A DNA stretch of 64,000 nt from Urmitella timonensis (GTDB taxonomy: Bacteria; Actinomycetota; Actinomycetes; Actinomycetales; Actinomycetaceae). This document shows, in pieces, positions 1 through 64,000 of this stretch. Numbering within the stretch: the first letter of the stretch is position 1; the number at the start of each line of letters is the position of its first letter. Made by a program: the position numbers and the translations under genes. Under the pieces are notes generated by a model. That model was not told the DNA's origin, ran no database searches, and was given only the letters and a program-made list of their open reading frames with translations. The DNA lies in assembly GCA_900120415.1 (NCBI GenBank), contig FQLW01000005.1, positions 124,001-188,000 of the forward strand, written 5' to 3'.

Positions 1-211
1 AAAAGCTGCTGGCAAGAAAGATAGCGACGAAGAAGCAGCCCCCTCGGAAGAACCCCTAGCTGATTGGGAACGCGAACTCCTAGAAGGAAATAGCGAGGGC
101 GAAGCTAAAGCAGAAAAAGCCGAAGAAGACGCTAAAGAAGCATCTGCTGACGAGACCAGCAAAGATGCAGAAGCTGAAGCAGCTACCGGCGAAACTGAAA
201 AGTCTGAATAG
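1..211 (+). CDS. rpsB: 30S ribosomal protein S2, C-terminal end (partial)
   Basis: Reading frame open from base 2 to a TAG at 209-211, giving about 69 residues. It contains ADWERELLEG, typical of the end of actinobacterial S2, followed by a long acidic Glu/Ala/Lys tail, which actinobacterial S2 proteins often carry. The start lies outside the window. It precedes tsf by 30 bases, the usual rpsB-tsf operon, so both would be co-expressed for translation. The tail is low complexity and probably disordered; the identification rests mainly on the WERELLEG motif and on the neighbour. Confidence 0.85.
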   Translation, partial: KAAGKKDSDEEAAPSEEPLADWERELLEGNSEGEAKAEKAEEDAKEASADETSKDAEAEAATGETEKSE

Positions 212-241
212 TTCCACGGACGCTAACGAGAGGAAAAACTT

Positions 242-1078
242 ATGGCTATTTCCATGCAAGACATTAAAGAGCTGCGCGAACTAACTGGCGCAGGTCTAAT
301 GGAAGTAAAGAAAGCATTAGAGGCAGCAAACGGCGATAAAGATGAAGCAGTAAAAGCAATTCGCCTGGCTGGAAAGAAATCTTTAGCAAAGCGTGAGGAT
401 CGCTCTACCGCTAACGGTTTGGTAATGGCAAAAGTCGTTGATACCGATCAGTGTCAAGCTGGTGTAATGCTAGAAATGAACTCCGAGACTGACTTTGTTG
501 GCAAGTCTCCCAAGTTCGTAGCCGCTGCCGAGGAAATCTTGCAAGCACTGGTAGACAGTGCAGTCAGCACCCGCGAGGAACTGCTGGAAGCAAAATGTGG
601 CGAAGGAACCGTTCAGGACAAAGTCGAAGAAATCGGCGCCCTGTTCTCTGAACACATTGTTCTGGGCAAAGTCACTCGGGTAGAGGGCGAAGCGGTTACC
701 AGCTACCTGCACTACTCCTCGGCAGATTTGCCCGCACAGGTTGGGGTACTGGTAGCCACGGATAAAGCAGGCGAAGAAGTAGCTCACGATATCGCCCTGC
801 ATGTTGCTGCCTACAGCCCGCGTTTCATCGACCGTGAGGAAGTTCCCCAGGAAGAACTGGATAAGGAACGCGAAACTTTGCGGGAAATGACCATCAAAGA
901 AGGTAAACCCGAGAAAATCGTGGACAAGATTGTCGAAGGTCGGATGGGTTCTTTCTACAAGGACAACTGCCTACTAGATCAGGATTTCGCAAAAGATCCC
1001 AAGCAAACAGTGGGACAGATTGTGAAAGCGGCTGGCGGTAAAGTTACTGCTTTTGCCCGTTTCCACGTTGGTTCTTAA
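242..1078 (+). CDS. tsf: elongation factor Ts
   Basis: 278-aa guanine nucleotide exchange factor that reloads EF-Tu with GTP in the cytoplasm. The N-terminal UBA-like domain has the family signature LRELTGAGLMEVKKALEAA (residues 11-29), and the core carries the second signature ETDFVGK near residue 82. The C-terminal subdomain with AYSPRF is present, so the protein is full length. ATG start with an AGAGGA ribosome binding site just upstream. It forms an operon with rpsB and is followed by a strong hairpin, so the rpsB-tsf transcript probably ends before pyrH. Confidence 0.97.
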   Translation: MAISMQDIKELRELTGAGLMEVKKALEAANGDKDEAVKAIRLAGKKSLAKREDRSTANGLVMAKVVDTDQCQAGVMLEMNSETDFVGKSPKFVAAAEEILQALVDSAVSTREELLEAKCGEGTVQDKVEEIGALFSEHIVLGKVTRVEGEAVTSYLHYSSADLPAQVGVLVATDKAGEEVAHDIALHVAAYSPRFIDREEVPQEELDKERETLREMTIKEGKPEKIVDKIVEGRMGSFYKDNCLLDQDFAKDPKQTVGQIVKAAGGKVTAFARFHVGS

Positions 1079-1086
1079 GTAAAATA

Positions 1087-1120
1087 AGTTGTGGCCTCAG
1101 GAAATCCTGAGGCCACAACT
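1087..1120 (+). terminator. hairpin terminator after rpsB-tsf
   Basis: Perfect 16-bp inverted repeat with a 2-base spacer, nine bases after the tsf stop codon. The 3' side has no clean U tract (CTATAT), so it is either an imperfect intrinsic terminator or a processing hairpin. The 192 bases from here to pyrH presumably hold the pyrH promoter; I see no convincing -35/-10 pair there. Confidence 0.75.
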
Positions 1121-1312
1121 CTATATGCAACCAGATTAAACCCGGTGATGAGGGCGCAAATTTAGCACACAGCTCCCGGGAGTTAATTCTTTAGAAAACA
1201 TAAAAAACAGGGCGTATTCGGACTTAAGCTGTCCTAGCGATTAGTGTTCGGGTTAAGGTAGTAACAGGCGCAAGAGTGCGCATTCGGACAGCAATAACGT
1301 AAAGGGGATACT

Positions 1313-2047
1313 TTGAATCAGGAAGTCGTAAGTTCTCAGCGCAGAGTAATGCTGAAGCTGTCCGGGGAAGTCTTTGGTGGCGGTCAAGTTGGCATGGATC
1401 TCGATGTCATCAACTCGGTAGCTCACCAGATTGGTGCAGCGGTAGCCAAAGGAGTTCAGGTCGCAGTGGTAGTGGGGGGCGGAAATTTTTTCCGGGGCGC
1501 TGAATTATCCCAGCGTGGCCTCGATAGGGCGCGCGCCGACTATATGGGAATGCTGGGAACGGTAATGAACTCTCTCGCTCTGCAAGACTTACTAGAACAA
1601 GCCGGGGTCACCACCAGGGTACAAACCGCTATTACTATGGGGCAGATTGCCGAACCCTATATTCCCTTAAAAGCGGTACGGCATATGGAGAAAGGACGGG
1701 TAGTAATCTTCGGAGCCGGATCGGGACTACCGTTTTTCTCCACCGACACCGTTAGTGCTCAGCGCGCCCTCGAAACCCACTGCCAAGAATTACTGGTCGG
1801 TAAAAACGGGGTAGACGGAGTATATAGCGCCGACCCGAAAAAAGACCCCACCGCCACGAAATATGACCGCCTCACCTATCAAGAAGCCCTGCAAAAAGGG
1901 CTGAAAGTTATGGACGCTACCGCATTTAGTCTGTGCATGGATAACGGACTCGATACCCGCGTTTTTGGAATGTCTGAGCCTGGCAACGTTACTTCGGCGC
2001 TGCTAGGTGAGACAATCGGTACATTAGTTTCTGCTGACAAGGAGTAA
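1313..2047 (+). CDS. pyrH: UMP kinase
   Basis: 244-aa bacterial UMP kinase (amino acid kinase fold): UMP + ATP to UDP, essential for pyrimidine nucleotides. Visible motifs are the N-terminal LKLSGE phosphate loop, [11 protein letters not shown], the [13 protein letters not shown] segment that binds substrate, and DGVYSADP. The start is TTG, chosen because it follows AAAGGGGA at the right distance and gives the normal N-terminal length. It heads the run pyrH-frr-cdsA-rlmN; the gap to frr is only 4 bases. Confidence 0.96.
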
Positions 2048-2051
2048 CCAA

Positions 2052-2609
2052 GTGATTGACGATATTCTGCTCGAAGCTGAGGAGAAGATGGAAAAAGCCA
2101 TCGAGTTTTCCCGCGAAGAATTCACTGCGATTCGCACCGGGCGAGCTAACGCCGCCATGTTTAACCCGATTACTGTGGAATACTATGGAGCGCCAACTCC
2201 TTTGCAGCAGCTGGCAACCATTTCTATCCCCGAGCCACGCACCGTGCTGATTTCCCCCTACGACAAGTCCTCCACTAATGATGTCATCAAGGCAGTTCGG
2301 GACAGTGACCTGGGGGTAAACCCCACTGACGAGGGCAACCATATTCGGGTAACCTTACCGGAACTAACCGAGGAACGCCGTCGCGACTACGTAAAACTAG
2401 CGGGACAAAAAGCCGAGGAAGGACGGGTATCTATTCGCGGTATCCGCCGTAAAGCCATGGATCAGCTAGAGAAGTTGAAAAAGGATGGCGAAGCTGGCGA
2501 GGACGAGGTAACGCGCGCCGAAAAAGAAATAGAATCTTTGACAAAGAAGCAGGTAGAAACGATGGATAAACTACTTGCGGCCAAAGAAAAAGAACTAATG
2601 GAGATTTAG
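2052..2609 (+). CDS. frr: ribosome recycling factor
   Basis: 185-aa protein, the exact family length. With EF-G it splits the post-termination ribosome. It has the conserved AIRTGRANAAMFNPITVEYYG segment and the C-terminal GEAGEDEVTRAEKEIESLTKK of domain I. GTG start 4 bases after pyrH, with GGAG of the pyrH 3' end as ribosome binding site, so the two are translationally coupled. Confidence 0.97.
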   Translation: MIDDILLEAEEKMEKAIEFSREEFTAIRTGRANAAMFNPITVEYYGAPTPLQQLATISIPEPRTVLISPYDKSSTNDVIKAVRDSDLGVNPTDEGNHIRVTLPELTEERRRDYVKLAGQKAEEGRVSIRGIRRKAMDQLEKLKKDGEAGEDEVTRAEKEIESLTKKQVETMDKLLAAKEKELMEI

Positions 2610-3500
2610 TTGAATAATCGCGCCCGCGCTTTCCGCGAGGGAGCTGCGCAATCAATATCGCCAGAGCCTACCAAGGAGCAGAGCGCTAATCCCAAGAAAT
2701 CCCGGGCAGGACGCAACCTGCCAGCCTCAATAGCAGTCGGGGTAGGATTAGGTGGCTTAGTCTTGGCATTATTACTGGCTCCTACCGTATTTTTCTTAGG
2801 GTTCGCCATGATTGTGGCAATTATGGCCGAATACGAAATGGCAGGAGCCTTAGCTCGAATAAGAATCAAACTCTGCCTACCTCCCTTACTGGTAGGCACG
2901 GTGGGAATGCTCCTGTGTGCCTATCTGCTAGGCCCGGAAGGGCTGTGGGCAGCAGCGCTCGCCACCATGATTGCCTGTGCGATTTGGCGGCTTAGTGTAG
3001 GACCATCCAAGTTTGCCACCCGCGACCTGCTGGCTACTTGCTTTGTGGCTATCTACCTGCCATTCTTAGCCTCATTCGTGATTGTGATGCTCCATAATCC
3101 TCATCATCCGGCACCGATTATCCTCTGGATTGTAATCACCATATGTAATGACATTGGGGGATATGCTGCCGGGGTGCTAAAAGGAAAACACCCGATGGCA
3201 CCAGCAGTTTCTCCCGCGAAAAGTTGGGAAGGCTTCGCCGGGTCAGTGCTAATGTGTACGGTCGCGGCGGCAATCGGGGTTTGGCTAACCTCTACCCAGT
3301 TATGGGCAATCCCGGTGTTAGGGCTATTAACCCCGGTAATTGCTACCTGTGGCGACCTAGGGGAGTCCCTAATTAAACGAGATTTAAAGCTTAAAGATAT
3401 GGGCAGTTTACTGCCGGGGCATGGCGGAGTTATGGATCGGTTAGATTCGCTGCTACTGACGGTGCCACTGTTCTTCGTGGTTTCACTTTTTATATTTTAG
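2610..3500 (+). CDS. cdsA: phosphatidate cytidylyltransferase
   Basis: 296-aa integral membrane enzyme making CDP-diacylglycerol from phosphatidate and CTP, the branch point of phospholipid synthesis. About eight hydrophobic segments follow a polar 35-residue N-terminus. The CdsA signature lies at the C-terminus: GDLGESLIKRDLKLKDMG, then LPGHGGVMDRLDSLL, with the catalytic Asp and Lys residues in place. The TTG start directly abuts the frr stop codon, implying coupling. The N-terminal 30 residues are not conserved, so the true start could be slightly downstream. Confidence 0.94.
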   Translation: MNNRARAFREGAAQSISPEPTKEQSANPKKSRAGRNLPASIAVGVGLGGLVLALLLAPTVFFLGFAMIVAIMAEYEMAGALARIRIKLCLPPLLVGTVGMLLCAYLLGPEGLWAAALATMIACAIWRLSVGPSKFATRDLLATCFVAIYLPFLASFVIVMLHNPHHPAPIILWIVITICNDIGGYAAGVLKGKHPMAPAVSPAKSWEGFAGSVLMCTVAAAIGVWLTSTQLWAIPVLGLLTPVIATCGDLGESLIKRDLKLKDMGSLLPGHGGVMDRLDSLLLTVPLFFVVSLFIF

Positions 3501-3511
3501 GTACGGCAAAA

Positions 3512-4816
3512 ATGGTCAGGGAAAGCACCCCAAGAAAAAACGGGAAGGCAAAGGTATTAAGGACACCTCCTCGTCCTCAGCAAACAAACAAAACCGATGA
3601 TCAACAGCTGATGCGCCAGGCGCGTCCCAAATGCGACCCCCGCCAGGTGATGCCCACCGATCAGCCTCCAGAGGGTGCTACCAGCAGTGATGCCCGTCCA
3701 GTGTTGCGTTTTCAAGCCATTAGACGCACTAAACCTACAGATCATTTAGCTGACTTCGATTTGGCTGGTCGCAAAAAATTCTTAAAAAATAACGGTTTTC
3801 CGCCCTTTAGAGCCGACCAGCTTTCCCGCCACTACTTCACCCATCTAACAACTGATTGCGCCCAAATGACAGATTTACCGGCTTTAGGGCGCGAAAAACT
3901 GACCGAACTGGCTTTCCCGCCGTTAATAGAACCCGTTTTGGTGCGTAGCGGTGATAACGGGATGACCCGCAAATACCTGTGGCGACTATTTGATGGCGCC
4001 GAAGTAGAGTCAGTGTTAATGCGTTATCCTTCCCGGGCTACCCTATGTATTTCTTGCGAAGTCGGATGCGGAATGGCTTGCCCATTTTGTGCCACCGGGC
4101 AAATGGGGCTGACCCGCAACCTTTCGACCGCTGAAATCGTAGAACAGGTGCGCCTAGCCCGTAAAGCCTGTGAAGAGGGTGAACTGGGCGGCAGTAGCTG
4201 CCGACTCAGCAATGTGGTGTTCATGGGAATGGGAGAGCCCATGGTGAACTATCGCGCAGTGCTGGGTGCGGTTCGTCGCCTGATTGCCAATCCCCCAGAA
4301 GGATTCGGGATGTCCGCGCGGGGAATCACGGTTTCAACTGTGGGGTTAGTGCCGGGAATCAAAAAACTGACGGAAGAAAAAATTCCGCTCACCCTGGCGA
4401 TTTCCCTGCACGCTCCCGATGATGAGCTGCGTGATGAGCTGATTCCTTTAAATTCTCGATTCAAGGTCAGCGAATTGCTGGATGCTGCCTACCAGTATTT
4501 TCAAGCCACCGGTAGGCGAGTATCTATTGAATATGCTTTGATAAAGAACATGAACGACCAGGCATGGAGGGCGGAACTACTCGCAGATTTACTGAATGCG
4601 CGCGGGCATGGCTGGGCGCATGTGAATCCGATTCCGCTAAATCCCACCCCCGGATCGATCTGGACGGCGAGTGAATCCCACGCCCAAGCAGAATTTGTGG
4701 ATACTCTGGAACGTAAAGGTATAACTACCACTATCCGTGATACTCGGGGACAAGATATTGACGGAGCATGTGGTCAATTGGCAACTAAATCTCGGAAGGA
4801 GAGAACTGGCAAGTGA
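3512..4816 (+). CDS. rlmN: 23S rRNA (adenine-2503-C2) / tRNA methyltransferase, radical SAM
   Basis: 434-aa radical-SAM methylase. The CxxxCxxC iron-sulfur motif is at Cys186, Cys190 and Cys193; the upstream Cys179 corresponds to a conserved position in the family, and Cys420 in DIDGACGQL is the methyl-carrying cysteine near the C-terminus, so the enzyme looks active. Roughly the first 75 residues are basic and polar with no family similarity that I can see, making it longer than typical RlmN (about 350-390 aa); the true start might be internal. It follows cdsA by 11 bases and its last codons overlap the next gene. Confidence 0.94.
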   Translation: MVRESTPRKNGKAKVLRTPPRPQQTNKTDDQQLMRQARPKCDPRQVMPTDQPPEGATSSDARPVLRFQAIRRTKPTDHLADFDLAGRKKFLKNNGFPPFRADQLSRHYFTHLTTDCAQMTDLPALGREKLTELAFPPLIEPVLVRSGDNGMTRKYLWRLFDGAEVESVLMRYPSRATLCISCEVGCGMACPFCATGQMGLTRNLSTAEIVEQVRLARKACEEGELGGSSCRLSNVVFMGMGEPMVNYRAVLGAVRRLIANPPEGFGMSARGITVSTVGLVPGIKKLTEEKIPLTLAISLHAPDDELRDELIPLNSRFKVSELLDAAYQYFQATGRRVSIEYALIKNMNDQAWRAELLADLLNARGHGWAHVNPIPLNPTPGSIWTASESHAQAEFVDTLERKGITTTIRDTRGQDIDGACGQLATKSRKERTGK

Positions 4817-5364
4817 GCGAGAACAACTTTCCTAGAGCCGGTTTTTTTACGCGCGGATACGACCCCTCCCAGGTGGACGAGTTTTTTACCGATGCTCGCA
4901 AAGCCTACGAAGGGGGGATACCCGCCGAAGAGTTTTCGGCAGAACAAGTACGGGGCGCTCACTTTGACCTGGTGCGTCGCGGTTATCAAACTAGCGCTGT
5001 AGATCAGGCAATGGATCGGCTGGAAGCGGCATTTATCCGCCGTGACCGGGCAGATAATGTGGCAGTTAATGGCTCCCAGGCTTGGATGGAACGGGTAGCC
5101 CAACGAGCCACTACCCTCTACCCTCGGATGCTTCGCCCCGAGGGTAAACGTTTTGCGCACCCACAAGGTAAAGGCTATGACGCTGCCCAGGTAGATGCTC
5201 TCCTCGATCGGTTAGCGAAATATTTTGATTCCGATGAGGGGATTACTTCCAGCGAGATTCGCAACGCCACTTTCAAGAGCGCAAAGGACGAGAAAGCCTA
5301 TAAAGAGGGCGTAGTAGACGCTTATCTGTCGCGGGCGGTAGAAGTACTGCTAGCGGTAGAGTAG
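4813..5364 (+). CDS. DivIVA-domain repeat protein
   Basis: 183-aa cytoplasmic protein with three spaced copies of the short DivIVA motif: RGYDPSQVDEFF near residue 12, RRGYQTSAVDQAMDRL near residue 55 and GKGYDAAQVDALLDRL near residue 117. There is no transmembrane segment or long coiled coil, so it is not the full polar-growth DivIVA/Wag31. Proteins of this type are common in actinobacteria and have no firm function. GTG start, overlapping the rlmN stop as GTGA, so it is translationally coupled. Its place between rlmN and dxr fits actinobacterial gene order. Confidence 0.8.
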   Translation: MSENNFPRAGFFTRGYDPSQVDEFFTDARKAYEGGIPAEEFSAEQVRGAHFDLVRRGYQTSAVDQAMDRLEAAFIRRDRADNVAVNGSQAWMERVAQRATTLYPRMLRPEGKRFAHPQGKGYDAAQVDALLDRLAKYFDSDEGITSSEIRNATFKSAKDEKAYKEGVVDAYLSRAVEVLLAVE

Positions 5365-5415
5365 CAACATTTGATTAGGTAGCGGTTAATAGTTTTCTGG
5401 TAATAGGGAGGCTCG

Positions 5416-6666
5416 TTGCGCGAGGTTTTCATATTAGGCTCTACCGGTTCTATCGGTACCCAAGCTCTGGAAGTAATCGCTAATAATCCGGGGCGGTTCT
5501 GTGTGCGCGCCCTCAGCGCCGGTGGGGCTAACCTAGCGTTACTGGCGCGCCAAGCTGCCCGTTTCCGCCCCGATACCATAGCTATATGCGCAGATAAAGG
5601 TAAAGAGTTTGCCAGCATCCTCACCCAACTACTAGCTAATGAGGACGAGGAAGAAACGTCCCCGTTAGCAGTTACAGCAGGTAAATACCGACCGGAGATA
5701 TTAACCGGAGAAAAAGCCAGCTCCCAGCTCGCTGCTCAAGCCTCCTGCGATTCAGTGGTGCTTAACGGCATTACGGGAGGAGTAGGTTTAGAACCAACTT
5801 TGGCAGCTCTAGAAAGTGGCGCTACCTTAGCATTAGCTAACAAGGAATCCCTGATAGTTGGGGGAGTCTTGGTTAAAGCTGCCTGTCAGCGCCCTGGTCA
5901 AATCGTACCGGTAGATTCTGAACATTCGGCGATTGCGCAGGCGTTGGCCTCTGGCGTTCACCATAAGGGGCTAACCAGTGTAAACCAGGATGGGCGTAGT
6001 GAAGTTAGCCAAATTATTCTCACTGCCTCCGGCGGTCCGTTTCGAGGTAAAAAACGCGCTGATTTAGCGGAAGTAAACGCGCAGCAAGCGCTCAATCACC
6101 CCACCTGGTCGATGGGGCCGGTGGTGACGATTAACTCTTCCACTTTGGTAAATAAGGGTTTGGAACTGATAGAAGCTCACTTGCTGTTTGACGTTGCGCC
6201 CGAAAGTATTGTGCCGGTGATACACCCGCAATCTATCGTTCATTCGGGGGTAACCTGGCGTGACGGTGCTACAGTTTTGCAGGCCTCTCCACCTGATATG
6301 CGCCTTCCAATTGCTCTAGGTCTTGACTGGCCGACCCGCTTGGATAACACAGTAACCCCTCTGGATTTCACTGTGACCCAGCAGTGGCAATTCGAACCGG
6401 TAGACCACGAAACCTTCCCGGCAATAAAACTAGCCCGGCAAGCAGTAGCAGCCTCGTCCTCACACCCGGCGGTTTATAACGCCGCCAATGAAGTATTCGT
6501 AGCTGCTTTTCTACAAGAAAAGCTTTCCTACCTGCAAATAGTAGATTCTCTAGCGCAAGTATTGTCCGAACATACCGGGGTAGATAATCCAGATTTAGGA
6601 CAAATTATGGCTGCGCAAACCTGGGCGAAAACCAAGGCTCAGGAAATTGTCATGAACGCTAGGTAG
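5416..6666 (+). CDS. dxr: 1-deoxy-D-xylulose 5-phosphate reductoisomerase
   Basis: 416-aa NADPH-dependent enzyme, second step of the MEP isoprenoid pathway (DXP to MEP). The N-terminal nucleotide fold has GSTGSIGTQALEVI. The active site shows NKESLIVGG, VDSEHSAI, SGGPFRG, NHPTWSMG and STLVNKGLELIEAHLLF, with NAANEVFVAAF toward the C-terminus. TTG start preceded by GGGAGG. The ispG gene of the same pathway lies two genes downstream, with only the rseP-like protease between them, an arrangement common in actinobacteria. Confidence 0.96.
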   Translation: MREVFILGSTGSIGTQALEVIANNPGRFCVRALSAGGANLALLARQAARFRPDTIAICADKGKEFASILTQLLANEDEEETSPLAVTAGKYRPEILTGEKASSQLAAQASCDSVVLNGITGGVGLEPTLAALESGATLALANKESLIVGGVLVKAACQRPGQIVPVDSEHSAIAQALASGVHHKGLTSVNQDGRSEVSQIILTASGGPFRGKKRADLAEVNAQQALNHPTWSMGPVVTINSSTLVNKGLELIEAHLLFDVAPESIVPVIHPQSIVHSGVTWRDGATVLQASPPDMRLPIALGLDWPTRLDNTVTPLDFTVTQQWQFEPVDHETFPAIKLARQAVAASSSHPAVYNAANEVFVAAFLQEKLSYLQIVDSLAQVLSEHTGVDNPDLGQIMAAQTWAKTKAQEIVMNAR

Positions 6667-6675
6667 GCTATCCCC

Positions 6676-7965
6676 ATGGCATTTATACTTGGCGTACTAA
6701 TCGTGGTTATCGGGCTAATCATCTCTATCGGTCTACATGAATGCGGACATTTACTGCCCGCAAAGAAATTCGGGGCATTAGTACCCCAGTTCATGATTGG
6801 TTTCGGTCCCACCTTGTTCTCACGCAAACGCGGGGAAACCGAATACGGAGTGAAAGCGATTCTCCTAGGAGGATACTGCAAAATCCTGGGAATGTATGGT
6901 CCAGGAAACCTTGACCAGGTGGGATATAAACTTGACGGAAAAAAGCTTACGGTACGTCAGGCGCGCGCCCTAGAACCCGACCAGGCCGATAAACTGGTTC
7001 CCACCTGGTCGCAAGAAGCCCGAGACGCCTCACTAGCAGAAATACCTACCGAGAAACGTTCCCGCGCATTTTATAACCTGCCGGTTTCCAGGCGCCTAGT
7101 AGTCATGTTCGGTGGGCCGGTAATGAACCTGTTTCTATCGTTCGTGCTGATGGCGATTGCGATGCTGGGAATCGGAATCGCCACCCCCACCACCACCGTA
7201 GATAAAGCTGTCTGCCTAAAAGCCGGTCAAGTAGTAGATTGCTCCCAAGCCGGCGCGCAGCCCGCTCCCGCAGCGAAAGCCGGAATAAAACCCGGTGACG
7301 TCCTCGTCTCCTGGAATGGAAAAAAGATAAATACCTGGGACGATTTACGCCAATATGCAAGCCAAACTCACGGTGAAGCCACCGTTAAGGTTCGTCGCAA
7401 CGGACAGACGCTCAATTTTCAGCTCAGCCAAGTAGACGGGAAAGTAGGGCTCTACTCCAAAACTGAACGCGCCAGCACCGGGATAGCCACCTACGGGAAA
7501 ACCATGTGGCAGCTGTTCTACCAAACCGGAGCGGTAGTATTAAAACTGCCGGTAGCAGTGTGGAACGTGGGAGTTTCGGTATTCACCGACACTCCTCGCG
7601 ATAGCGCCGGAATCATGTCTGTTCTGGGAGTAGGCAGAATCGCAGGAGAAATCGGATCTTCGCCCTCAACCCAGGTAACCCTGGCAGATCGCGCCGGAGG
7701 GTTGCTTTCCCTGTTAGCTTCCCTAAATATGGCACTATTCGTGTTTAATCTGATTCCGCTACCTCCTCTAGATGGTGGTCATATTGCCGGTGCTTGTTGG
7801 CAAGGAATCAAAAACACCTATGCGAGACTCCGTTCTCGCCCTGCCCCCGGTCCGATTGATGCCGCGAAAGCCGTTCCCTTAACCTATCTGGTAGCAGGGC
7901 TGCTAATCGCTATGACCGTGCTACTGATGGTGGCAGACGTTACTGACCCGATTCGCTTACCGTAA
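6676..7965 (+). CDS. rseP: M50 site-2 metalloprotease (RseP/Rip1-like)
   Basis: 429-aa intramembrane zinc protease. The first membrane helix carries HECGH (residues 21-25), the HExxH zinc site. A PDZ domain includes AGIKPGDVLVSWNGKKI around residue 205. The last helices contain NLIPLPPLDGGH, the third-ligand LDG motif. Four membrane segments are evident. Family role: regulated cleavage of anti-sigma factors and other membrane proteins; the substrate here is unknown. It starts 10 bases after dxr and is presumably co-transcribed with it. Confidence 0.92.
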   Translation: MAFILGVLIVVIGLIISIGLHECGHLLPAKKFGALVPQFMIGFGPTLFSRKRGETEYGVKAILLGGYCKILGMYGPGNLDQVGYKLDGKKLTVRQARALEPDQADKLVPTWSQEARDASLAEIPTEKRSRAFYNLPVSRRLVVMFGGPVMNLFLSFVLMAIAMLGIGIATPTTTVDKAVCLKAGQVVDCSQAGAQPAPAAKAGIKPGDVLVSWNGKKINTWDDLRQYASQTHGEATVKVRRNGQTLNFQLSQVDGKVGLYSKTERASTGIATYGKTMWQLFYQTGAVVLKLPVAVWNVGVSVFTDTPRDSAGIMSVLGVGRIAGEIGSSPSTQVTLADRAGGLLSLLASLNMALFVFNLIPLPPLDGGHIAGACWQGIKNTYARLRSRPAPGPIDAAKAVPLTYLVAGLLIAMTVLLMVADVTDPIRLP

Positions 7966-8016
7966 CCGACTGGTTTAGAACTAGGGTTTACGCCCCTAGC
8001 GCGTAATAATAGAAAC

Positions 8017-9165
8017 GTGAGTGTTGAACTAGGAATGCCGGAAGTAAAGCCCGCGGGTTTCCCGCGAAAAAAAACTCGCAAGATTCGTTGCGGAAACGTA
8101 GAAATTGGGGGAGATGCCCCGATTAGCGTACAGTCCATGTGCACCACCAAAACCACCGATATTGGTGCCACCTTGCAGCAAATAGCGGCTCTAACCGCAG
8201 CCGGGTGCGATATTGTGCGGGTAGCCTGCCCCAGCGCCGATGACGCAGAGGCTCTGCCGGTAATCGCCCAAAAATCTACGATTCCAGTAGTCGCCGACAT
8301 TCATTTCCAGCCCAAATATGTGTTCGCCGCGATTGAAGGCGGGTGCGCTGGGGTACGGGTTAATCCCGGAAATATCCGTAAATTCGATGACCAGGTAGAA
8401 GAAATCACCAAATGCGCCCGTAAACACGGCACCGCCCTGCGGATTGGGATAAACGCCGGTTCCCTCGATCCACGAGTAATGGCGCGCCACGGGAAAGCCA
8501 CCCCGGAGGCTTTGGCAGAATCCGCGGTTAATGAGGCACGCCTGTTCGAGCAATACGATTTTCATGACTTTGCAATCTCGGTGAAGCACCATGACCCGGT
8601 GACTATGATTCGCGCCTACGAATTGCTTAGTGAAATGGGGGATTGGCCGCTGCACCTGGGGGTAACCGAGGCAGGTCCCCAATTTCAAGGCACGATTAAA
8701 TCAGCGACTGCTTTCGGGGCGCTGCTGCGTCAAGGAATCGGGGACACAATCCGGGTTTCTCTGTCGGCAGACCCGGTAGAGGAAATAAAAGTCGGGATCG
8801 AAATCCTGCAATCTATGGGGCTAAAAGAACGCACCCTGGAGATTGTTTCCTGTCCTTCCTGCGGACGTGCCCAAGTCGATGTTTATACCCTGGCAAACGC
8901 AGTCACCGATGCGCTCAAGGACGAGATTAAAGTGCCGCTGCGAGTTGCGGTTATGGGGTGTATCGTGAATGGCCCCGGTGAGGCGCGGGAAGCCGACCTG
9001 GGGGTAGCCAGCGGTAATGGCAAAGGAAAAATCTTTATTAAAGGTGAAGTGATTAAGACGGTTCCCGAAGAGGAAATCGTGCCCACCTTGATTGCAGAGG
9101 CGCATCGTCAAGCCGAGCTGCTAGGCCTAGAAGAAGGCTTCGGCGAAGTTGAGGTAACCGTCTAG
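8017..9165 (+). CDS. ispG: 4-hydroxy-3-methylbut-2-enyl-diphosphate synthase
   Basis: 382-aa [4Fe-4S] enzyme of the MEP pathway converting the cyclic diphosphate MEcPP to HMBPP. TIM-barrel motifs include [31 protein letters not shown] and GVRVNPGNI. The C-terminal cluster domain shows [12 protein letters not shown] and [15 protein letters not shown], supplying the three cysteines. GTG start 51 bases after the protease gene. It is followed by palindromic repeats rather than a gene. Confidence 0.96.
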
Positions 9166-9170
9166 GCTTA

Positions 9171-9350
9171 GGGCAGGAGTGGGAAAATGTAGCGGCTTTT
9201 CCCGCGGGGAGGATTGGTTTTTCCTCCTGCCCAAGAATTCGGGAAACGTAGCGACGTTTCCCGAATTCTTATGCCCACCGCGCCTGCTCGGATAAAACCA
9301 ATCCTCCCCGCTTAAGTCCAATCGAAGCTCGCATTTTCCCATTCCTGCCC
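9171..9350. repeat. nested palindromic element: type-1 unit inside type-2-like arms (copy A)
   Basis: Three concentric inverted repeats. The outer arms, 9171-9189 and 9332-9350, match with one mismatch. The middle arms, 9205-9220 and 9295-9310, match perfectly over 16 bp. The core hairpin at 9232-9270 is an 18-bp stem centred on a few bases. Between middle arm and core are boxes shared with other copies: TCCTCCTGCCC on the left and ATGCCCACCGC plus CTCGGAT on the right. The outer right flank carries CTTAAGTCC and GCTCGCAT, resembling the right box of the type-2 unit at 47,078. It lies 6 bases after ispG. Confidence 0.85.
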
Positions 9351-9507
9351 CAAAAGTCCAAAAGTGTAGCTACGTTTATCGCGGTTAACCCGGTTGCCTT
9401 TTATATTGTTCTTCCGCGACACTTCTTGCAGGAAGGTATGGGCATTCCAAACCCTTCTTCGACGCAAAAAATGGTCGTCATGGCGCTGGCTTTGGCCGTA
9501 ACCCCGA

Positions 9508-9614
9508 GCGCGAGAGAGAAGTTTTATCCGAGTCGGCTAGGCGGGCGTAAAACTCGCAACTGCCCGTGGGCAGTTGCGAGTTTTTGGGCAGGAGGAAAAA
9601 CTTCTCTCTCGCGC
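9508..9614. repeat. type-1 nested palindromic element (copy B)
   Basis: Perfect 18-bp outer arms (9508-9525 and 9597-9614) whose sequence is unrelated to those of other copies. They enclose the conserved boxes ATCCGAGTCGG, GGCGGGCGTAA and TTGGGCAGGAGG and a perfect inner hairpin (9550-9585) whose stem also differs from the AATTC-type stem of copies A, C and D. It lies about 100 bases before proS, so it would be in the proS leader if transcribed. The rest of the 9166-9711 gap shows no gene. Confidence 0.85.
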
Positions 9615-9711
9615 GGACTTATCTCAGAGAACATTTACAAGATTCCTGCGAGGCGGGCGCGGTTTAGGTTCCTATGCATCATCTACTAAACTGGCGAACG
9701 TGGCTTACAAT

Positions 9712-11586
9712 ATGTCTAAATATTTTGTTAGAACTCTGCGGGAAGACCCGGTCGATGCCGAAGTGGATTCCCATAAACTACTGGTACGCGCCGGTTATAT
9801 TCGCCGCGCCGCACCCGGGATTTACACCTGGACCCCGCTAGGGCTACGCACCATTCGGCGCGTAGAGCAGGTAGTACGCGAAGAAATGGATCGGATTGGC
9901 GCACTCGAAGTGTCTTTCCCCGGTTTATTACCGCGCGAACCCTATGAAGCAACTAACCGCTGGGAAGAGTTCGGCTCGTCCTTATTCAAGCTGCAAGATC
10001 GTAAAGGTGGCGACTATCTGTTAGCTCCCACTCATGAAGAAATGTTCACCCTGCTGGTCAAAGACTTTTATTCTTCCTATAAAGACCTGCCAGTCGTCCT
10101 CTACCAGATAAAAGAAAAATACCGAGACGAAGCACGTCCTCGGGCAGGACTAATCCGCGGGCGCGAATTCATTATGAAAGACGCCTATTCATTCGACCTC
10201 ACCGCCGAGGGATTAGAAGAATCCTACCAGGCTCAACGCCATGCCTATCAGCGTATTTATTCTCGTCTCGGGTTGCAATACGTTATTTGCTCCGCAATGG
10301 CGGGGGCTATGGGAGGCTCGCGCTCCGAAGAGTTCATCTTCCCCTGTGCCATTGGGGAAGATACTTTCGTACGCTCCGAGGGCGGCTATGCAGCCAATGT
10401 GGAGGCAGTAACCACAATTCCCCCGGAGCCGAAAGATTATTCGCAGGTGCCCGCCGCGATTGAGCGTGAAACTCCGGGTGCGCACACCATAGAGGAAATA
10501 GTTGCCTATTCAAATCAGCATTTCCCGCGCGAAGATGGCAGGGAGTGGACTAAAGCAGATACTTTGAAAGCCTTCATGGTGACCGCTACTTATCCCGATG
10601 CTAAACGGGAAGTTCTACTGCTCGCAGTACCTGGTGATCGTGAAATCGATATGAAACGGCTAGAGGCTTCCCTAGGGGCAGAAGTCGAGATGGCCAGCGA
10701 AGCAGATTTGGCGCCCTATCCGAGCATTGTTCCCGGATTTACCGGTCCTACCTGCGCCGGTCCAGACCATCCAGACCGAAAAATTGACGAGGACGGAAAT
10801 ATCTCTGGCAGTCCCCGCTGCCTGCTAGATCCGAGAATCGTTGAAGGAACCGAATGGATTGCGGGCGCTGGGAAAGAGAATACCCATATTTATCATTTGG
10901 TAGCCGGTAGAGACTTCCGCGCTGACGGGTTTGTCGAGGCAGCTGAAGTGCGTGATGGAGATTTAGCTCCTGACGGCTCAGGGCAGTTACAAACTGCGCG
11001 TGGGATTGAAATCGGGCATATCTTTGCTCTAGGAACCAAATATGCGAAAGCCCTAGGACTGAACGTGCTAGATGAAAATGGGAAATCCCAGGTAGTTACG
11101 ATGGGTTCCTACGGTATTGGGGTTTCCCGCGTAATGGCCGCTATCGCGGAAGAATACCATGACGAGGTCGGGCTGAAATGGCCAACCAATGTGGCTCCTT
11201 TCCAAGCCCATGTTTTGGTTACCGGCAAAGACGAAGAACTATTTGTCGCCGCAAAAACCCTAGGAGATGAGCTCACGGCAGCCGGTATTGATACTTTAAT
11301 TGATGACCGCAAGCGGGTTTCTGCCGGGGTAAAGTTCAAAGATGCGGAACTACTAGGAATGCCCTGGCTAATAGTGGTAGGACGAGGGTTAAAATCCGGG
11401 AAGGTGGAAGTGCGTTGCCGCGCCGATGGTAGTCGAGAAGAAATCCCGCTAGATCAGGCAGTAGAGTTTGTGGGTGCTAAAGTGCGCTCCGATTTAGAGG
11501 ACGCATTTGCGCGGGCAGAAAAAGTAGTGCCCGCTTCGCTCGCGGCAACTGGCAGCCTTGCAAACAGTGGAAACCAGGAGGAATAA
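9712..11586 (+). CDS. proS: prolyl-tRNA synthetase
   Basis: 624-aa class II synthetase of the bacterial type with an inserted editing domain. Motif 1 region: [21 protein letters not shown]. Motif 2: [26 protein letters not shown]. Motif 3: [17 protein letters not shown]. The C-terminal anticodon-binding domain has [22 protein letters not shown] choose ATG at 9712 because it gives the family N-terminus [12 protein letters not shown]; the frame is open upstream to 9574, but that part comes from the palindromic repeat. No good Shine-Dalgarno sequence is visible, so translation may be leaderless or start from a short leader. Three bases separate it from def. Confidence 0.95.
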
Positions 11587-11589
11587 ATC

Positions 11590-12081
11590 GTGGCATTTCG
11601 AGACATTAGGGTTATCGGTGACCCGGTTTTGCGTACCCCTTGTGAGCCGATAACTGAAATAGATGAACGAGTTAAGCAGCTGGTAGAAGATTTATTAGAG
11701 ACTGTTGATGCCGATGGGCGTGCCGGTCTAGCGGCTAACCAAATTGGGGTAGGGTTGCGCGCTTTTTCCTGGAACATCGATGGGGATGTGGACTATATTC
11801 TTAATCCCCGTCTCGTGGAGGTTTCAAAGGACGAATATCAAGACGGCGACGAGGGTTGTCTGTCGGTTCCCGGCCTATTTTTCCCCTGCCAGCGTGCCTG
11901 GTATGCCCGCGCCGAAGGAATTGACCTTGATGGCAAGCCGAAAGTGGTCGAGGGGGAAGAACTAATGGGACGTTGTATCCAGCATGAATGTGACCACTTG
12001 GATGGTCATCTCTATCTTGATCGCCTGGATCGACTCACCCGTCGGAAAGCCTTTAAAGTTATTCGCGAAAAAGGTCTGTAG
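11590..12081 (+). CDS. def: peptide deformylase
   Basis: 163-aa metallo-hydrolase that removes the N-formyl group from nascent proteins. All three family motifs are present: GLAANQIGV (residues 42-50), EGCLSVPG with the metal-binding Cys, and QHECDHLDG with HExxH. GTG start preceded by AGGAGGAA at the proS 3' end, so it is coupled to proS. It is followed by 1.4 kb without genes. Confidence 0.95.
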
Positions 12082-12200
12082 CTGAGCCTGGGCGCGCGAG
12101 GACAAACCCAGTCCTCGCGCGTCTACCCAAGTCCCTCTCGCATCTTTCCCCGAACTCGACCCGTGCTATGAGCCTGATGGTTGTGAGTTAGCGGGGAATC

Positions 12201-12290
12201 TGGGTTTGTCCTCCTGCCCAAGAATTTGGAAAACGTGGCGGCGTTTTCCGAATTCTTATGCCCACCGCACCTACTCGGATCAAACTTTCC
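12201..12290. repeat. type-1 nested palindromic element (copy C)
   Basis: Inverted orientation relative to copy B. It carries the boxes TCCTCCTGCCC and ATGCCCACCGCACCTACTCGGAT around an AAGAATT-type hairpin with a 17-bp stem (one mismatch). The outer arms here are short (GTTTG/CAAAC), so this copy may be degenerate. Just upstream (12125-12150), AAGTCCCTCTCGCATCTTTCCCCG repeats the right-hand box of the type-2 element, suggesting this unit also sits in a decayed type-2 element. Confidence 0.75.
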
Positions 12291-12336
12291 TCCTGTTTTT
12301 CCTGTCTTTACTCCCACATTTATTACTGACCGCGCC

Positions 12337-12610
12337 CCTTGATGTTCCGAAATCCTGCCCTTCGGCATAAAACCGTTCCCCGCATCTGCTTGAACGAAAC
12401 TTTTTCCCCGCCCTTCTGTCATTACTTACACATATTTACCGACCGCGCTCCTTTTGCTGACGTTTTGACCCTCCCGGTGCGGTTGCGCCCTCCCGAGATG
12501 GGAATTGTGGTCGTTATTGGGGTGGTTTGCCGGTATTGGGAGGGTGGTTTTGTCTGCGGAGGGTGAAAATGGCGCGTATGCCTGGAATCAGGAGGGTAGA
12601 AATGTTGCTC
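12337..12610. repeat. type-3 intergenic repeat (copy 1)
   Basis: About 270-bp unit repeated with roughly 85-90% identity by eye at 12,898 and 63,721. Landmarks in order are TTGATGTTCCGAA, TCGGCATAAAACCG, GACGTTTTGACCCTCCCGG, GATGGGAATTGTGGTCGT and GGGAGGGTGGTTTTGTCT. The second half has paired CCCTCCC and GGGAGGG tracts able to fold back or form G-rich structures. Frames open through it are not conserved between copies, so it is not treated as coding. Confidence 0.8.
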
Positions 12611-12655
12611 CGGTGGGCGTGATTGTCTGAAAGATGTCATGGTGTGGGGCTGGCT

Positions 12656-12722
12656 CGGTAAAAGCACTCCGGGGACCCCGTGACCGGCTTAGCCGGTCAA
12701 GCCCCGTTCGTATCTTTTACCG
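12656..12722. repeat. type-2 palindromic element
   Basis: Outer arms CGGTAAAAG and CTTTTACCG enclose CACTCCGGGGACCCCGTGA, a perfect hairpin GACCGGCTTAGCCGGTC and the box CAAGCCCC-TTCGTATC. The same box order recurs at 47,078 (arms different but perfectly paired) and at 63,524 (same arms, with a type-1 unit in place of the hairpin). Confidence 0.8.
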
Positions 12723-12754
12723 GCCGCGCCCCTTGCGTGTTTGGAAGTTGTGGA

Positions 12755-12859
12755 TGCAGGGGGAAAGTTTGTCCTCCTGCCCAAGAATTTGGAAAACGTG
12801 GCGGCGTTTTCCAAATTCTTATGCCCACCGCACCTACGCGGTTCATATTTTCCCCCGCA
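12755..12859. repeat. type-1 nested palindromic element (copy D)
   Basis: Core hairpin AAGAATTTGGAAAACG with its complement (12783-12820), flanked by the conserved TCCTCCTGCCC and ATGCCCACCGCACCTACGCGG boxes. The outer arms, 12755-12766 and 12849-12859, pair with a one-base bulge and differ from those of copy C 550 bp away. Confidence 0.8.
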
Positions 12860-12897
12860 TTTCTGTCTTTACTTCCGCATATTTACCCGCCGCGTCC

Positions 12898-13150
12898 TTG
12901 ATGTTCCGAAGTCCTACTCTTCGGCATAAAACCGCCCCCCGCATCTGCCTGGATGAAACTTTCCCCCTGCTTTTCCTGTCTTTACTCCTACATCTTTTTC
13001 CGGTCGCGCCCCTTTTTTGGTGACGTTTTGACCCTCCCGGTGCAGTTGCGCCCTCCCGAGATGGGAATTGTGGTCGTTATTGAGGCGTTTTGCCGGTATT
13101 GGGAGGGTGGTTTTGTCTCGGGAGGGTGGAAATGTTGCAGTTGGGGTCGC
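12898..13150. repeat. type-3 intergenic repeat (copy 2)
   Basis: Second copy of the unit at 12,337 in the same orientation, with the same landmarks (TCGGCATAAAACCG, GACGTTTTGACCCTCCCGG, GATGGGAATTGTGGTCGT, GGGAGGGTGG). Differences are scattered single bases and small indels, which argues for an old duplication with both copies retained. Confidence 0.8.
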
Positions 13151-13180
13151 GGTTGCCTGGAAATATGCCTGACAATTTTG

Positions 13181-13288
13181 GCGTGGGGGGCGGATTTTGC
13201 CTCGCGCCCCGAAATCCGGAAAATGCTTTGGCATTTTCACGGATTTAACGCCAGCAGCCTTCCCCTCGGCATAAATCCGCCTCCACGC
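13181..13288. repeat. type-1b nested palindromic element (copy E)
   Basis: Outer arms GCGTGGGGGGCGGATTT (13181-13197) and its near complement at 13273-13288. The inner hairpin is AAATCCGGAAAATGC with its complement. The boxes differ from the main type: GCCTCGCGCCCCG on one side and CCTCGGCATAAATCC on the other, shared with copy G at 47,381. The remaining bases up to 13,521 hold another CTTAAGTCCCTCTCGCATC box and probably the promoter of the next gene. Confidence 0.8.
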
Positions 13289-13521
13289 TTATGCTCTAGT
13301 CCCGCGTATCTGCTTAAGTCCCTCTCGCATCTTTCCCCGAGTAATGAACCACAGGTGTCACATTAGCCTCATTGGTAACATAATTGCCGGTCGGAGGCTT
13401 TTGGGGTTGTCCTAAACGACTATCGAGGGCAAAATAGAAGTTGAGACACCGCGTGTCATCATTCTGTAGTGCTTACAGGTCGTAGGGGAAGACGAACCTG
13501 ACAATCACTAAAGGAGAAGCG

Positions 13522-14019
13522 ATGAACAAGGATTACACCCGCGGTGTACTTTTTGTACATTCATGCCCGCGTGCACTTTCGAGTCATGTGGAATGGGCGG
13601 TTGGTGCAGTTCTAGATCAGCGCATCAACTTAGAATGGACAGAACAACCTGCTCAACCGGGAATGTTCCGCTCGGAACTGTCCTGGGTAGGGCAAATAGG
13701 TACTGGCGCTAAACTTGCCTCTGCGCTGCGCGGATGGGAGCATTTACGTTTCGAGGTAACCGAAGATGCCTCCGTAAATAACAACGGAGGGCGCTGGTCA
13801 TACACCCCTGAACTGGGGATATTTCATGCCCAAACTGATGTGGTAGGCAATGTGGTAATCCCAGAGGATCGGGTGCGAATCGCCCTTGCTCAAGGCAGTC
13901 AAGAGGAACTGCGACATCTATTGGACTTGGCGTTGGGAACCGCATGGGATGAAGAGCTGGAACCTTTCCGCTATGCCGGGGCGGGAGCTCCAGTGCGCTG
14001 GCTGCACCGAGTAGGTTGA
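13522..14019 (+). CDS. DUF3145 family protein
   Basis: 165-aa soluble protein recognised as the actinobacterial DUF3145 family (start RGVLFVHSCPRALSSHVEWA; also LRFEVTEDASVNNNGGRWSYTPELGIFHAQ and the end APVRWLHRVG). In Streptomyces the homologue sits beside the fabD-fabH-acpP-fabF fatty acid genes; the molecular function is unknown. AAAGGAGAAG precedes the ATG. Only 1 base separates its stop from the next gene, an acyl-carrier-like protein, which preserves the fatty-acid context in reduced form. Confidence 0.85.
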   Translation: MNKDYTRGVLFVHSCPRALSSHVEWAVGAVLDQRINLEWTEQPAQPGMFRSELSWVGQIGTGAKLASALRGWEHLRFEVTEDASVNNNGGRWSYTPELGIFHAQTDVVGNVVIPEDRVRIALAQGSQEELRHLLDLALGTAWDEELEPFRYAGAGAPVRWLHRVG

Positions 14020-14020
14020 G

Positions 14021-14452
14021 ATGGCGCTAGATGCTGATGCCTTAGCGGTGCTTGCCAATTTCGGTAAGGGTCTACCTGGTGGCGCGGAGGTTGAAGATGA
14101 AAAAGAGGGCGAGTCTTTTCTTCAAGTCTCAGAAACTGGGATACTTGCCGAGGAAACCAGCGCTACTGCCTCGGATGCGCCCTCAGGAAATCTCCCTCCT
14201 GCCTGGGAAAGCTTTCCAAGTGATTTAGAAGTTGTAGCCGCGCTGTTAGCGGCGGTATCTGCTGAAACTGGTGAGAAACAAGAATCGCTGTTACCGCAGA
14301 CAAATCTGATAGACGATCTTGATTTCGATGACCTGTCGTTATATGCGGTAGTGGCGCAGCTAGAGGCGGAACTAAAGGAAAAACGCTCCGATGCTCAAAT
14401 CGTAGAATGCGAAACCCTAGGGGAGCTGGCGCTCCTATATAAAGATCAATAA
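14021..14452 (+). CDS. acyl-carrier-protein-like protein without the prosthetic-group serine
   Basis: 143 aa. Residues 1-70 are acidic and low in conservation. Residues 75-143 resemble an ACP: TNLIDDLDFDDLSLYAVVAQLEAELKE followed by ETLGELALLYKDQ. In true ACPs the segment reads DSL, with Ser carrying 4'-phosphopantetheine; here the aligned residue is Asp (DDL). It would therefore not be a working carrier unless my alignment is off by one (the Ser two residues later is not in a standard context). It lies beside DUF3145. Alternative: a phosphopantetheine-independent protein of ACP fold with a regulatory role. Confidence 0.6.
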   Translation: MALDADALAVLANFGKGLPGGAEVEDEKEGESFLQVSETGILAEETSATASDAPSGNLPPAWESFPSDLEVVAALLAAVSAETGEKQESLLPQTNLIDDLDFDDLSLYAVVAQLEAELKEKRSDAQIVECETLGELALLYKDQ

Positions 14453-14544
14453 ATATCAAACTAGGGGGTAATGGCTGAAGCGATTCATATCTTGAGGTTA
14501 AGCAGCGATTTAGGGGTGATTTGCTGGCAGTTACCACATTAGTA

Positions 14545-14588
14545 GTTGCATAAATGCAACAAAACTACCTGAGTTGCGTATATGCAAC
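14545..14588. promoter_or_regulatory. tandem GTTGCAT-ATGCAAC operator-like sites
   Basis: Two copies of a 16-bp palindrome: GTTGCATAAATGCAAC (14545-14560, perfect) and GTTGCGTATATGCAAC (14573-14588, one mismatch). The centres are 28 bp apart, close to three helical turns, as expected for cooperative binding by a dimeric repressor. The cognate regulator is not recognised; a MarR- or GntR-type protein would fit the site form. A 30-codon frame starts 6 bases later. Confidence 0.5.
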
Positions 14589-14593
14589 AAGGA

Positions 14594-14686
14594 ATGAAAT
14601 CCAAGGAAAGAGACTTATTTTCCCAGGAGATTCGGTCGGTTTTAACGATGAATAAATCACGTCATATGGGTGTGTCGGAGACTTAA
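14594..14686 (+). CDS. candidate 30-aa ORF or truncated regulator remnant
   Basis: ATG-initiated frame, MKSKERDLFSQEIRSVLTMN..., ending in TAA at 14684-14686, with AAGG very close to the ATG. The peptide is charged and helical looking, and could be the N-terminus of a decayed DNA-binding protein whose autoregulatory sites are the two palindromes upstream. No family is recognised. Chance occurrence is possible. Confidence 0.3.
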   Translation: MKSKERDLFSQEIRSVLTMNKSRHMGVSET

Positions 14687-14823
14687 GCTTAATAATCTGA
14701 GCTAGCTTTGCAGTTACAATAACCTCTATGGTCTGACCTTTTCCTTCACTTTCAGTACCGTTTTTAGCTTTTGTCCTTTCAGGGGGCTAACCGGGTTTGC
14801 TAGTTTCTATATTCTTAAAAATA

Positions 14824-14829
14824 TATAAT
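14824..14829 (+). promoter_or_regulatory. -10 box of lipoprotein promoter
   Basis: Perfect TATAAT within an AT-rich run (14811-14829), about 90 bases upstream of the lipoprotein start. The only -35 candidate is TTGCTA at 14798-14803, with a long 20-base spacer, so the assignment is tentative. Confidence 0.4.
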
Positions 14830-14918
14830 GAGTGTATGTGCCTTTCGCCTGGCTTTTTGACGGTCGCGCCCTATGGGGTAGGTGAAAAGTTCATTAACGT
14901 ATATGGAGGTTAGAGAAG

Positions 14919-15416
14919 ATGAATACTCACTCGAAACTGTTGGCTCTCCTTGCAAGTGCGGGACTTGCTCTAGGGCTTGCAGGGTGCGCGGGCAGTGCTG
15001 ATGGTAAGAAAGCGGGAGATGGAGCGAAGGACGTGTCTGTTTCTCAGCTTGATAAGCAAAAACAGGAAGCAGAAGCCAAGGCTAAGGCAGAAGCTGATGC
15101 CAAAGCTAAAGCTGAGGCAGAAACCAAGGCTAAGGCAGAAAAAGAAGCTAAGGCTAAGGGTTCTTCTAAGGATAAGGTTTCGGTTAAGTCTAAGCCTAAG
15201 AGCCAGGCGAAACCTAAAGCTAAGACTCGCTCTAAAACAGTCAAATCTAACAAGCCAAGGTCTAATACCCGCCGCAGCGGAGGCGGAGGCGACCTCGGCT
15301 GGGACCCGAGCAAAGGAACGGTGCAGCAAGACATTGAGCGAAACCGAGCCACCACTCCTCCCGATAAGCCGGGTACTTGCACCATGTTGGGCGGTAAAGT
15401 GCTCGGGTGTAATTAA
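14919..15416 (+). CDS. Lys/Ala-rich lipoprotein
   Basis: 165-aa predicted lipoprotein. The signal peptide ends in the lipobox LGLAGC (lipidated Cys about residue 23). Residues 45-90 are a run of KAKAEAEAKAKAE-type heptad-like repeats, probably a charged helix or coiled coil spanning the wall. Residues 92-125 are strongly basic (Lys/Arg/Ser). The tail has two cysteines, in CTMLGGKVLGCN, that could pair. A GGAGG ribosome binding site lies upstream of the ATG. Function unknown; TolA/IgA-binding-like repeats give spurious database hits to such proteins. Confidence 0.7.
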   Translation: MNTHSKLLALLASAGLALGLAGCAGSADGKKAGDGAKDVSVSQLDKQKQEAEAKAKAEADAKAKAEAETKAKAEKEAKAKGSSKDKVSVKSKPKSQAKPKAKTRSKTVKSNKPRSNTRRSGGGGDLGWDPSKGTVQQDIERNRATTPPDKPGTCTMLGGKVLGCN

Positions 15417-15441
15417 ATACGCAGATAATTAGCTCTCCTCT

Positions 15442-15481
15442 AAAAAGCGGGTCTGGCCTTTGTTGGCTGGGCCCGTTTTTT
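15442..15481 (+). terminator. intrinsic terminator after the lipoprotein
   Basis: GC-rich hairpin AAAAGCGGGTCTGGCC / GGCTGGGCCCGTTTTTT with one internal mismatch, ending in a six-T run, 25 bases after the stop codon. Confidence 0.85.
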
Positions 15482-15585
15482 GTTTACGCATAGCCATTTG
15501 TGGGAGAGAGGTTCTCTCCTGGATTTGTCCATTTGGGGGTGTTTACGCATTACCCGTAAGTGGAGAGACTTTCTCCGCAACTTTT
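15482..15585 (+). promoter_or_regulatory. duplicated leader motif with hairpins upstream of the secreted protein
   Basis: Two direct repeats 59 bases apart, each beginning GTTTACGCAT (15482 and 15541). About 10-12 bases later each has a short hairpin built on GGAGAG and its complement (GGAGAGAGGTTCTCTCC and GGAGAGACTTTCTCC). The second ends shortly before the TGAGGAGATG ribosome binding site. This may be a tandem protein-binding site or an RNA leader; no known riboswitch class is recognised. Confidence 0.45.
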
Positions 15586-15606
15586 ACATTTCTGAGGAGA
15601 TGAAAT

Positions 15607-16650
15607 ATGACAAAGAAAAGAGCTGTAAGGGCTTTAATGGCTGGCGGCGTGGCTGCTGCTGTGGGGCTTGGTGCCTTAGCGGGCGCTAGTCCGGCTAGTG
15701 CGTATATTGGTACTGATGATTACGGCGGCGGTACGGGTGGCTCTGGCCTTGATGCTTCAGCCTTCATTCTGGTCACCGGAGACGACTTTGCTAGGAGAAC
15801 TAATCCGTTCCAGGGTTGGGGGCAGGCTTCTATCGATTTTTGGGTTAATCAGATTGATAGGGAAACTTCTGGTGATATATCGCAGAAAAATATTCATGAG
15901 GCTCTTGATAAGGCGTGCGGTGGGGCTTTAGATAAGGCTATTGCTCGCTCTAATGGTCAGGCTAAGCGGGCCCGCGTAGTTGGTATCTATATGGCACTGG
16001 GTAAAGGTAAAAATGGTAAATGGGTCACCTGGGGAGCCAACGGGGGCAGTTTTAAGAAGAACTGGCCGAAAATGTGGGATGCTTCCAGCGCTAAGAACGA
16101 TTTTCCCGGTTACAGCGCTAAGCAGGTTCAGGAAATATATGACGCTGGCGCTCAGCAGGTGAATGCTACCGCAGCCAAGTATCCTTCTGGTTCTCGGGCT
16201 ATCTGTATCGCCCTGAATGAGCTTGAGCCTGCTGGTTATGAGCTTGAGGTTGCTACCGCAGCGCAGGGGAGTCCCGGCGTTGCTGGCGGTACTCAGGCGG
16301 TTCATGACCAGATTCGTACCTCGGCTAAGGGCACATCTGTGAAAGAATCCCTTAAAGCCTCGGTGGTCCTCAATTGGGATGGTTACTATGGCTCTAAAGC
16401 CAAGGCGGTAACCAAGACTATGGATATTAGTAGTATCGGCACCGCTAATAGTCCGACTTTTACCCCTAAGGATTTTGGTTGGACTAGCTGGGCCGCGGGC
16501 AAGTATTGGTATGACATTAAGGTGGCTCGCCAAAAGGCTATGGCTAAGGCGGTAGACACCCCCGACAGGGTAGCTAGTGAGACTTTTACGCTGGATCCTC
16601 CGCCGCCGGTAAAAACCATGCACGATATTAAGCAGGGATTTGCTATTTGA
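15607..16650 (+). CDS. secreted protein, possibly a 3'-truncated surface adhesin
   Basis: 347 aa. A classical Sec signal (MTKKRAVRALMAGGVAAAVG..., cleavage after ASPASA) leads into a Gly-rich mature start (YIGTDDYGGGTGGSG). Residues 50-210 have aromatic-rich sequence (FQGWGQASIDFWVNQ, VGIYMALGKGKNGKWVTWGANGG). Residues 235-330 look like an Ig-like or pilin-type beta domain (VVLNWDGYYG, FGWTSWAAGKYWYDIKV). It stops after DPPPPVKTMHDIKQGFAI without sortase signal or membrane anchor; such modules usually continue to an LPxTG end, so it may be truncated at the junction with the abi gene. ATG start after TGAGGAGATGAA. Confidence 0.55.
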   Translation: MTKKRAVRALMAGGVAAAVGLGALAGASPASAYIGTDDYGGGTGGSGLDASAFILVTGDDFARRTNPFQGWGQASIDFWVNQIDRETSGDISQKNIHEALDKACGGALDKAIARSNGQAKRARVVGIYMALGKGKNGKWVTWGANGGSFKKNWPKMWDASSAKNDFPGYSAKQVQEIYDAGAQQVNATAAKYPSGSRAICIALNELEPAGYELEVATAAQGSPGVAGGTQAVHDQIRTSAKGTSVKESLKASVVLNWDGYYGSKAKAVTKTMDISSIGTANSPTFTPKDFGWTSWAAGKYWYDIKVARQKAMAKAVDTPDRVASETFTLDPPPPVKTMHDIKQGFAI

Positions 16651-17605
16651 TTTGGGAAAGTAGGGTCTTCCAGTTCTTGGGGACTCCCATGAATACTTCC
16701 ATTTCTGCTGCTGATTTGGGAAAGCGTTCAAATAGGTCATCTATTGGTTCAAAATCCGGCAGCTTAAGTTTGGTATGTAGGTAGTAAACCATGACAATTA
16801 TCGCGAAAAGTTTATGGGGCTTTATTTGAGCAGCCGACCATAACCCGTCTTTGGGAAATTTAGGTTTAATCTCGAACACCCGGTTATAAACTCGAGCATG
16901 GTGAGCAACAATGTTCCGAACAATGTTGAGGCTTTTTAGCCAAGATTCTAGTTGAGGGCTAGTAAGGTTTAATCGGTTGGCTATTGTTTTACGTGTCTTT
17001 TCCGGGCATATGGCGTGAAGATGTGAAAGCAAACCCCAGTCCATGATTTCAACTGCCACCCAAATCGGAAGCTTACCTTTATAATGCTCGAGGTGGTGTT
17101 GCACGAAGACCTCGTGTGAAGACTTAATCGCGTTCAAATAGCGGGTATACCAGATTTCGTAATTCGTAAATCGCTTCGTGTTTTTACGACTCCTAGCTAC
17201 TTGACTAGCGCGAGGATTTAAGTGATTGACGCTTAGATGGATGTGTGGATGAATTTTTCCAAGTTCATAGCCGAGTAGAGCGCGTATAGAAGTCTCAATT
17301 TTGGATAAGCCCGCAAATAACCAACTTCTTAATTGTTCGTCAAACTCGTAATAGGCAACGATATCAGTGAACCGAGTTCCGTCCTTGAACTGACCGGTCT
17401 TTTGGTCGAAAAGAGGAAACCAATAACCACTCAGGCGATAGTAGTTAAGCGTTGACAAGACGTGTTGGCAGTGCTCTCTATCAGCGATAAGCATCCCCCT
17501 TGAAACAAGTAAATCTAGGGTTAATACCTGAATTGTGTGTATAAATTCGTTGTTTTTTGGGGTTTTATCAGGGGTTATGATGGTTTGAATATGCTTTGAG
17601 AGCAT
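16643..17605 (-). CDS. Abi_2 family (AbiD/AbiF-like) protein, 5' end replaced by IS sequence
   Basis: 320-aa frame as now read. Residues 30-320 match the Abi_2 abortive-infection family: LLVSRGMLI, LNYYRLSGYWFPLFD, YEFDEQLRSWLFAGLSKIETSIRA, then the HEPN RNase-type motif RNIVAHHARVYNR (Arg230, His235). Residues 1-29 are encoded by the left end of the IS1249-like element inserted at 17518. The native start lies beyond the IS, near 18863. The present ATG may still allow expression as a fusion. It converges on the secreted-protein gene with an 8-base overlap. Family role: growth arrest during phage infection by RNA cleavage; activity here is inferred only. Confidence 0.75.
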   Translation of the reverse strand: MLSKHIQTIITPDKTPKNNEFIHTIQVLTLDLLVSRGMLIADREHCQHVLSTLNYYRLSGYWFPLFDQKTGQFKDGTRFTDIVAYYEFDEQLRSWLFAGLSKIETSIRALLGYELGKIHPHIHLSVNHLNPRASQVARSRKNTKRFTNYEIWYTRYLNAIKSSHEVFVQHHLEHYKGKLPIWVAVEIMDWGLLSHLHAICPEKTRKTIANRLNLTSPQLESWLKSLNIVRNIVAHHARVYNRVFEIKPKFPKDGLWSAAQIKPHKLFAIIVMVYYLHTKLKLPDFEPIDDLFERFPKSAAEMEVFMGVPKNWKTLLSQIK

Positions 17606-18809
17606 ATTGTGTGAAGAGTGCTTGTAATCGACCGGTTTGTGGTGTATGCGGACAAAGGCTTGTAAAGAACGGTAAGACTAGCTCTGGGCGAACCCGGTGG
17701 CGTTGCCTGTCCTGCGGGGCTTCGACAGTTAAATCACGTCCTGATATTAGCGCTAAATCCCAAGCAGACTTGTTTATAAAATGGCTGTTAGAAGGCTATT
17801 CGGTTAACCAACTCGGTCTAGCTAAAACCTCTTTTGCTACTAAAAGCGCCTGGTGTTGGCAAGTCCAGGTGCCTAAGCCCTCGGTCACTGGCGAGGTCTA
17901 CAATCAGGTGCTACTTGATGGGATCTATCTTTCCTACGGCTGGTGCTTAATCACCGCTACTAACGGCAAACAGGTAATTGACTGGCAATGGTGTCAAAGA
18001 GAAAACGGACCCGCCTATCAGGCATTAATGAACCGGCTACCCGCCCCGATGGTAGTGGTAACCGATGGCGGGGCAGGCGTCGCCAAAGCACTATGTTTGA
18101 CCTGGCCTGAAAGCCGTATCCAGCACTGTCTTTTCCATATTCGGGCTAACACCATCACTGATCTAACCCGCAAACCCAAAACTGTCGCCGGAAAAGCGCT
18201 ACTAGCTCTTACCAACCAGTTATTAACCATCAAAACCCCTCAAGAGGCCGCCAACTGGATTAGATTGCTACACCAGTGGCACCAGCTCTACCAAGACCTC
18301 ATCAACGAGAAAACCTACAGCACAGGCCCCAACACTAAAACCCGCTGGTGGTGGACACACGAACGTTTAAGGAGAGCCTACAAACGACTCGAGCGCCTTT
18401 CCCGATCCGAGCACCTATTCACCTATCTAGAGCCCGAATTCGCTAACAAAAACATTGACCACACAACCAACCAGCTAGAAGGAGGAATCAACGCCCCCAT
18501 CCGCCGCCTGCTCAACACCCACCGCGGCATATCCGAGCCACACATGAAAAAAGCCATCCAATGGCTGCTCAACCAAAAATCCATAGACCCAGCCAACCCT
18601 ATAAAATATCTCACCAACCAGCACAAACACCTAGACCAAGAAAAACTGGCTCAACCAATGCCACACCCGACCAACCCGCCCCAATACGACAACGCCATCG
18701 ACTACAACCCCAAATACCAAGACGGATCCCTACACATCCGCAAAGGCTGGACAGGACACTAACCCACCCCGACACGCCCGAAAAATACACACATTTTAGG
18801 TATTAACCC
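17518..18809 (+). mobile_element. IS1249-like insertion sequence (IS256 superfamily), copy 1
   Basis: 1292 bp with terminal inverted repeats GGGTTAATACCT at both ends. It is flanked by a perfect 8-bp direct repeat, TAAATCTA, at 17510-17517 and 18810-18817. This is the target duplication expected of the IS256 group and shows an intact, fairly recent insertion into the abi gene. It carries one transposase gene. Confidence 0.93.
17596..18762 (+). CDS. IS1249-like transposase
   Basis: 388 aa from TTG (an alternative GTG at 17611 gives MKSACNRPVC...). The N-terminal zinc ribbon is CGVCGQRLVKNGKTSSGRTRWRCLSCG. The mutator-type catalytic core has LLDGIYLSYG, VVTDGGAGVAKAL, the CLFHIRAN motif and the later QLEGGINAPIRRLLNTHRG segment with the third acidic residue. 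The C-terminus is YQDGSLHIRKGWTGH. The start overlaps the divergent abi frame by 10 bases. It appears intact. Confidence 0.9.
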   Translation: MRAYCVKSACNRPVCGVCGQRLVKNGKTSSGRTRWRCLSCGASTVKSRPDISAKSQADLFIKWLLEGYSVNQLGLAKTSFATKSAWCWQVQVPKPSVTGEVYNQVLLDGIYLSYGWCLITATNGKQVIDWQWCQRENGPAYQALMNRLPAPMVVVTDGGAGVAKALCLTWPESRIQHCLFHIRANTITDLTRKPKTVAGKALLALTNQLLTIKTPQEAANWIRLLHQWHQLYQDLINEKTYSTGPNTKTRWWWTHERLRRAYKRLERLSRSEHLFTYLEPEFANKNIDHTTNQLEGGINAPIRRLLNTHRGISEPHMKKAIQWLLNQKSIDPANPIKYLTNQHKHLDQEKLAQPMPHPTNPPQYDNAIDYNPKYQDGSLHIRKGWTGH

Positions 18810-18863
18810 TAAATCTACTTGCTGACCATAAGTGAGAAATACTTTATCTTGCTTAGTGGGCAA
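18810..18863 (-). pseudogene. displaced native 5' end of the abi gene
   Basis: On the minus strand, from TTG (18863-18861) the frame reads L/M-PTKQDKVFLTYGQQ and enters VDLLVSRGM exactly if the IS and one copy of the 8-bp duplication are removed. TYGQQVDLL fits the usual Abi_2 start (TYEEQI-LL). An AAGGA ribosome binding site lies at about 18873-18880 on the complementary strand. The rest up to 19084 shows no gene. Confidence 0.8.
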
Positions 18864-19084
18864 TCGTGGAATCCTTTTTTAAAAAATAGGACCGGCCCTG
18901 GGCTTAGCTCCTCAAGGGTGCTGAAGCGGTACCGGTCATGTTGCATCCAGCCTAAGCGATTTCACCTGATTTATCAAGACTATGGCGTACCTTACATATA
19001 TTGAGCGCGAAATAGATTGTTGGCATGAATGATGGAGTGGTTTGTGTGGGTACGCGCATTGAGGTTACGAAACGCCTGGTGTTG

Positions 19085-19399
19085 CTATTCGCCTTGGGCG
19101 ATTTCTTTTAGTCGCTCACGCAGGGCTTCGGCATTGCCGAGGGCGTCGTAGGCTGCGTCCTCGGAAAGAACTCCGCGCGGCAAATCTTCCGGTAAAAGCC
19201 CCTGGTTATCGGCATCTAAATCTTCCCACCAGGCTTTTCCGGAATAGTAGCTATCCAAAGTGCGGTAATCGTCCCACATCTGCTCGTAGGTATCGAGGGC
19301 GCCCTCGACAGTTGCAATCGCGTCATTGAGGCGCACTAGCGCTGCCTCCATTTGCAATACCCGCTCAATTTGCTCCGCAGAAACTTCAGCTTTTCCCAT
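19085..19399 (-). CDS. DUF4298 family protein
   Basis: 104-aa acidic soluble protein of the DUF4298 family: a helical N-terminus (EQIERVLQMEAALVRLNDAI), then YYSGKAWWEDLDADNQG and LPRGVLSEDAAYDALGN. The frame is open six codons further upstream, but the ATG giving MGKAEVS is preceded by AGGATAACG and is preferred. Function unknown. It is divergent from the toxin-antitoxin operon. Confidence 0.75.
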   Translation of the reverse strand: MGKAEVSAEQIERVLQMEAALVRLNDAIATVEGALDTYEQMWDDYRTLDSYYSGKAWWEDLDADNQGLLPEDLPRGVLSEDAAYDALGNAEALRERLKEIAQGE

Positions 19400-19545
19400 A
19401 GCGTTATCCTCCCACACCTCACCCGCAGCCGCTTATCTCAAGATATTTCTGGAGGGCGCACCTGCGATTGTTCTGTATTCAGAACCTAATCCAGTGGCAG
19501 CTAGGGCTATAACTTGTCGCAAGCTATTGACCAGCACCCAGGCGT

Positions 19546-19562
19546 GTAGTACCTTGTACTAC
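19546..19562. promoter_or_regulatory. operator of the toxin-antitoxin operon
   Basis: Perfect inverted repeat GTAGTAC-CTT-GTACTAC, 18 bases before the antitoxin ATG. TTGACC at 19527-19532 could be the -35 box, placing the palindrome over the -10 region, as expected for autorepression by an antitoxin or TA complex. Confidence 0.65.
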
Positions 19563-19580
19563 AAAAGGGAGGGGGGAGAG

Positions 19581-19802
19581 ATGGCGTTTTCCATCCGGAT
19601 GAGTGCAGAAGAAAAAGAGCTAGCCACCAGCTATGCGAACCTACACTCGATTACCTTGGCAGAAGCCTTCAGGCAGGCACTCTTTGAAAAGATAGAGGAC
19701 GAGTTCGACCTGGCAGTAGCCGATGAGGCTCACCGCGAATGGGAAGAGGACGCAAAGAAATCCTACTCGTGGGATGAGTTCAAGAAAGAGCTCAACCTGT
19801 GA
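19581..19802 (+). CDS. RelB/DUF6290-like antitoxin
   Basis: 73-aa ribbon-helix-helix-type antitoxin: MAFSIRMSAEEKELATSYANLHSITLAEAFRQALFEKIEDEF is the DNA-binding half, and the acidic C-terminus (WEEDAKKSYSWDEFKKELNL) would wrap the toxin. The frame is open back to 19326, but ATG 19581 has GGGAGGGGGGAGAG upstream and gives the family length. It overlaps the toxin start by 4 bases. Confidence 0.85.
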   Translation: MAFSIRMSAEEKELATSYANLHSITLAEAFRQALFEKIEDEFDLAVADEAHREWEEDAKKSYSWDEFKKELNL

Positions 19803-20053
19803 ACTATCAGTTTCGGGTAACCGCCAGGTTCGAAAGACAGTTTCGCAAGCTCGATCGCTATACCCAGCGCATGATTAGCAACTGGATTGATAAAAAGCTG
19901 GTGGGAACCCCAGATCCCCGCAGTAACGGTAAAGCGCTGCGCGGAAACTATGCGGGGCAGTGGCGTTACCGCATCGGAAACTATCGCCTCATCTGCGAAA
20001 TTGAGGATGACCACTTCTATATTCAGGTCTTAGCAATCGGGCATCGCAAATAA
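19799..20053 (+). CDS. RelE/ParE-family toxin
   Basis: 84 aa: MNYQFRVTARFERQFRKLDRYTQRMISNWI, then GKALRGNYAGQWRYRIGNYRLICEIEDDHFYIQVLAIGHRK, the classic RelE fold with C-terminal basic and aromatic residues of the mRNA interferase site (R-Y-R-I-G-x-Y-R and GHRK). GTG start inside the antitoxin stop (GTGA). Family role: ribosome-dependent mRNA cleavage, held off by the antitoxin. Confidence 0.9.
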   Translation: MNYQFRVTARFERQFRKLDRYTQRMISNWIDKKLVGTPDPRSNGKALRGNYAGQWRYRIGNYRLICEIEDDHFYIQVLAIGHRK

Positions 20054-20230
20054 ATCTATCGCTAGCGGTAGCGACGCAACTCTTGGTAAACCCCGAGAAA
20101 TAAGACCAGGGTTATCCGGGTTCGCAATAAGCGGGTTAATGCGAGCTAGTGCCCTTTAGCAGGGTAAATAGTAACTCCAGACTTAATTGGGGGCGCATTT
20201 TTTGGGGTGGGGGCAGCTCCAGAAAGTAAG

Positions 20231-20264
20231 AGGGGGGCGGCCATTGGGAAATGGGCGCCCCCCT
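20231..20264. terminator. hairpin between toxin and aceE ends
   Basis: AGGGGGGCG-CCATT / AATGG-CGCCCCCCT stem with a small bulge, lying 20 bases beyond the aceE stop and between convergent genes. It probably terminates aceE and may work in both directions. The remaining bases (20054-20230) show nothing else. Confidence 0.6.
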
Positions 20265-20284
20265 GATGGTATTAGTGTCAGACT

Positions 20285-23041
20285 TTACTGTTCGCCAGAA
20301 GAACCGGCGTTCGGATTTAGCAGGTCATAGCGATTTAAGGCCTGAGTTACCACCGAGCGATCTGGAAGAATCCCGTCCTCATTCAAAGCCTCCAAAGCCT
20401 GAACCACCAGGGACTCTGCATCAATCAAGAAGTGGCGGCGTGCGGCGGCACGGGTATCGGAATACCCGAAATCGGAAGCGCCCAGCACCTTGTAGCGTTC
20501 CGGCACCCAGGGGCGAATCATATCGGGAACCAGATGGTCATAATCCGAAGTCGCAATCACCGGTCCAGTGGCGTTACGGAGCCGCTGAGTAACATAGGGC
20601 AAGCGATATTCTTCATCCGCATGAAGCAGATTATGACGATCGCTCTCCATACCGTCCCGGCGCAGCTCATGCCAACTGGTCACCGACCAGACAGCCGCGT
20701 CCACCCCCCAATCCTGCATCAAAAGCTTTTGCGCCTGCAGCGCCCAAGGAACCGAAATCCCTGAAGCTAGCAGTTCTACCTTCGGCCCGCCATTTTCATA
20801 GTGGCCGGTCAAGGCATACATGCCCCGCAAAATCCCCTCAACGTCGACTCCTTCAGGTTCTGCGGGCTGTTGAATCGCCTCATTGTAAACCGTCAAATAG
20901 TACATGACGTTCTGGTCGCGTCCATCGGAGCCATCCCCATACATCCGCTGCAAACCGTCACGAATAATATGGCGCAACTCGTAAGCATAGGCCGGATCGT
21001 ACTGTACGAACGCCGGGTTAGTGGCGGCAATAATCGGGGAGTGACCGTCAGCGTGTTGCAGACCCTCCCCAGTCAAAGTAGTACGTCCCGCGGTTCCGCC
21101 AATCACGAAACCTCGTGCCAACTGGTCTCCGGCCGCCCAGAACTGGTCACCCGTCCTCTGGAAACCAAACATCGAATAGAACAGGTAGAACGGGATAGTG
21201 GGTGCCCCATTAGACATATAGGAAGTGCCGGCCACCTGGAAAGCGGCAGCTGCTCCCGCCTCATTAATCCCGGGGTGCAGAATCTGGCCATCTTTACCCT
21301 CGGAATAATGCAGCATCAAATCTTCATCGACTGCCGTGTAATTCATGCCCAGAGTGTTATAGATTTTCGCGGAGGGGAACATGGAGTCCATCCCGAAAGT
21401 CCGCGCCTCATCCGGCACAATCGGCACAATCCGCTTGCCAAACTCTTCATCCTTTAAAAACTCTTTCATTAGACGCACCAGCGCCATGGTGGTGGCAACT
21501 TTCTGCTTGCCGGAACCTCCTTTGAGGACGTCATACACGGAATCGTCGGGTAAAGAAATCTGCATCTGGTTGCGTTCTTTAGGACGCGAAGGTAAAAATC
21601 CCCCTAACTTTTCCCGACGCTCAAACATATATTGCAAGGATGGATGATCCTCCGAGGGGCGGTAATAGGGAGGCAGCTGCGGATCTTTCTCCAGCTGTTC
21701 ATCAGTAATCGGAATATGTAGCCGGTCGCGCAGCGCCTTCAAATCTTTCAAGTTCAGCTTCTTCATCTGGTGAGTGGAGTTGCGTCCCGCGAAAGTCTCA
21801 CCCAGCACATATCCCTTAATAGTGTGCGCCAAGATAACAGTCGGCTGTCCCCTATGCGCCATTGCCGCATGATAGGCCGCGTAAACCTTGCGGTAATCAT
21901 GACCGCCCCGCCGCAAATCCCAAATCTCCTCGTCGGTCCAGTCCTCCACCATTTTTGCGGTGCGCGGATCCCGCCCAAAGAAGTGTTCACGCACGTAAGC
22001 GCCATCATTAGCCTTGAACGTCTGGTAGTCGCCATCCAGACATTCGGTCATCACCTTCAGCAGCGCATGGTCATGATCCTTGGCTAACAAGCGATCCCAG
22101 CCGCGACCCCAAATCACCTTGATAACGTTCCAGCCGGCGCCTCGGAAAAATGCCTCAAGTTCCTGAATAATCTGTCCGTTACCGCGCACTGGACCATCCA
22201 GGCGCTGCAAGTTGCAGTTCACGACAAACGTTAGGTTGTCGAGTTTTTGCTGTCCCGCTAGCTGCAACATTCCCCGCGATTCCGGTTCATCCATTTCCCC
22301 ATCACCCAGGAAAGCCCAAGTGTGCTGGTCAGAACAGTCCTTGATTCCCCGGTTAGTCAAATAGGTATCAAACCAGGCCTGGGTAATCGCCTCGGCCGGC
22401 CCCAGCCCCATAGACACGGTGGGGTATTCCCAAAACTCGGGCAGGTGTCGCGGATGCGGGTAAGAAGGCAAACCGTGAGGGGCTTGAGATAGTTCCTGAC
22501 GGAAACCATCCATATCCTCCTCAGATAGCCTCCCCTCTAGGAAAGCCCGCGCGTAAATACCGGGGGAGGCGTGCCCTTGGAAAAACACGTGATCCCCGCC
22601 GCTCGGATGGGACTTGCCGCGGAAGAAATGGTTAAAGCCCACCTCGTAAAGAGTAGAGATAGAAGCATAGGAGGAAATATGACCCCCCACATGCACCCCT
22701 TGGCGTTGCGCGCGGGTAACCTGCACGGCGGCATTCCAGCGCATCCAGCGACGATAATCCCGCTCGATGCGTTCATCCCCGGGGAAAGTCGGTTCATCAT
22801 GCGGCTTAATCGTGTTCGTGAAAGGCGTATTTAAATTGGCAGGCACCGCCACGTTTTGTTCGCCGGCTTGAGAAAGCATCCGCAACAAAATATCGCGAGT
22901 ACGCTTCGGGCCGCGTTCTTTAATCAGATCATCCAAGGAATCCAACCATTCACGGGTTTCTTCCGGGTCAGGGTCTGGTATTGCCTTGGCTAATTGGTGT
23001 ATAGAATCCAGGGATGCTTTATTCTCAGACATATCACTCAT
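20285..23041 (-). CDS. aceE: pyruvate dehydrogenase E1 component, homodimeric
   Basis: 918-aa thiamine-diphosphate enzyme that decarboxylates pyruvate and acetylates the lipoyl E2, linking glycolysis to acetyl-CoA. It shows [41 protein letters not shown], the ThDP motif [12 protein letters not shown] with [20 protein letters not shown], and the transketolase-like middle domain ([19 protein letters not shown]). I choose ATG 23041 (MSDMSENK) because AAGGAG lies 11 bases upstream; the TTG at 23065 would place the ribosome binding site inside the gene. Divergent from DUF3052, as in other actinobacteria. Confidence 0.96.
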
Positions 23042-23334
23042 AGGTATTGCTGCTCCTTCAACCAAAGACCATATAAATCTAATTCTTATCTATTTTTGGT
23101 GCTTTCGCTACTGCTCTTTAGCTGACTAATGAAAGTGAGGGAAGTTTTGGTAAACCGGTTACGCTCAAAAGTGATTTAAGATTGCGATATTGCTGAGGAT
23201 AATCAAGTTTACCAGGTCTTATAGCTGGTAATACTGTGAAGTTATTTCAGAAAAGGGTGAAATATGGACAAAGATTAGCTGAAACTCGGCGCTAGTGTTT
23301 TTCCCAATCGGCTCAATCATGTATTTTAGAGAAC

Positions 23335-23763
23335 GTGGAAACCACAGGCGAAAGGCATGAAACTTCCCTATCCGTTTCGGAAATGGGGTTTAAAGAAGAG
23401 CAAGTCATTCAAGAATTTGGTTGGGATGAAGATGTTGATGAAAATCTTCGTCAAGCCATCATGGATCAGATTGATGACGATTTAGCAGATGAAGATTTCA
23501 CCGGCATGAGTGATGGTGCCCTGATTTGGTGGCGTGATGATGACGGGAACGCCGATGATCTTTCAGATTTGCTGATGGACGCAATGGGCAATATGGATGA
23601 AGGAGGACGAATTTGGGTGCTCAGCCCAATCGCCTCTGATCCGCAGGCTGTTGATCCACGCCTAATCGAAGAGGCCGCGAAAACGGCGGGAATGAATCCC
23701 ACCACCTCGGAAGTGGTTTCTCCCCAGTGGGCGGGTACACAAATCGTTTCCCGCGGCCGCTAG
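23335..23763 (+). CDS. DUF3052 family protein
   Basis: 142-aa small acidic protein of the actinobacterial DUF3052 family: LGF-type start (MGFKEEQVIQEFGWDEDVDENLRQAIMDQ), ALIWWRDDDGN-DDLSDLLMDA and VLSPIASDPQAVDPRLIEEAAKTAGM. It is conserved next to aceE across the phylum, but its function is unknown. GTG start; a weak hairpin (CCCCAACC / GGTGGCTGGGG, 23771-23800) follows and may terminate it. The 269-base divergent gap to aceE must contain both promoters; an imperfect TACCAG/CTGGTA repeat (23209-23229) is the only structure I see there. Confidence 0.8.
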   Translation: METTGERHETSLSVSEMGFKEEQVIQEFGWDEDVDENLRQAIMDQIDDDLADEDFTGMSDGALIWWRDDDGNADDLSDLLMDAMGNMDEGGRIWVLSPIASDPQAVDPRLIEEAAKTAGMNPTTSEVVSPQWAGTQIVSRGR

Positions 23764-23863
23764 TTTTCCCGCCCCAACCCTCTGAAAAAGGTGGCTGGGG
23801 ATAGCTTGGAACGGTTTTCGTGCCGTTGGCTTTAATAGCATTTCAGGGCTCGGTAAACCGTTA

Positions 23864-24395
23864 TTAGGGCGCGTGCCGATATTTCCGGATTGCGATAATT
23901 AGGGCAGGAATCAGGAACAACAGTGCTGATAATCCCATTGTCCACACCAAGCCATAGTCATGGGTAACGACTGAGTTGGGGCGAGAAAAAGGAATCCTAT
24001 CCATAGTGGCTAGGCGTCCTAAAACTACAGCGGAAAAAACTGAAATCGTGTATGTAACCAGTAAGGATTTCAACAGTCTAAATTGACTCTTCTTTCCTCC
24101 TCCGGTCAGTTCGATAAGACGCCGTTCAATTCGCTGGTCAGATACCAATGTAGAAGATAACGTCACCAGTAATATACCCGAGATGATTATTGCTAAAAGC
24201 TGCCGCGCAACTGCCTGTGCTCGTAATTGTCTAATCTGCGGATTATCGGAGTCATTTATGGTCGCGAAAGGAGCCTGGATGAGCAGGTTTGCCCGTATCT
24301 CGTCTTGGATTTCATCGGGTAATCCAGCAAAACCAGTGATAATCGCAGTGTATGATTGAGGTTTCTTGACCCCTAACTGTTTAAGTAGCGGGGGT
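23864..24395 (-). pseudogene. C-terminal fragment of a membrane permease (FtsX-like), 5' truncated
   Basis: A frame continuous with the 100-aa ORF runs upstream to the IS junction, about 175 residues in all. An extracytoplasmic-looking stretch (PPLLKQLGVKKPQSYTAIITGFAGLPDEIQDEIRANLL; written in full it spans roughly 24290-24395) is followed by a hydrophobic helix, RRLIELTGGGKKSQFRLLKSLLVTY and two more membrane helices. This resembles the end of an ABC permease of FtsX/MacB type. It has no start and is cut by the IS3 remnant at about 24395, so it is a dead gene. Confidence 0.6.
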
Positions 24396-25481
24396 ATAGT
24401 CCGTTGACCGCTTCGGCTAGCGCGTTATCGTAGGAATTACCCACGGTCCCTGTGGAGGGATTGATCCCGTAATCAGCCAGTTTCTCGTTATAGGCAATAC
24501 TCGTGTACTGCGAGCCATGATCTAAGTGATGCGTAAGAATCACGAGAGTTTCTTTTGCTGCCTGGATGGCTTGCTCTAACGCTTCCAGCGGTAGAGACCC
24601 GGTTTTCATTGACGATCGCCTCGTCCGGCCTACAATCTTTCGGCTATAAACATCGGTTACGAACGCTGTATACACGAACCCGGATAGGGTTCGAACATAC
24701 GTGAAATCAGCAACCCATAGTTCGTTGGGGCTATTGGCCGTGAACTGCCGATTCACCAAATCCGGGCGAGAATCTGGTACTTGAGCGGGTCTGGTTGTTA
24801 TTGCTGTGCGTCCTCGGCGAACACCAGAAATCCCAGCAATCCCAGCGATCCTCATGATCCTAGTAACCTGGTCACGACCAATATCCCAGCCCGGCACCTG
24901 ACTGCGTGCCACATCTTGCGAATAGCATAGACACCGAAAATATGAGCGTGAATAGTTGCCAACTCCCTAGCAAGTATTCGATCACGAATGCTTCTGGCGC
25001 TTGCTGGTCTGCTCTTCGCTAACCGGTAGCCGCGAGAGGTAATAAACCCTCCTTCCAGACTCGCCCCCAGTACCCGGCAAATCGGCCAGGCCTCGAAACG
25101 ATCCTTATATTCGTCAATATAAGCAATCATCATCGGGTCGGACGGTTAGCTGCGCTGCGAAAAAAGCCGAGGCAGTTTTCAAAATCTCATTCGCCCAACG
25201 CAGCTGCGCATTCTCGCGTTTGAGCCGTTTGACTTCCTCATGCTCTTCACGTGAGACCCCCGCCGCTCACCCGTAACAACCAAATACTGCTCATACCAAC
25301 GGCACAATCACTCATTCCCGGCCCCCAGCTTCGCAGCAATCTCATTAACCGCCCTCCACTACGAACACGAACCATCAGCAGCTAAGCGATCCACGAGCAT
25401 ACGCACCGTACGATCCTTAAACCCCTGAGAATACCCCTTAACCATGCCCCAATCCACTCAAAAACAAGTAGGAACAAAAAC
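24396..25481 (-). mobile_element. decayed IS3-family element (remnant 1)
   Basis: Minus-strand OrfB fragments (24373-24912 and 24852-25133, frameshifted) retain DDE motifs NELWVADFTYV, DHGSQYTSIAYNEKLADYG and GNSYDNALAEAVNGLY, then end abruptly where the permease fragment begins. The OrfA part (25134-25440) reads through stops and frameshifts (KGYSQGFKDRTVRML..., LKRENAQLRWANEIL). The right end (25469-25481, AGGAACAAAA) resembles the terminus of the intact IS3 at 30,320. It lacks its OrfB 3' end. Confidence 0.85.
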
Positions 25482-25538
25482 TGTACTGAACCCTGAAAGT
25501 TGGACGGTTATTTGTTCAGTTTTAGGGTTGGGGGTGTT

Positions 25539-26027
25539 ATGCATCCTGATAGTTCGTTGTCGGTGGAGCAGCGAGCGGCGGCTGTTGATTCGTTTGAGGC
25601 GGGGTATGTTTCTCGAGCCACAGCGAGAAAACTTGGGTTGCCGTTTCGGTCGGTGAATCTTCTTTATGACAGGTGGGCTCTCCATGGGAGAATGGCGCTT
25701 GTGGCACGTGACACGAAAGCTGTTTACTCGTGGGAGTTCAAGCGCTCGATTGTTGCTCGTTTTCTTGCTGGCGAGAGTGCGACGCAGTTGGCGGCAGAGT
25801 TCAATTTTTCTTCGGTTGATATCGTGTATTCCTGGGTGCGGGTGTGGCGTTTAGCTGGCGATGAGGGCTTACGCCCGAAAAGGCGTGGCAGGAAGCCGAA
25901 AACGTTGATCGCTAGCCCTGATCCCGAGAGGAGCGCGATGGTTCCGGATGCTGCGTTAATTGAGGAGAATACGAGGTTAAAAGCAGAGGTAGTGTATTTG
26001 AAAAAATTACGAGATCTGAGGGATTAG
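25539..26027 (+). CDS. IS150-like OrfA, helix-turn-helix protein
   Basis: 162 aa with two helix-turn-helix domains: VEQRAAAVDSFEAGYVSRATARKLGLPFRSVNLLYDRW and WEFKRSIVARFLAGESATQLAAEFNFSSVDIVYSWVRVW, then a basic linker and the start of a leucine zipper (ALIEENTRLKAEVVYLKKLRDL). GTG/ATG region: ATG 25539 is preceded by GGGGGTG. Its partner orfB is in another frame, as usual for IS3 elements that make OrfAB by frameshifting. Confidence 0.85.
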   Translation: MHPDSSLSVEQRAAAVDSFEAGYVSRATARKLGLPFRSVNLLYDRWALHGRMALVARDTKAVYSWEFKRSIVARFLAGESATQLAAEFNFSSVDIVYSWVRVWRLAGDEGLRPKRRGRKPKTLIASPDPERSAMVPDAALIEENTRLKAEVVYLKKLRDLRD

Positions 26028-26048
26028 GGGCAAGGCTAAAAGACTCGT

Positions 26049-26899
26049 GTGGTTGCCACTCTCAGATCTGAATACCCGTTGCCGATACTGTTACAGGTAG
26101 CTAATCTGGCGCGATCGACGTTCTATTATCAGCTGGGGCAGATGCAGGCTCAGGACCGGCATGTGAAGTTGAAACAGGCGATTCGGAAGATTTTCGATAA
26201 AAGCCATCAGCGTTATGGTTATCGGCGGGTTAGGTTCCAGCTGCTGCGTGATGGGTGGTATGTGTCGCGCAAGCTTGTTGCTAAGTTGATGAGGCAGCTC
26301 GGTTTACGCTCTAAAACGAGGAAGCGTAAGTGTTACAACTCTTACCGCGGTACAACGTCACGTCGGGCTGATAATCATTTAGATCGGCGGTTTGCCACGG
26401 AAAAGCCGAATCAACAATGGGTCTCCGATATTACCCAGTTCCAGATCTCGGGACAGAAGCTGTATTTGTCTCCGGTGATGGATTTGTGTGATCATTCGAT
26501 TCTAGCTCACACTCTTTCGGTGTCTCCTACAACGAAAGTGTCCGCGTTGAGCCTGAAAAAGGCTTTTCGTGTAGCGGGTGATCCTGAAAAGGTGTTCTTG
26601 TTCATACTGATCAGGGTTATCACTATCAGCACCAGTCATGGATCAGTCAGCTAGTTGAGCATCAGTGCGTTCGATCTATGAGCCGTAAGGGCAATTGTTA
26701 CGATAACTCCGTGATGGAGAACTTCTTTTCTCACTTGAAAGAAGAAATATTCAACAATGACTCATTCGTTTCCATCAGCGAGCTGCGCGCAGCGATTGAC
26801 GAGTACATACAGTGGTACAACACTGAGCGTATGCAAGAACGGCTCGGAGGGATGACCCCAAACGAATACCGGCAACACGCGCTAACCCTCATCGGATAG
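26049..26899 (+). pseudogene. IS150-like OrfB transposase, frameshifted
   Basis: Two frames (26049-26654 and 26678-26899) together make a typical rve-domain transposase: HQRYGYRRVRFQLL, QQWVSDITQFQI, MDLCDHSILAHTLS, then SRKGNCYDNSVMENFFSHLKEE and YNTERMQERLGGMTPNEYR. The break is near 26600, where the expected VHTDQGYHYQ continues in another frame, implying a single-base indel. Either a real inactivating mutation or a sequencing error. Confidence 0.85.
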
Positions 26900-26932
26900 A
26901 ATCACACTGTCCAAGAATTGGGGTTCAGTACA

Positions 26933-27969
<1,037 letters not shown>

Positions 27970-28056
27970 TAATGATTAAACCTGTAGGTTCGAAGCAGGA
28001 TATCTTTTAGGTCTGTTCAACCTGCTTTGTGCTTTCTAAGCACTTAGAATAAGTGT

Positions 28057-30165
28057 GTGTCCTTAAATAATTCTCGCCCATCACATCATTCTGGCTCGCC
28101 AAATACCGTGGCTAACGGGCAAGAGCTAAGCAATGAGGTTCAGGAATTTTGCCGGCTCCTTAAGGCGAGTATAGGGGAGACCAAGAATCGGGTGGTATTT
28201 TTGGCAGGCGCAGGGCTGGGTTTTGATTCGAATCTAGCCGTGGTCGAAGATGTACTGCTAACCACATTTACGAGTTTGGGGTTGTATTCGGACGCGGAGG
28301 AAAAGCTGCAAAGCTCTCAGGGTACCCCCTTTGGGTTCCGAGAACAGTTCCAGTTTTTGTTAGATAACGTACAGCCGGAATTGATATATTCCTTGCTTCT
28401 GCAATGCAGTGACATGAATCAGGAGTGCTTAAACGGATGGAAGTCACTGAGGAAAGACAGCTGGAACCGCGATTATTATCCTCGACCAAGTCCGGTTCAT
28501 ATGTTTATCGTGGCGTATTCATACTTGGCAGGTGTTCCGATTTTAAGCATGAATTTTGACAGCATGTTTGAAGATGCTTTTACGCTGCTATGGAACAGAA
28601 TACATCCGAAAAATGCAGGTTCCGCACCAGTGAAAGTGTTGAACTTTAAGGAGCAGCCACCAAATATAGATACACAAGATACCACTAGACACCTCTATAT
28701 TTGCAAACTCCACGGCGATGTTGCCGGAGGTACAGGGAGCATCAGCGCTGACAGTATTAAAACCACACTGAGTTCGATTTGCAAATATGAGTACAGTTGG
28801 GCCCAGTTCGTATACAATCAGGCAAAAAATGAACATTTGTGCCTAGTGGGCTACAGTGGGCGAGACACTGATTTCTATCCAGAAATCAAGCGTGCTGCGA
28901 GTTCCAACCGGCAGACGTTCTGGTTCATAGGACCCAAAGCCAAGCAGAACGATGAAACTCTAGCTAACGCGCAGGGGCTGAAAAGTTCGTTAATAACTAT
29001 TTGGCCGCTACCGGCAGTTCAGCACTGCTTAGAGGATGGATTGCTAGAGGATGAATCTTTAGGCTCGGCTATGTCACGGGTGCTTCGGGATTACAACGCT
29101 AGTTTCAACCGGCCCACCAGTCAAGCAAAAGCTCGCTTTTTTCAGCACTTAAGCGCTGCGAACACCTGTAAGAAGCTTGTGAATCCCCATCTATTTTGGT
29201 TGCATGTGTATGACTCAATCGGTAGGAATCGGGAAGTGTCCGTTCGGCTTAAAAACTTTTTTGCTGAAGGAGCGTCACAGTGCTCGGAGTTGGAACCACA
29301 CGAGAAAGACATCCTGGACGAGATACGAATGCATAATGCCCGCGAGTTAGCTTCTTTTCACCAGTACTATCAGCGTGCTACGGATATTTTGACTGGGCAA
29401 GACCGACCTCCCACCAATCCACTAGTTTTGCGTGCTCGCCGTGAGCAGGTTTCAGCGTTGCAAATGGCGATTCCGCATAATCTCGGTTTCCCTCTCCCGG
29501 TTTCGCTAAGGTTCGTCATACGTTTTTGTAATTGTCTAGTTGCCTATTTATTCCGGGAGCTAAACAGCTGTTTTGTGCGGCTACCGGTGAAAGATTACCA
29601 AAATAACATTGTTACGATTCAGGAATCATTCCTGCGAGAAATAGCTTTGCATCTGCGGTTTTTACCACAGAATACCTCGCAGCGCAAAGTTGAGGTCATT
29701 GAACTCAGACTGTTGCAACTTCAGCAGCAGGCTCGGGAAGTTGGAAACTATACGACTTACACAGGCGTAGAACGTTACTTGGCCAGGTCGGATACAAGTG
29801 AACAGGGTGAGCGTCGAGAAAAAATCAAGAGCACAGTGACGATAACCGGAGAAAAAAACTATCTTAATATCGCGCAAATAGACGCTGGAGAATATGATAA
29901 GGCAATAGAGGAAACTTGCTACAACGGTAATCTTCTCAACGAGGTTAAGGCTCTGCTGCACAAGGCATACGCACGGCACACACAGAAACATACGCAGGAG
30001 AACCTATTAGAAGACGCAGAACTGGAACGACTTTTACATTTGGCTCCTCTTATTGAATCGCGTTTGTGGCGCTTCGCGCTCCAAGACATTTTGTGGCGAT
30101 ATTTTAATATTTCTCGCGCTGAGCTGAATCAGAGGTGGGCCACGGGCTTAGGGCATGCTAAGTGA
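28057..30165 (+). CDS. SIR2-domain protein, candidate antiphage NADase
   Basis: 702 aa, soluble. Residues 40-285 form a SIR2-like domain: nucleotide motif FLAGAGLGFDSN (Gly51-Ala52-Gly53), NFD (Asn166-Asp168) in PILSMNFDSMFEDAF, KLHGD with His219, and LVGYSGRD (265-270). The Asn and His expected for NAD hydrolysis are kept. Residues 290-702 are a long, mostly helical region (Leu/Gln/Arg-rich, LRLLQLQQQAREVG) with no ATPase motif that I can see, so it is not a STAND or HerA partner type. GTG start is the first possible after a stop at 28045; no Shine-Dalgarno is evident. It stands alone between IS elements in a defence island. Related SIR2 proteins deplete NAD during phage infection; that role here is inferred. 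Confidence 0.75.
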   Translation: MSLNNSRPSHHSGSPNTVANGQELSNEVQEFCRLLKASIGETKNRVVFLAGAGLGFDSNLAVVEDVLLTTFTSLGLYSDAEEKLQSSQGTPFGFREQFQFLLDNVQPELIYSLLLQCSDMNQECLNGWKSLRKDSWNRDYYPRPSPVHMFIVAYSYLAGVPILSMNFDSMFEDAFTLLWNRIHPKNAGSAPVKVLNFKEQPPNIDTQDTTRHLYICKLHGDVAGGTGSISADSIKTTLSSICKYEYSWAQFVYNQAKNEHLCLVGYSGRDTDFYPEIKRAASSNRQTFWFIGPKAKQNDETLANAQGLKSSLITIWPLPAVQHCLEDGLLEDESLGSAMSRVLRDYNASFNRPTSQAKARFFQHLSAANTCKKLVNPHLFWLHVYDSIGRNREVSVRLKNFFAEGASQCSELEPHEKDILDEIRMHNARELASFHQYYQRATDILTGQDRPPTNPLVLRARREQVSALQMAIPHNLGFPLPVSLRFVIRFCNCLVAYLFRELNSCFVRLPVKDYQNNIVTIQESFLREIALHLRFLPQNTSQRKVEVIELRLLQLQQQAREVGNYTTYTGVERYLARSDTSEQGERREKIKSTVTITGEKNYLNIAQIDAGEYDKAIEETCYNGNLLNEVKALLHKAYARHTQKHTQENLLEDAELERLLHLAPLIESRLWRFALQDILWRYFNISRAELNQRWATGLGHAK

Positions 30166-30368
30166 GGGGTACGGTTGATGCTTTGGCAACACGGGGCGCC
30201 ACAGTAGCCGGTTCGCCTCTTTAGATTGACCTGAGTACTGTAGCAAAGTTTACAGGCAGAGTCGCTGACTAGAATAATCTGCAACTGACCAAACCTTCCA
30301 AACAGACCCAAGGTAAGAGTGAAGCGTACTGGGTTTTGTTCCTATCTGTTTTTGAGAGGATTAGGAAC

Positions 30369-30689
30369 ATGGCGAAGAGGTATTCACCAGAGTTTAAGGA
30401 TCGCGCGGTGCGGATGGTTGCGGATCGTCTAGGCGATGATCCGAGCGTGACGCAGTGTCAGGCGATTCAAAGGATCGCCCCGAAGCTTGGGGTATCGAAT
30501 GAGTCATTGCGGCGCTGGTATGACCAGCACCTGATTGATTCGGGTAAGAAAGGCGGAATAACGCGTGAAGAACACGAAGAGATCAAACGGTTAAAACGCG
30601 AGAACGCGGAATTACGGCGGGCGAACGAGATTTTGAAACTCGCGTCAGCTTTTTTCGCACGAGAACTCGACCACCCCGGGAGCAAATGA
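30369..30689 (+). CDS. IS3 OrfA
   Basis: 106-aa helix-turn-helix protein: AKRYSPEFKDRAVRMVADRL, LGVSNESLRRWYDQH, and a C-terminal leucine zipper (EEIKRLKRENAELRRANEILKLASAFF). The ATG follows GAGGATTAGGAAC. The upstream extension to 30336 is inside the terminal repeat and not used. The stop overlaps the OrfB start (ATGA). Confidence 0.9.
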   Translation: MAKRYSPEFKDRAVRMVADRLGDDPSVTQCQAIQRIAPKLGVSNESLRRWYDQHLIDSGKKGGITREEHEEIKRLKRENAELRRANEILKLASAFFARELDHPGSK

Positions 30690-31594
30690 TCGCGTTCATT
30701 GACGAATATCGCGCGCGTTTCTCGGTCGAGTTCATCTGCCGGGTACTAGGCGAGCATACGATTGGCAGGTTTATCACCTCCCGTGGCTACCGGCTAGCTA
30801 AAAGTCGGCCTGCCAGCGCTAGGAGCATACGAGACCGGATGCTGATCGACGAGCTAAAGAAGATCCATGCTCGCAATTATGGCGTGTATGGGGTATGCAA
30901 GATGTGGCACGCTGCCAGGCGTGCCGGGTGGAATATCGGTCGTGACCAGGTCGCCAGGCTTATGAAGATCGCCGGTATTAGCGGTGTTCGCCGCGGCCGG
31001 GTGCCGGTGACCACCCGGCCAGCACCAGTCCCAGATACTCGCCCGGATCTAGTGAGCCGGGAGTTCAAGGCCAGCAGGCCCAACGAGCTATGGGTAGCTG
31101 ATATCACCTACGTTCGCATCTTGTCAGGGTTCGTCTACACAGCCTTTGTCACCGACGTGTACTCCAGGAAGATTGTGGGATGGTCCACCAGATCGACCAT
31201 GACCACCGAGGCTCTTCCATTGGAGGCACTTGAGCAGGCCATCATGGGCGCGAAAGAGGGTCTTGATGGTCTGGTTCATCATGCTGATCACGGCTCGCAA
31301 TACACATCGATTGCCTACAGCGATAAGCTCGCTGACTACGGGATTAAGTCTTCGACCGGTTCGGTTGGTGACTCTTACGATAACGCGCTAGCTGAGACAG
31401 TCAACGGCCTGTACAAGAGCGAGTTGATTTACTCCCAGTCCTGGAGTTCATGTACCGAGGTCGAATGGGCCACATTGAACTGGGTCCATTGGTGGAACAC
31501 TGAACGGCTCCACGAATCACTCGACTACACCACCCCCGAGGAAGTCATCACAAGATACAATCAAACCCGGTCAGCCAAGCTGACCCCCGTATAA
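30686..31594 (+). CDS. IS3 OrfB transposase
   Basis: 302-aa DDE transposase, complete. An HTH-like N-terminus (FICRVLGEHTIGRFITSRGYRLAK) and NYGVYGVCKMW precede the rve core NELWVADITYV (D), HHADHGSQYTSIAYSDKLADYG (D) and GDSYDNALAETVNGLYKSELI (E), then NTERLHESLDYTTPEEV. It seems able to move itself and perhaps related remnants. Confidence 0.92.
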   Translation: MIAFIDEYRARFSVEFICRVLGEHTIGRFITSRGYRLAKSRPASARSIRDRMLIDELKKIHARNYGVYGVCKMWHAARRAGWNIGRDQVARLMKIAGISGVRRGRVPVTTRPAPVPDTRPDLVSREFKASRPNELWVADITYVRILSGFVYTAFVTDVYSRKIVGWSTRSTMTTEALPLEALEQAIMGAKEGLDGLVHHADHGSQYTSIAYSDKLADYGIKSSTGSVGDSYDNALAETVNGLYKSELIYSQSWSSCTEVEWATLNWVHWWNTERLHESLDYTTPEEVITRYNQTRSAKLTPV

Positions 31595-31622
31595 GAAGCG
31601 GAACAAAACTCAGTACGCTTCA

Positions 31623-31860
31623 GGTGCTACCTCGCAGCGAATACCCGCTCAAACCCCACCAACTAATCCAACCCCACCACCTAAAACCCGACCCCAAACC
31701 AGGAGCCAAACAACCAAAATCAGGCCCGAAACTATGGGACAGAGCAATCGATTACGACCCCAAATACCAAGACGGATCCCTACACATCCGCAAAGGCTGG
31801 GCAGGACACTAAACCACCCCGACACGCCCGGAAAAAGACACACAAAATGTTACTTAGCCC
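31623..31860 (+). mobile_element. right-end fragment of an IS1249-like element
   Basis: About 62 codons of a transposase C-terminus (WDRAIDYDPKYQDGSLHIRKGWAGH, stop at 31810-31812) and the right terminus ending TTACTTAGCCC at 31860, closely matching the end of the copy at 35,022. The rest of that element is missing; the fragment is fused directly to the intact IS3. Confidence 0.88.
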
Positions 31861-31886
31861 GTATTTTTCGAAAAAGATTATATCGA

Positions 31887-31932
31887 AATAGCCCTGTATT
31901 TGATTTTTACACCAAATACAGGGCTATTCTTT
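31887..31932. terminator. bidirectional terminator beyond the nuclease gene
   Basis: Perfect 16-bp stem AATAGCCCTGTATTTG with its complement around a 10-base loop, with A-rich and T-rich flanks. It would end the minus-strand restriction operon about 120 bases past its stop. The AT-rich composition matches the imported RM segment rather than the host. Confidence 0.75.
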
Positions 31933-32051
31933 GCATATTGTTCAATATGTTGTGGTTTTTCCGGGTATCCTGAAACTGTATATTGTATCTTATCGCTTAT
32001 TTGTCGCTTAAATCTGCAAGCAGATAATTATCGATGATGTATGCTATGGGA

Positions 32052-32774
32052 TTATTTGCGTCCGCTTTTCTCCACTATTTTTGATAGTATGTCCCGTACA
32101 CCAACTTCGTATTCATTAAAATCTTCAATGTTTGTGTCTTTCAACCACAACTGTCCTTCGCCAACATTTCCTCTGTGTTGTCCAGATGAATAGTAGCGGT
32201 TGTTTTTGACCTCATCGCTGGAAAGCACCCAATAACGTATTACATCACGCCACACAGCAATCCAAACGAACACATCACAGCAAGCGGGTTTTATCTGTTG
32301 AAAATTCATGTCAAATCCATATTTTGAATCACTTGACAGCGCCTTAATTATCAAAGAATCCCCGCTCTTGCGCCGAACGGCTCTTGACGCTTTCACCTCA
32401 ATTCTTATGCCATCATACCAAAAGTCATATTGTCCCGAATAATCGGGGTCATAAGAGGTTGACGGACGCTGCAATTCAGGCACTACTTCATTGAGGTGCC
32501 GTTGTGCCCATGTCTCCCCAAAAGTACGCGGCGCGGTGATTTCAAAAACATACAGGTACTTGTTGCGTTCTAAGTATCTGTTGCGAATATCAAGGTATTG
32601 CTGAAGAGTGATTGTGTCTGTGCCTATCAAGTGACTTATGATGTATTCAAATTTGTTGAACGGGTAAACAAAATACAGACTGTCCAATACCTCGTCACTA
32701 AGGTTATACTTACTTCCGTTTGACTTGTTCATAGCAGTAATCTGGGTTTTCAGTTCCTTAATCAGCTTTTCCAT
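32052..32774 (-). CDS. type II-like restriction endonuclease (PD-(D/E)xK)
   Basis: 240 aa. The catalytic core is visible at about residues 115-133: GQYDFWYDGIRIEVKASRA, with the Asp and the E-x-K of the PD-(D/E)xK fold. Upstream helices and the later DVFVWIAVWRDVIRYWVL strand fit a nuclease subunit. No similarity to a named enzyme is claimed, and its target is unknown. The ATG lies inside the 3' end of the methyltransferase gene (17-base overlap), so the two are translationally coupled. AT-rich codon use differs from the chromosome; probably of Firmicute or plasmid origin. Confidence 0.75.
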   Translation of the reverse strand: MEKLIKELKTQITAMNKSNGSKYNLSDEVLDSLYFVYPFNKFEYIISHLIGTDTITLQQYLDIRNRYLERNKYLYVFEITAPRTFGETWAQRHLNEVVPELQRPSTSYDPDYSGQYDFWYDGIRIEVKASRAVRRKSGDSLIIKALSSDSKYGFDMNFQQIKPACCDVFVWIAVWRDVIRYWVLSSDEVKNNRYYSSGQHRGNVGEGQLWLKDTNIEDFNEYEVGVRDILSKIVEKSGRK

Positions 32775-34719
32775 GTACTGTTCTCCTTACATATGCTATT
32801 TGGTCGGTTGTCAATCCATATATAGAAAAAATATAGTCTTCGATGACTTCCTGCTTTGAATTGTCACCACTCAAAACTTGATCAACTAATGCCGTTAGTT
32901 CGTCGTTTTCTTCTCTCGTTATTTCTGGGAATGGCAATTCCATTAAGTTCCCTTTTAATATCTTTACTTCACCAAACAGTTTGATATATAAAAATTGATA
33001 TAATGACGAATTTAGGAATGCCATTACCGCTTTTGTGCTCATTGATGGCGTAGCGGGAATCAATATATTTGCGCTATTCAAAAATAGACTTGAGCTATCA
33101 TCATAGGCAAAAACGAGTTTATTTGATATGAACTTATACACCAACTTTTCAGGTGACCGATATATTTCTTCTTTTGCGACTTGTTGCAAATTAGCTCTAT
33201 CATACAGAATGAAATTTTGAGCAGGATGTAAAACATATGGCTGTATTTCTTTTCCTGTATATATTTTTTCCATCCCTGCAAGGCATTCGCGGAACAACTT
33301 TCCTTTATTGTCGCCTGTAACAATACCTAACGCCCAAATGCTATTTTGAAGAGAAAACTTCCCCATGCTTTTGACAATCCGAACAATAGAAAGATCATCG
33401 TCAGATAAAAGATTAAATATCAGGTTTTCGGTTTCATAAATAGTTTTGATATCTACAGCTCTTTTCTTTCCACCCGCATATACATAGAAGATATCTTTGG
33501 CAACACCTTTGCCACATTCAATATCAATATATTTTGTGGTTACTCCCGAAAACATATCGTCATATATCGTAATACCAACAAGTCCGGCTGTATTAAGAAT
33601 AAATTTTCTTATATCTTTGTGAACTTTAACATTCAAAATTGCCTCGGGGAAAAGGAACCTTATGGTACCGTTTTCTTTTAACTGTTCATATGCTTTTACA
33701 AAGAAGTATGAAAAGGTTTCTTTTGACGTTATGGTGTATATGTAGCTGTAATTATTATCCATTGCACCCCACGGGGGATTAGTTGCAATATAATCAAATG
33801 TTCTTTCAAATACTGGGTGTTGTTGTATGGCTGAATAGCCCATCAAATAATCAAAACAATAAATCTGCGGGATAAAATCAACATCCTTGTATTTGAGCAA
33901 CAAATTGATTTTAGAAATTAAGACAGCTACTTTATCGTTATCAACACCATATATCTGATTGGGATTTTTTGCGGCAACGCTCAATAAAAAAGCGCCGCTC
34001 CCGCAACATGGGTCAAAAAACAGTTCGCCATTGGAAAAGGTAAAATTCTTTGTCATATTATAGGCTATTTTTTGCGGCGTATAGTACGAACCTATAGTAT
34101 TTTTCTTTCCCTCTTGCAGAAAGGATTGATAAAGTAATCCCAAAATGTCAAATTCGTCATTTGGCAAATTTACCGCTACTAATTCATCAATAATACTAAT
34201 ATCTGCATACTCACTTAAAACGGTAGCAACGTGCTGCTTTTTGTATAATCTTTCCCTTTTTAACAGGCTAATCCCTAAAGAGAATATAGAAGACATAATA
34301 TCGAGTCTATTATCGTCTATATAGTCAAGCGTTTTCTGCACAAACGAAACATTGTTTTTATTGTTGATATACTCTAGTGGAAGGAGACGTTTTTTTGACT
34401 TTCTTTTATTAGCGCGAGTTGTTAAACGTCCATCAGATTTTGTATTAAGTTTCTCCCAGTTTCTTGCAGTAGCATCAGAGACACCATATTGCATGACTTC
34501 TGAAAAATCAGGGTGTATATCCCCTATAACTTCTACAATATCGTCAAGGCCACAATTCAAGGCTGTTGCTATCTTTGCAAGGCTGTCCATAGCCATAGGT
34601 TCGCCCTTGCCCATCTTGGCAAGAATATTTGTGCTGATACCTGCCGCTTTGCGCATTTGCGTTTTGGTCATACCTTTATCTATCAACAGTTTCCAAAGCC
34701 TGTTATAGTTGTAAATCAT
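32758..34719 (-). CDS. XRE-HTH / adenine-N6 DNA methyltransferase fusion
   Basis: 653 aa from ATG 34719 (preceded by AGGGGGG; the longer frame to 34755 lacks support). Residues 1-66 are a Cro/C1-type helix-turn-helix (KGMTKTQMRKAAGISTNILAKMGKGEPMAMDSLAKIATAL). A second HTH-like stretch (GVSDATARNWEKL) lies near residue 80. The methyltransferase has motif X (GSYYTPQKIAYNM, 211-223), motif I DPCCGSGAF (237-245) and motif IV NPPW (315-318), typical of gamma-class N6-adenine enzymes. The C-terminal half is a target-recognition-like region (ILIPATPSMSTKAVMAFLNSSLYQF). The N-terminal domain resembles a controller protein fused to the methylase, so it may repress its own operon. Confidence 0.85.
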   Translation of the reverse strand: MIYNYNRLWKLLIDKGMTKTQMRKAAGISTNILAKMGKGEPMAMDSLAKIATALNCGLDDIVEVIGDIHPDFSEVMQYGVSDATARNWEKLNTKSDGRLTTRANKRKSKKRLLPLEYINNKNNVSFVQKTLDYIDDNRLDIMSSIFSLGISLLKRERLYKKQHVATVLSEYADISIIDELVAVNLPNDEFDILGLLYQSFLQEGKKNTIGSYYTPQKIAYNMTKNFTFSNGELFFDPCCGSGAFLLSVAAKNPNQIYGVDNDKVAVLISKINLLLKYKDVDFIPQIYCFDYLMGYSAIQQHPVFERTFDYIATNPPWGAMDNNYSYIYTITSKETFSYFFVKAYEQLKENGTIRFLFPEAILNVKVHKDIRKFILNTAGLVGITIYDDMFSGVTTKYIDIECGKGVAKDIFYVYAGGKKRAVDIKTIYETENLIFNLLSDDDLSIVRIVKSMGKFSLQNSIWALGIVTGDNKGKLFRECLAGMEKIYTGKEIQPYVLHPAQNFILYDRANLQQVAKEEIYRSPEKLVYKFISNKLVFAYDDSSSLFLNSANILIPATPSMSTKAVMAFLNSSLYQFLYIKLFGEVKILKGNLMELPFPEITREENDELTALVDQVLSGDNSKQEVIEDYIFSIYGLTTDQIAYVRRTVHGKAD

Positions 34720-34812
34720 AAAAAAGCCCCCCTGTGCATGGCTACAAATAACCATTAAAAAGTATGGTACAGCAGGGCTATTTTTTCAATATTATGTCAC
34801 GTTTTCGTGATT

Positions 34813-35021
34813 TCATTTTTTCAATGTGCAGTACAGTGTCAAGTCCTGCTTGTACCCCTCAAAAAGTGTCAATCCGGGTGATGTTGTACAGTCTGCCGTT
34901 ATACCGGATAACATTTGCCGTGGTCAGGTCGGTGCGGTAATTCACCTGAAACAACACTTCTTCCTTATAATTGACGGTTGCCCCCGCGATTACTTCCTTG
35001 CTGGACAGGTGGCGGCAATAT
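34813..35021 (-). pseudogene. phage head-tail adaptor remnant
   Basis: Minus strand reads CRHLSSKEVIAGATVNYKEE, VLFQVNYRTDLTTANVIRYN, GRLYNITRIDTF, then after a one-base shift EGYKQDLTLYCTLKK and stop. This is the C-terminal half of a phage head closure / head-tail joining protein (SPP1 gp16-like family). The 5' half is cut off by the IS1249-like copy at 35022. AT/GC composition and neighbours suggest a Firmicute-type prophage that arrived with the RM genes. Confidence 0.7.
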
Positions 35022-36311
35022 GTGTTAATACCTGAATTGTGTGTATAAATTCGTTGTTTTTTGGGGTTTTATCAGGGGTTATGATGGTTTGAATATGCTT
35101 TGAGAGCATATTGTGTGAAGAGTGCTTGTAATCGACCGGTTTGTGGTGTATGCGGACAAAGGCTTGTAAAGAACGGTAAGACTAGCTCTGGGCGAACCCG
35201 GTGGCGTTGCCTGTCCTGCGGGGCTTCGACAGTTAAATCACGTCCTGATATTAGCGCTAAATCCCAAGCAGACTTGTTTATAAAATGGCTGTTAGAAGGC
35301 TATTCGGTTAACCAACTCGGTCTAGCTAAAACCTCTTTTGCTACTAAAAGCGCCTGGTGTTGGCAAGTCCAGGTGCCTAAGCCCTCGGTCACTGGCGAGG
35401 TCTACAATCAGGTGCTACTTGATGGGATCTATCTTTCCTACGGCTGGTGCTTAATCACCGCTACTAACGGCAAACAGGTAATTGACTGGCAATGGTGTCA
35501 AAGAGAAAACGCGCCCGCCTATCAGGCATTAATGAACCGGCTACCCGCCCCGATGGTAGTGGTAACCGATGGCGGGGCAGGCGTCGCCAAAGCACTATGT
35601 TTGACCTGGCCTGAAAGCCGTATCCAGCACTGTCTTTTCCATATTCGGGCTAACACCATCACTGATCTAACCCGCAAACCCAAAACTGTCGCCGGAAAAG
35701 CGCTACTAGCTCTTACCAACCAGTTATTAACCATCAAAACCCCCGAAGAAGCCGGCCAGTGGCTTAGCCTGTCACAACACTGGTATCAGGTATATCGCGA
35801 TTACATTAACGAGAAAACCTACGGTCTTGAACCAAGATCAAGGAAATGGTGGTGGACACACAAGCCAGTCCGAAAATCCTATAAACGCCTTGAACGCCTA
35901 GCCCGATCCGGTTACTTGTTTACCTGGCTCGACCCGAAATTCACTGGGCTTGATATTGAGCGCACTACCAGCAGCCTTGAAGGCGGGGTTAACGCCGCGA
36001 TCCGTCGCCTACTTAACACCCATCGCGGCCTATCCGAACCCCACATGAAAACAGCGGTCGAATGGGGGTTAAACCACAAATCTATCGATCCGGCAATCCC
36101 TACCACCTGGCTCGCCAAAAATCGCCACAACACCAGCCAACAACAGCCGCATCCAGCCACCAACGACCCGATCGGCCCGGCCATCTACGACAACGCCATC
36201 AACTACAACCCCGCCTATCAAGACGGCTCTCTTCACATCCGCAAAGGCTGGGCAGACCACTAAACCACCCCAACACGCCCGGAAAAAGACACACAAAATG
36301 TTACTTAGCCC
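35022..36311 (+). mobile_element. IS1249-like insertion sequence, copy 2 (mosaic)
   Basis: 1290 bp from GTGTTAATACCT to TTACTTAGCCC. The first about 720 bp are nearly identical to copy 1 (two differences seen, at the GGA/GCG codon); after about 35742 the two diverge sharply. No target duplication: the left flank is GGCAATAT and the right flank CATGAATG. The left end lies in a phage gene and the right end beside an IS3 half, so recombination rather than simple insertion shaped it. Confidence 0.9.
35100..36263 (+). CDS. IS1249-like transposase (mosaic)
   Basis: 387 aa. The zinc ribbon and the first catalytic part (residues 1-213) are the same as in copy 1 apart from one residue. From LLTIKTPEEAGQWL on, only about 60% of residues match, but key motifs remain (KWWWTHKPVRKSYKRLERLARSG, SLEGGVNAAIRRLLNTHRG, YQDGSLHIRKGWADH). 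The frame is intact, so it may be active. Confidence 0.88.
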   Translation: MRAYCVKSACNRPVCGVCGQRLVKNGKTSSGRTRWRCLSCGASTVKSRPDISAKSQADLFIKWLLEGYSVNQLGLAKTSFATKSAWCWQVQVPKPSVTGEVYNQVLLDGIYLSYGWCLITATNGKQVIDWQWCQRENAPAYQALMNRLPAPMVVVTDGGAGVAKALCLTWPESRIQHCLFHIRANTITDLTRKPKTVAGKALLALTNQLLTIKTPEEAGQWLSLSQHWYQVYRDYINEKTYGLEPRSRKWWWTHKPVRKSYKRLERLARSGYLFTWLDPKFTGLDIERTTSSLEGGVNAAIRRLLNTHRGLSEPHMKTAVEWGLNHKSIDPAIPTTWLAKNRHNTSQQQPHPATNDPIGPAIYDNAINYNPAYQDGSLHIRKGWADH

Positions 36312-36314
36312 CAT

Positions 36315-36440
36315 GAATGCTAAAGAGCACCTGTCTGGATTGGTTCACCACTTAAGTAACGAATCTCAGTACACGAGTATTACCTATAACGACAAACTCG
36401 CTCAGTGGGGAATCAAACCCTCCACTGGCGCACTAATGCC
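36315..36440 (+). mobile_element. IS3 remnant 3, right part
   Basis: Reads NAKEHLSGLVHHLSNESQYTSITYNDKLAQWGIKPSTGAL, the OrfB stretch that should directly follow [11 protein letters not shown] at 27939. It is fused on the left to the right end of IS1249 copy 2 and decays after about 36430. Confidence 0.8.
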
Positions 36441-36486
36441 CATTTGGGTATTAACCCCAATTTCGTCGCCCTCACTATTGCGAAAA

Positions 36487-36584
36487 CCCGAACGATTTTC
36501 GTACCGTTCGGGCTCCTCCTGTGCCAGTAATCCCTAACGGGATTACGCACGGTTTCCTCACTCTCACTAGCAAGCAAGCTTGCT
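36487..36584. other. three short hairpins between island and tRNA
   Basis: CCCGAACG/CGTTCGGG (36487-36512), GTAATCCC/GGGATTAC (36527-36546, 4-base loop) and AGCAAGC/GCTTGCT (36569-36584). The last is just downstream of the tRNA-Val 3' end and could terminate it; the others are unexplained. Confidence 0.45.
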
Positions 36585-36601
36585 GTTCGAGTTCGTCACG
36601 G

Positions 36602-36675
36602 TGGGCCCAGAGGGACTCGAACCCCCGACATCCACGGTGTAAACGTGGCGCTCTAGCCAACTGAGCTATAGGCCC
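36602..36675 (-). tRNA. tRNA-Val (anticodon UAC)
   Basis: Minus-strand cloverleaf: acceptor GGGCCTA pairs with TGGGCCC (one G-T pair), D arm GCTCAGTTGGCTAGAGC, anticodon stem CCACG/CGTGG with loop TTTACAC giving UAC, T arm CGGGGGTTCGAGTCCCTCTG (slightly extended), discriminator A, CCA not encoded. It marks the right edge of the mobile region. Confidence 0.95.
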
Positions 36676-36839
36676 TAGACCTGTTAAAGAATACCCAATC
36701 TCGACAGAGAAACAAACTTGACAGAGTGTGATATGAATCGAACTCATAAAACCCGTGCCAATACCAACAAATCTGGCGGTAGAGAATAAAATGACGCGCC
36801 CTCCTGCCCGCGCGCCCTATTGCAGCCCTGGGGGAGAGC

Positions 36840-38447
36840 ATGGGAAAATCAGGAGAAGCGATTAGTGGAAAGGGGGCGGCGCAAATCCTAGAAGAATCAC
36901 GGGTCAGCAAACAAGACCTAGAACGAGCCTATGACCTGGTTCGCCGTGTACGCGCACGCCACCCAAACCCACACGTAACAGACGCCGCCCCAGCTATCGC
37001 AAATCAAAACCAATCCGATAACTATCCGCCCGCGGAACAAAAAGGGCTAGAACTACTGGATTGGACGAGTACCGCGCTATCTAGACAAAGTTCGCACGGT
37101 GGAGATTTCTCGCGGCAATTGCGAGAAGAATTTCAACGTACGAACGCCTCTGACCTGGATATTTCAGAGGTCGAGTATCGCCGGGTTCAGTTAGAAAAAG
37201 TATTCCTTGTGGGCATATATGACCATGACCGCTCTCATGCGCAGCAGTCCCTATCGGAACTCGCGGCGCTTGCCCAAACCGCAGGTGCCGAACTGGTAAG
37301 CGCGGCTTTGCAGCGACGCAGCACCCCGGATGCGGCAACTTTCGTAGGGCGAGGTAAAGCTAAAGAGTTAGCCGAGCAGATAGCGGCGCTGAACGCCGAC
37401 ACCGTAGTCGTAAATGCCCAGCTCCAGCCCTCCCAGCGGCGAGGACTGGAAGACATAGTTCAAGTGAAAGTTATCGACCGCACCGCCGTAATCCTGGATA
37501 TTTTCGCCCAACACGCCTCCTCGCGCGAGGGGAAAGCCCAAGTGGAACTAGCGCAGCTACAATACCTGCTGCCCCGCCTTCGGGGCTGGGGGCAATCAAT
37601 GTCTCGCCAGGCAGGAGGACGCGTGTCGGGAGGAGCCGGAATCGGCGCGCGCGGCCCGGGCGAAACCAAACTGGAAACCGACCGTCGTCGGATTACCAAG
37701 CGAATCGCGAAACTGCGCCGCGAGATTCAACAAATGAAAAAAGGACGGGACACTAAACGGGAAAGCCGTCTGCAAAGCGCCCTGCCCTCAGTGGTAATCG
37801 TGGGCTACACCAACGCCGGAAAATCCTCTCTACTAAATGTCCTGGTAGACGCGGATGTGATGGTGCAAGATGCCCTGTTTGCTACTCTAGATCCCACCGT
37901 GCGCCAGGCGCAAACCCCCGATGGGCGCAGCTACACCCTAACCGACACGGTAGGTTTTATTGATGAACTTCCGCACGAGCTGGTAGAAGCTTTCCGCTCC
38001 ACCCTAGAGGAAGTTGAATACTCCGATGTAATCGTGCACGTAGTAGATGCCAGCCACCAGAACCCCTCCCATCAGGTAGAAACCGTTAAGGAAGTGTTGG
38101 GGGAGCTAACCAACATTTCTGCGATCCCCCAAATTATCGTCCTCAACAAAGCAGATTTGGTAGATGCATTCCATATCCGCGCACTGCAATCGTTAATACC
38201 TGGGGCGATAGCGCTCTCGACCCGCAGCGGGCAAGGTCTTAGCCAGCTCCGCGAAGCAATCGGCAAAGCGCTACCTGCGCCCGCTAAACCCATAGATTAC
38301 GTAATTCCCTATAGTCATTCTGCTCTGGTAGCCCGACTCCACCAGGAGGGTATCGTCGATACCGTGGAGTATCTAGAACAGGGCACTCATGTTATAGGGC
38401 GAGCTGGACCGGCCTTGGCGCAAGCCATATTGGAAGTGGCGAACTAG
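36840..38447 (+). CDS. hflX: GTPase HflX
   Basis: 535-aa ribosome-associated GTPase (splits stalled ribosomes). N-terminal HflX domain: LSELAALAQTAGAELVSAALQRR, FVGRGKAKELA, QLQPSQRRGLEDIVQVKVIDRTAVILDIFAQHA, then SGGAGIGARGPGETKLETDRR. G domain: G1 GYTNAGKSSL, G3 DTVGFIDELP, G4 NKAD. The first about 100 residues are a low-conservation extension seen in actinobacterial HflX. ATG preceded by GGGGGAGA. It directly abuts the helicase gene. Confidence 0.95.
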   Translation: MGKSGEAISGKGAAQILEESRVSKQDLERAYDLVRRVRARHPNPHVTDAAPAIANQNQSDNYPPAEQKGLELLDWTSTALSRQSSHGGDFSRQLREEFQRTNASDLDISEVEYRRVQLEKVFLVGIYDHDRSHAQQSLSELAALAQTAGAELVSAALQRRSTPDAATFVGRGKAKELAEQIAALNADTVVVNAQLQPSQRRGLEDIVQVKVIDRTAVILDIFAQHASSREGKAQVELAQLQYLLPRLRGWGQSMSRQAGGRVSGGAGIGARGPGETKLETDRRRITKRIAKLRREIQQMKKGRDTKRESRLQSALPSVVIVGYTNAGKSSLLNVLVDADVMVQDALFATLDPTVRQAQTPDGRSYTLTDTVGFIDELPHELVEAFRSTLEEVEYSDVIVHVVDASHQNPSHQVETVKEVLGELTNISAIPQIIVLNKADLVDAFHIRALQSLIPGAIALSTRSGQGLSQLREAIGKALPAPAKPIDYVIPYSHSALVARLHQEGIVDTVEYLEQGTHVIGRAGPALAQAILEVAN

Positions 38448-40457
38448 ATGGATTCTTCGGTTTCTCCGCTAGTTGCCACTGCCGATAAGGGTAAAGGCAG
38501 TGGCGGTAAAGATGCGAGAGCAGCGTGCGAAATTCTGCAAACCTGTATTGAGCGTATTGGGGGAAGTAAACGCGAGGAACAGGTTCAAATGTGTAATCTG
38601 GCGAGCCGCTCATTTTCTTTAGAGGGCGCGCAATTGGTGGGGGCAGGAACCGGTACGGGCAAATCTCTTGCCTATCTGGCGGCTGCTTTCCAGCAGGTCA
38701 TAGACCATGGGAAACGGGTTGTAATCTCGACTGCTACTTTGGCGTTGCAGCGTCAGCTCCTCAGCTGTGATATTCCCACGGTAGTGGGGGCGTGCCGGCA
38801 GCTCGGGTATCCTCTTCCAAACGTGGCGGTGCTAAAAGGGTGGTCAAACTATATTTGTCGCTGGAAACTGGCCGCTCCCGAAGAAAGTGAAGCTCTCTTT
38901 CCCGCCTATGAGGTGACTGCGGCTTCCCCCACTTTGGTGGGCAAACAATTGGCGCGGCTGCGGGAATGGGCGCAAGAGAGCGATAGCGGGGATCGTGACG
39001 ACCTAGAGCGGGCAGTCACGTTATCCGCCTGGCGGCAAGCCTCAATCGCTGCTAATCAATGTCAGGGGAAAACCTGTCGCTATTTTACTGACTGTTTTCC
39101 TAGAGATGCCCGGCTCAAAGCCCAAGATGCCGATATTATTGTCACTAATCACGCGCTATTAGCGATTTCGGCACTCACTAGCGCCGAGCTGCTGCCAGAT
39201 TTTGAAGTATTAATCGTTGATGAGGCGCACGAGCTTCCTTCCCGGGCGCGCTCGCAAGCCTGCGTGAACCTTTCAGGTGCGGCAATAGAAAGGATTGCCC
39301 GCAGCGTTAGAAAGCATTTTGATTTACCGGTCAGCAACCTTTTTGAGGTATCCGAACGTTTATCAAAAACCTTAAATGACTTGCCCGAGGGGGAATTGAA
39401 CTCTATCCAGGGAGCTTTGCAAGAGACTTTAACTGCGCTGCAAATCGAACTATCTGATATCTCTGGGCAGGTTAGTAGCGCTAATAAAGAGGACGAAAAT
39501 AAAGGTAAACAAAAAGTGACCCTGGCTCAGATTGAAGAGTCTTTAGAGGCCGCTGAACTAATTAGCTGCTTTGACCCGACCAAATCGGCTGCCTGGATTG
39601 AGGAAGAAAAATCTGGGGAACGTTGCCTTTATTCGGGGCCTCTCGACGTGGGAAATAAACTGTATGCGAACCTGTTTAAGGGACGTTCTTGCGTGCTGAC
39701 TTCTGCCACTATGCAGCTGGGAGGATCTTTTAATCCAATTGCTTCCTGCCTGGGGCTGCGCGGTTCGCACACTTGGCAAGGTAGTGATTTAGGTAGTCCT
39801 TTTGATTACGCTAAGCAAGGAATCCTGTATGTGGCTTCTGATTTGCCACGTCCGGGGCAATCAGGGCTAGATCAATCGGTTCTGGAAAGAGCCTTAGAGC
39901 TATCTGAGGCAGCTGGCGGGGGAGTGTTAGGGCTATTTTCTTCCTTTAAGGCGGCTGAACAGGCAGCCCAATATTTTGCCGATAACTGTGACTTCAAGGT
40001 ACTGTTACAGGGAGAACGACCTATAAATCAGCTGATAGATGAGTTTTCAGCTAATCGTGATTTTTGTTTATTTGGCACGCTTTCACTTTGGCAAGGAGTG
40101 GATTTGCCGGGAGATACCTGTCGCCTAGTGTTGATTGACCGAATACCTTTCCCTCGTCCTAATGACCCTTATATTTCTGCCCGCACCCGCGCTGTTGAGG
40201 TCGCAGGGGGAAGCGGCTTTGCCGAGGTTTCCCTCACTCATGCGGCGCTATTATTGGCTCAGGGGGTAGGGAGACTGATTAGAACTGCCAATGACCGGGG
40301 AGTAGTTGCAATCTTAGATCAGAGACTAACTACTGCCCGGTATGCTAACTACCTGCTTAAATCCTTACCCCCTTTTTGGAAAACCACCAATCGGGATACT
40401 GTGCTGGGCGCTTTAAAGCGTCTATCGAAACAACAAGAATCTGCCCAGGACAGCTAA
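38448..40457 (+). CDS. dinG: DinG-family ATP-dependent DNA helicase
   Basis: 669-aa superfamily 2 (XPD/DinG-like) helicase. Walker A GAGTGTGKS near residue 66, VDEAHELPSRA (DEAH box), motif III-like CVLTSATM, and motif VI QGVGRLIRTANDRGVVAILDQR. Four cysteines (ICRW, NQCQGKTCRYFTDCF) could hold an Fe-S cluster as in DinG/XPD. ATG immediately follows the hflX stop, so it is coupled. Likely unwinds branched DNA or R-loops. Confidence 0.9.
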   Translation: MDSSVSPLVATADKGKGSGGKDARAACEILQTCIERIGGSKREEQVQMCNLASRSFSLEGAQLVGAGTGTGKSLAYLAAAFQQVIDHGKRVVISTATLALQRQLLSCDIPTVVGACRQLGYPLPNVAVLKGWSNYICRWKLAAPEESEALFPAYEVTAASPTLVGKQLARLREWAQESDSGDRDDLERAVTLSAWRQASIAANQCQGKTCRYFTDCFPRDARLKAQDADIIVTNHALLAISALTSAELLPDFEVLIVDEAHELPSRARSQACVNLSGAAIERIARSVRKHFDLPVSNLFEVSERLSKTLNDLPEGELNSIQGALQETLTALQIELSDISGQVSSANKEDENKGKQKVTLAQIEESLEAAELISCFDPTKSAAWIEEEKSGERCLYSGPLDVGNKLYANLFKGRSCVLTSATMQLGGSFNPIASCLGLRGSHTWQGSDLGSPFDYAKQGILYVASDLPRPGQSGLDQSVLERALELSEAAGGGVLGLFSSFKAAEQAAQYFADNCDFKVLLQGERPINQLIDEFSANRDFCLFGTLSLWQGVDLPGDTCRLVLIDRIPFPRPNDPYISARTRAVEVAGGSGFAEVSLTHAALLLAQGVGRLIRTANDRGVVAILDQRLTTARYANYLLKSLPPFWKTTNRDTVLGALKRLSKQQESAQDS

Positions 40458-40572
40458 AAGACGAGAAAGACTATAAAATCACCCTGAAACTAGGTCGTTT
40501 TTCATCGGCATTATCAATTCTGGCAGGGTAATTTGGATTTAGAAGAAAACTTCTATCCCTAAAGGAGAAACT

Positions 40573-41562
40573 ATGTCGAAAGAGCGTGCAAATTCTCTCT
40601 ACCCCTCGGCGCTGACTCGTCGCTCGAAAGTGGGGATTGTCGGTGCCGGTTTCGTTGGTACTGCTCTCGCCTATGCGTGCCAGATTAAAGGGGCAGCTCG
40701 CGAAATAGCTCTATTCGATATAAATAAAGCTAAGGTCGAAGCAGAGGCTCTCGACCTTGCACACGGGATTCAGTTCACCCCTGCCGCTTCAATATCCGGT
40801 TCAGACGATGTTGAGGTGTTACGTGACTCGGACGTTATCGTGATTACCGCCGGTCCCCAGCAAAAACCGGGACAGTCACGCCTAGATATGGTGCAGGCGA
40901 TGGTAAACATCATGAACTCTATTTTGCCGAAAGTGCTAAACGTTGCCCCCGATGCCATTTATATCTTGGTCTCTAACCCGGTAGATATCGCTACCTATAT
41001 GGCTCTAAAGATGAGCGGTTTGCCCTCGCACCAGGTTTTTGGTTCCGGAACGGTACTTGATACTTCCCGGATGCGTTACCTAATTTCGCAAGAAACCGGG
41101 GTTGCAGTCCAAAATATTCACGCCTATATTGCCGGTGAACACGGTGACTCCGAGGTTCCGCTCTGGTCCAGTGCCGAGATTGGTAACGTGCCGCTCTCGC
41201 GGTGGGGAGCCACCGTCGGGGGAGGAATTTTTGATGATAAGCTGCAAAAACGGATAGCGAAAGACGTAGTGGAATCAGCCTACCGGATTATTGACGGAAA
41301 AGGGGTAACTAATTTCGCGATCGGGCTGGCAGTAACCAACATTATCTCCGCAGTAATGCGCGATGAGGATCGGGTTCTAACCGTTTCGTCCCTACTTGAC
41401 AACTGGAATGGTATCTCCGGGGTATGTATGGCAGCCCCAACTCTGGTGGGTCGCTCCGGGGTAGGGCGCGTACTAGATCCGCCGATTACCCTAAATGAGC
41501 GGGATGCTCTTACTCGCAGCGCAGAAAAACTGTCCGAGGTTGCTAAATCGGTGGGGCTATAA
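40573..41562 (+). CDS. ldh: L-lactate dehydrogenase
   Basis: 329-aa NAD-dependent enzyme interconverting pyruvate and L-lactate, fitting a fermentative lifestyle. Rossmann motif VGIVGAGFVGTALAYAC, the substrate loop with Arg (QQKPGQSRLDMV), VSNPVDIATY and the catalytic His in IAGEHGDSEVPLW; Gln at the loop position that selects pyruvate over oxaloacetate (AGPQQKPGQSR). AAAGGAGAAA precedes the ATG. A TATAAA at 40473 could be its -10 box. Confidence 0.94.
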   Translation: MSKERANSLYPSALTRRSKVGIVGAGFVGTALAYACQIKGAAREIALFDINKAKVEAEALDLAHGIQFTPAASISGSDDVEVLRDSDVIVITAGPQQKPGQSRLDMVQAMVNIMNSILPKVLNVAPDAIYILVSNPVDIATYMALKMSGLPSHQVFGSGTVLDTSRMRYLISQETGVAVQNIHAYIAGEHGDSEVPLWSSAEIGNVPLSRWGATVGGGIFDDKLQKRIAKDVVESAYRIIDGKGVTNFAIGLAVTNIISAVMRDEDRVLTVSSLLDNWNGISGVCMAAPTLVGRSGVGRVLDPPITLNERDALTRSAEKLSEVAKSVGL

Positions 41563-41611
41563 CCTAAGCTTCGTTAGCGGACATAACTAGCTATTTGGCT
41601 GATGGGTGGTC

Positions 41612-43405
41612 TTAAGATAGGGGAACTTCCCAGCTTAAGGCTAACCCGTTAGGTTTAGCTGCCTTAACGAGGCAAATACCGCCGTGGCGGCGGGCGCGGC
41701 TCTTCAGATTATCAAGACCAGACCGGCGGGTAACGCTAGGATCTAGGCCATGCCCATCATCGGTTACTTCCACCTGGATAGATCCGTTACAGCCCATACC
41801 GCTAATTTTTACCACCACCTGTGCCGAGGATGCCCCCGCATGGCGTGCCGTATTAGACAGGGCTTCACGTACTACCGCCACTACGTCATCACAAATATCG
41901 TGTCCGACCCGCTGATCGGCTTCTTCAATCAAGATTTCTTCCCTAGCCGGGTTTGAAGCCGAGAGGGTTTCTCCATCTATCTCTAAAACGAAAGAGGGCG
42001 CGAATCCCAGTAACCGCCGAGCCAGGGAAGCTTCTCGGCGCAGCCGTTCAACTAAATCTACCGCCGCATCTGGTTCTCGCAAATTGTGGACAATCGCTCT
42101 AATCTGTTTAACCGAGTCATCTACACTGGCCAAAGCCTTTTCCATCAGGGACTCCGCCTGAGAGAAATCCAGATTAGTTTCACTGGCAAAAGTTGCTCGA
42201 ATCCGTTCTAACTGCATACCGGTAGCGAAAAGCTGTTGGATTGCGAGGTCATGCAAATCTTCCCCAATTTTGGCGCGCTCATCTAGCAAAGTTGCAATAT
42301 CGGCTGCATGTTTAGCATCAGCGATTTCGAGGGCGAGAGCCGCTTGGGTAGCAACCTGTTCCGCCATAGCTAAAACCTCAGGGTTGAACTCTGGTTTACC
42401 TGGTAGACGTAAAAGCAGTAATACCCCGATAGCGTGCGATCTGGCTAATAGGGGGACGTAGAGAGCGGCACCGAACTTGGACAGTTCTTGTACCCGTAAA
42501 GTGGTCGCTCGCGCCAAGGAATCAACGATTAAACCTTGACCTTCTGCAAGTACCGTGCGGGCCCGTCCTTGTGGAGGAAAAGCCACCCCAATCAGTTCGC
42601 TCGCACCATATCCGGAAGCAATCTCGCAAACCCAAGAATCACCGACCGAGGGTAAAACCAGTAAAGCAGTATCGGCTTGCGCTACTTCCCGTACCGATTT
42701 CGCAATAAACTGCAGGGCGTCCTCTTCATCCGTACCCTCTAATAGAATCGTGGTGAGCTGCTGGGACACCTGGGTCCAGCGTTCGCGTGAGCGCGAAACC
42801 TCGTAAAGACGAGAGTTTTCTATCGCTACTGCGGCTAGAACTGCAAGTCCTGATACGTATGCCAAGTCGTGTTCACTGTATCCTCCGGGACGATTACACA
42901 GGTAGAGGCGACCATAGACTTGTTCATGGATACGCAGCGGTACCCCTAAAAACGAGTGCATTTCCGGGTGTGAGGGCGGATAGCCGGTAAAACGCGGATC
43001 GGAAGCCAAATCATTAGAGATAACGCCGTTATTTACCGGAACATCTCCGATAATTCCGCGTCCTACCGGGGGATGTCCCATTGATGCACGCTGTTTTTCG
43101 CTCACCCCGTGAGTATAAAAAGCGCTGGTCTCCCCGCGAGAGTCCAAGATAGCTAAGGCTCCATAGGGCGAGGAAGTCATGGCGCACGCCTGATCTACGA
43201 ATGCCTGCAAAACTTTGTCTTGCTCTAGGTTTCCCATCAGGCGTAGCACAGAGGATAACAGGCGCGAACTATCTTCTGATAGCGACGAATGGTTATCTAA
43301 ACTGCTATCTAAAGGGCGAGAAGCGGCAATTGGGTCGGGTAAATCCGGGTTGTCGGAACTTGATAAGCCGGGGAAACTTGGTAATGGAACGTTATCAAAA
43401 GACAT
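41612..43405 (-). CDS. GAF-domain sensor histidine kinase (DevS/NarL-type family)
   Basis: 597 aa from ATG 43405 (AGGAG 8 bases upstream; the longer frame is not supported). Two tandem GAF domains at about 45-190 and 215-370, the second with ADTALLVLPSVGDSWVCEIASGYGA; a HisKA_3 dimerisation helix with the phospho-acceptor in KIGEDLHDLAIQQLFATGMQLERI; and a HATPase domain (NTARHAGASSAQVVV, DDGHGLDPS, GLDNLKSRARRHGG). No membrane segments. Architecture like mycobacterial DevS/DosT redox and hypoxia sensors; placement at the end of the cydDC genes, overlapping cydC by 11 bases, suggests control of the oxidase genes. No response regulator gene is in the window. Confidence 0.88.
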   Translation of the reverse strand: MSFDNVPLPSFPGLSSSDNPDLPDPIAASRPLDSSLDNHSSLSEDSSRLLSSVLRLMGNLEQDKVLQAFVDQACAMTSSPYGALAILDSRGETSAFYTHGVSEKQRASMGHPPVGRGIIGDVPVNNGVISNDLASDPRFTGYPPSHPEMHSFLGVPLRIHEQVYGRLYLCNRPGGYSEHDLAYVSGLAVLAAVAIENSRLYEVSRSRERWTQVSQQLTTILLEGTDEEDALQFIAKSVREVAQADTALLVLPSVGDSWVCEIASGYGASELIGVAFPPQGRARTVLAEGQGLIVDSLARATTLRVQELSKFGAALYVPLLARSHAIGVLLLLRLPGKPEFNPEVLAMAEQVATQAALALEIADAKHAADIATLLDERAKIGEDLHDLAIQQLFATGMQLERIRATFASETNLDFSQAESLMEKALASVDDSVKQIRAIVHNLREPDAAVDLVERLRREASLARRLLGFAPSFVLEIDGETLSASNPAREEILIEEADQRVGHDICDDVVAVVREALSNTARHAGASSAQVVVKISGMGCNGSIQVEVTDDGHGLDPSVTRRSGLDNLKSRARRHGGICLVKAAKPNGLALSWEVPLS

Positions 43406-45203
43406 CAACCTGCTCCTGGCGGATACTCCAGGCATAGCCTTGGTGGGTTTCTAAGAGTTCTTTATGAGTGCCTGAAGCGACAAAGGTTGCTGGCTCGTTG
43501 GGATTGCCGTGGGGCTTATCCATAATAAATACTTTATCTGCCTGGTCGAGGGGGGTTAAACGATGGGTTACCAGGATGACTCCCCGTTTTTGTTCTTTAC
43601 TGCCGGAATTTAATAAATCTCGCAGCAGAGCGTCAGCGGTTTCGGCGTCCAAGTGTTCTCCGGGCTCATCAAGCGCTAATAGCGGTGCTTTCGCTGCCAT
43701 AGCGCGTGCCAAAAGAATCCGGCGACGTTCACCACCAGAAATAGTGGTTGCGCCCGAACCTAGCTCGGTTTCTAAACCATCTGGCAGTGAAGATATCCAT
43801 TGCCCCAAACCAGCCTCTTTAAGTAGTTCTTCCCCCTCTTTAGCTGAAAGCTGACCATTAGCTACTCGCAGGTTTTCTAAAATAGTGGTTTCAAAAATAT
43901 GGGCATCCTCGGGAGTAATTACGAAGCTGGCCGCAGCCCGAATACGCGGTAAGGAGAAAATATCTACCCCATCAATTTTTACGCTCCCAGAAACTGGTTT
44001 TAGCAGTCCAGCCAGGGTGTAGAGCAGGGTGGTTTTCCCGATACCGGATTGCCCGACAATCGCCAGGTGATTGCCTGGTTCTAGACGTAAATTAATCCCC
44101 TCGGCTACTACCGGACCCCCTGGCCAGCCAATAGCTAAATCCTTAGCTTCCAGAATACTGGAAGTGTTCCGGTTGCGGGGGGTACTTGGCTGTTCGTCCT
44201 CTTCAGTCGTTTTTACCTGTTCCTGCGCCGGAAGCATATTCATTATCCGAACCGCTGAAGTAGCCGATATTACTAGCTGTTGAGCGGCCGGTCCGAGCTG
44301 TGCGGTTCCCTCGAAAGCAGAGAGGGGAGTAAGTGCCAGCACTGCCAGCATTACCTCGGGGATAGATTGGTGATTTACCGCCGAAATCCCGAAATAGGCA
44401 GCCATGATTACCGCCATTAACATTCCGAACACGTCGATAGCCTCTGCCAAGGCAGCTGGTTTTGCGGAGGAATCCTTTGCCTCATAGAGCTGATCTTCCA
44501 GCTTCGACAGGCCAGAAAGTACCTGTTGAGTTTGACCATCCACCGTGATTTGGGCAGCGCCATCAACCATAGTCATTGCCACTTCGGAAATCTGGGCGCG
44601 ACTTTGAGTTTCACGCTGCTGGGAAATTCGGGTAGCACGGATAGTGAAAAGCGGACCGACCAGGCCAGATAGCAGTAGACCTAGTGCCAAGAAAAGACCG
44701 GCTCTCCAATCCACTAGGCTGATACCGACCACGGTTATTATCCCCGCAATAGCGGCAACCATGGCTGGTAACAGGCTTTTTACCACGAAATCACCGATAT
44801 TGTCTACATCGGTTCCCATCCGATCTAGAATATCTCCCCGCCGCAAGCTGGCAATCCGGGCGGTGTCGGAATAGGAAAGACTTCTGTAAAGATTGGTGCG
44901 CAGGGTAGTCATTCCGGACACCCCTAACTTGTGGGAGGCTAACCGTTCCAGGTAACGGAACACCGCTTTGGAAATCCCGAAAAAACGCACAGAAACAACC
45001 GCTACCTCCAGGTAGAGGACGGGCGGCATTTGGGAGGCACGGGCAATTAGCCAGGCTGCGGTAGCGCCTAGGGCAATGGTTGCACCCAATCCGGCTGCCC
45101 CCAAGAAACAAGCCAAAAACAAGGTGGCTGGTTTTAGTTCTAAGAGCTTTATAGCCCGTTTAAGTGCCTGGCGTTCTTCGGTGGTAATGAACCACGTTTT
45201 CAT
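43395..45203 (-). CDS. cydC: cysteine/glutathione ABC exporter CydC
   Basis: 602-aa half-transporter with a six-helix membrane domain and a C-terminal ATPase (Walker A GQSGIGKTT, signature ISGGERRR, LALDEPGEHLDAETA). With CydD it exports reduced thiols or haem-related cargo needed to assemble cytochrome bd. ATG 2 bases after the cydD stop. The C-terminus overlaps the kinase start. Confidence 0.92.
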   Translation of the reverse strand: MKTWFITTEERQALKRAIKLLELKPATLFLACFLGAAGLGATIALGATAAWLIARASQMPPVLYLEVAVVSVRFFGISKAVFRYLERLASHKLGVSGMTTLRTNLYRSLSYSDTARIASLRRGDILDRMGTDVDNIGDFVVKSLLPAMVAAIAGIITVVGISLVDWRAGLFLALGLLLSGLVGPLFTIRATRISQQRETQSRAQISEVAMTMVDGAAQITVDGQTQQVLSGLSKLEDQLYEAKDSSAKPAALAEAIDVFGMLMAVIMAAYFGISAVNHQSIPEVMLAVLALTPLSAFEGTAQLGPAAQQLVISATSAVRIMNMLPAQEQVKTTEEDEQPSTPRNRNTSSILEAKDLAIGWPGGPVVAEGINLRLEPGNHLAIVGQSGIGKTTLLYTLAGLLKPVSGSVKIDGVDIFSLPRIRAAASFVITPEDAHIFETTILENLRVANGQLSAKEGEELLKEAGLGQWISSLPDGLETELGSGATTISGGERRRILLARAMAAKAPLLALDEPGEHLDAETADALLRDLLNSGSKEQKRGVILVTHRLTPLDQADKVFIMDKPHGNPNEPATFVASGTHKELLETHQGYAWSIRQEQVDVF

Positions 45204-45205
45204 AA

Positions 45206-46987
45206 CTATTGCAACCCCCGTGTCGAGCCTAGAAATTCGGGAATCTCCGCCTCACTGGCTCGGGCTGCCTGGGGCTGAGTATCGTGATAACGTTCCGCTT
45301 CTTCAGCGGTGAAGGGAACCGAGGATATCCGCACTACCTGGTCAGCTAGTTGCGCTAGCTCTTGGCGGTGGGCAATCAAGACTACAGTTTTACCAGAATC
45401 TTTTAGATGTTGAACAACTTGCGCCACCTGTGCCACCAAATGGGCATCTAGATGTGCGGAAGGCTCATCTAGGACGATGAGTTGTTTCGTGGAGAGCAAA
45501 GCCCGCACTAGGGCGAGACGCTGACGCTGTCCTACAGATAGACCTTCTCCTCCTGCCCGCAGGAAAGTGTTCCAGCCTTCGGGAAGTTTTGCCACTACCT
45601 CTTCAAATCCTGCTAGGCGAGAGGCTTTCCGAACTTCTTTTCCGGGGAGTCCCTGTGGGAAAAGCTCTTGTAGATGCGGGTGTGACTCTGCAATGTTTTG
45701 AGCCAAAGTTCCAGGTAGAAGTATTGGTATTTGGGGTAGCCAAGAAGTTTGCTGCCACCACGACTCCGGGGAGATGTCATCTAGGGAAATGGTATTCCCG
45801 GTGCTATCACAAAGAGTGATTTCGCCCCGGTCGCAAGCTAACTGTTTTAACAGTGCCATGACTGTGGTGGTTTTACCTTCCCCAGATTTACCTACTAAAG
45901 CGGTGATAGTGGCGGGCTTAATAGTTAGATTCACGTTATTTGGAGCCCAAGCTCCGCGTGAAGCCATAGTGAGGCCGCTAAGAGTAATGGTGGTGTCGGT
46001 CAAATTGGGAGCCGGCTGGTCACCGCCAGTAGCTGGGGAAGTTTCTAGGATTTCAAAAGCAGATTGGGAAGCAGCGACCCCATCAGCGGAAGCATGGAAG
46101 AACTTGCCTACTTGACGTACCGGCGTGTACACCTCTGGTGCAAGCATAATCGCGATTAGACCAGTGTAAAGGTCAAGACCACCACTTACCATTCGCAGTC
46201 CTACCGTGACTGCCACGATTGCTACCGAAAGAATAGAAATAAACTCCAATACCGCTCCCGATAGAAAGGCGATACGTAAAGTAGCCATCGTGGTTTGGGT
46301 ATAGGTTTTACCAATCGAGGAGATTTGTTTTTCCGGGCCGCGGTGTCTGCCCAGGCTCTTCAAAGTGGCAAGACCGGCAATTAAATCTAGTAGTTGCCGT
46401 CCCAAGTGTTGCATCGTAGCCAGACGGCGATCAGAGGCGCTTTGAGTCATCTTCCCAATAATCACCATAAAGATAGGAATCAAGGGAATAGTAATAATGG
46501 CTACTAGCGCCGACCAAAAGTCCATTACCGCCATGACCACTAAGACCAGGGGAGTGACGGTAACCGCTAAAATCAGTTGCGGAATATAATCAACGAAGTA
46601 AGGACCGAGTTTTTCTAGCCCCCTAGTAGCTAAGGTAACTGTGTCGGTACCTTTACGTGCTAACCAGCGCGGTCCCAGTTTCAAACAATGTGCCAGCACT
46701 TGGGCGCGCAATTCTCGAATCGCTTTCTTGGCTGATTTATGTTGATGGTTTGCACGAAAATAGGTTAGACCCACTCGCGCCATGGAAACGATTGCTAACC
46801 AGAATGCAAAGTGAGCTACTTGCCCCCAGGTTTGCCGTAAAGATATAACCGGAGAAATCAACGCAGCTATCAGTAAACATTGGGCGATAACTAACCCTGC
46901 TTGCATAATGCCGGTTATTGCAGTTATCGCAATCGATAGGCGTGCTGAGCGAGCATATTTCAGCAGTTTCGGATCAAGTGGTTTCAA
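45206..46987 (-). CDS. cydD: cysteine/glutathione ABC exporter CydD
   Basis: 593 aa. Six predicted helices with VLAHCLKLGPRWLARKGTDTVTLATRGLEKLGPYFVDYIPQL typical of CydD (shown here as a 133-174 region), Walker A GKSGEGKTT, signature LSVGQRQRLALVRALL, Walker B LIVLDEPSAHLD. TTG start with GGAGGA seven bases upstream. Separated from cydB by 630 bases of repeats and a terminator, so it likely has its own promoter. Confidence 0.92.
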   Translation of the reverse strand: MKPLDPKLLKYARSARLSIAITAITGIMQAGLVIAQCLLIAALISPVISLRQTWGQVAHFAFWLAIVSMARVGLTYFRANHQHKSAKKAIRELRAQVLAHCLKLGPRWLARKGTDTVTLATRGLEKLGPYFVDYIPQLILAVTVTPLVLVVMAVMDFWSALVAIITIPLIPIFMVIIGKMTQSASDRRLATMQHLGRQLLDLIAGLATLKSLGRHRGPEKQISSIGKTYTQTTMATLRIAFLSGAVLEFISILSVAIVAVTVGLRMVSGGLDLYTGLIAIMLAPEVYTPVRQVGKFFHASADGVAASQSAFEILETSPATGGDQPAPNLTDTTITLSGLTMASRGAWAPNNVNLTIKPATITALVGKSGEGKTTTVMALLKQLACDRGEITLCDSTGNTISLDDISPESWWQQTSWLPQIPILLPGTLAQNIAESHPHLQELFPQGLPGKEVRKASRLAGFEEVVAKLPEGWNTFLRAGGEGLSVGQRQRLALVRALLSTKQLIVLDEPSAHLDAHLVAQVAQVVQHLKDSGKTVVLIAHRQELAQLADQVVRISSVPFTAEEAERYHDTQPQAARASEAEIPEFLGSTRGLQ

Positions 46988-47077
46988 AACGAGTGTCCTC
47001 CATGCAAATAATAGGACTATTTTCCCACAGGAAGTAGAAAACTCTAAACGCGTCCCAACCTATGCCGATAGTGCGTG

Positions 47078-47170
47078 CGGGCTGGGGTAGAAAAAGTACT
47101 CGGGGGACCCCAGTGAGCCTTGCTTCGCTCGGCTCAAGCCCCCTCTCGCATCATTTTCTACCCCAGCCCG
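47078..47170. repeat. type-2 palindromic element, intact
   Basis: Perfect 17-bp outer arms (47078-47094 and 47154-47170), unrelated in sequence to those at 12,656. They enclose the conserved AGTACTCGGGGGACCCCAGTGA box, a small GAGCC-GGCTC hairpin, and CAAGCCCCCTCTCGCATC. It lies upstream of cydD. Confidence 0.85.
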
Positions 47171-47178
47171 GTTACCCC

Positions 47179-47290
47179 GGGTGTGGGGGCTAGGTTTTAT
47201 CCGAGTGGGTGCGGTGGGCATAAGAAATCGGAAAACGTCGCTACGTTTTCTGAATTCTTGGGCGGGAGGAAAAACCTAGCCCCCACACCC
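47179..47290. repeat. type-1 nested palindromic element (copy F)
   Basis: Perfect 20-bp outer arms (47179-47198 and 47271-47290), the longest seen, enclosing ATCCGAGTGGGTGCGGTGGGCATAAG, an inner hairpin (AAAACGT/ACGTTTT with flanks) and CTTGGGCGGGAGGAA. Eight bases separate it from the type-2 element. Confidence 0.88.
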
Positions 47291-47380
47291 TCGTTCCGAG
47301 CGCTTGTTCCACCCAGACCGGTTATCCGAAGCAAGCAGCTGTCTCCACATTTATTCCAGGTCTGAGATGTCGGTAGCTAG

Positions 47381-47484
47381 CGCCAGGGCGGATTTATGTC
47401 GAGGGGTAGGCTTCGGGCATTAAATCCGGAAAATGCCAGAGCATTTTCCGGATTTCGGGGCGCGAGACAAAATCCGCCCCGGCG
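47381..47484. repeat. type-1b nested palindromic element (copy G)
   Basis: Outer arms CGCCAGGGCGGATTT and its complement (one mismatch). The inner 15-bp hairpin AAATCCGGAAAATGC is the same as in copy E, and GTCGAGGGGTAGG and CGGGGCGCGAGACAAA boxes match copy E on the opposite strand. Confidence 0.85.
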
Positions 47485-47514
47485 CTTGGGGTAGCGGTTT
47501 AAGTCAGGTAATAA

Positions 47515-47558
47515 AAATAGTGCTGGTCTTGGCTAAATAGCCAAGACCAGCACTATTT
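47515..47558 (-). terminator. terminator of cydAB
   Basis: Perfect 20-bp stem AAATAGTGCTGGTCTTGGCT with complement and 4-base loop, T-rich on the cydB-distal side. It lies 60 bases beyond the cydB stop and cleanly separates cydAB from cydDC. Confidence 0.9.
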
Positions 47559-47618
47559 ATTCAGTTTTGATTAATCGACAGTTAGCAGAAAGTTATCTGG
47601 CAAGTGCCGATTATTTGC

Positions 47619-48755
47619 CTAGCTTTCCGCGAGGAAAGAAGCACCCTGACGAATCTTTTCCCACGGTAATCCGGGGTTTTCATCTAGTTCTTCAAGGGTG
47701 ACTTTCAGGGGCATACGAGTGTAGCTCCAGTAGGTGTAACCCAATACGATAGGTACTACTACCAGCGCAATCACTAGCATAATCGCTAAAGTGGACTGCG
47801 ATGAAGAAGCATCCCAAATCGTCAGCGAGAACTTCGGATCTAGGGAGGACTTCATAGCGTTGGGAGCCATTGCGGTAAAGATCCACGCTACTGCACCCGC
47901 AATCCCGACAGAGTGAGCGAGCAATGCACCCCATGCGGAGCCACGAAGAGCCATCAAGACGGTGGCGACAAATGCCAAGGCCGCAATGATTAGCGGAATC
48001 CAAGCCATTACCTGGGTGGCGTATAGGAACTGTCCCCACAAAGCGGCGACTGCAACTAGCACGGTGTCTGCAATCGCGAACTTGCCGAGCAGGTTCTTTG
48101 CACGGTTCTGAACCTCACCGGTGGTGCGCAGCGCTAAGAAAGCCAAGCCTTGCGTAGCGAATACCAACGCTAGCATTACCCCACCAGCAATGGTGTAGGG
48201 GGTTAGTAGCGAGAGGAATACGCTGCCTAGGGGAGCGCCTTGGGAAGTGAAGTTGTGGACGTGCTTGCTGAGGTCAGTAGCTCCCGCAATGGCTTCACCA
48301 GGGGTATTGTACTGGGTAACCGCGATGTTCATGCCCTGTACCAGGTTGGCGAAAGCTACTCCGAATAGAACCGGAACCAACCAGGCGACAATGGTCTGCC
48401 AGGTGTCCCAGCGGCCGCGCCAGGCGGCAGAGGAAACCTTGGTGCGCCACTCAATCGCGCAGATGCGAATGATTAAGCAGAACAGAATCAAGAACAGTGC
48501 CAGATACATTCCCGAGAACATGGTGGCGTACCATTCTGGGAAAGCAGCGAAAGTTGCGCCCCCGGCGGTCAGTAACCATACCTCGTTACCGTCCCAAACT
48601 GGACCGAAGGTTTTTTGTACCTGAGTGCGTTCGCGGTCAGTCTTGGCAACCATCGGCATTACCATTCCAGCACCGACACCGAATCCTTCTAGTACCAGAT
48701 AGCCAGTCCACAGGACGGCGATCAGGATGAACCAAATAACTTGAAGAATAGTCAT
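47619..48755 (-). CDS. cydB: cytochrome bd ubiquinol oxidase subunit II
   Basis: 378-aa membrane protein with about nine helices, the structural partner of CydA in the high-affinity oxidase. Family features: LEGFGVGAGMVMP, GPVWDGNEVWLLTAGGATFAAFPEWYATMFSG, and CAIEWRTKV. ATG 21 bases after the cydA stop with GGAGATC as ribosome binding site. Confidence 0.95.
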   Translation of the reverse strand: MTILQVIWFILIAVLWTGYLVLEGFGVGAGMVMPMVAKTDRERTQVQKTFGPVWDGNEVWLLTAGGATFAAFPEWYATMFSGMYLALFLILFCLIIRICAIEWRTKVSSAAWRGRWDTWQTIVAWLVPVLFGVAFANLVQGMNIAVTQYNTPGEAIAGATDLSKHVHNFTSQGAPLGSVFLSLLTPYTIAGGVMLALVFATQGLAFLALRTTGEVQNRAKNLLGKFAIADTVLVAVAALWGQFLYATQVMAWIPLIIAALAFVATVLMALRGSAWGALLAHSVGIAGAVAWIFTAMAPNAMKSSLDPKFSLTIWDASSSQSTLAIMLVIALVVVPIVLGYTYWSYTRMPLKVTLEELDENPGLPWEKIRQGASFLAES

Positions 48756-48776
48756 CTCTTTGATCTCCTATCTGAC

Positions 48777-50312
48777 TTAGTAAGCAAAGCTTAGGTTCTT
48801 GCCGGCATCCTCGCCATGTACTGCCTTTTCATTGGCACTGACGTGAATACCTTCCTTTACATAACGCTTAATCAACAGGAACCAGACAACGCCGAGTGCC
48901 AGATAGATTAGCGTGAAGCCTAGCAGGGTAACCAGTACTTGCCAGGCGGGAACCGCAAATGAAAGTCCATGCTCAGTGAGCATAAAGACCGAGGACGCAT
49001 CGACATCCATCTGTACCGGATGGACGATGAAAGGCTGACGTCCCCATTCGGTAAATAGCCAGCCGAAAGTGGTGGCTAAATAGGGCATCGGCAAACACCA
49101 GATAGCGAACTTGGCCAGCCCGCTCGACTTGGAAATCTTTCCACCCTTGGTGGCGATTAGACCCCAAATAGCTAGAATCGCCGAGAAGATACCGAAAATC
49201 ATCATCAAGCGGAAGCTCCAGAAGCTGAACATGATGTTCGGGCTGAAATCGACCGTTTGTGACTGCATATTGTATCCGCGTTGGCTGAGAATTTCAGAGA
49301 ACAGTGAACCGTACTTTTGGTTCAAAGTGTCCAGACCTTCTACCTTGCCGGTGAAGGAGTTGGTAGCCATGAAGGAGTAGACTCCGGGAACTTCGCCAAT
49401 CTTGGTGATTTCATCGCATTTTGCGTTCAAAGGACCAAAAGCTGCAATGGTAAAGGGTGCGCCTTCACCGGCGTTTGGCGTCTGACATAGCGCTTCGGCG
49501 GCAGCCATCTTTGCAGGCTGATCCTTGGCTACTAGCTGACCTTGAACGTGTCCGGTAACGGCGGTTAGCAGACCGCCAACAATCATAACCAACATGCCAA
49601 AGCGGGCAATCGGACGCCAGATATCGCGAGCCTCGGTTTCAGCGCCGGCATTGGCCGAGCGAACCATCCACCAGATAGCAATGCCGGCAACGAAGGTGCC
49701 GACCAACAACCAGGAGGTAGACAATACGTGAGTGTAGGCCGCCCAGAGTACCGGGTTAAGCAGTACCTGGAAGAATCCGGATAGGCCATCCAGTTGCGCA
49801 CGACCGGTTTCCGGATCGAAAGTTGCGCCTACCGGATGCTGCATCCAGGAGTTTGCCCCAATAATCCATAGAGCAGAAGTGTTTACCCCAACGAACACTA
49901 GCCAAGCGCAGGTGAGGTGAGCTTTCTTGGATAAACGACCCCAGCCGAAAATCCAAAGTCCCAGGAAGGTGGACTCCATGAAGAAAGAAATAAGAGCCTC
50001 ACAAGCTAGCGGCGCGCCAAAGATGTCGCCCACGAAGCGGGAGTACTCAGACCAGTTCATACCAAACTGGAATTCTTGCACGATACCGGTAGCTACACCG
50101 AGTGCAAAGTTAATTAGGAACAGTTTCCCAAAGAACCGTGTCGCCTTCAGCCAATATTCCTCACCGGTTTTGTGCCATTTGGTTTGCATAATGGCAACTA
50201 GGAGGGACATGCCGATGGTGAACGGAACCAGGATGAAATGGTAGACGGTAGTAATACCGAACTGCCATCGCGCCAACATGGTGGCATCTAATGCTGTTGA
50301 AGCAATAGTCAT
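48777..50312 (-). CDS. cydA: cytochrome bd ubiquinol oxidase subunit I
   Basis: 511-aa membrane protein carrying haems b558, b595 and d. The N-terminal ARWQFGITTVYHFILVPFTIG holds the haem ligand His; the MNWSEYSRFVGDIFGAPLA and FFMESTFLGLWIFGW helices are typical; WGRQPFIVHPVQ is the GRQP signature; the Q loop is the short actinobacterial form. It starts the cydAB operon; the enzyme allows respiration at low oxygen, matching the DevS-like kinase next door. Confidence 0.96.
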   Translation of the reverse strand: MTIASTALDATMLARWQFGITTVYHFILVPFTIGMSLLVAIMQTKWHKTGEEYWLKATRFFGKLFLINFALGVATGIVQEFQFGMNWSEYSRFVGDIFGAPLACEALISFFMESTFLGLWIFGWGRLSKKAHLTCAWLVFVGVNTSALWIIGANSWMQHPVGATFDPETGRAQLDGLSGFFQVLLNPVLWAAYTHVLSTSWLLVGTFVAGIAIWWMVRSANAGAETEARDIWRPIARFGMLVMIVGGLLTAVTGHVQGQLVAKDQPAKMAAAEALCQTPNAGEGAPFTIAAFGPLNAKCDEITKIGEVPGVYSFMATNSFTGKVEGLDTLNQKYGSLFSEILSQRGYNMQSQTVDFSPNIMFSFWSFRLMMIFGIFSAILAIWGLIATKGGKISKSSGLAKFAIWCLPMPYLATTFGWLFTEWGRQPFIVHPVQMDVDASSVFMLTEHGLSFAVPAWQVLVTLLGFTLIYLALGVVWFLLIKRYVKEGIHVSANEKAVHGEDAGKNLSFAY

Positions 50313-50661
50313 TCTGCTCGCCTTTCCGTTTCTAGTCGGTTTAGAAGTCGCTGTAGTTTATGAGCTTGCTTACGCGCAGTCCATAGTGACAGCGTTGTCA
50401 CTTAGGTTAGCGCGTTTTTAAGCCGGTCGCTAAGGATTTCTCAGGATTCTCTAAGAAAAACCTCGGTTTTACGACAGAATTAAGAATTATGGAATAATGA
50501 TGATGGTTGGTTTTTGTCGTCGCATCACGGGGAAAACCACTCCAGAGGGACTATTTTCCTAGGAAAACTCTCTGGCGCGGGTAAATGTTTCCGCGTAGAC
50601 TAAGGCTTCCGTCCTAGAGGGCGGCGTAATATAGGGGACTCGCCGGTGCGGGCGTGTCCAG
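50313..50661. promoter_or_regulatory. divergent cydA / rne control region with palindrome
   Basis: 349 bases without a gene. A perfect 7-4-7 palindrome AGTGACA-GCGT-TGTCACT lies at 50385-50402, 73 bases before cydA, a plausible operator (form similar to, but not matching, Rex or CRP sites). Toward rne there is an AT-rich promoter-like stretch (50480-50505) and imperfect hairpins (50550-50580, 50610-50640) in what would be a long rne leader, reminiscent of autoregulated RNase E leaders. Confidence 0.5.
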
Positions 50662-53151
50662 GTGAGACAAGTGGTGAAAAACCCTAATAATAACGAAACA
50701 GTTTTTAATCAAAATAGTGGGATTCTATTTTCTGGACCGACTTTTTCTGCTTCAGAGAAACCGGATTCGGCTCCCAAAGTTCCCCCGCTGCTAACTGCGG
50801 CTCCAACTTTTGGGGCTCCGATGTTTGCGGCTGCTCCTGCTCCGGCTGCGGATAATGGCGAGGAGACGCCCTCTAAAAATGAGAAAGCTTCAGGGGGCAA
50901 ACGCAAGGGGAAGAAAAAGGGCGAGGACGGCTCTGAGGCGACCTCTAAAATTTCAAAAGGTAAGGCAGAAAAGAAAAGCCGTACCTCCAAGAAATCTCGC
51001 AAATCAGACGAGGCAGAGACAGTCAGCGAGGCAGATAGCGCCAGTGAGGACGCTCGTTCAGCGCGCGGGGACTCCAAAGCGGACCCTCAAGAGGGTAAGG
51101 CGGTTAGTGCTGGTGAACAAGCTGGTGACTTGGAAGCGGCTGGCAGTCACCGTCGGCGTAGAAGGCGCACGCGCGCTAGTGCTGACGCTAGTGACGAAAT
51201 TGAGCAAGTTAAAGGCTCTACCCGTCTAGAGGCAAAGAAACAGCGTCGCCGAGAGGGTCGTAAAGAGGGGCGGCGTCCGAAAGTTATTACCGAATCCGAG
51301 TATTTGGCGCGTCGGGAAGCGGTTGAGCGCACTATGCTAATCCGTTCTAAGGGCGGGCTCAATCAGATAGCTGTTCTAGAAGATAATGTCCTGGTTGAAC
51401 ACTATGTTTCCCGTCATACTCAAACTACGATGGTGGGCTCGGTTTATCGCGGAAAGGTACAAAACGTCCTTCCCTCTATGGAGGCGGCTTTCGTCGATTT
51501 AGGGCGCGGACGTAACGCGGTTCTTTATGCAGGGGAAGTCAATTGGGACGTCGCGGGAATGAAAGGTCGTCCTCGCCGCATTGAAGAGGCATTAAAACCG
51601 GGGGATTCGGTTACCGTTCAGGTAACAAAAGATCCGATTGGTCACAAGGGTGCGCGTCTGACTTCTCAAATTACTTTGCCGGGACGTTTTCTGGTGCTGG
51701 TTCCGGGCGGATCTATGACCGGGATTTCTCGCAAACTTCCCGAGGGCGAGCGGCGACGTTTGAAGAAGCTCCTTAAGGTAATTGTCCCTAAGGATTTCGG
51801 GGTGATTATTAGGACGGCAGCTGAGGGAGCCAGCGAGGAACAGCTTCGTCAAGATGTGCAGCGCTTACAAAAGCAGTGGGAGAAAATAGAAAAGAATGCT
51901 GCTTCCTCTAAATCTGCGCCCTATTTGCTGCACGGAGAGCCAGAACTAGCTTTGCGGGTAGTTCGGGACGTGTTTAATGAGGATTTCCAAAAGCTGGTGG
52001 TGCAAGGCAGGGATACTTTTAGCCAAGTCGATTCCTATGTCAAGGAATATGCTCCTGACCTGCAAGAGCGGGTAGAGCAGTGGGTGGGGGTCGATGATAT
52101 TTTCGCCGCTCATCGAGTTGATGAACAGCTGGCTAAGGGGATGGATCGTAAAGTCTGGTTGCCCTCGGGGGGTTATCTGATTATCGACCGCACTGAAGCT
52201 ATGACCGTGATTGATGTGAATACCGGTAAATATACGGGTGCGGGCGGTACTTTAGAGGAAACTGTTACCCGCAATAATCTAGAGTCTGCCGAAGAAATCG
52301 TTCGTCAGCTGCGACTTCGCGATATTGGCGGAATTATTGTTATCGACTTTGTCGATATGGTGCTCGAATCTAACCGTGACTTGGTTTTACGGCGTTTGGT
52401 GGAATGTTTAGGACGTGACCGCACCCGGCATCAGGTTACGGAGGTTACCTCCCTAGGCTTGGTACAGATGACCCGTAAGCGGGTAGGTGAAGGGCTGGTA
52501 GAGGCGTTTTCAACTCCCTGTGTGCATTGTGAAGGTCGCGGGTTTATTGTCCATAGTCAGCCGGTGGAAAACGGTTCTAATAGTGACGAGAATTTGGGTT
52601 CGGTAAATCAAAAACGGGAAGCTAAAGAGGAAAAGCGTTCGCAAACCGATTCAAAGAATCGCGCCTCTATGGCAAAGGTAGCCGCGGCGGCCAGTAAGGC
52701 TCATGACGGGCAGTTAGAGTTAGAAACCGGTGAACAAGACTCTCCGGCAGAGACGGTAAAGGGCGATAACCCCGCCCAACCTCAGGATAATAACGCTGCT
52801 AAAGCTGGCTTTAATTTGAACAAGGCATCTAAAGAGGATGATAAGGGTGTTGCCGTGCAGGTTGCATCGGTTGAGCAGCAAACGGAAGTATCTGAACAGC
52901 CGGCAGTAGCGAAACCGGAATCTAAAAAGGTCGAGCGCGGCTTAAGAGGGCAGGCGCGGGCAGCAGCTACCTCTGGGACAGTTACCCCTTCTTCCCAGGC
53001 AGCGGTGATGACTATTCAAAGTGCGGGCGCCGCTAAAGCTATTAGCTTAGAGCAATTGGGGGCAGGTGCTCCTACCTGGGAAAAGAAAAACGAAACGGAT
53101 ACAGACTCAGGGGGGCAGGAGCCTCGGCGTCATGCCGCTGTAACCGGCTAG
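50662..53151 (+). CDS. rne: ribonuclease E/G
   Basis: 829-aa endoribonuclease for mRNA decay and rRNA/tRNA processing. Residues 1-215 are disordered and highly charged (Lys/Ser/Glu). The S1 domain starts near 255 (GSVYRGKVQNVLPSMEAAFVDLGRGRNAVLY). Catalytic core: VIDVNTGKYTG and VIDFVDM hold the metal-binding Asp residues; CVHCEGRG is the Zn-link. The C-terminal about 200 residues are again low complexity and may scaffold partners. GTG start; two further GTGs follow within five codons. Confidence 0.92.
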   Translation: MRQVVKNPNNNETVFNQNSGILFSGPTFSASEKPDSAPKVPPLLTAAPTFGAPMFAAAPAPAADNGEETPSKNEKASGGKRKGKKKGEDGSEATSKISKGKAEKKSRTSKKSRKSDEAETVSEADSASEDARSARGDSKADPQEGKAVSAGEQAGDLEAAGSHRRRRRRTRASADASDEIEQVKGSTRLEAKKQRRREGRKEGRRPKVITESEYLARREAVERTMLIRSKGGLNQIAVLEDNVLVEHYVSRHTQTTMVGSVYRGKVQNVLPSMEAAFVDLGRGRNAVLYAGEVNWDVAGMKGRPRRIEEALKPGDSVTVQVTKDPIGHKGARLTSQITLPGRFLVLVPGGSMTGISRKLPEGERRRLKKLLKVIVPKDFGVIIRTAAEGASEEQLRQDVQRLQKQWEKIEKNAASSKSAPYLLHGEPELALRVVRDVFNEDFQKLVVQGRDTFSQVDSYVKEYAPDLQERVEQWVGVDDIFAAHRVDEQLAKGMDRKVWLPSGGYLIIDRTEAMTVIDVNTGKYTGAGGTLEETVTRNNLESAEEIVRQLRLRDIGGIIVIDFVDMVLESNRDLVLRRLVECLGRDRTRHQVTEVTSLGLVQMTRKRVGEGLVEAFSTPCVHCEGRGFIVHSQPVENGSNSDENLGSVNQKREAKEEKRSQTDSKNRASMAKVAAAASKAHDGQLELETGEQDSPAETVKGDNPAQPQDNNAAKAGFNLNKASKEDDKGVAVQVASVEQQTEVSEQPAVAKPESKKVERGLRGQARAAATSGTVTPSSQAAVMTIQSAGAAKAISLEQLGAGAPTWEKKNETDTDSGGQEPRRHAAVTG

Positions 53152-53170
53152 GGTTTGGATAAGGATATAC

Positions 53171-53206
53171 GTTTCTCCCGCCGCCTTTTAGGGCGGCGGG
53201 AGAAAC
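53171..53206 (+). terminator. terminator of rne
   Basis: Perfect 15-bp GC-rich stem (GTTTCTCCCGCCGCC and complement, 6-base loop) 19 bases after the rne stop, followed by ATTTT. Confidence 0.85.
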
Positions 53207-53337
53207 ATTTTCAGGCAGCAGATAACTTCAAAATCTCATAATGTGAATGTTTTCGTCCGATAGGTGGCGGATGGGATTACTTTGGCTCTAAGTAATTGCG
53301 CTCAGGTGATTGCTTGTCCCATCAATAACGAGTTGAA

Positions 53338-54909
53338 ATGTCTGAAAAGGTTTCGCAGTCTAATGCGTCCGATAAGACCAGCCGACAGTCGTGGGGGACA
53401 CAATATGGATTTCTGATTGCGGCGATTGGCTCTGCAATCGGTTTGGGAAATATTTGGCGTTTCCCCGGTGTCGCCTATCAAAACGGTGGCGGTGCGTTCA
53501 TTGTTCCCTACCTGATTGCGCTACTAGCTATTGGGCTGCCGATGCTAATGCTGGACTACGCGATTGGTCACAAGTTTCGCGGTTCTCCTCCACTGGCACT
53601 AGCCAGGGTAAATAGGCGAACTGAAGCCGTGGGCTGGTGGCAGGTCGGCGTGTGCTTCTTTATTGTCGTTTACTATGCGGCGATTATCGCCTGGGCGCTG
53701 CGCTATACAGTTTTTTCTTTCACTCGCGCTTGGGGAAATGACCCTGCCGGATTCTTTTCCGACAAGTTCTTGCAGGCTCGCGACACGACCTCTATTTCGA
53801 TTACTCCCGTTTGGGGGATAGCTCTCCCTTTGATTTTGGTTTGGGTAGTTACCATTGTGTTAATCGCCCTCGGAGTTTCCCGCGGTATCGAGTGGATTAC
53901 TAAAATCTGTATTCCGCTGCTGGTGGTGCTGTTTATAGCTATGGTAATCAAGGCATTAACCTTGCCGGGCGCAACCGATGGGTTAAATAAGTTCTTTACC
54001 CCCGATTGGAGCGTCCTGTGGAATGGGAAAGTTTGGATAGCAGCAGTTGCCCAAATCTTCTATTCTCTGTCGGTAGGGTTCGGAATCATGATGACTTACG
54101 CTTCCTACCTTAAGAAACGGTCTAATCTGACCGGTACCGGTCTAGTTGCCGGTTTTGCTAACTCCTCTTTCGAGGTGCTAGCCGGAATCGGAGTCTTCGC
54201 CACCTTGGGATATATGGCACACCTACAGGGAACTTCAGTAGACAAACTGGAAAATATTTCCGGCGTGTCACTCTCTTTTATTACTTTCCCGCAAATCATC
54301 AACGAAATGCCTGGAGGCGGGATTTTTGGCGCGCTTTTCTTTGCCTCGCTAGTGCTGGCCGGGATTACCTCAATGGTGTCCCTAGTACAGGTGGTAGCTG
54401 GGGCTTTCCAAGACAAGATTGGTTGGACTTCCAAACAAGCCTCGGTGATTCTCGGGATAGTGTTAGCGGTGGTCTCGGTGTTCTTCTTTGGAACTACCAT
54501 GGGGCTCGCTGCCCTAGACACAGTCGATAACTACATCAACACTATCGGGGTAGTAGGAGCGGCGCTTTCACTGTGCGTAATCGTAACGGTGGTTACTCCC
54601 TCCCTACGTTCCCTGCGGGTTCATTTGAACGTAACTTCCTCCGTGAAAGCCGGTAAATGGTGGGAGGGACTCATCGGGTTTGTAATCCCGGTGCTCCTAG
54701 TGTTCATGCTGGTACCGAACCTGGTGGACTTAATTTCTAACGGTTACGGAGACTATCCGCGTTGGTGGACTAATACCTTCGGTTGGGCAATGTTGGGGAT
54801 TCTCTTGGTATTCTCGCTGGTTATGCCCCGCTTAAAGTGGCATAAGAGCGCGGAAATATCGCCCTCGTTCAACTTAGAAAACGTGGACTGGAACAAGGAG
54901 GAAGACTAG
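53338..54909 (+). CDS. metP: sodium-dependent amino acid transporter (NSS family, MetP-like)
   Basis: 523 aa, about 12 membrane helices. N-terminal SRQSWGTQYGFLIAAIGSAIGLGNIWRFPGVAYQNGGGAFIVPY is the NSS/SNF signature with Na+-binding residues (split here as residues 16-59). The companion small gene downstream matches the MetS partner of the Corynebacterium methionine/alanine importer MetPS, so a methionine or alanine importer is likely. ATG at 53338 with a weak ribosome binding site; the 130-base leader shows no recognised riboswitch. Confidence 0.85.
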   Translation: MSEKVSQSNASDKTSRQSWGTQYGFLIAAIGSAIGLGNIWRFPGVAYQNGGGAFIVPYLIALLAIGLPMLMLDYAIGHKFRGSPPLALARVNRRTEAVGWWQVGVCFFIVVYYAAIIAWALRYTVFSFTRAWGNDPAGFFSDKFLQARDTTSISITPVWGIALPLILVWVVTIVLIALGVSRGIEWITKICIPLLVVLFIAMVIKALTLPGATDGLNKFFTPDWSVLWNGKVWIAAVAQIFYSLSVGFGIMMTYASYLKKRSNLTGTGLVAGFANSSFEVLAGIGVFATLGYMAHLQGTSVDKLENISGVSLSFITFPQIINEMPGGGIFGALFFASLVLAGITSMVSLVQVVAGAFQDKIGWTSKQASVILGIVLAVVSVFFFGTTMGLAALDTVDNYINTIGVVGAALSLCVIVTVVTPSLRSLRVHLNVTSSVKAGKWWEGLIGFVIPVLLVFMLVPNLVDLISNGYGDYPRWWTNTFGWAMLGILLVFSLVMPRLKWHKSAEISPSFNLENVDWNKEED

Positions 54910-54911
54910 CT

Positions 54912-55133
54912 ATGACTGGTGAAGCTATATTGATGATGCTGGTCGCCATCCTAGTGATTTGGGGCGGCCTGGTGGGGTCGGTAGTGGCGCTGCGACGGGT
55001 GAATCCGCCCTATCAAAAAGGTGAAGACTATTCCACAACCGACTTTAACCCTCACCCCGGATTAACGGAAGCTGACTTTGTGGAAAAGCAAGTTCAAGAG
55101 GGCGAGGAAACAGTTAAAGCCAGAAAAGGCTAG
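54912..55133 (+). CDS. metS: MetS-type small transporter subunit
   Basis: 73 aa with one N-terminal membrane helix (ILMMLVAILVIWGGLVGSVVAL), then a polar tail RRVNPPYQKGEDYSTTDFNPHPG. Length and sequence type fit the methionine/alanine importer small subunit, required for NSS activity in Corynebacterium. Starts 2 bases after metP with GGAGGA at the metP 3' end. Confidence 0.8.
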   Translation: MTGEAILMMLVAILVIWGGLVGSVVALRRVNPPYQKGEDYSTTDFNPHPGLTEADFVEKQVQEGEETVKARKG

Positions 55134-55155
55134 CTTAGAGCTAGGTAGCTCACTC

Positions 55156-55194
55156 GATATGGCGCGCAAGAGTTTCTTGCGCGCCATATCTTTT
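55156..55194 (+). terminator. terminator after metPS
   Basis: Perfect 15-bp stem GATATGGCGCGCAAG and complement, 5-base loop, followed by TTTTAT. It separates metPS from the convergent methyltransferase gene and may serve both. Confidence 0.9.
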
Positions 55195-55218
55195 ATCACC
55201 CGCAGTTGCCTTACCAGG

Positions 55219-56070
55219 TTATTGCCGGGCAGGAGTGCCTTTTAGTGCTTGGATAACTCCGTAACAGGCGACTGCTCCCGCAGCTGCCACATTTAAGGAA
55301 TCCACCCCGTGACTGAGCGGAATCTTAACTAGCAGGTCGCAACTACTCAAAGCTCTTTTTGTCATCCCCGATCCTTCCGTGCCTAACACTAGCGCCACTT
55401 TAGGATTCTCACCCGCTTGAACTTTGGTGCTTAAAGACGCGCAAAAATCTGGCAGGGAAATCGCCTGGTCAGACAGCGCTAGTCCCGCGACAGTAAAACC
55501 GTGCTCTTTCAGAGCAGAAGTATCAGACCATTGATCAATGCGGGTCCAAGGCAGCGAAAACACCGTCCCCATCGACACCCTAACTGCCCGGCGGTAAAGC
55601 GGGTCTGCACAATTCGGGCTGGTAAGAACGGAATCAAAGCCCATAGCGGCCGCTGAGCGGATAGCCGCTCCCACATTGGTGTGATCAACCAAATCCTCTA
55701 ATATCAACACCGCGCGCGAACCTTTTAACACCTTCTGCCAAGAAGGCAGGTCAGGTCGTTCCATAGCTGCGATAGCCCCCCGATGCATTCGAAACCCGGT
55801 TAGCTCAGTCAGCAGTTGCTCATCAGCTACAAAAATCGGAAGGTTTGCGGCATCAACACCTAAAATATCGTGTAAACGTCCTATCCAATGCCGGTTAGTC
55901 AAAACTGAGCGAGGTCGGTGACCGGCCGCTAGTGCTCTTTCAATTACCGAAAAGCTTTCCGCTAAATAAAGCCCGTTTTTAGCCTCGAAACTTTTACGCA
56001 AGTTCACGTCTTTTAGCTGGGTAAAATCCCGGATTCGCGGATCAGATAAATCGGTTATAGAAATCAACAC
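55219..56070 (-). CDS. TrmH/SpoU-family RNA 2'-O-methyltransferase
   Basis: 283 aa. N-terminal substrate-binding domain (KNGLYLAESFSVIERALAAGHRPRSVL), C-terminal SPOUT knot with motif 1 LEDLVDHTNVGAAIRSAAAMG, motif 2 LVLGTEGSGM and motif 3 IPLSHGVDSLNVAAAGAVACY. The exact RNA target is not evident. ATG start; monocistronic, facing metPS. Confidence 0.88.
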   Translation of the reverse strand: MLISITDLSDPRIRDFTQLKDVNLRKSFEAKNGLYLAESFSVIERALAAGHRPRSVLTNRHWIGRLHDILGVDAANLPIFVADEQLLTELTGFRMHRGAIAAMERPDLPSWQKVLKGSRAVLILEDLVDHTNVGAAIRSAAAMGFDSVLTSPNCADPLYRRAVRVSMGTVFSLPWTRIDQWSDTSALKEHGFTVAGLALSDQAISLPDFCASLSTKVQAGENPKVALVLGTEGSGMTKRALSSCDLLVKIPLSHGVDSLNVAAAGAVACYGVIQALKGTPARQ

Positions 56071-56216
56071 CCATCTATCCTAAGGCTTTACGTTGGCAAA
56101 GAGTTTTCCACACTTTTTACTTTTTCTCTTTATCCTTACCGGTTTATCTAACGCTTTCCTCTTAAAAAAAGATGCGCGAAAGTGGCAGGAAACGATTAAC
56201 ACTTAAAGGAGCAGCT

Positions 56217-56849
56217 ATGGCAACTACCTCTTCGCCTGTCCGTAAATCCGCAAGTTGCGCTGTGGGGAAGCGTCTTAACGGAAGTGAACTGTTTTCCCTA
56301 TCCACTCCGGAGTTTTTAGGATCACAAGGCGATAAAACTCTTCTAAAAATGCTGCAAGATGACCCCGAACTGCCCTCTGGTCTATACGGGCCACTCGGCT
56401 GGGTTGCGCAAGCAAAAATTCCGTTAATCCTAAAGGACTATTTGGCAACTGGGCAGAGCATCGGTGACTATCAACGATTTCATGGATTACAGGCCACAGG
56501 GGCGCGAAAACTATTGGATGCTCTTCCCAGAATAGCCCTGGCAGACCGGCAAAATGATGCCCCAACCTTGTTAGCCTTCCTTAACGCCTGTATTGCTAAT
56601 CCTGGCAGGGTCTATTTATCGGGTTATCTTATCGGTTCTTCGCGTTGGGACGAACGGGTCAGCGTAGACACCATGTTTATTGTGGAACCATCAGCCGAAG
56701 GTGCTCCAGAGCCCACCCCGGCTAAGGCTCGACAAATCTGGCGTACCTACCAGAGTAAACTCTCGCTCGGGCAAGCCTTAGCGCCAGATGAACTCTACAG
56801 CGCAGATCCGCGTTGGGCTTCGGCGGGCTGGTGTCTGTGGTGGGATTAG
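56217..56849 (+). CDS. uncharacterised 210-aa protein
   Basis: Starts at ATG 56217 (AAAGGAG seven bases upstream; the frame is open to 56172 but lacks a ribosome binding site there). No signal or membrane segment. Contains LSTPEFLGSQGDKTLLKML, GPLGWVAQAKIPLILKDYL, a repeatable RVYLSGYLIGSSRWDERVSVDTMFIVE segment and a Trp-rich tail. I do not recognise a family. It precedes pyrD by 36 bases and may share its transcript. Confidence 0.6.
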   Translation: MATTSSPVRKSASCAVGKRLNGSELFSLSTPEFLGSQGDKTLLKMLQDDPELPSGLYGPLGWVAQAKIPLILKDYLATGQSIGDYQRFHGLQATGARKLLDALPRIALADRQNDAPTLLAFLNACIANPGRVYLSGYLIGSSRWDERVSVDTMFIVEPSAEGAPEPTPAKARQIWRTYQSKLSLGQALAPDELYSADPRWASAGWCLWWD

Positions 56850-56885
56850 GGGCTAAAACCAATCTGGGATTTGAGGTGAGCGATA

Positions 56886-58019
56886 TTGTTGCCCGGATTT
56901 AAGCACCTGGGGCTGCTATTAAGTAGAATTGAGGACGTGCTATACCGTTTCGTATTTAATCACTGGATTTCACGGCTTGATGCCGAAAAATGCCACAACG
57001 CCACTATGAAAGCCCTGCATTTAATCTCGCAGGTTCCAGGACTAACCTCTCTGCTGAGAGTAGTTTTCTCCGGTTCAGTTGGCTCTCTTAGCGGTGGCTG
57101 GGTAGGTAATGCTGGGGGACTGAAAGGCTTAGCTAGACCAGTTCCCGGATACTTAGGGCTAGCTGCGGGAATGGATAAGGATGCGTTAGCTCCTGCCCAG
57201 TTCGCTGCGTTTGGTTTTGCATTTGTCGAGGTAGGGACAGTAACTCCTCGTCCTCAACCCGGAAACGATAAACCCCGGCTATGGCGGATATTGCCTTTGC
57301 GGGCAGTCCGAAACCGGATGGGGTTCAATAATCGAGGAGCCGAAGAAATGGCGCGGCGTTTACGTAAACTACGTAGCAGCCGGGCAGGTCGTAGCCTAGT
57401 TTTAGGGGTGAATCTGGGAAAAAATAAGACTACGGACCTTAACGATGCGGTAGAAGATTACCGTATCTCGGCTCGTTTGTTGGCTAAATACGCTGACTAC
57501 CTGGTAATTAATGTTTCTTCCCCCAATACGCCGGGGCTGCGCAGCTTGCAATCCACGCAGCAGTTACGGCAAATCGCGCAGGCAGTAATCACTAGCGCAC
57601 GTAAAAGCGCTAACCGGGAAGTTCCGGTACTGGTCAAACTGGCTCCCGACCTGGAAGATGCGCAACTGATAGAGCTAGCTGACCTGGTTAAAGAAGTGGG
57701 ACTTGCCGGAGTAATCGCCACCAACACCACCATTAACCATGATTTTGGTGAGGGCGGGCTATCGGGAGCCCCCTTAAAGGAACGGGCTTTGCAAGTAGTT
57801 CGCCTGTTACGTGCCCAAATAGGTGAGGACTATTTGATTATCGGATGTGGCGGAATCGAAGATGTGGCTAGCGCTCGTGAGTTCCTGGACGCTGGAGCCG
57901 ACTTGCTAGAAGCCTTTACCGCCATGATTTATCAAGGTCCAAGTTTCGCCGGTCGGATTAATAAGCAGCTCAGTGCAGATTTGCCAGCCCTACCGTTACG
58001 CAGGGCTGGCAAAGCGTGA
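56886..58019 (+). CDS. pyrD: dihydroorotate dehydrogenase (quinone), class 2
   Basis: 377-aa FMN enzyme, fourth step of pyrimidine synthesis, linked to the quinone pool. The N-terminal helical region (LYRFVFNHWISRLDAEKCHNATMKAL) is the class-2 membrane-association domain. GLAAGMDKDA, GTVTPRPQPGN, RMGFNNRGAE, NVSSPNTPGLRSLQ with the catalytic Ser, and GCGGIEDVASAREFLDAGADL. TTG start after GAGGTGAG. Confidence 0.94.
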   Translation: MLPGFKHLGLLLSRIEDVLYRFVFNHWISRLDAEKCHNATMKALHLISQVPGLTSLLRVVFSGSVGSLSGGWVGNAGGLKGLARPVPGYLGLAAGMDKDALAPAQFAAFGFAFVEVGTVTPRPQPGNDKPRLWRILPLRAVRNRMGFNNRGAEEMARRLRKLRSSRAGRSLVLGVNLGKNKTTDLNDAVEDYRISARLLAKYADYLVINVSSPNTPGLRSLQSTQQLRQIAQAVITSARKSANREVPVLVKLAPDLEDAQLIELADLVKEVGLAGVIATNTTINHDFGEGGLSGAPLKERALQVVRLLRAQIGEDYLIIGCGGIEDVASAREFLDAGADLLEAFTAMIYQGPSFAGRINKQLSADLPALPLRRAGKA

Positions 58020-58025
58020 AACCAC

Positions 58026-58655
58026 TTAGGCTCGCGAGAGCATATAGGCGCGAATATCGCTGGCGTACTCGCTAATATCGGGGCGCTGACCGCGCGGTCC
58101 AGAGGGACGCGGTCGGCGCATTCTGCGCGGACTTGCCAGGCGCATCAGAATATAACGCCCGTTTCCTTTCTTTACCCGTTTATCGCCCTCGGTAACTCCA
58201 AGGAGCGCCCGATTGATAATCACAGTGTTCACCACGGCTTCAATAATCGCCAGTAGCAGCAAACCCCACATGCTGAACAGTAAAATCGCATTTAGCTGTT
58301 GGTTACGTGAAAAAGCAATCGACAAAATCAAGAAAGCCAAGACTACCGGCATAAACAGCTCTCCGATAGCAAAACGGGCATCCACAAAATCACGGATATA
58401 GCGGCGAATTGGTCCCTGATCGTTATAGGGCAGATAACGCTCATCACCGGTACCATCCAGGGCGGCTTGCTGTTTCTTATAGATTCGGTCGCGCTGCTCA
58501 CGACGACGCTTACGGGCTTCTTTCTTATCAACCACTAAGGGGCGCCGATTTTTAGCTTCCGCAACTTTGCGCTTAGGGGTGGGGTGTCCCTTGCCGTCAC
58601 CCTTTTCAGCTAGTGCTGGGCTATCTTCGACTTTTTCTTTTCCAAAAAGTTTCAC
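58026..58655 (-). CDS. DUF3043 membrane protein
   Basis: 209 aa. Basic N-terminus (PKRKVAEAKNRRPLV, ARKRRREQRDRIYKKQQ), RYLPYNDQGPIRRYIRDFVDARF, then two membrane helices, ending in a basic, Pro-rich tail. This is the actinobacterial DUF3043 family; function unknown. Convergent with pyrD, 6 bases apart. Confidence 0.8.
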   Translation of the reverse strand: MKLFGKEKVEDSPALAEKGDGKGHPTPKRKVAEAKNRRPLVVDKKEARKRRREQRDRIYKKQQAALDGTGDERYLPYNDQGPIRRYIRDFVDARFAIGELFMPVVLAFLILSIAFSRNQQLNAILLFSMWGLLLLAIIEAVVNTVIINRALLGVTEGDKRVKKGNGRYILMRLASPRRMRRPRPSGPRGQRPDISEYASDIRAYMLSRA

Positions 58656-58768
58656 CCATCCAGGTTATCTAGCCAGAGCGGGCATAGGAAATCTGTATCA
58701 GGTATCTGTTCGCCCTATGTGCGAGCGTTCTTTACTAAAGCCGGGAATAACAGGGTAACCTGGCAACT

Positions 58769-60118
58769 ATGAGCGATATTTTGAAAATGAAAGCAGCTTC
58801 CCAAAGCGTTTTTGATGATGTAAAAACCCAGTTAGCAAACTTGGTGGCTATCCCGTCAGTTTCCTCAACCTCGCGTGAGCAAGTCGAAAAATCAGCCCGC
58901 CAGGTAGCGGAATTATTTGGCTCTTTGGGAATGGAAACCCAAATAAAGACCGCCCCCACCGGCAGTGGGGAAGAAGGAATGCCAGCAGTTATTGCCCGCA
59001 AAATAGTTAGCCCGGAAGCTAAAACCGTGCTGCTTTACGCCCACCACGATGTACAACCGGCCGGTCCGCTAGAACGCTGGAACACTGACCCGTTTGTTGC
59101 CACCGAAAAGGACGGTCGCCTCTATGGGCGGGGCACTTCTGATGACGGAGCTGGGGTGATGGTTCACTATGGGGCTCTGGCTGCTCTAGGACAAGATTGT
59201 CCCGTCAATGTAACTTGTTTCATTGAAGGAGAGGAAGAGATAGGTTCGCCCTCGTTTAGGAACTTTATTGAAAAATATCGAGAAGAGTTAGCGGCAGACG
59301 TAATTATTGTGTGCGACTCCGATAACTGGAGAGTAGGCGAACCAGCGCTTACTGCCAGCCTGCGGGGGGTTGCCAGCCTAGATGTGAAAATAAAAGTAAT
59401 GGATTCTGCCCTGCATTCGGGGGCGTTCGGCGGTCCGATTCTGGATGCCGTTACAGTCGCCAGTTTGCTACTAGCAAAATGCTATAACGAGGACGGATCC
59501 CTGGGTATCCCCGGTTTAGGAGGCTCTACCAGCACTGATGTTCACTATCCAGAACAGCTATTTAAGAGTGATGCCGGGTTAGTTGCTAGCTACCAGTTAG
59601 CCGGAAAAGGCGACGTTGCGGCTCGTCTGTGGAATCAGCCCGCCCTATGCGTTATCGGTTGGGATCAGCGTTCGCGGGCAGAAAGCGCAAACGCCCTCAT
59701 GCCGGAAACCTGCTTGCGACTATCACTAAGAACCGCTCCCGGTACCGATAGTGAGCAGTGTGCCCAGGCATTAGCCAGTTTCTTGCAAGAAAACGTACCT
59801 TTTGGTGCACAAATAGAAACCGAAATCTTAGAGTGCGGTCCGTCTTATCAAGCCCAAGTGTCACCGGCAGAAAAGAATATGAAATGGGCTCTATCTGCTG
59901 CCTGGGATAAAGAGGCAGTCGATATTGGGTGTGGGGGAGCAATCCCCATGACCGCTGACCTGGCGCAAGTCTTCCCGCAGGCCGATATTTTAATCACCGG
60001 GGTGGAAGATCCTGCCACTAACGCCCATTCGGAAAATGAATCCCAAGACTTGGGGGATTTACAAAACGCGATTTGTGCCGAGGCATTATTCCTGTCCCGT
60101 CTAGGTGGGCATCTTTAA
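58769..60118 (+). CDS. M20 family dipeptidase
   Basis: 449-aa zinc dipeptidase. Metal ligands: YAHHDVQP (His, Asp), RGTSDDGAG (bridging Asp), EGEEEIGS (Glu), CDSDN, and NAHSENE (His) near the C-terminus; the lid domain holds HSGAFGG. Cytosolic, no signal. Likely hydrolyses imported dipeptides. Its stop and the next gene's GTG are directly adjacent. Confidence 0.9.
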   Translation: MSDILKMKAASQSVFDDVKTQLANLVAIPSVSSTSREQVEKSARQVAELFGSLGMETQIKTAPTGSGEEGMPAVIARKIVSPEAKTVLLYAHHDVQPAGPLERWNTDPFVATEKDGRLYGRGTSDDGAGVMVHYGALAALGQDCPVNVTCFIEGEEEIGSPSFRNFIEKYREELAADVIIVCDSDNWRVGEPALTASLRGVASLDVKIKVMDSALHSGAFGGPILDAVTVASLLLAKCYNEDGSLGIPGLGGSTSTDVHYPEQLFKSDAGLVASYQLAGKGDVAARLWNQPALCVIGWDQRSRAESANALMPETCLRLSLRTAPGTDSEQCAQALASFLQENVPFGAQIETEILECGPSYQAQVSPAEKNMKWALSAAWDKEAVDIGCGGAIPMTADLAQVFPQADILITGVEDPATNAHSENESQDLGDLQNAICAEALFLSRLGGHL

Positions 60119-61123
60119 GTGCAGGTAATTGTTGCCACCTCCGCAACCAAAAATGCGAGCGGAAAACATTTAGGGGAAGCATTTAAGGCTGGGTGGCATG
60201 GGCATCGCTCAGGCGACAACTTGCAGGTAGTCCCGTACTCCTACGATTTTTCCGAAGTCAGTGCAAGCTGCCAAGTTGGGGATTTATTTGCAAATACCAC
60301 TGACCCTTTCCAGGTGGGAAGCCAGTTGCCGGCACTACTAGAGAAAAAATGCCCAATTTATTTGCCCGCGTGCCAAACAACAGCCGGTCTGCAAAGCGAA
60401 TATCTGCCCAATAGCGCTCTCACCCCACCGGCGCATCGGAAATTGTCAGGTTTTCCCGACCTGTTTATTTCCGGGATTGCCAGAGCCTACGGTGAGGAGC
60501 AACCAAGCGCGCAAACCTGGGAAAACTTGGTGCACGTCCTCAGGAATGCTTCAGTAGTCTGCGCAAGCCGAAAACCCTTGTTTTCCAGTTCCGGAGTGCT
60601 ATCGGAAATCGCAAAAACCGACCCCGAAACAGCCCAGAAAACCAAGGAAAACTGGGAAAAGGTTTTAGGAAAAACAGAGGTATTTGGGGCAAGCCGTTAT
60701 TTAAAGCTCACTAACCCCACCCAGGGTGCAAAGAATACCCGGCAAAAGCGGCGCGGTCACCTGAGCGGAGGCGGAGCTGGATGGGGCGTAGGAGAGCTAC
60801 TAGCTAGCCTGGGAGCCAGAATCGATTTTGTAGCCGATTTCCTGGATGCTCACACCCGCCTACCCCAGTTTTTAGCGAGCGCAGATTTGCTAGTGGCGAA
60901 TACCGCAGAGCTTTCCCCCTGGAATCTTTCCGGCTCCCCGCTGGAACACCTATGCCACTTATCTGCCCCTAGCGGAATTCCCATAGTGGTAGTTACCAGC
61001 GAAAATAATCTTAGTAGGGGAGAGTCAGCCGAGATGGGAATTGACGGGATATATCAATTTCCCGCCGATATTGCGGGAATGAAACAGGCAGGACTTCGCT
61101 TAGCGCGTACCTGGTCGCGATAG
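60119..61123 (+). CDS. glycerate-kinase-like protein (divergent)
   Basis: 334 aa (family usually about 370-380). C-terminal half retains GGGAGWGVGELLASLGARIDFVADFLD, IPIVVVTSENN, EMGIDGIYQF, matching the bacterial glycerate kinase family, whereas the N-terminal half is only weakly like it (VATSATKNASGKHLGEAFKAGW). Function as a kinase is uncertain; the substrate is unknown. It is coupled to the dipeptidase gene. Confidence 0.65.
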   Translation: MQVIVATSATKNASGKHLGEAFKAGWHGHRSGDNLQVVPYSYDFSEVSASCQVGDLFANTTDPFQVGSQLPALLEKKCPIYLPACQTTAGLQSEYLPNSALTPPAHRKLSGFPDLFISGIARAYGEEQPSAQTWENLVHVLRNASVVCASRKPLFSSSGVLSEIAKTDPETAQKTKENWEKVLGKTEVFGASRYLKLTNPTQGAKNTRQKRRGHLSGGGAGWGVGELLASLGARIDFVADFLDAHTRLPQFLASADLLVANTAELSPWNLSGSPLEHLCHLSAPSGIPIVVVTSENNLSRGESAEMGIDGIYQFPADIAGMKQAGLRLARTWSR

Positions 61124-61193
61124 CCAGCAGGGGTAAGGTTGGACTAGGCTAAGGAAAGACTTAAACATACTAAACGAGCTATTAGGGAGAGTC

Positions 61194-61553
61194 ATGAGCG
61201 AAGAACAAGCTGAAAAAACAGCTTCCCACAAAGTTACCCTCACCGAAGCGGCCACTAAAAAAGTGCAATCCTTGTTAGAACAAGAAGGTCGTGACGACCT
61301 GCGCCTGAGGATTGCGGTACAACCGGGCGGCTGTTCGGGGCTAATCTATCAGCTTTATTTTGATGAACGCCTCCTTGACGGTGACGCAGTTGAAGAATTT
61401 GCTCCCGGGGTAGAGGTAGTCGTCGATAAAATGTCGAATCCCTATCTAGAGGGCGCATCAATCGATTATGCGGACACAATTGAGCGGCAAGGCTTCACTA
61501 TTGAGAATCCAAATGCGGTAGGTTCTTGCGCCTGCGGTCAATCATTCCACTAG
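61194..61553 (+). CDS. erpA: iron-sulfur cluster insertion protein (HesB/IscA type)
   Basis: 119-aa A-type Fe-S carrier. The three cysteines are in QPGGCSGLIYQL and the C-terminal GSCACGQSF. N-terminal 10 residues are a polar extension. It could supply clusters to IspG, which is in this window. ATG after GGGAGAG. Confidence 0.92.
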   Translation: MSEEQAEKTASHKVTLTEAATKKVQSLLEQEGRDDLRLRIAVQPGGCSGLIYQLYFDERLLDGDAVEEFAPGVEVVVDKMSNPYLEGASIDYADTIERQGFTIENPNAVGSCACGQSFH

Positions 61554-61585
61554 AATCATCCCCCTCAAACAGTCAGGACTTAACC

Positions 61586-62476
61586 GTGAAACATAGACTA
61601 TCTTCCTCGCTTGCCTCCCTTTGTCTGATGGGAGGACTGCTGTGCGCTTCCCTTACTGCCTGTAGCAGTGACAACTCACAATTCGGGGTGAAAGTAGAAG
61701 GCGAATATGGCAAAACCCCCACGGTAAGCGCCGGTAAAGGGGACGCCCCTAAAGAACTCAAAGTTGCGACCTTAAAAGAAGGTAAGGGCGCTTCCTGTGG
61801 CTCCGGAGCGGTGCTGCAAGTTAATTATCATGGGCAACTATGGAATGGTAAAAAGTTTGATTCTAGTTTCGATCGGGGAACCCCGGCAGTATTTTCCCTG
61901 AAACAGGTGGTTGCTGGTTGGGGACAAGGGCTTAAAGATGCCAAACCAGGGTCGCGTACCCTGTTAGTGATTCCCCCCGACCTTGGGTACGGTAACCAGG
62001 CAACCGGAGATATTCCCGCCGGGTCCACCCTAGTATTTGTGGTTGATACCCTGAAATGTCTATCTGCCTCCCAAATGAAGCAAGGTGAACAAGACCTAGC
62101 AAAAGCGAAGGCTACCTCCCAGACTTTGCCAGGACTGGAAGTAAGCGGCAACCTGGGGGCAAAACCCACCTTAAAGGTAAGCACCGACAAATTACCTAAA
62201 GACCGTACGGTGACCGCCCTAGCACAGGGGACCGGGGCAGCTCTCAAAGCTGATGACGTGGTGGTAGTGCATCAAAGCTGGCTTGATCAATCAGGAAAAA
62301 CTGTCTCCACCTGGGACAGCCAAACCCCGATGCCCCTACAAGGCGAAAAAACTCTTGCCCAACTGGGGTTAGATAAAGAGTTAGCTGGTAAAACTATCGG
62401 TTCGCGTTTAGCTTTAAGTACCCAGCAAAATGGGCAAGCGGTAGCGTTCGTAATGGATATTGTAGGAACCCTTTAG
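61586..62476 (+). CDS. FKBP-type peptidyl-prolyl isomerase lipoprotein
   Basis: 296 aa from GTG 61586 (the frame is open to 61526 inside erpA, but that would put 20 polar residues before the signal). Lipoprotein signal with lipobox LTAC. First FKBP domain (about 70-155) keeps the active-site residues: NYHGQLWNGKKFDSSFDRG, VVAGWGQGL, IPPDLGYG. A second FKBP-like domain (about 205-296; GTGAALKADDVVVVHQSW, LAGKTIGSRLAL) lacks FDSS. Probably folds exported proteins at the membrane outer face. Confidence 0.87.
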   Translation: MKHRLSSSLASLCLMGGLLCASLTACSSDNSQFGVKVEGEYGKTPTVSAGKGDAPKELKVATLKEGKGASCGSGAVLQVNYHGQLWNGKKFDSSFDRGTPAVFSLKQVVAGWGQGLKDAKPGSRTLLVIPPDLGYGNQATGDIPAGSTLVFVVDTLKCLSASQMKQGEQDLAKAKATSQTLPGLEVSGNLGAKPTLKVSTDKLPKDRTVTALAQGTGAALKADDVVVVHQSWLDQSGKTVSTWDSQTPMPLQGEKTLAQLGLDKELAGKTIGSRLALSTQQNGQAVAFVMDIVGTL

Positions 62477-62498
62477 ACAACTAATTGCCTTAACTCCT

Positions 62499-63488
62499 AT
62501 GAATATTTGCTTAGCTAATCGCCGCGAGGGAACACTATCCCTTAGGGTAAAGACAGTTGTCCTCGCATTTAGCACTATTATCAGTCTGCTTATGCTATCC
62601 GGGTGCTCCTCCGGTTCTGCCGATACTTCAGCTGCGGCAGTTGAAGGAAAATTCCCGGCAGTATCTGGGGGACTAGGGTCAGCTCCCCAAATGGAAGCCG
62701 GAGTCGGACAACCTCCCTCCGATTTGCAGGTGCGGGTGCTACACGAGGGCGAGGGACGAAAAGTAACCGAAAAAGACCAGGTGCTAATGGATACCTTGGG
62801 GAACCTGTGGGACGGGAAAACCGTGATGAGTACCTTCCGAATCGGGGACTCTGCCCAAGGCTATGCAATGAGTGAAGTGATTGCCGGTTGGAAACAGGGA
62901 CTTATCGGGAAAAAACTAGGATCAAGAGTGCAGCTCACCGTTCCTCCCAATCTCGGTTTTCAAGGAGAAGCCGCAAAAAGGATTCCTGCGAACTCCACTA
63001 TGGTTTTCGTGATTGACCTGGTCAGCGCAATGGACTTGAGTGATGTTTCCGCCCTGAAACAAGCTAAGAAAATAGAAAAATCTTTCCAAAAGCTGCCTAA
63101 AGGGCTAAAAATTACCGGAGAACCCGGTACTAAGCCGCAAGTCAGTATAGATGCGAATATGCCAGTGCCCAAGGCAAAACAGGTAATAATGCTATATCAA
63201 GGTAAAGGGGAAAACCTAGAGCCTGATGATTTCCCTGGGGTACATTTGACCGCAGCTACCTATGAAAACGGTAAATGGTCGTCGGTATCTAGTTCTTGGT
63301 CCAGTGGAAAAATGGTGTCCACCCCCTCTACCGTGCAGGTAACTCCACAGTTTTTAGGGGTACCAGTTGGTTCCCGGATAGTGATGCTAGAACCGGCTGA
63401 GGGTGAGCGCCAAGGAGCAAAAGCCCATCCGGCACGGATTGCTATCTACGACATTGGTGCTAAGCAGACCAGCACCCGCCTCGGGTGA
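62499..63488 (+). CDS. degenerate FKBP-like lipoprotein
   Basis: 329 aa. Signal with lipobox LSGC. Same two-domain layout as its neighbour, of which it looks like a diverged copy. First domain aligns (LWDGKTVMSTF, VIAGWKQGLIGKKLGSR, VPPNLGF) but the Tyr of NYHG is Thr, the FD of KKFDSS is VM and the Tyr of DLGYG is Phe, so isomerase activity is doubtful. ATG 62499 lacks a visible ribosome binding site; it probably depends on the gene 22 bases upstream. Confidence 0.8.
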   Translation: MNICLANRREGTLSLRVKTVVLAFSTIISLLMLSGCSSGSADTSAAAVEGKFPAVSGGLGSAPQMEAGVGQPPSDLQVRVLHEGEGRKVTEKDQVLMDTLGNLWDGKTVMSTFRIGDSAQGYAMSEVIAGWKQGLIGKKLGSRVQLTVPPNLGFQGEAAKRIPANSTMVFVIDLVSAMDLSDVSALKQAKKIEKSFQKLPKGLKITGEPGTKPQVSIDANMPVPKAKQVIMLYQGKGENLEPDDFPGVHLTAATYENGKWSSVSSSWSSGKMVSTPSTVQVTPQFLGVPVGSRIVMLEPAEGERQGAKAHPARIAIYDIGAKQTSTRLG

Positions 63489-63523
63489 CCGTTTTATACT
63501 GATTGTAAAATCCGGGGTTGCTT

Positions 63524-63710
63524 GGTAAAAGCAGTCCGGGGATCCGTGACCGGCTTTGTAGGGGCGATGCGGTGAGGTGGTTTTCGCCTCCTGCCCAAAG
63601 ACTTAGAAAAGACTAGAGTCTTTTCTAAGTCTTACGCCCGCCTAGCCTAATCGGCATAAATCCTCCTCTCCGCTCTCCCTAAATAGCGTGTCCCTCTCAT
63701 ATCTTTTACC
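63524..63710. repeat. type-2 element holding a type-1 unit (copy H)
   Basis: Outer type-2 arms GGTAAAAG (63524) and CTTTTACC (63703-63710) with the boxes CAGTCCGGGGATCCGTGACCGG on the left and GTCCCTCTCATATC on the right. In place of the loop hairpin sits a full type-1 unit (63569-63673): its own arms (three mismatches over 16), TCCTGCCC, a perfect inner hairpin (AAGACTTAGAAAAGACT with complement) and TACGCCCGCC plus TCGGCATAAA. Confidence 0.85.
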
Positions 63711-63720
63711 GGCTGCGACC

Positions 63721-64000
63721 CTTGATGTTCCGAAATCCTGTCCCTCGGCATAAAACCGCCCCTCGCATCTGCCTGGACGAAACTTTCCCCCTGCTTTTCC
63801 TGTCATTACTTCCGCATATTTACCCGCCGCGCCCTTTTTGCTGACGTTTTGACCCTCCCGGTGCGGTTGCGCCCTCCGAAGATGGGAATTGTGGTCGTAA
63901 TTGGGGTGTTTTGCCGGGATTGGGAGGGTGGTTTTGTCTCGGGAGGGCGGAAACGGCGCGTACTGCTGCAATCGGGAGGGTGATTTTGCCTGTGGAGGGT
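63721..64000. repeat. type-3 intergenic repeat (copy 3, runs to window end)
   Basis: Same landmarks in the same order as at 12,337 and 12,898 (TTGATGTTCCGAA, TCGGCATAAAACCG, GACGTTTTGACCCTCCCGG, GATGGGAATTGTGGTCGT, GGGAGGGTGGTTTTGTCT). It directly follows a type-1/type-2 composite, the same partnership as at 12.2-13.3 kb. Confidence 0.8.

Follow-up and report, generated by a model that had tools for sequence, protein, structure and literature searches.

A SIR2 protein with a predicted TPR-like C-terminus on an IS-associated segment of Urmitella timonensis, a candidate one-gene defence system

For the known antiphage sirtuins, the means of sensing infection are large bespoke domains, STAND ATPases, second messengers, nucleotides or guide RNA. 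In DSR2, mutation of N133 or H171 is reported to lower NADase activity, and the C-terminal domain to bind a phage tube protein (PMC10981675). The sensors of Avs5 are reported to include TPRs, with a SIR2 effector and a TPR-type repeat sensor lying within one protein (PMC12931631). Here we describe a gene in a 64,000-nucleotide stretch of Urmitella timonensis DNA, the whole of which is called the window below. Its product carries a SIR2 domain and a predicted repeat superhelix in a single chain, with the following features.

28057-30165, plus strand: SIR2/TPR-like single gene; 702 aa, GTG start, open reading frame without internal stop
28129-29043, plus strand: SIR2_2-type NAD-binding domain, residues ~25-329; catalytic motifs, no CxnC zinc pair
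29053-30162, plus strand: predicted all-helical TPR-like superhelix, clearest in the relative L016; residues ~333-702, fast evolving

We found seven full-length members of this family, of 632-704 aa, from four phyla or classes. Within the bacterial family of the window, 3 of 213 genomes carry the protein: the window's own, a congener (G206, 85% amino acid identity to the window protein) and G153 (32%). A pattern scan of species genomes, which was not exhaustive, added full-length members from Propionibacteriaceae (L013), Chlorobiales (L014), Desulfobacterales (L016) and Pseudoalteromonas (L017). The family also has two cut or broken copies, one in Geobacter (L015) and one in Anaerolineaceae (L018).

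When the window protein was searched with PADLOC and NCBIfam profiles, no whole-length match to a described system was found; the defence profiles aligned to the SIR2 part alone, which agrees with the initial annotation in treating the gene as a candidate system of its own. In five relatives scanned singly, all PADLOC matches lay within about the first 250 residues and all NCBIfam matches within the first 215. Like DSR2 and DSR1, the protein joins in a single chain an N-terminal SIR2_2 NADase-type domain with its Asn and His to a large helical C-terminal part, but the models of those proteins are ~1215-1263 long, compared with 632-704 aa in the new family. DSR1 was the NCBIfam model matched by most members (5/7), inside the SIR2 part only. 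With this model (NF041818, cut-off 1400 bits, 1263 positions) the window protein gave no match at E 1, and the best relative reached 33.8 bits over positions 20-220 only. The DSR2 model (NF041819, cut-off 1400 bits, 1215 positions) did not match the window protein either, and one relative scored 13.8 bits over positions 116-163. DSR2 chains occupied the first 11 Foldseek ranks for the L016 model; because the TM-scores of the full-size chains were under 0.3, the likeness to DSR2 is one of layout only.

We also aligned the C-terminal profile of the family by hhalign with a set of 11 SIR2 proteins, a weak test since the templates were single sequences. Eight SIR2 proteins gave probabilities of 0.1-0.3%, among them Pantoea DSR1, which at 0.2% differs from the family in this part. 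The longest ORFs of four further loci (L101-L104, the L101 ORF not being SIR2) gave 0.3-0.6%. The PADLOC model PDC-S65 has a similar length (592 positions) and its SIR2 part matched 4/7 members, but the matches ended at model position 193 and the window protein had none. This model found four loci at partial coverage, and the C-termini of three of them (L101 left out) do not match that of the family. A paper on PDC-S65 was not found in our literature search, and neither was a SIR2-TPR protein without an ATPase, in a search that most subscription journals fell outside.

As in Avs5, a SIR2 effector and a repeat sensor, TPR-like by model in this case, would share one chain, and the SIR2 part of the window model matched EfAvs5 with Z 10.8 over 264 residues at 5.4 A. 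Unlike Avs5, the family shows no STAND ATPase (no STAND or other ATPase was matched by Pfam at E 0.1 in the seven members) and the predicted superhelix follows directly after the SIR2 domain; in the L016 model the segment after SIR2 consists of helical hairpins. ThsA, SPARSA, KomC and SIR2-HerA have the SIR2 fold in common with the protein, the first three being the best structural matches of its SIR2 part. Their other components were not detected. SLOG, as in Thoeris ThsA, had no match in the seven members, and the C-terminus is all-helical in the models. For APAZ, the only part of the window protein to which the PADLOC SIR2/pAgo models aligned was residues 164-286. No match to a HAM1-type KomB or to KomA of Kongming was found among 20 window proteins scanned. 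The initial annotation had seen no ATPase, Argonaute, TIR or HerA partner, and our scan likewise found none, including HerA of Nezha, among 10 of the 13 ORFs of at least 100 aa in 23.3-36.3 kb, the other three being two antisense ORFs and an FtsX remnant. The best reading of these comparisons is a putative single-chain type of antiphage sirtuin that has no ATPase and a sensor unlike that of DSR1 and DSR2 by sequence.

Reading frame and the two domains

The reading frame stays open in the G206 copy. Across the 168 nucleotide differences between the two copies there are zero stops, whereas ~7.3 would be expected without constraint (P ~6e-4). The missing stops, the open frame in the congener and the full-length relatives in other phyla together indicate that the ORF is more than a product of chance. 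The start codon of the window gene is less certain: relatives start around residue 24, and the next in-frame start seen would truncate the Rossmann fold. Upstream of the gene no clear ribosome site was seen by eye, and no sigma-70 promoter or terminator at the gene scored above shuffled expectation.

On the window protein, Pfam placed SIR2_2 (PF13289) alone above cut-off, at residues 162-308 with 39.9 bits (gathering cut-off 24.5, E 5.6e-10), and the same model matched 7/7 full-length members at E 0.1 or better. The motifs named in the initial annotation lie where it had put them: GAG at 51-53, Asn166 (NFD), His219 (HG) and GYSGRD at 265-270. In the alignment of the full-length members A50, G51, G53, N166, F167, D168, H219, G220 and GYSGRD 265-270 are invariant (7/7), and A52 varies, the motif reading AGAG or AGSG. 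The best sequence match of the family profile among solved structures was KomC, with E 2.9e-4. In this profile alignment the family Asn falls in the column of the Asn of KomC TTN(Y)D, and the family His aligns with KomC His146, seen through an H146N entry. A CxnC pair (n=2-4) was absent from the first 330 residues of 7/7 members. Since such a pair is missing, the family appears to lack the zinc module of deacetylase sirtuins, a module that is reported to be needed for deacetylation and to be absent from SIR2_2 proteins (PMC12700824).

Structure prediction kept the SIR2 fold that had been assumed from the motifs. The model of the window protein (pLDDT 66.2, pTM 0.57) is of moderate quality, and its SIR2 part matched SPARSA 8y80 with Z 13.2, ThsA 8bto with 13.0 and DSR2 8wyc with 11.5; Sir2-type deacetylases had Z 10.0 or less among the 50 matches listed. 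The SIR2 part of the L016 model gave higher scores, with SPARSA at Z 20.7 (261 aligned, 3.3 A), ThsA at 19.2 and KomC at 18.4. We do not count families missing from the matches listed for either model as excluded. Deacylase profile models gave weak matches only, in at most 2/7 members. In these models the SIR2 part is nearest in predicted fold to antiphage NADases, and we think it very likely that the N-terminal domain has NADase activity.

TPR superhelices are general binders of proteins or peptides. In the window model the C-terminus is helical; because this model is too weak for that part, we modelled the relative L016 (23% identity to the window protein) from the same 9 sequences, and obtained pLDDT 86.6 and pTM 0.83. 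The L016 C-terminus consists of consecutive helix pairs with block pLDDT mostly 80-97. Its matches to repeat proteins included chain O of an APC/C structure, which we take to be APC5 (Z 21.0), and an APPBP2 complex (18.8); those to peptide receptors included NprR (17.8), RapF (17.4), the Rap protein 4gyo (16.5) and LGN 5a6c (16.0). Only the 4gyo and LGN 5a6c match ranges fall wholly in the C-terminus, while the others begin in the SIR2 part, and the weight of matches with Z 16-21 is limited by the ease with which helical repeats reach high Z. Pfam TPR models gave no usable match in six C-termini (best E 5.8). For both reasons we use "TPR-like" as a statement on fold only, and with this meaning the C-terminus is predicted to be a TPR-like superhelix. 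DUF2661 matched below its cut-off (E 0.018, or 0.0063 when the C-terminus was searched by itself); we judged this to be chance, and no other member had the match. A BFVD search returned nothing at E 0.001 or better, its top row being a giant-virus repeat protein at 0.0021.

Next to this fold, the two domains differ in how they evolve. In the comparison of the window copy with that of G206, residues 25-320 carry 29.5 non-synonymous and 21.5 synonymous differences, with dN/dS 0.38 (bootstrap 0.21-0.72), against 91 and 22 in residues 321-702, with dN/dS 1.29 (interval 0.83-2.2, which includes 1). The contrast had a Fisher p of 0.004, and the difference in dN was reached in 0/5000 permutations; the YN00 estimates of dN/dS were 0.59 for SIR2 and 1.87 for the C-terminus. 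The C-terminus is also the faster part in the L014-L016 pair (0.195 vs 0.090 for SIR2), and its identity is lower than that of SIR2 in 21/21 family pairs. This pattern fits a sensor engaged in an arms race, with relaxed constraint as the alternative. The initial annotation had called the C-terminus helical and uncharacterised and had suggested that it might be the sensor. Helical it is in both models, but it can now be described as a predicted TPR-like superhelix in a protein family that is found elsewhere, and the fold of the relative's model together with the fast evolution makes it look like a sensor.

The mobile segment and its surroundings

The gene lies in an island of insertion sequences (IS) and a few other genes.

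25500-26899, plus strand: second IS, with orfA-like 25500-26027 and orfB pieces 26049-26654 and 26678-26899; immediately to the left of the relic
26933-27935, plus strand: relic of an IS3-family element, its decayed 5' portion; orfA interrupted by stops, orfB truncated at 27935, 3' part missing
27936-30224, plus strand: SIR2-carrying segment joined to the IS relic; junction common to the G206 copy, sequences part after 30224
30320-31622, plus strand: third IS, IS3 type, with orfA 30336-30689 and orfB 30686-31594; adjoins the SIR2 segment on the right, with limits set by end-repeat matches
32052-34755, minus strand: type II restriction-modification (RM) pair, methyltransferase with HTH 32758-34755 and restriction enzyme 32052-32774; a neighbour outside the system
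35100-36263, plus strand: MULE/Mutator-type transposase, right edge of the island

The relic holds about 72% of an IS3-family element and is 93% identical to a full-length relative in the congener G207 (L078:1312-2701), which has a 20/24 inverted repeat at its ends and whose own orfB may be broken. Positions 27694-30224 of the window match 9449-11986 of the G206 contig L058 at 92% identity, and the relic and the junction are shared. The sites of the two copies differ. The window site, from DUF3052 to hflX, is without the unit in 5/5 congeners, three of which have gaps of ~155-416 bases there and two ABC/FtsX genes. The genes on the right flank of the G206 copy, a cupin-like gene and purL (both named by eye), occur in the window's genome ~310 kb away, and a whole-genome protein search found no second SIR2 copy of this kind in that genome. 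Between the two genomes the core genes have dS 0.85 (DUF3052) and 1.2 (part of hflX), compared with ~0.10 for the SIR2 gene. A core-gene dS about 10 times that of the SIR2 gene, together with the differing sites, indicates that exchange or movement of the unit took place long after the two species had diverged, and the relic and SIR2 gene thus appear to have moved between species recently. We rejected a model in which two ends of a single IS enclose the SIR2 gene as cargo. The relic itself is without one end, and the 3' IS part is not beside the window gene; it is also absent from L058, where we found no more than matches of 72-73% to two other IS copies and one of 19 bases to an end.

According to the initial annotation the gene sat in an IS-rich island with HEPN and RM genes. 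The IS-rich setting holds, and the RM pair lies 1.9 kb downstream of the SIR2 gene, but the HEPN-type gene is outside the island. Abi_2 has the HEPN fold, and the gene meant is probably the Abi_2 gene at 16643-17605, which is 10.5 kb from the SIR2 gene and separated from its island by aceE (name by eye). With one RM pair and IS elements, this is a thin defence island. Elsewhere, the G206 copy is preceded by the relic and followed by a cupin-like gene, the G153 copy sits among transposase remnants (by eye), and the L016 gene is followed by DUF3786 and then by a decarboxylase gene.

Proposed mechanism and alternatives

Our main reading, to which we give a probability of about 0.58, is a one-gene, DSR/Avs5-like abortive-infection system that would deplete NAD without an ATPase and is carried on a mobile, IS-associated segment. 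A role in phage defence is likely, and direct sensing by the C-terminus is favoured on balance. The proposed working is modelled on DSR2, with sensor and effector in one chain, and on Avs5, with SIR2 and a TPR-type sensor, and its steps beyond the fold are drawn by analogy with DSR2. The SIR2 domain would be an NAD hydrolase that is kept latent and relies on Asn166 and His219, and the TPR-like superhelix would be the sensor, binding a protein or peptide produced in phage infection. Binding of this ligand would release or oligomerise the SIR2 domains, and the activated SIR2 would then hydrolyse NAD+, arresting the infected cell ahead of phage release. If true, sensor and effector would form a minimal pair in ~630-700 residues, a size that lends itself to expression, mutagenesis and structure determination, and it could be tested directly whether gating of a SIR2 NADase needs anything beyond a repeat superhelix. 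The window and G206 copies (85% identical overall), in which the enzyme is conserved and the putative sensor has diverged, are a ready pair for domain swaps. Actinomycetaceae would gain a one-gene defence system if the case were confirmed.

The matches to peptide receptors also raise the idea of a peptide-gated NADase, in which a phage peptide, a linear motif or a communication peptide sits in the TPR groove, as in the NprR/Rap/LGN type, and switches NAD destruction on or off, all within a self-contained gene that IS elements help to spread. We regard this as unlikely; if true, it would mean a sensor without an ATPase, unlike the SIR2 systems found in the literature.

Another possibility, which we rate as unlikely, is that the SIR2/TPR protein serves as effector in a system of several parts. 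The signal would arise elsewhere, for example as a modified nucleotide made with a nucleotide kinase, as in a Kongming-like system, and the TPR-like domain would bind a partner protein and not a phage product. In Kongming dITP is bound by a HAM1-SIR2 complex, and entries among our fold matches are titled KomBC-dITP; KomC is also the best solved-structure sequence match of the profile. The initial annotation had found no companion gene. This is true of the window, the G206 copy and L016, where no kinase-like gene ends within 200 bp upstream, but not of two divergent relatives: a cytidylate-kinase-like gene lies 9 bp upstream of L014, and 22 bp upstream of L015, whose start was assumed, there is a gene that looks nucleoside-kinase-like by eye, with PurA-like and dCTP-deaminase-like genes before it. 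For L017 and L013 the upstream view covers 349 bp of contig only and a 48-aa ORF only, respectively. The link to nucleotides is retained as a rival because of these kinase-like genes. Against it, the L014 and L015 kinases show no mutual blastp match at 1e-3, such a gene is missing just upstream in the three copies named above, and HAM1 is absent among the 20 window proteins scanned.

We also consider it unlikely that the gene travels as a passenger on a transposon-associated segment and is losing its function in these Actinomycetaceae, with the C-terminal dN/dS reflecting decay. The linked IS is dead, the start site is uncertain, and dN/dS over the whole gene is 0.83 for the window-G206 pair vs 0.146 for L014-L016, as decay would have it. 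However, no stop has arisen in the frame, the SIR2 part is constrained at dN/dS 0.38, and the sole indel between the two copies is in frame. Furthermore, non-synonymous change in the C-terminus (91 of 877 sites) has outpaced the divergence seen in the linked relic (56 of 853; p 0.006). As a yardstick the relic is imperfect and may itself be under partial constraint, since synonymous rates are above its divergence too (C-terminus p 0.41, SIR2 p 0.050) and its orfA is open in G206. Least probable is a sirtuin-type ADP-ribosyltransferase or deacylase, acting as regulator or toxin on a substrate recruited by the TPR-like domain: TPR superhelices do bind proteins or peptides generally and canonical sirtuins match the fold too (Z up to 10.0), but the absent zinc pair, a fold nearer to antiphage NADases than to deacetylases and the weak deacylase matches speak against it.

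Distribution of the family

The family to which our preferred reading, the one-gene NAD-depletion system, would apply is rare but real. When the seven-row alignment was searched against the phylum of the window, 10 of 396 genomes matched, the window's own alone at full length; against the phylum of L017 it was 17 of 398, again with L017's own alone at full length. The non-self matches in both samples were all confined to the SIR2 part. Seven weak C-terminal matches in a phylum search (residues 548-634) were rejected as chance similarity to DNA polymerase I, an assignment made by eye for the longest ORFs of L006, L007, L009, L010 and L011 and assumed for L005 and L008, whose longest ORFs are in another frame. 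One further non-self match of that search, the eighth, falls in the SIR2 part. Scans of genome contigs, plasmids and phages with single sequences found no relative, and none was found in phage records or in viral contigs, the latter scanned with two alignments. A plasmid search with L017 returned seven records that matched in the SIR2 part only. In the phylum of L016, 2 of 297 genomes matched, L016's own alone at full length. In the same sample, the genome G1279 gave a short weak match.

A site variable within the genus

The gap between DUF3052 and hflX is a site that varies within the genus. It is near-empty in three of five congeners and holds ABC/FtsX genes in two of five, and a leftover of an FtsX gene of this type is found at 23864-24166 in the window.

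Window 23763-36840: gap between DUF3052 and hflX
Window 32052-34755, minus strand: type II RM pair

The GC content of the RM pair is low (0.373, compared with 0.506 for the window), and its methyltransferase has a Cro-type HTH at the N-terminus.

Abi genes and the IS3 relic

Window 16643-17605, minus strand: Abi_2 protein gene (PF07751, E 1.7e-50)
Window 17596-18762: MULE/Mutator transposase, adjoining the Abi_2 gene

The Abi_2 gene is a predicted abortive-infection gene separate from the SIR2/TPR-type gene. The initial annotation had placed a HEPN gene in an IS-rich island around the latter, and this was probably the Abi_2 gene.

In the copy of the congener G206 (L058:8959-11986), orfA of the decayed IS3-family relic is open and 260 bases present in the window are missing, indicating that the two relics decayed differently once their common junction had formed. 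In another congener, G207, we found a gene (L079:2560-3711) directly behind a broken IS copy of the same IS3 type as the one preceding the SIR2 gene; its product ILGNGFDLSHGLPTKY we take, by eye, to be an AbiH-like protein. This IS3 type may be found repeatedly beside Abi genes.

Other possible SIR2-repeat proteins and a Geobacter gene row

Two further SIR2 proteins of similar length, ORFs of 675 aa (locus L004, genome G304) and 690 aa (locus L055), have by eye repeat-like helical tails. Neither matched the C-terminal profile of the window's SIR2/TPR family. Short SIR2-repeat proteins may have several independent origins.

L015:3206-7912 (Geobacter), 5' of the SIR2/TPR-type gene: RNase_H_2 + AAA_18 protein, PurA-like, dCTP-deaminase-like and, by eye, kinase-like genes

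This row is a nucleotide-metabolism cluster and may be a system of its own.
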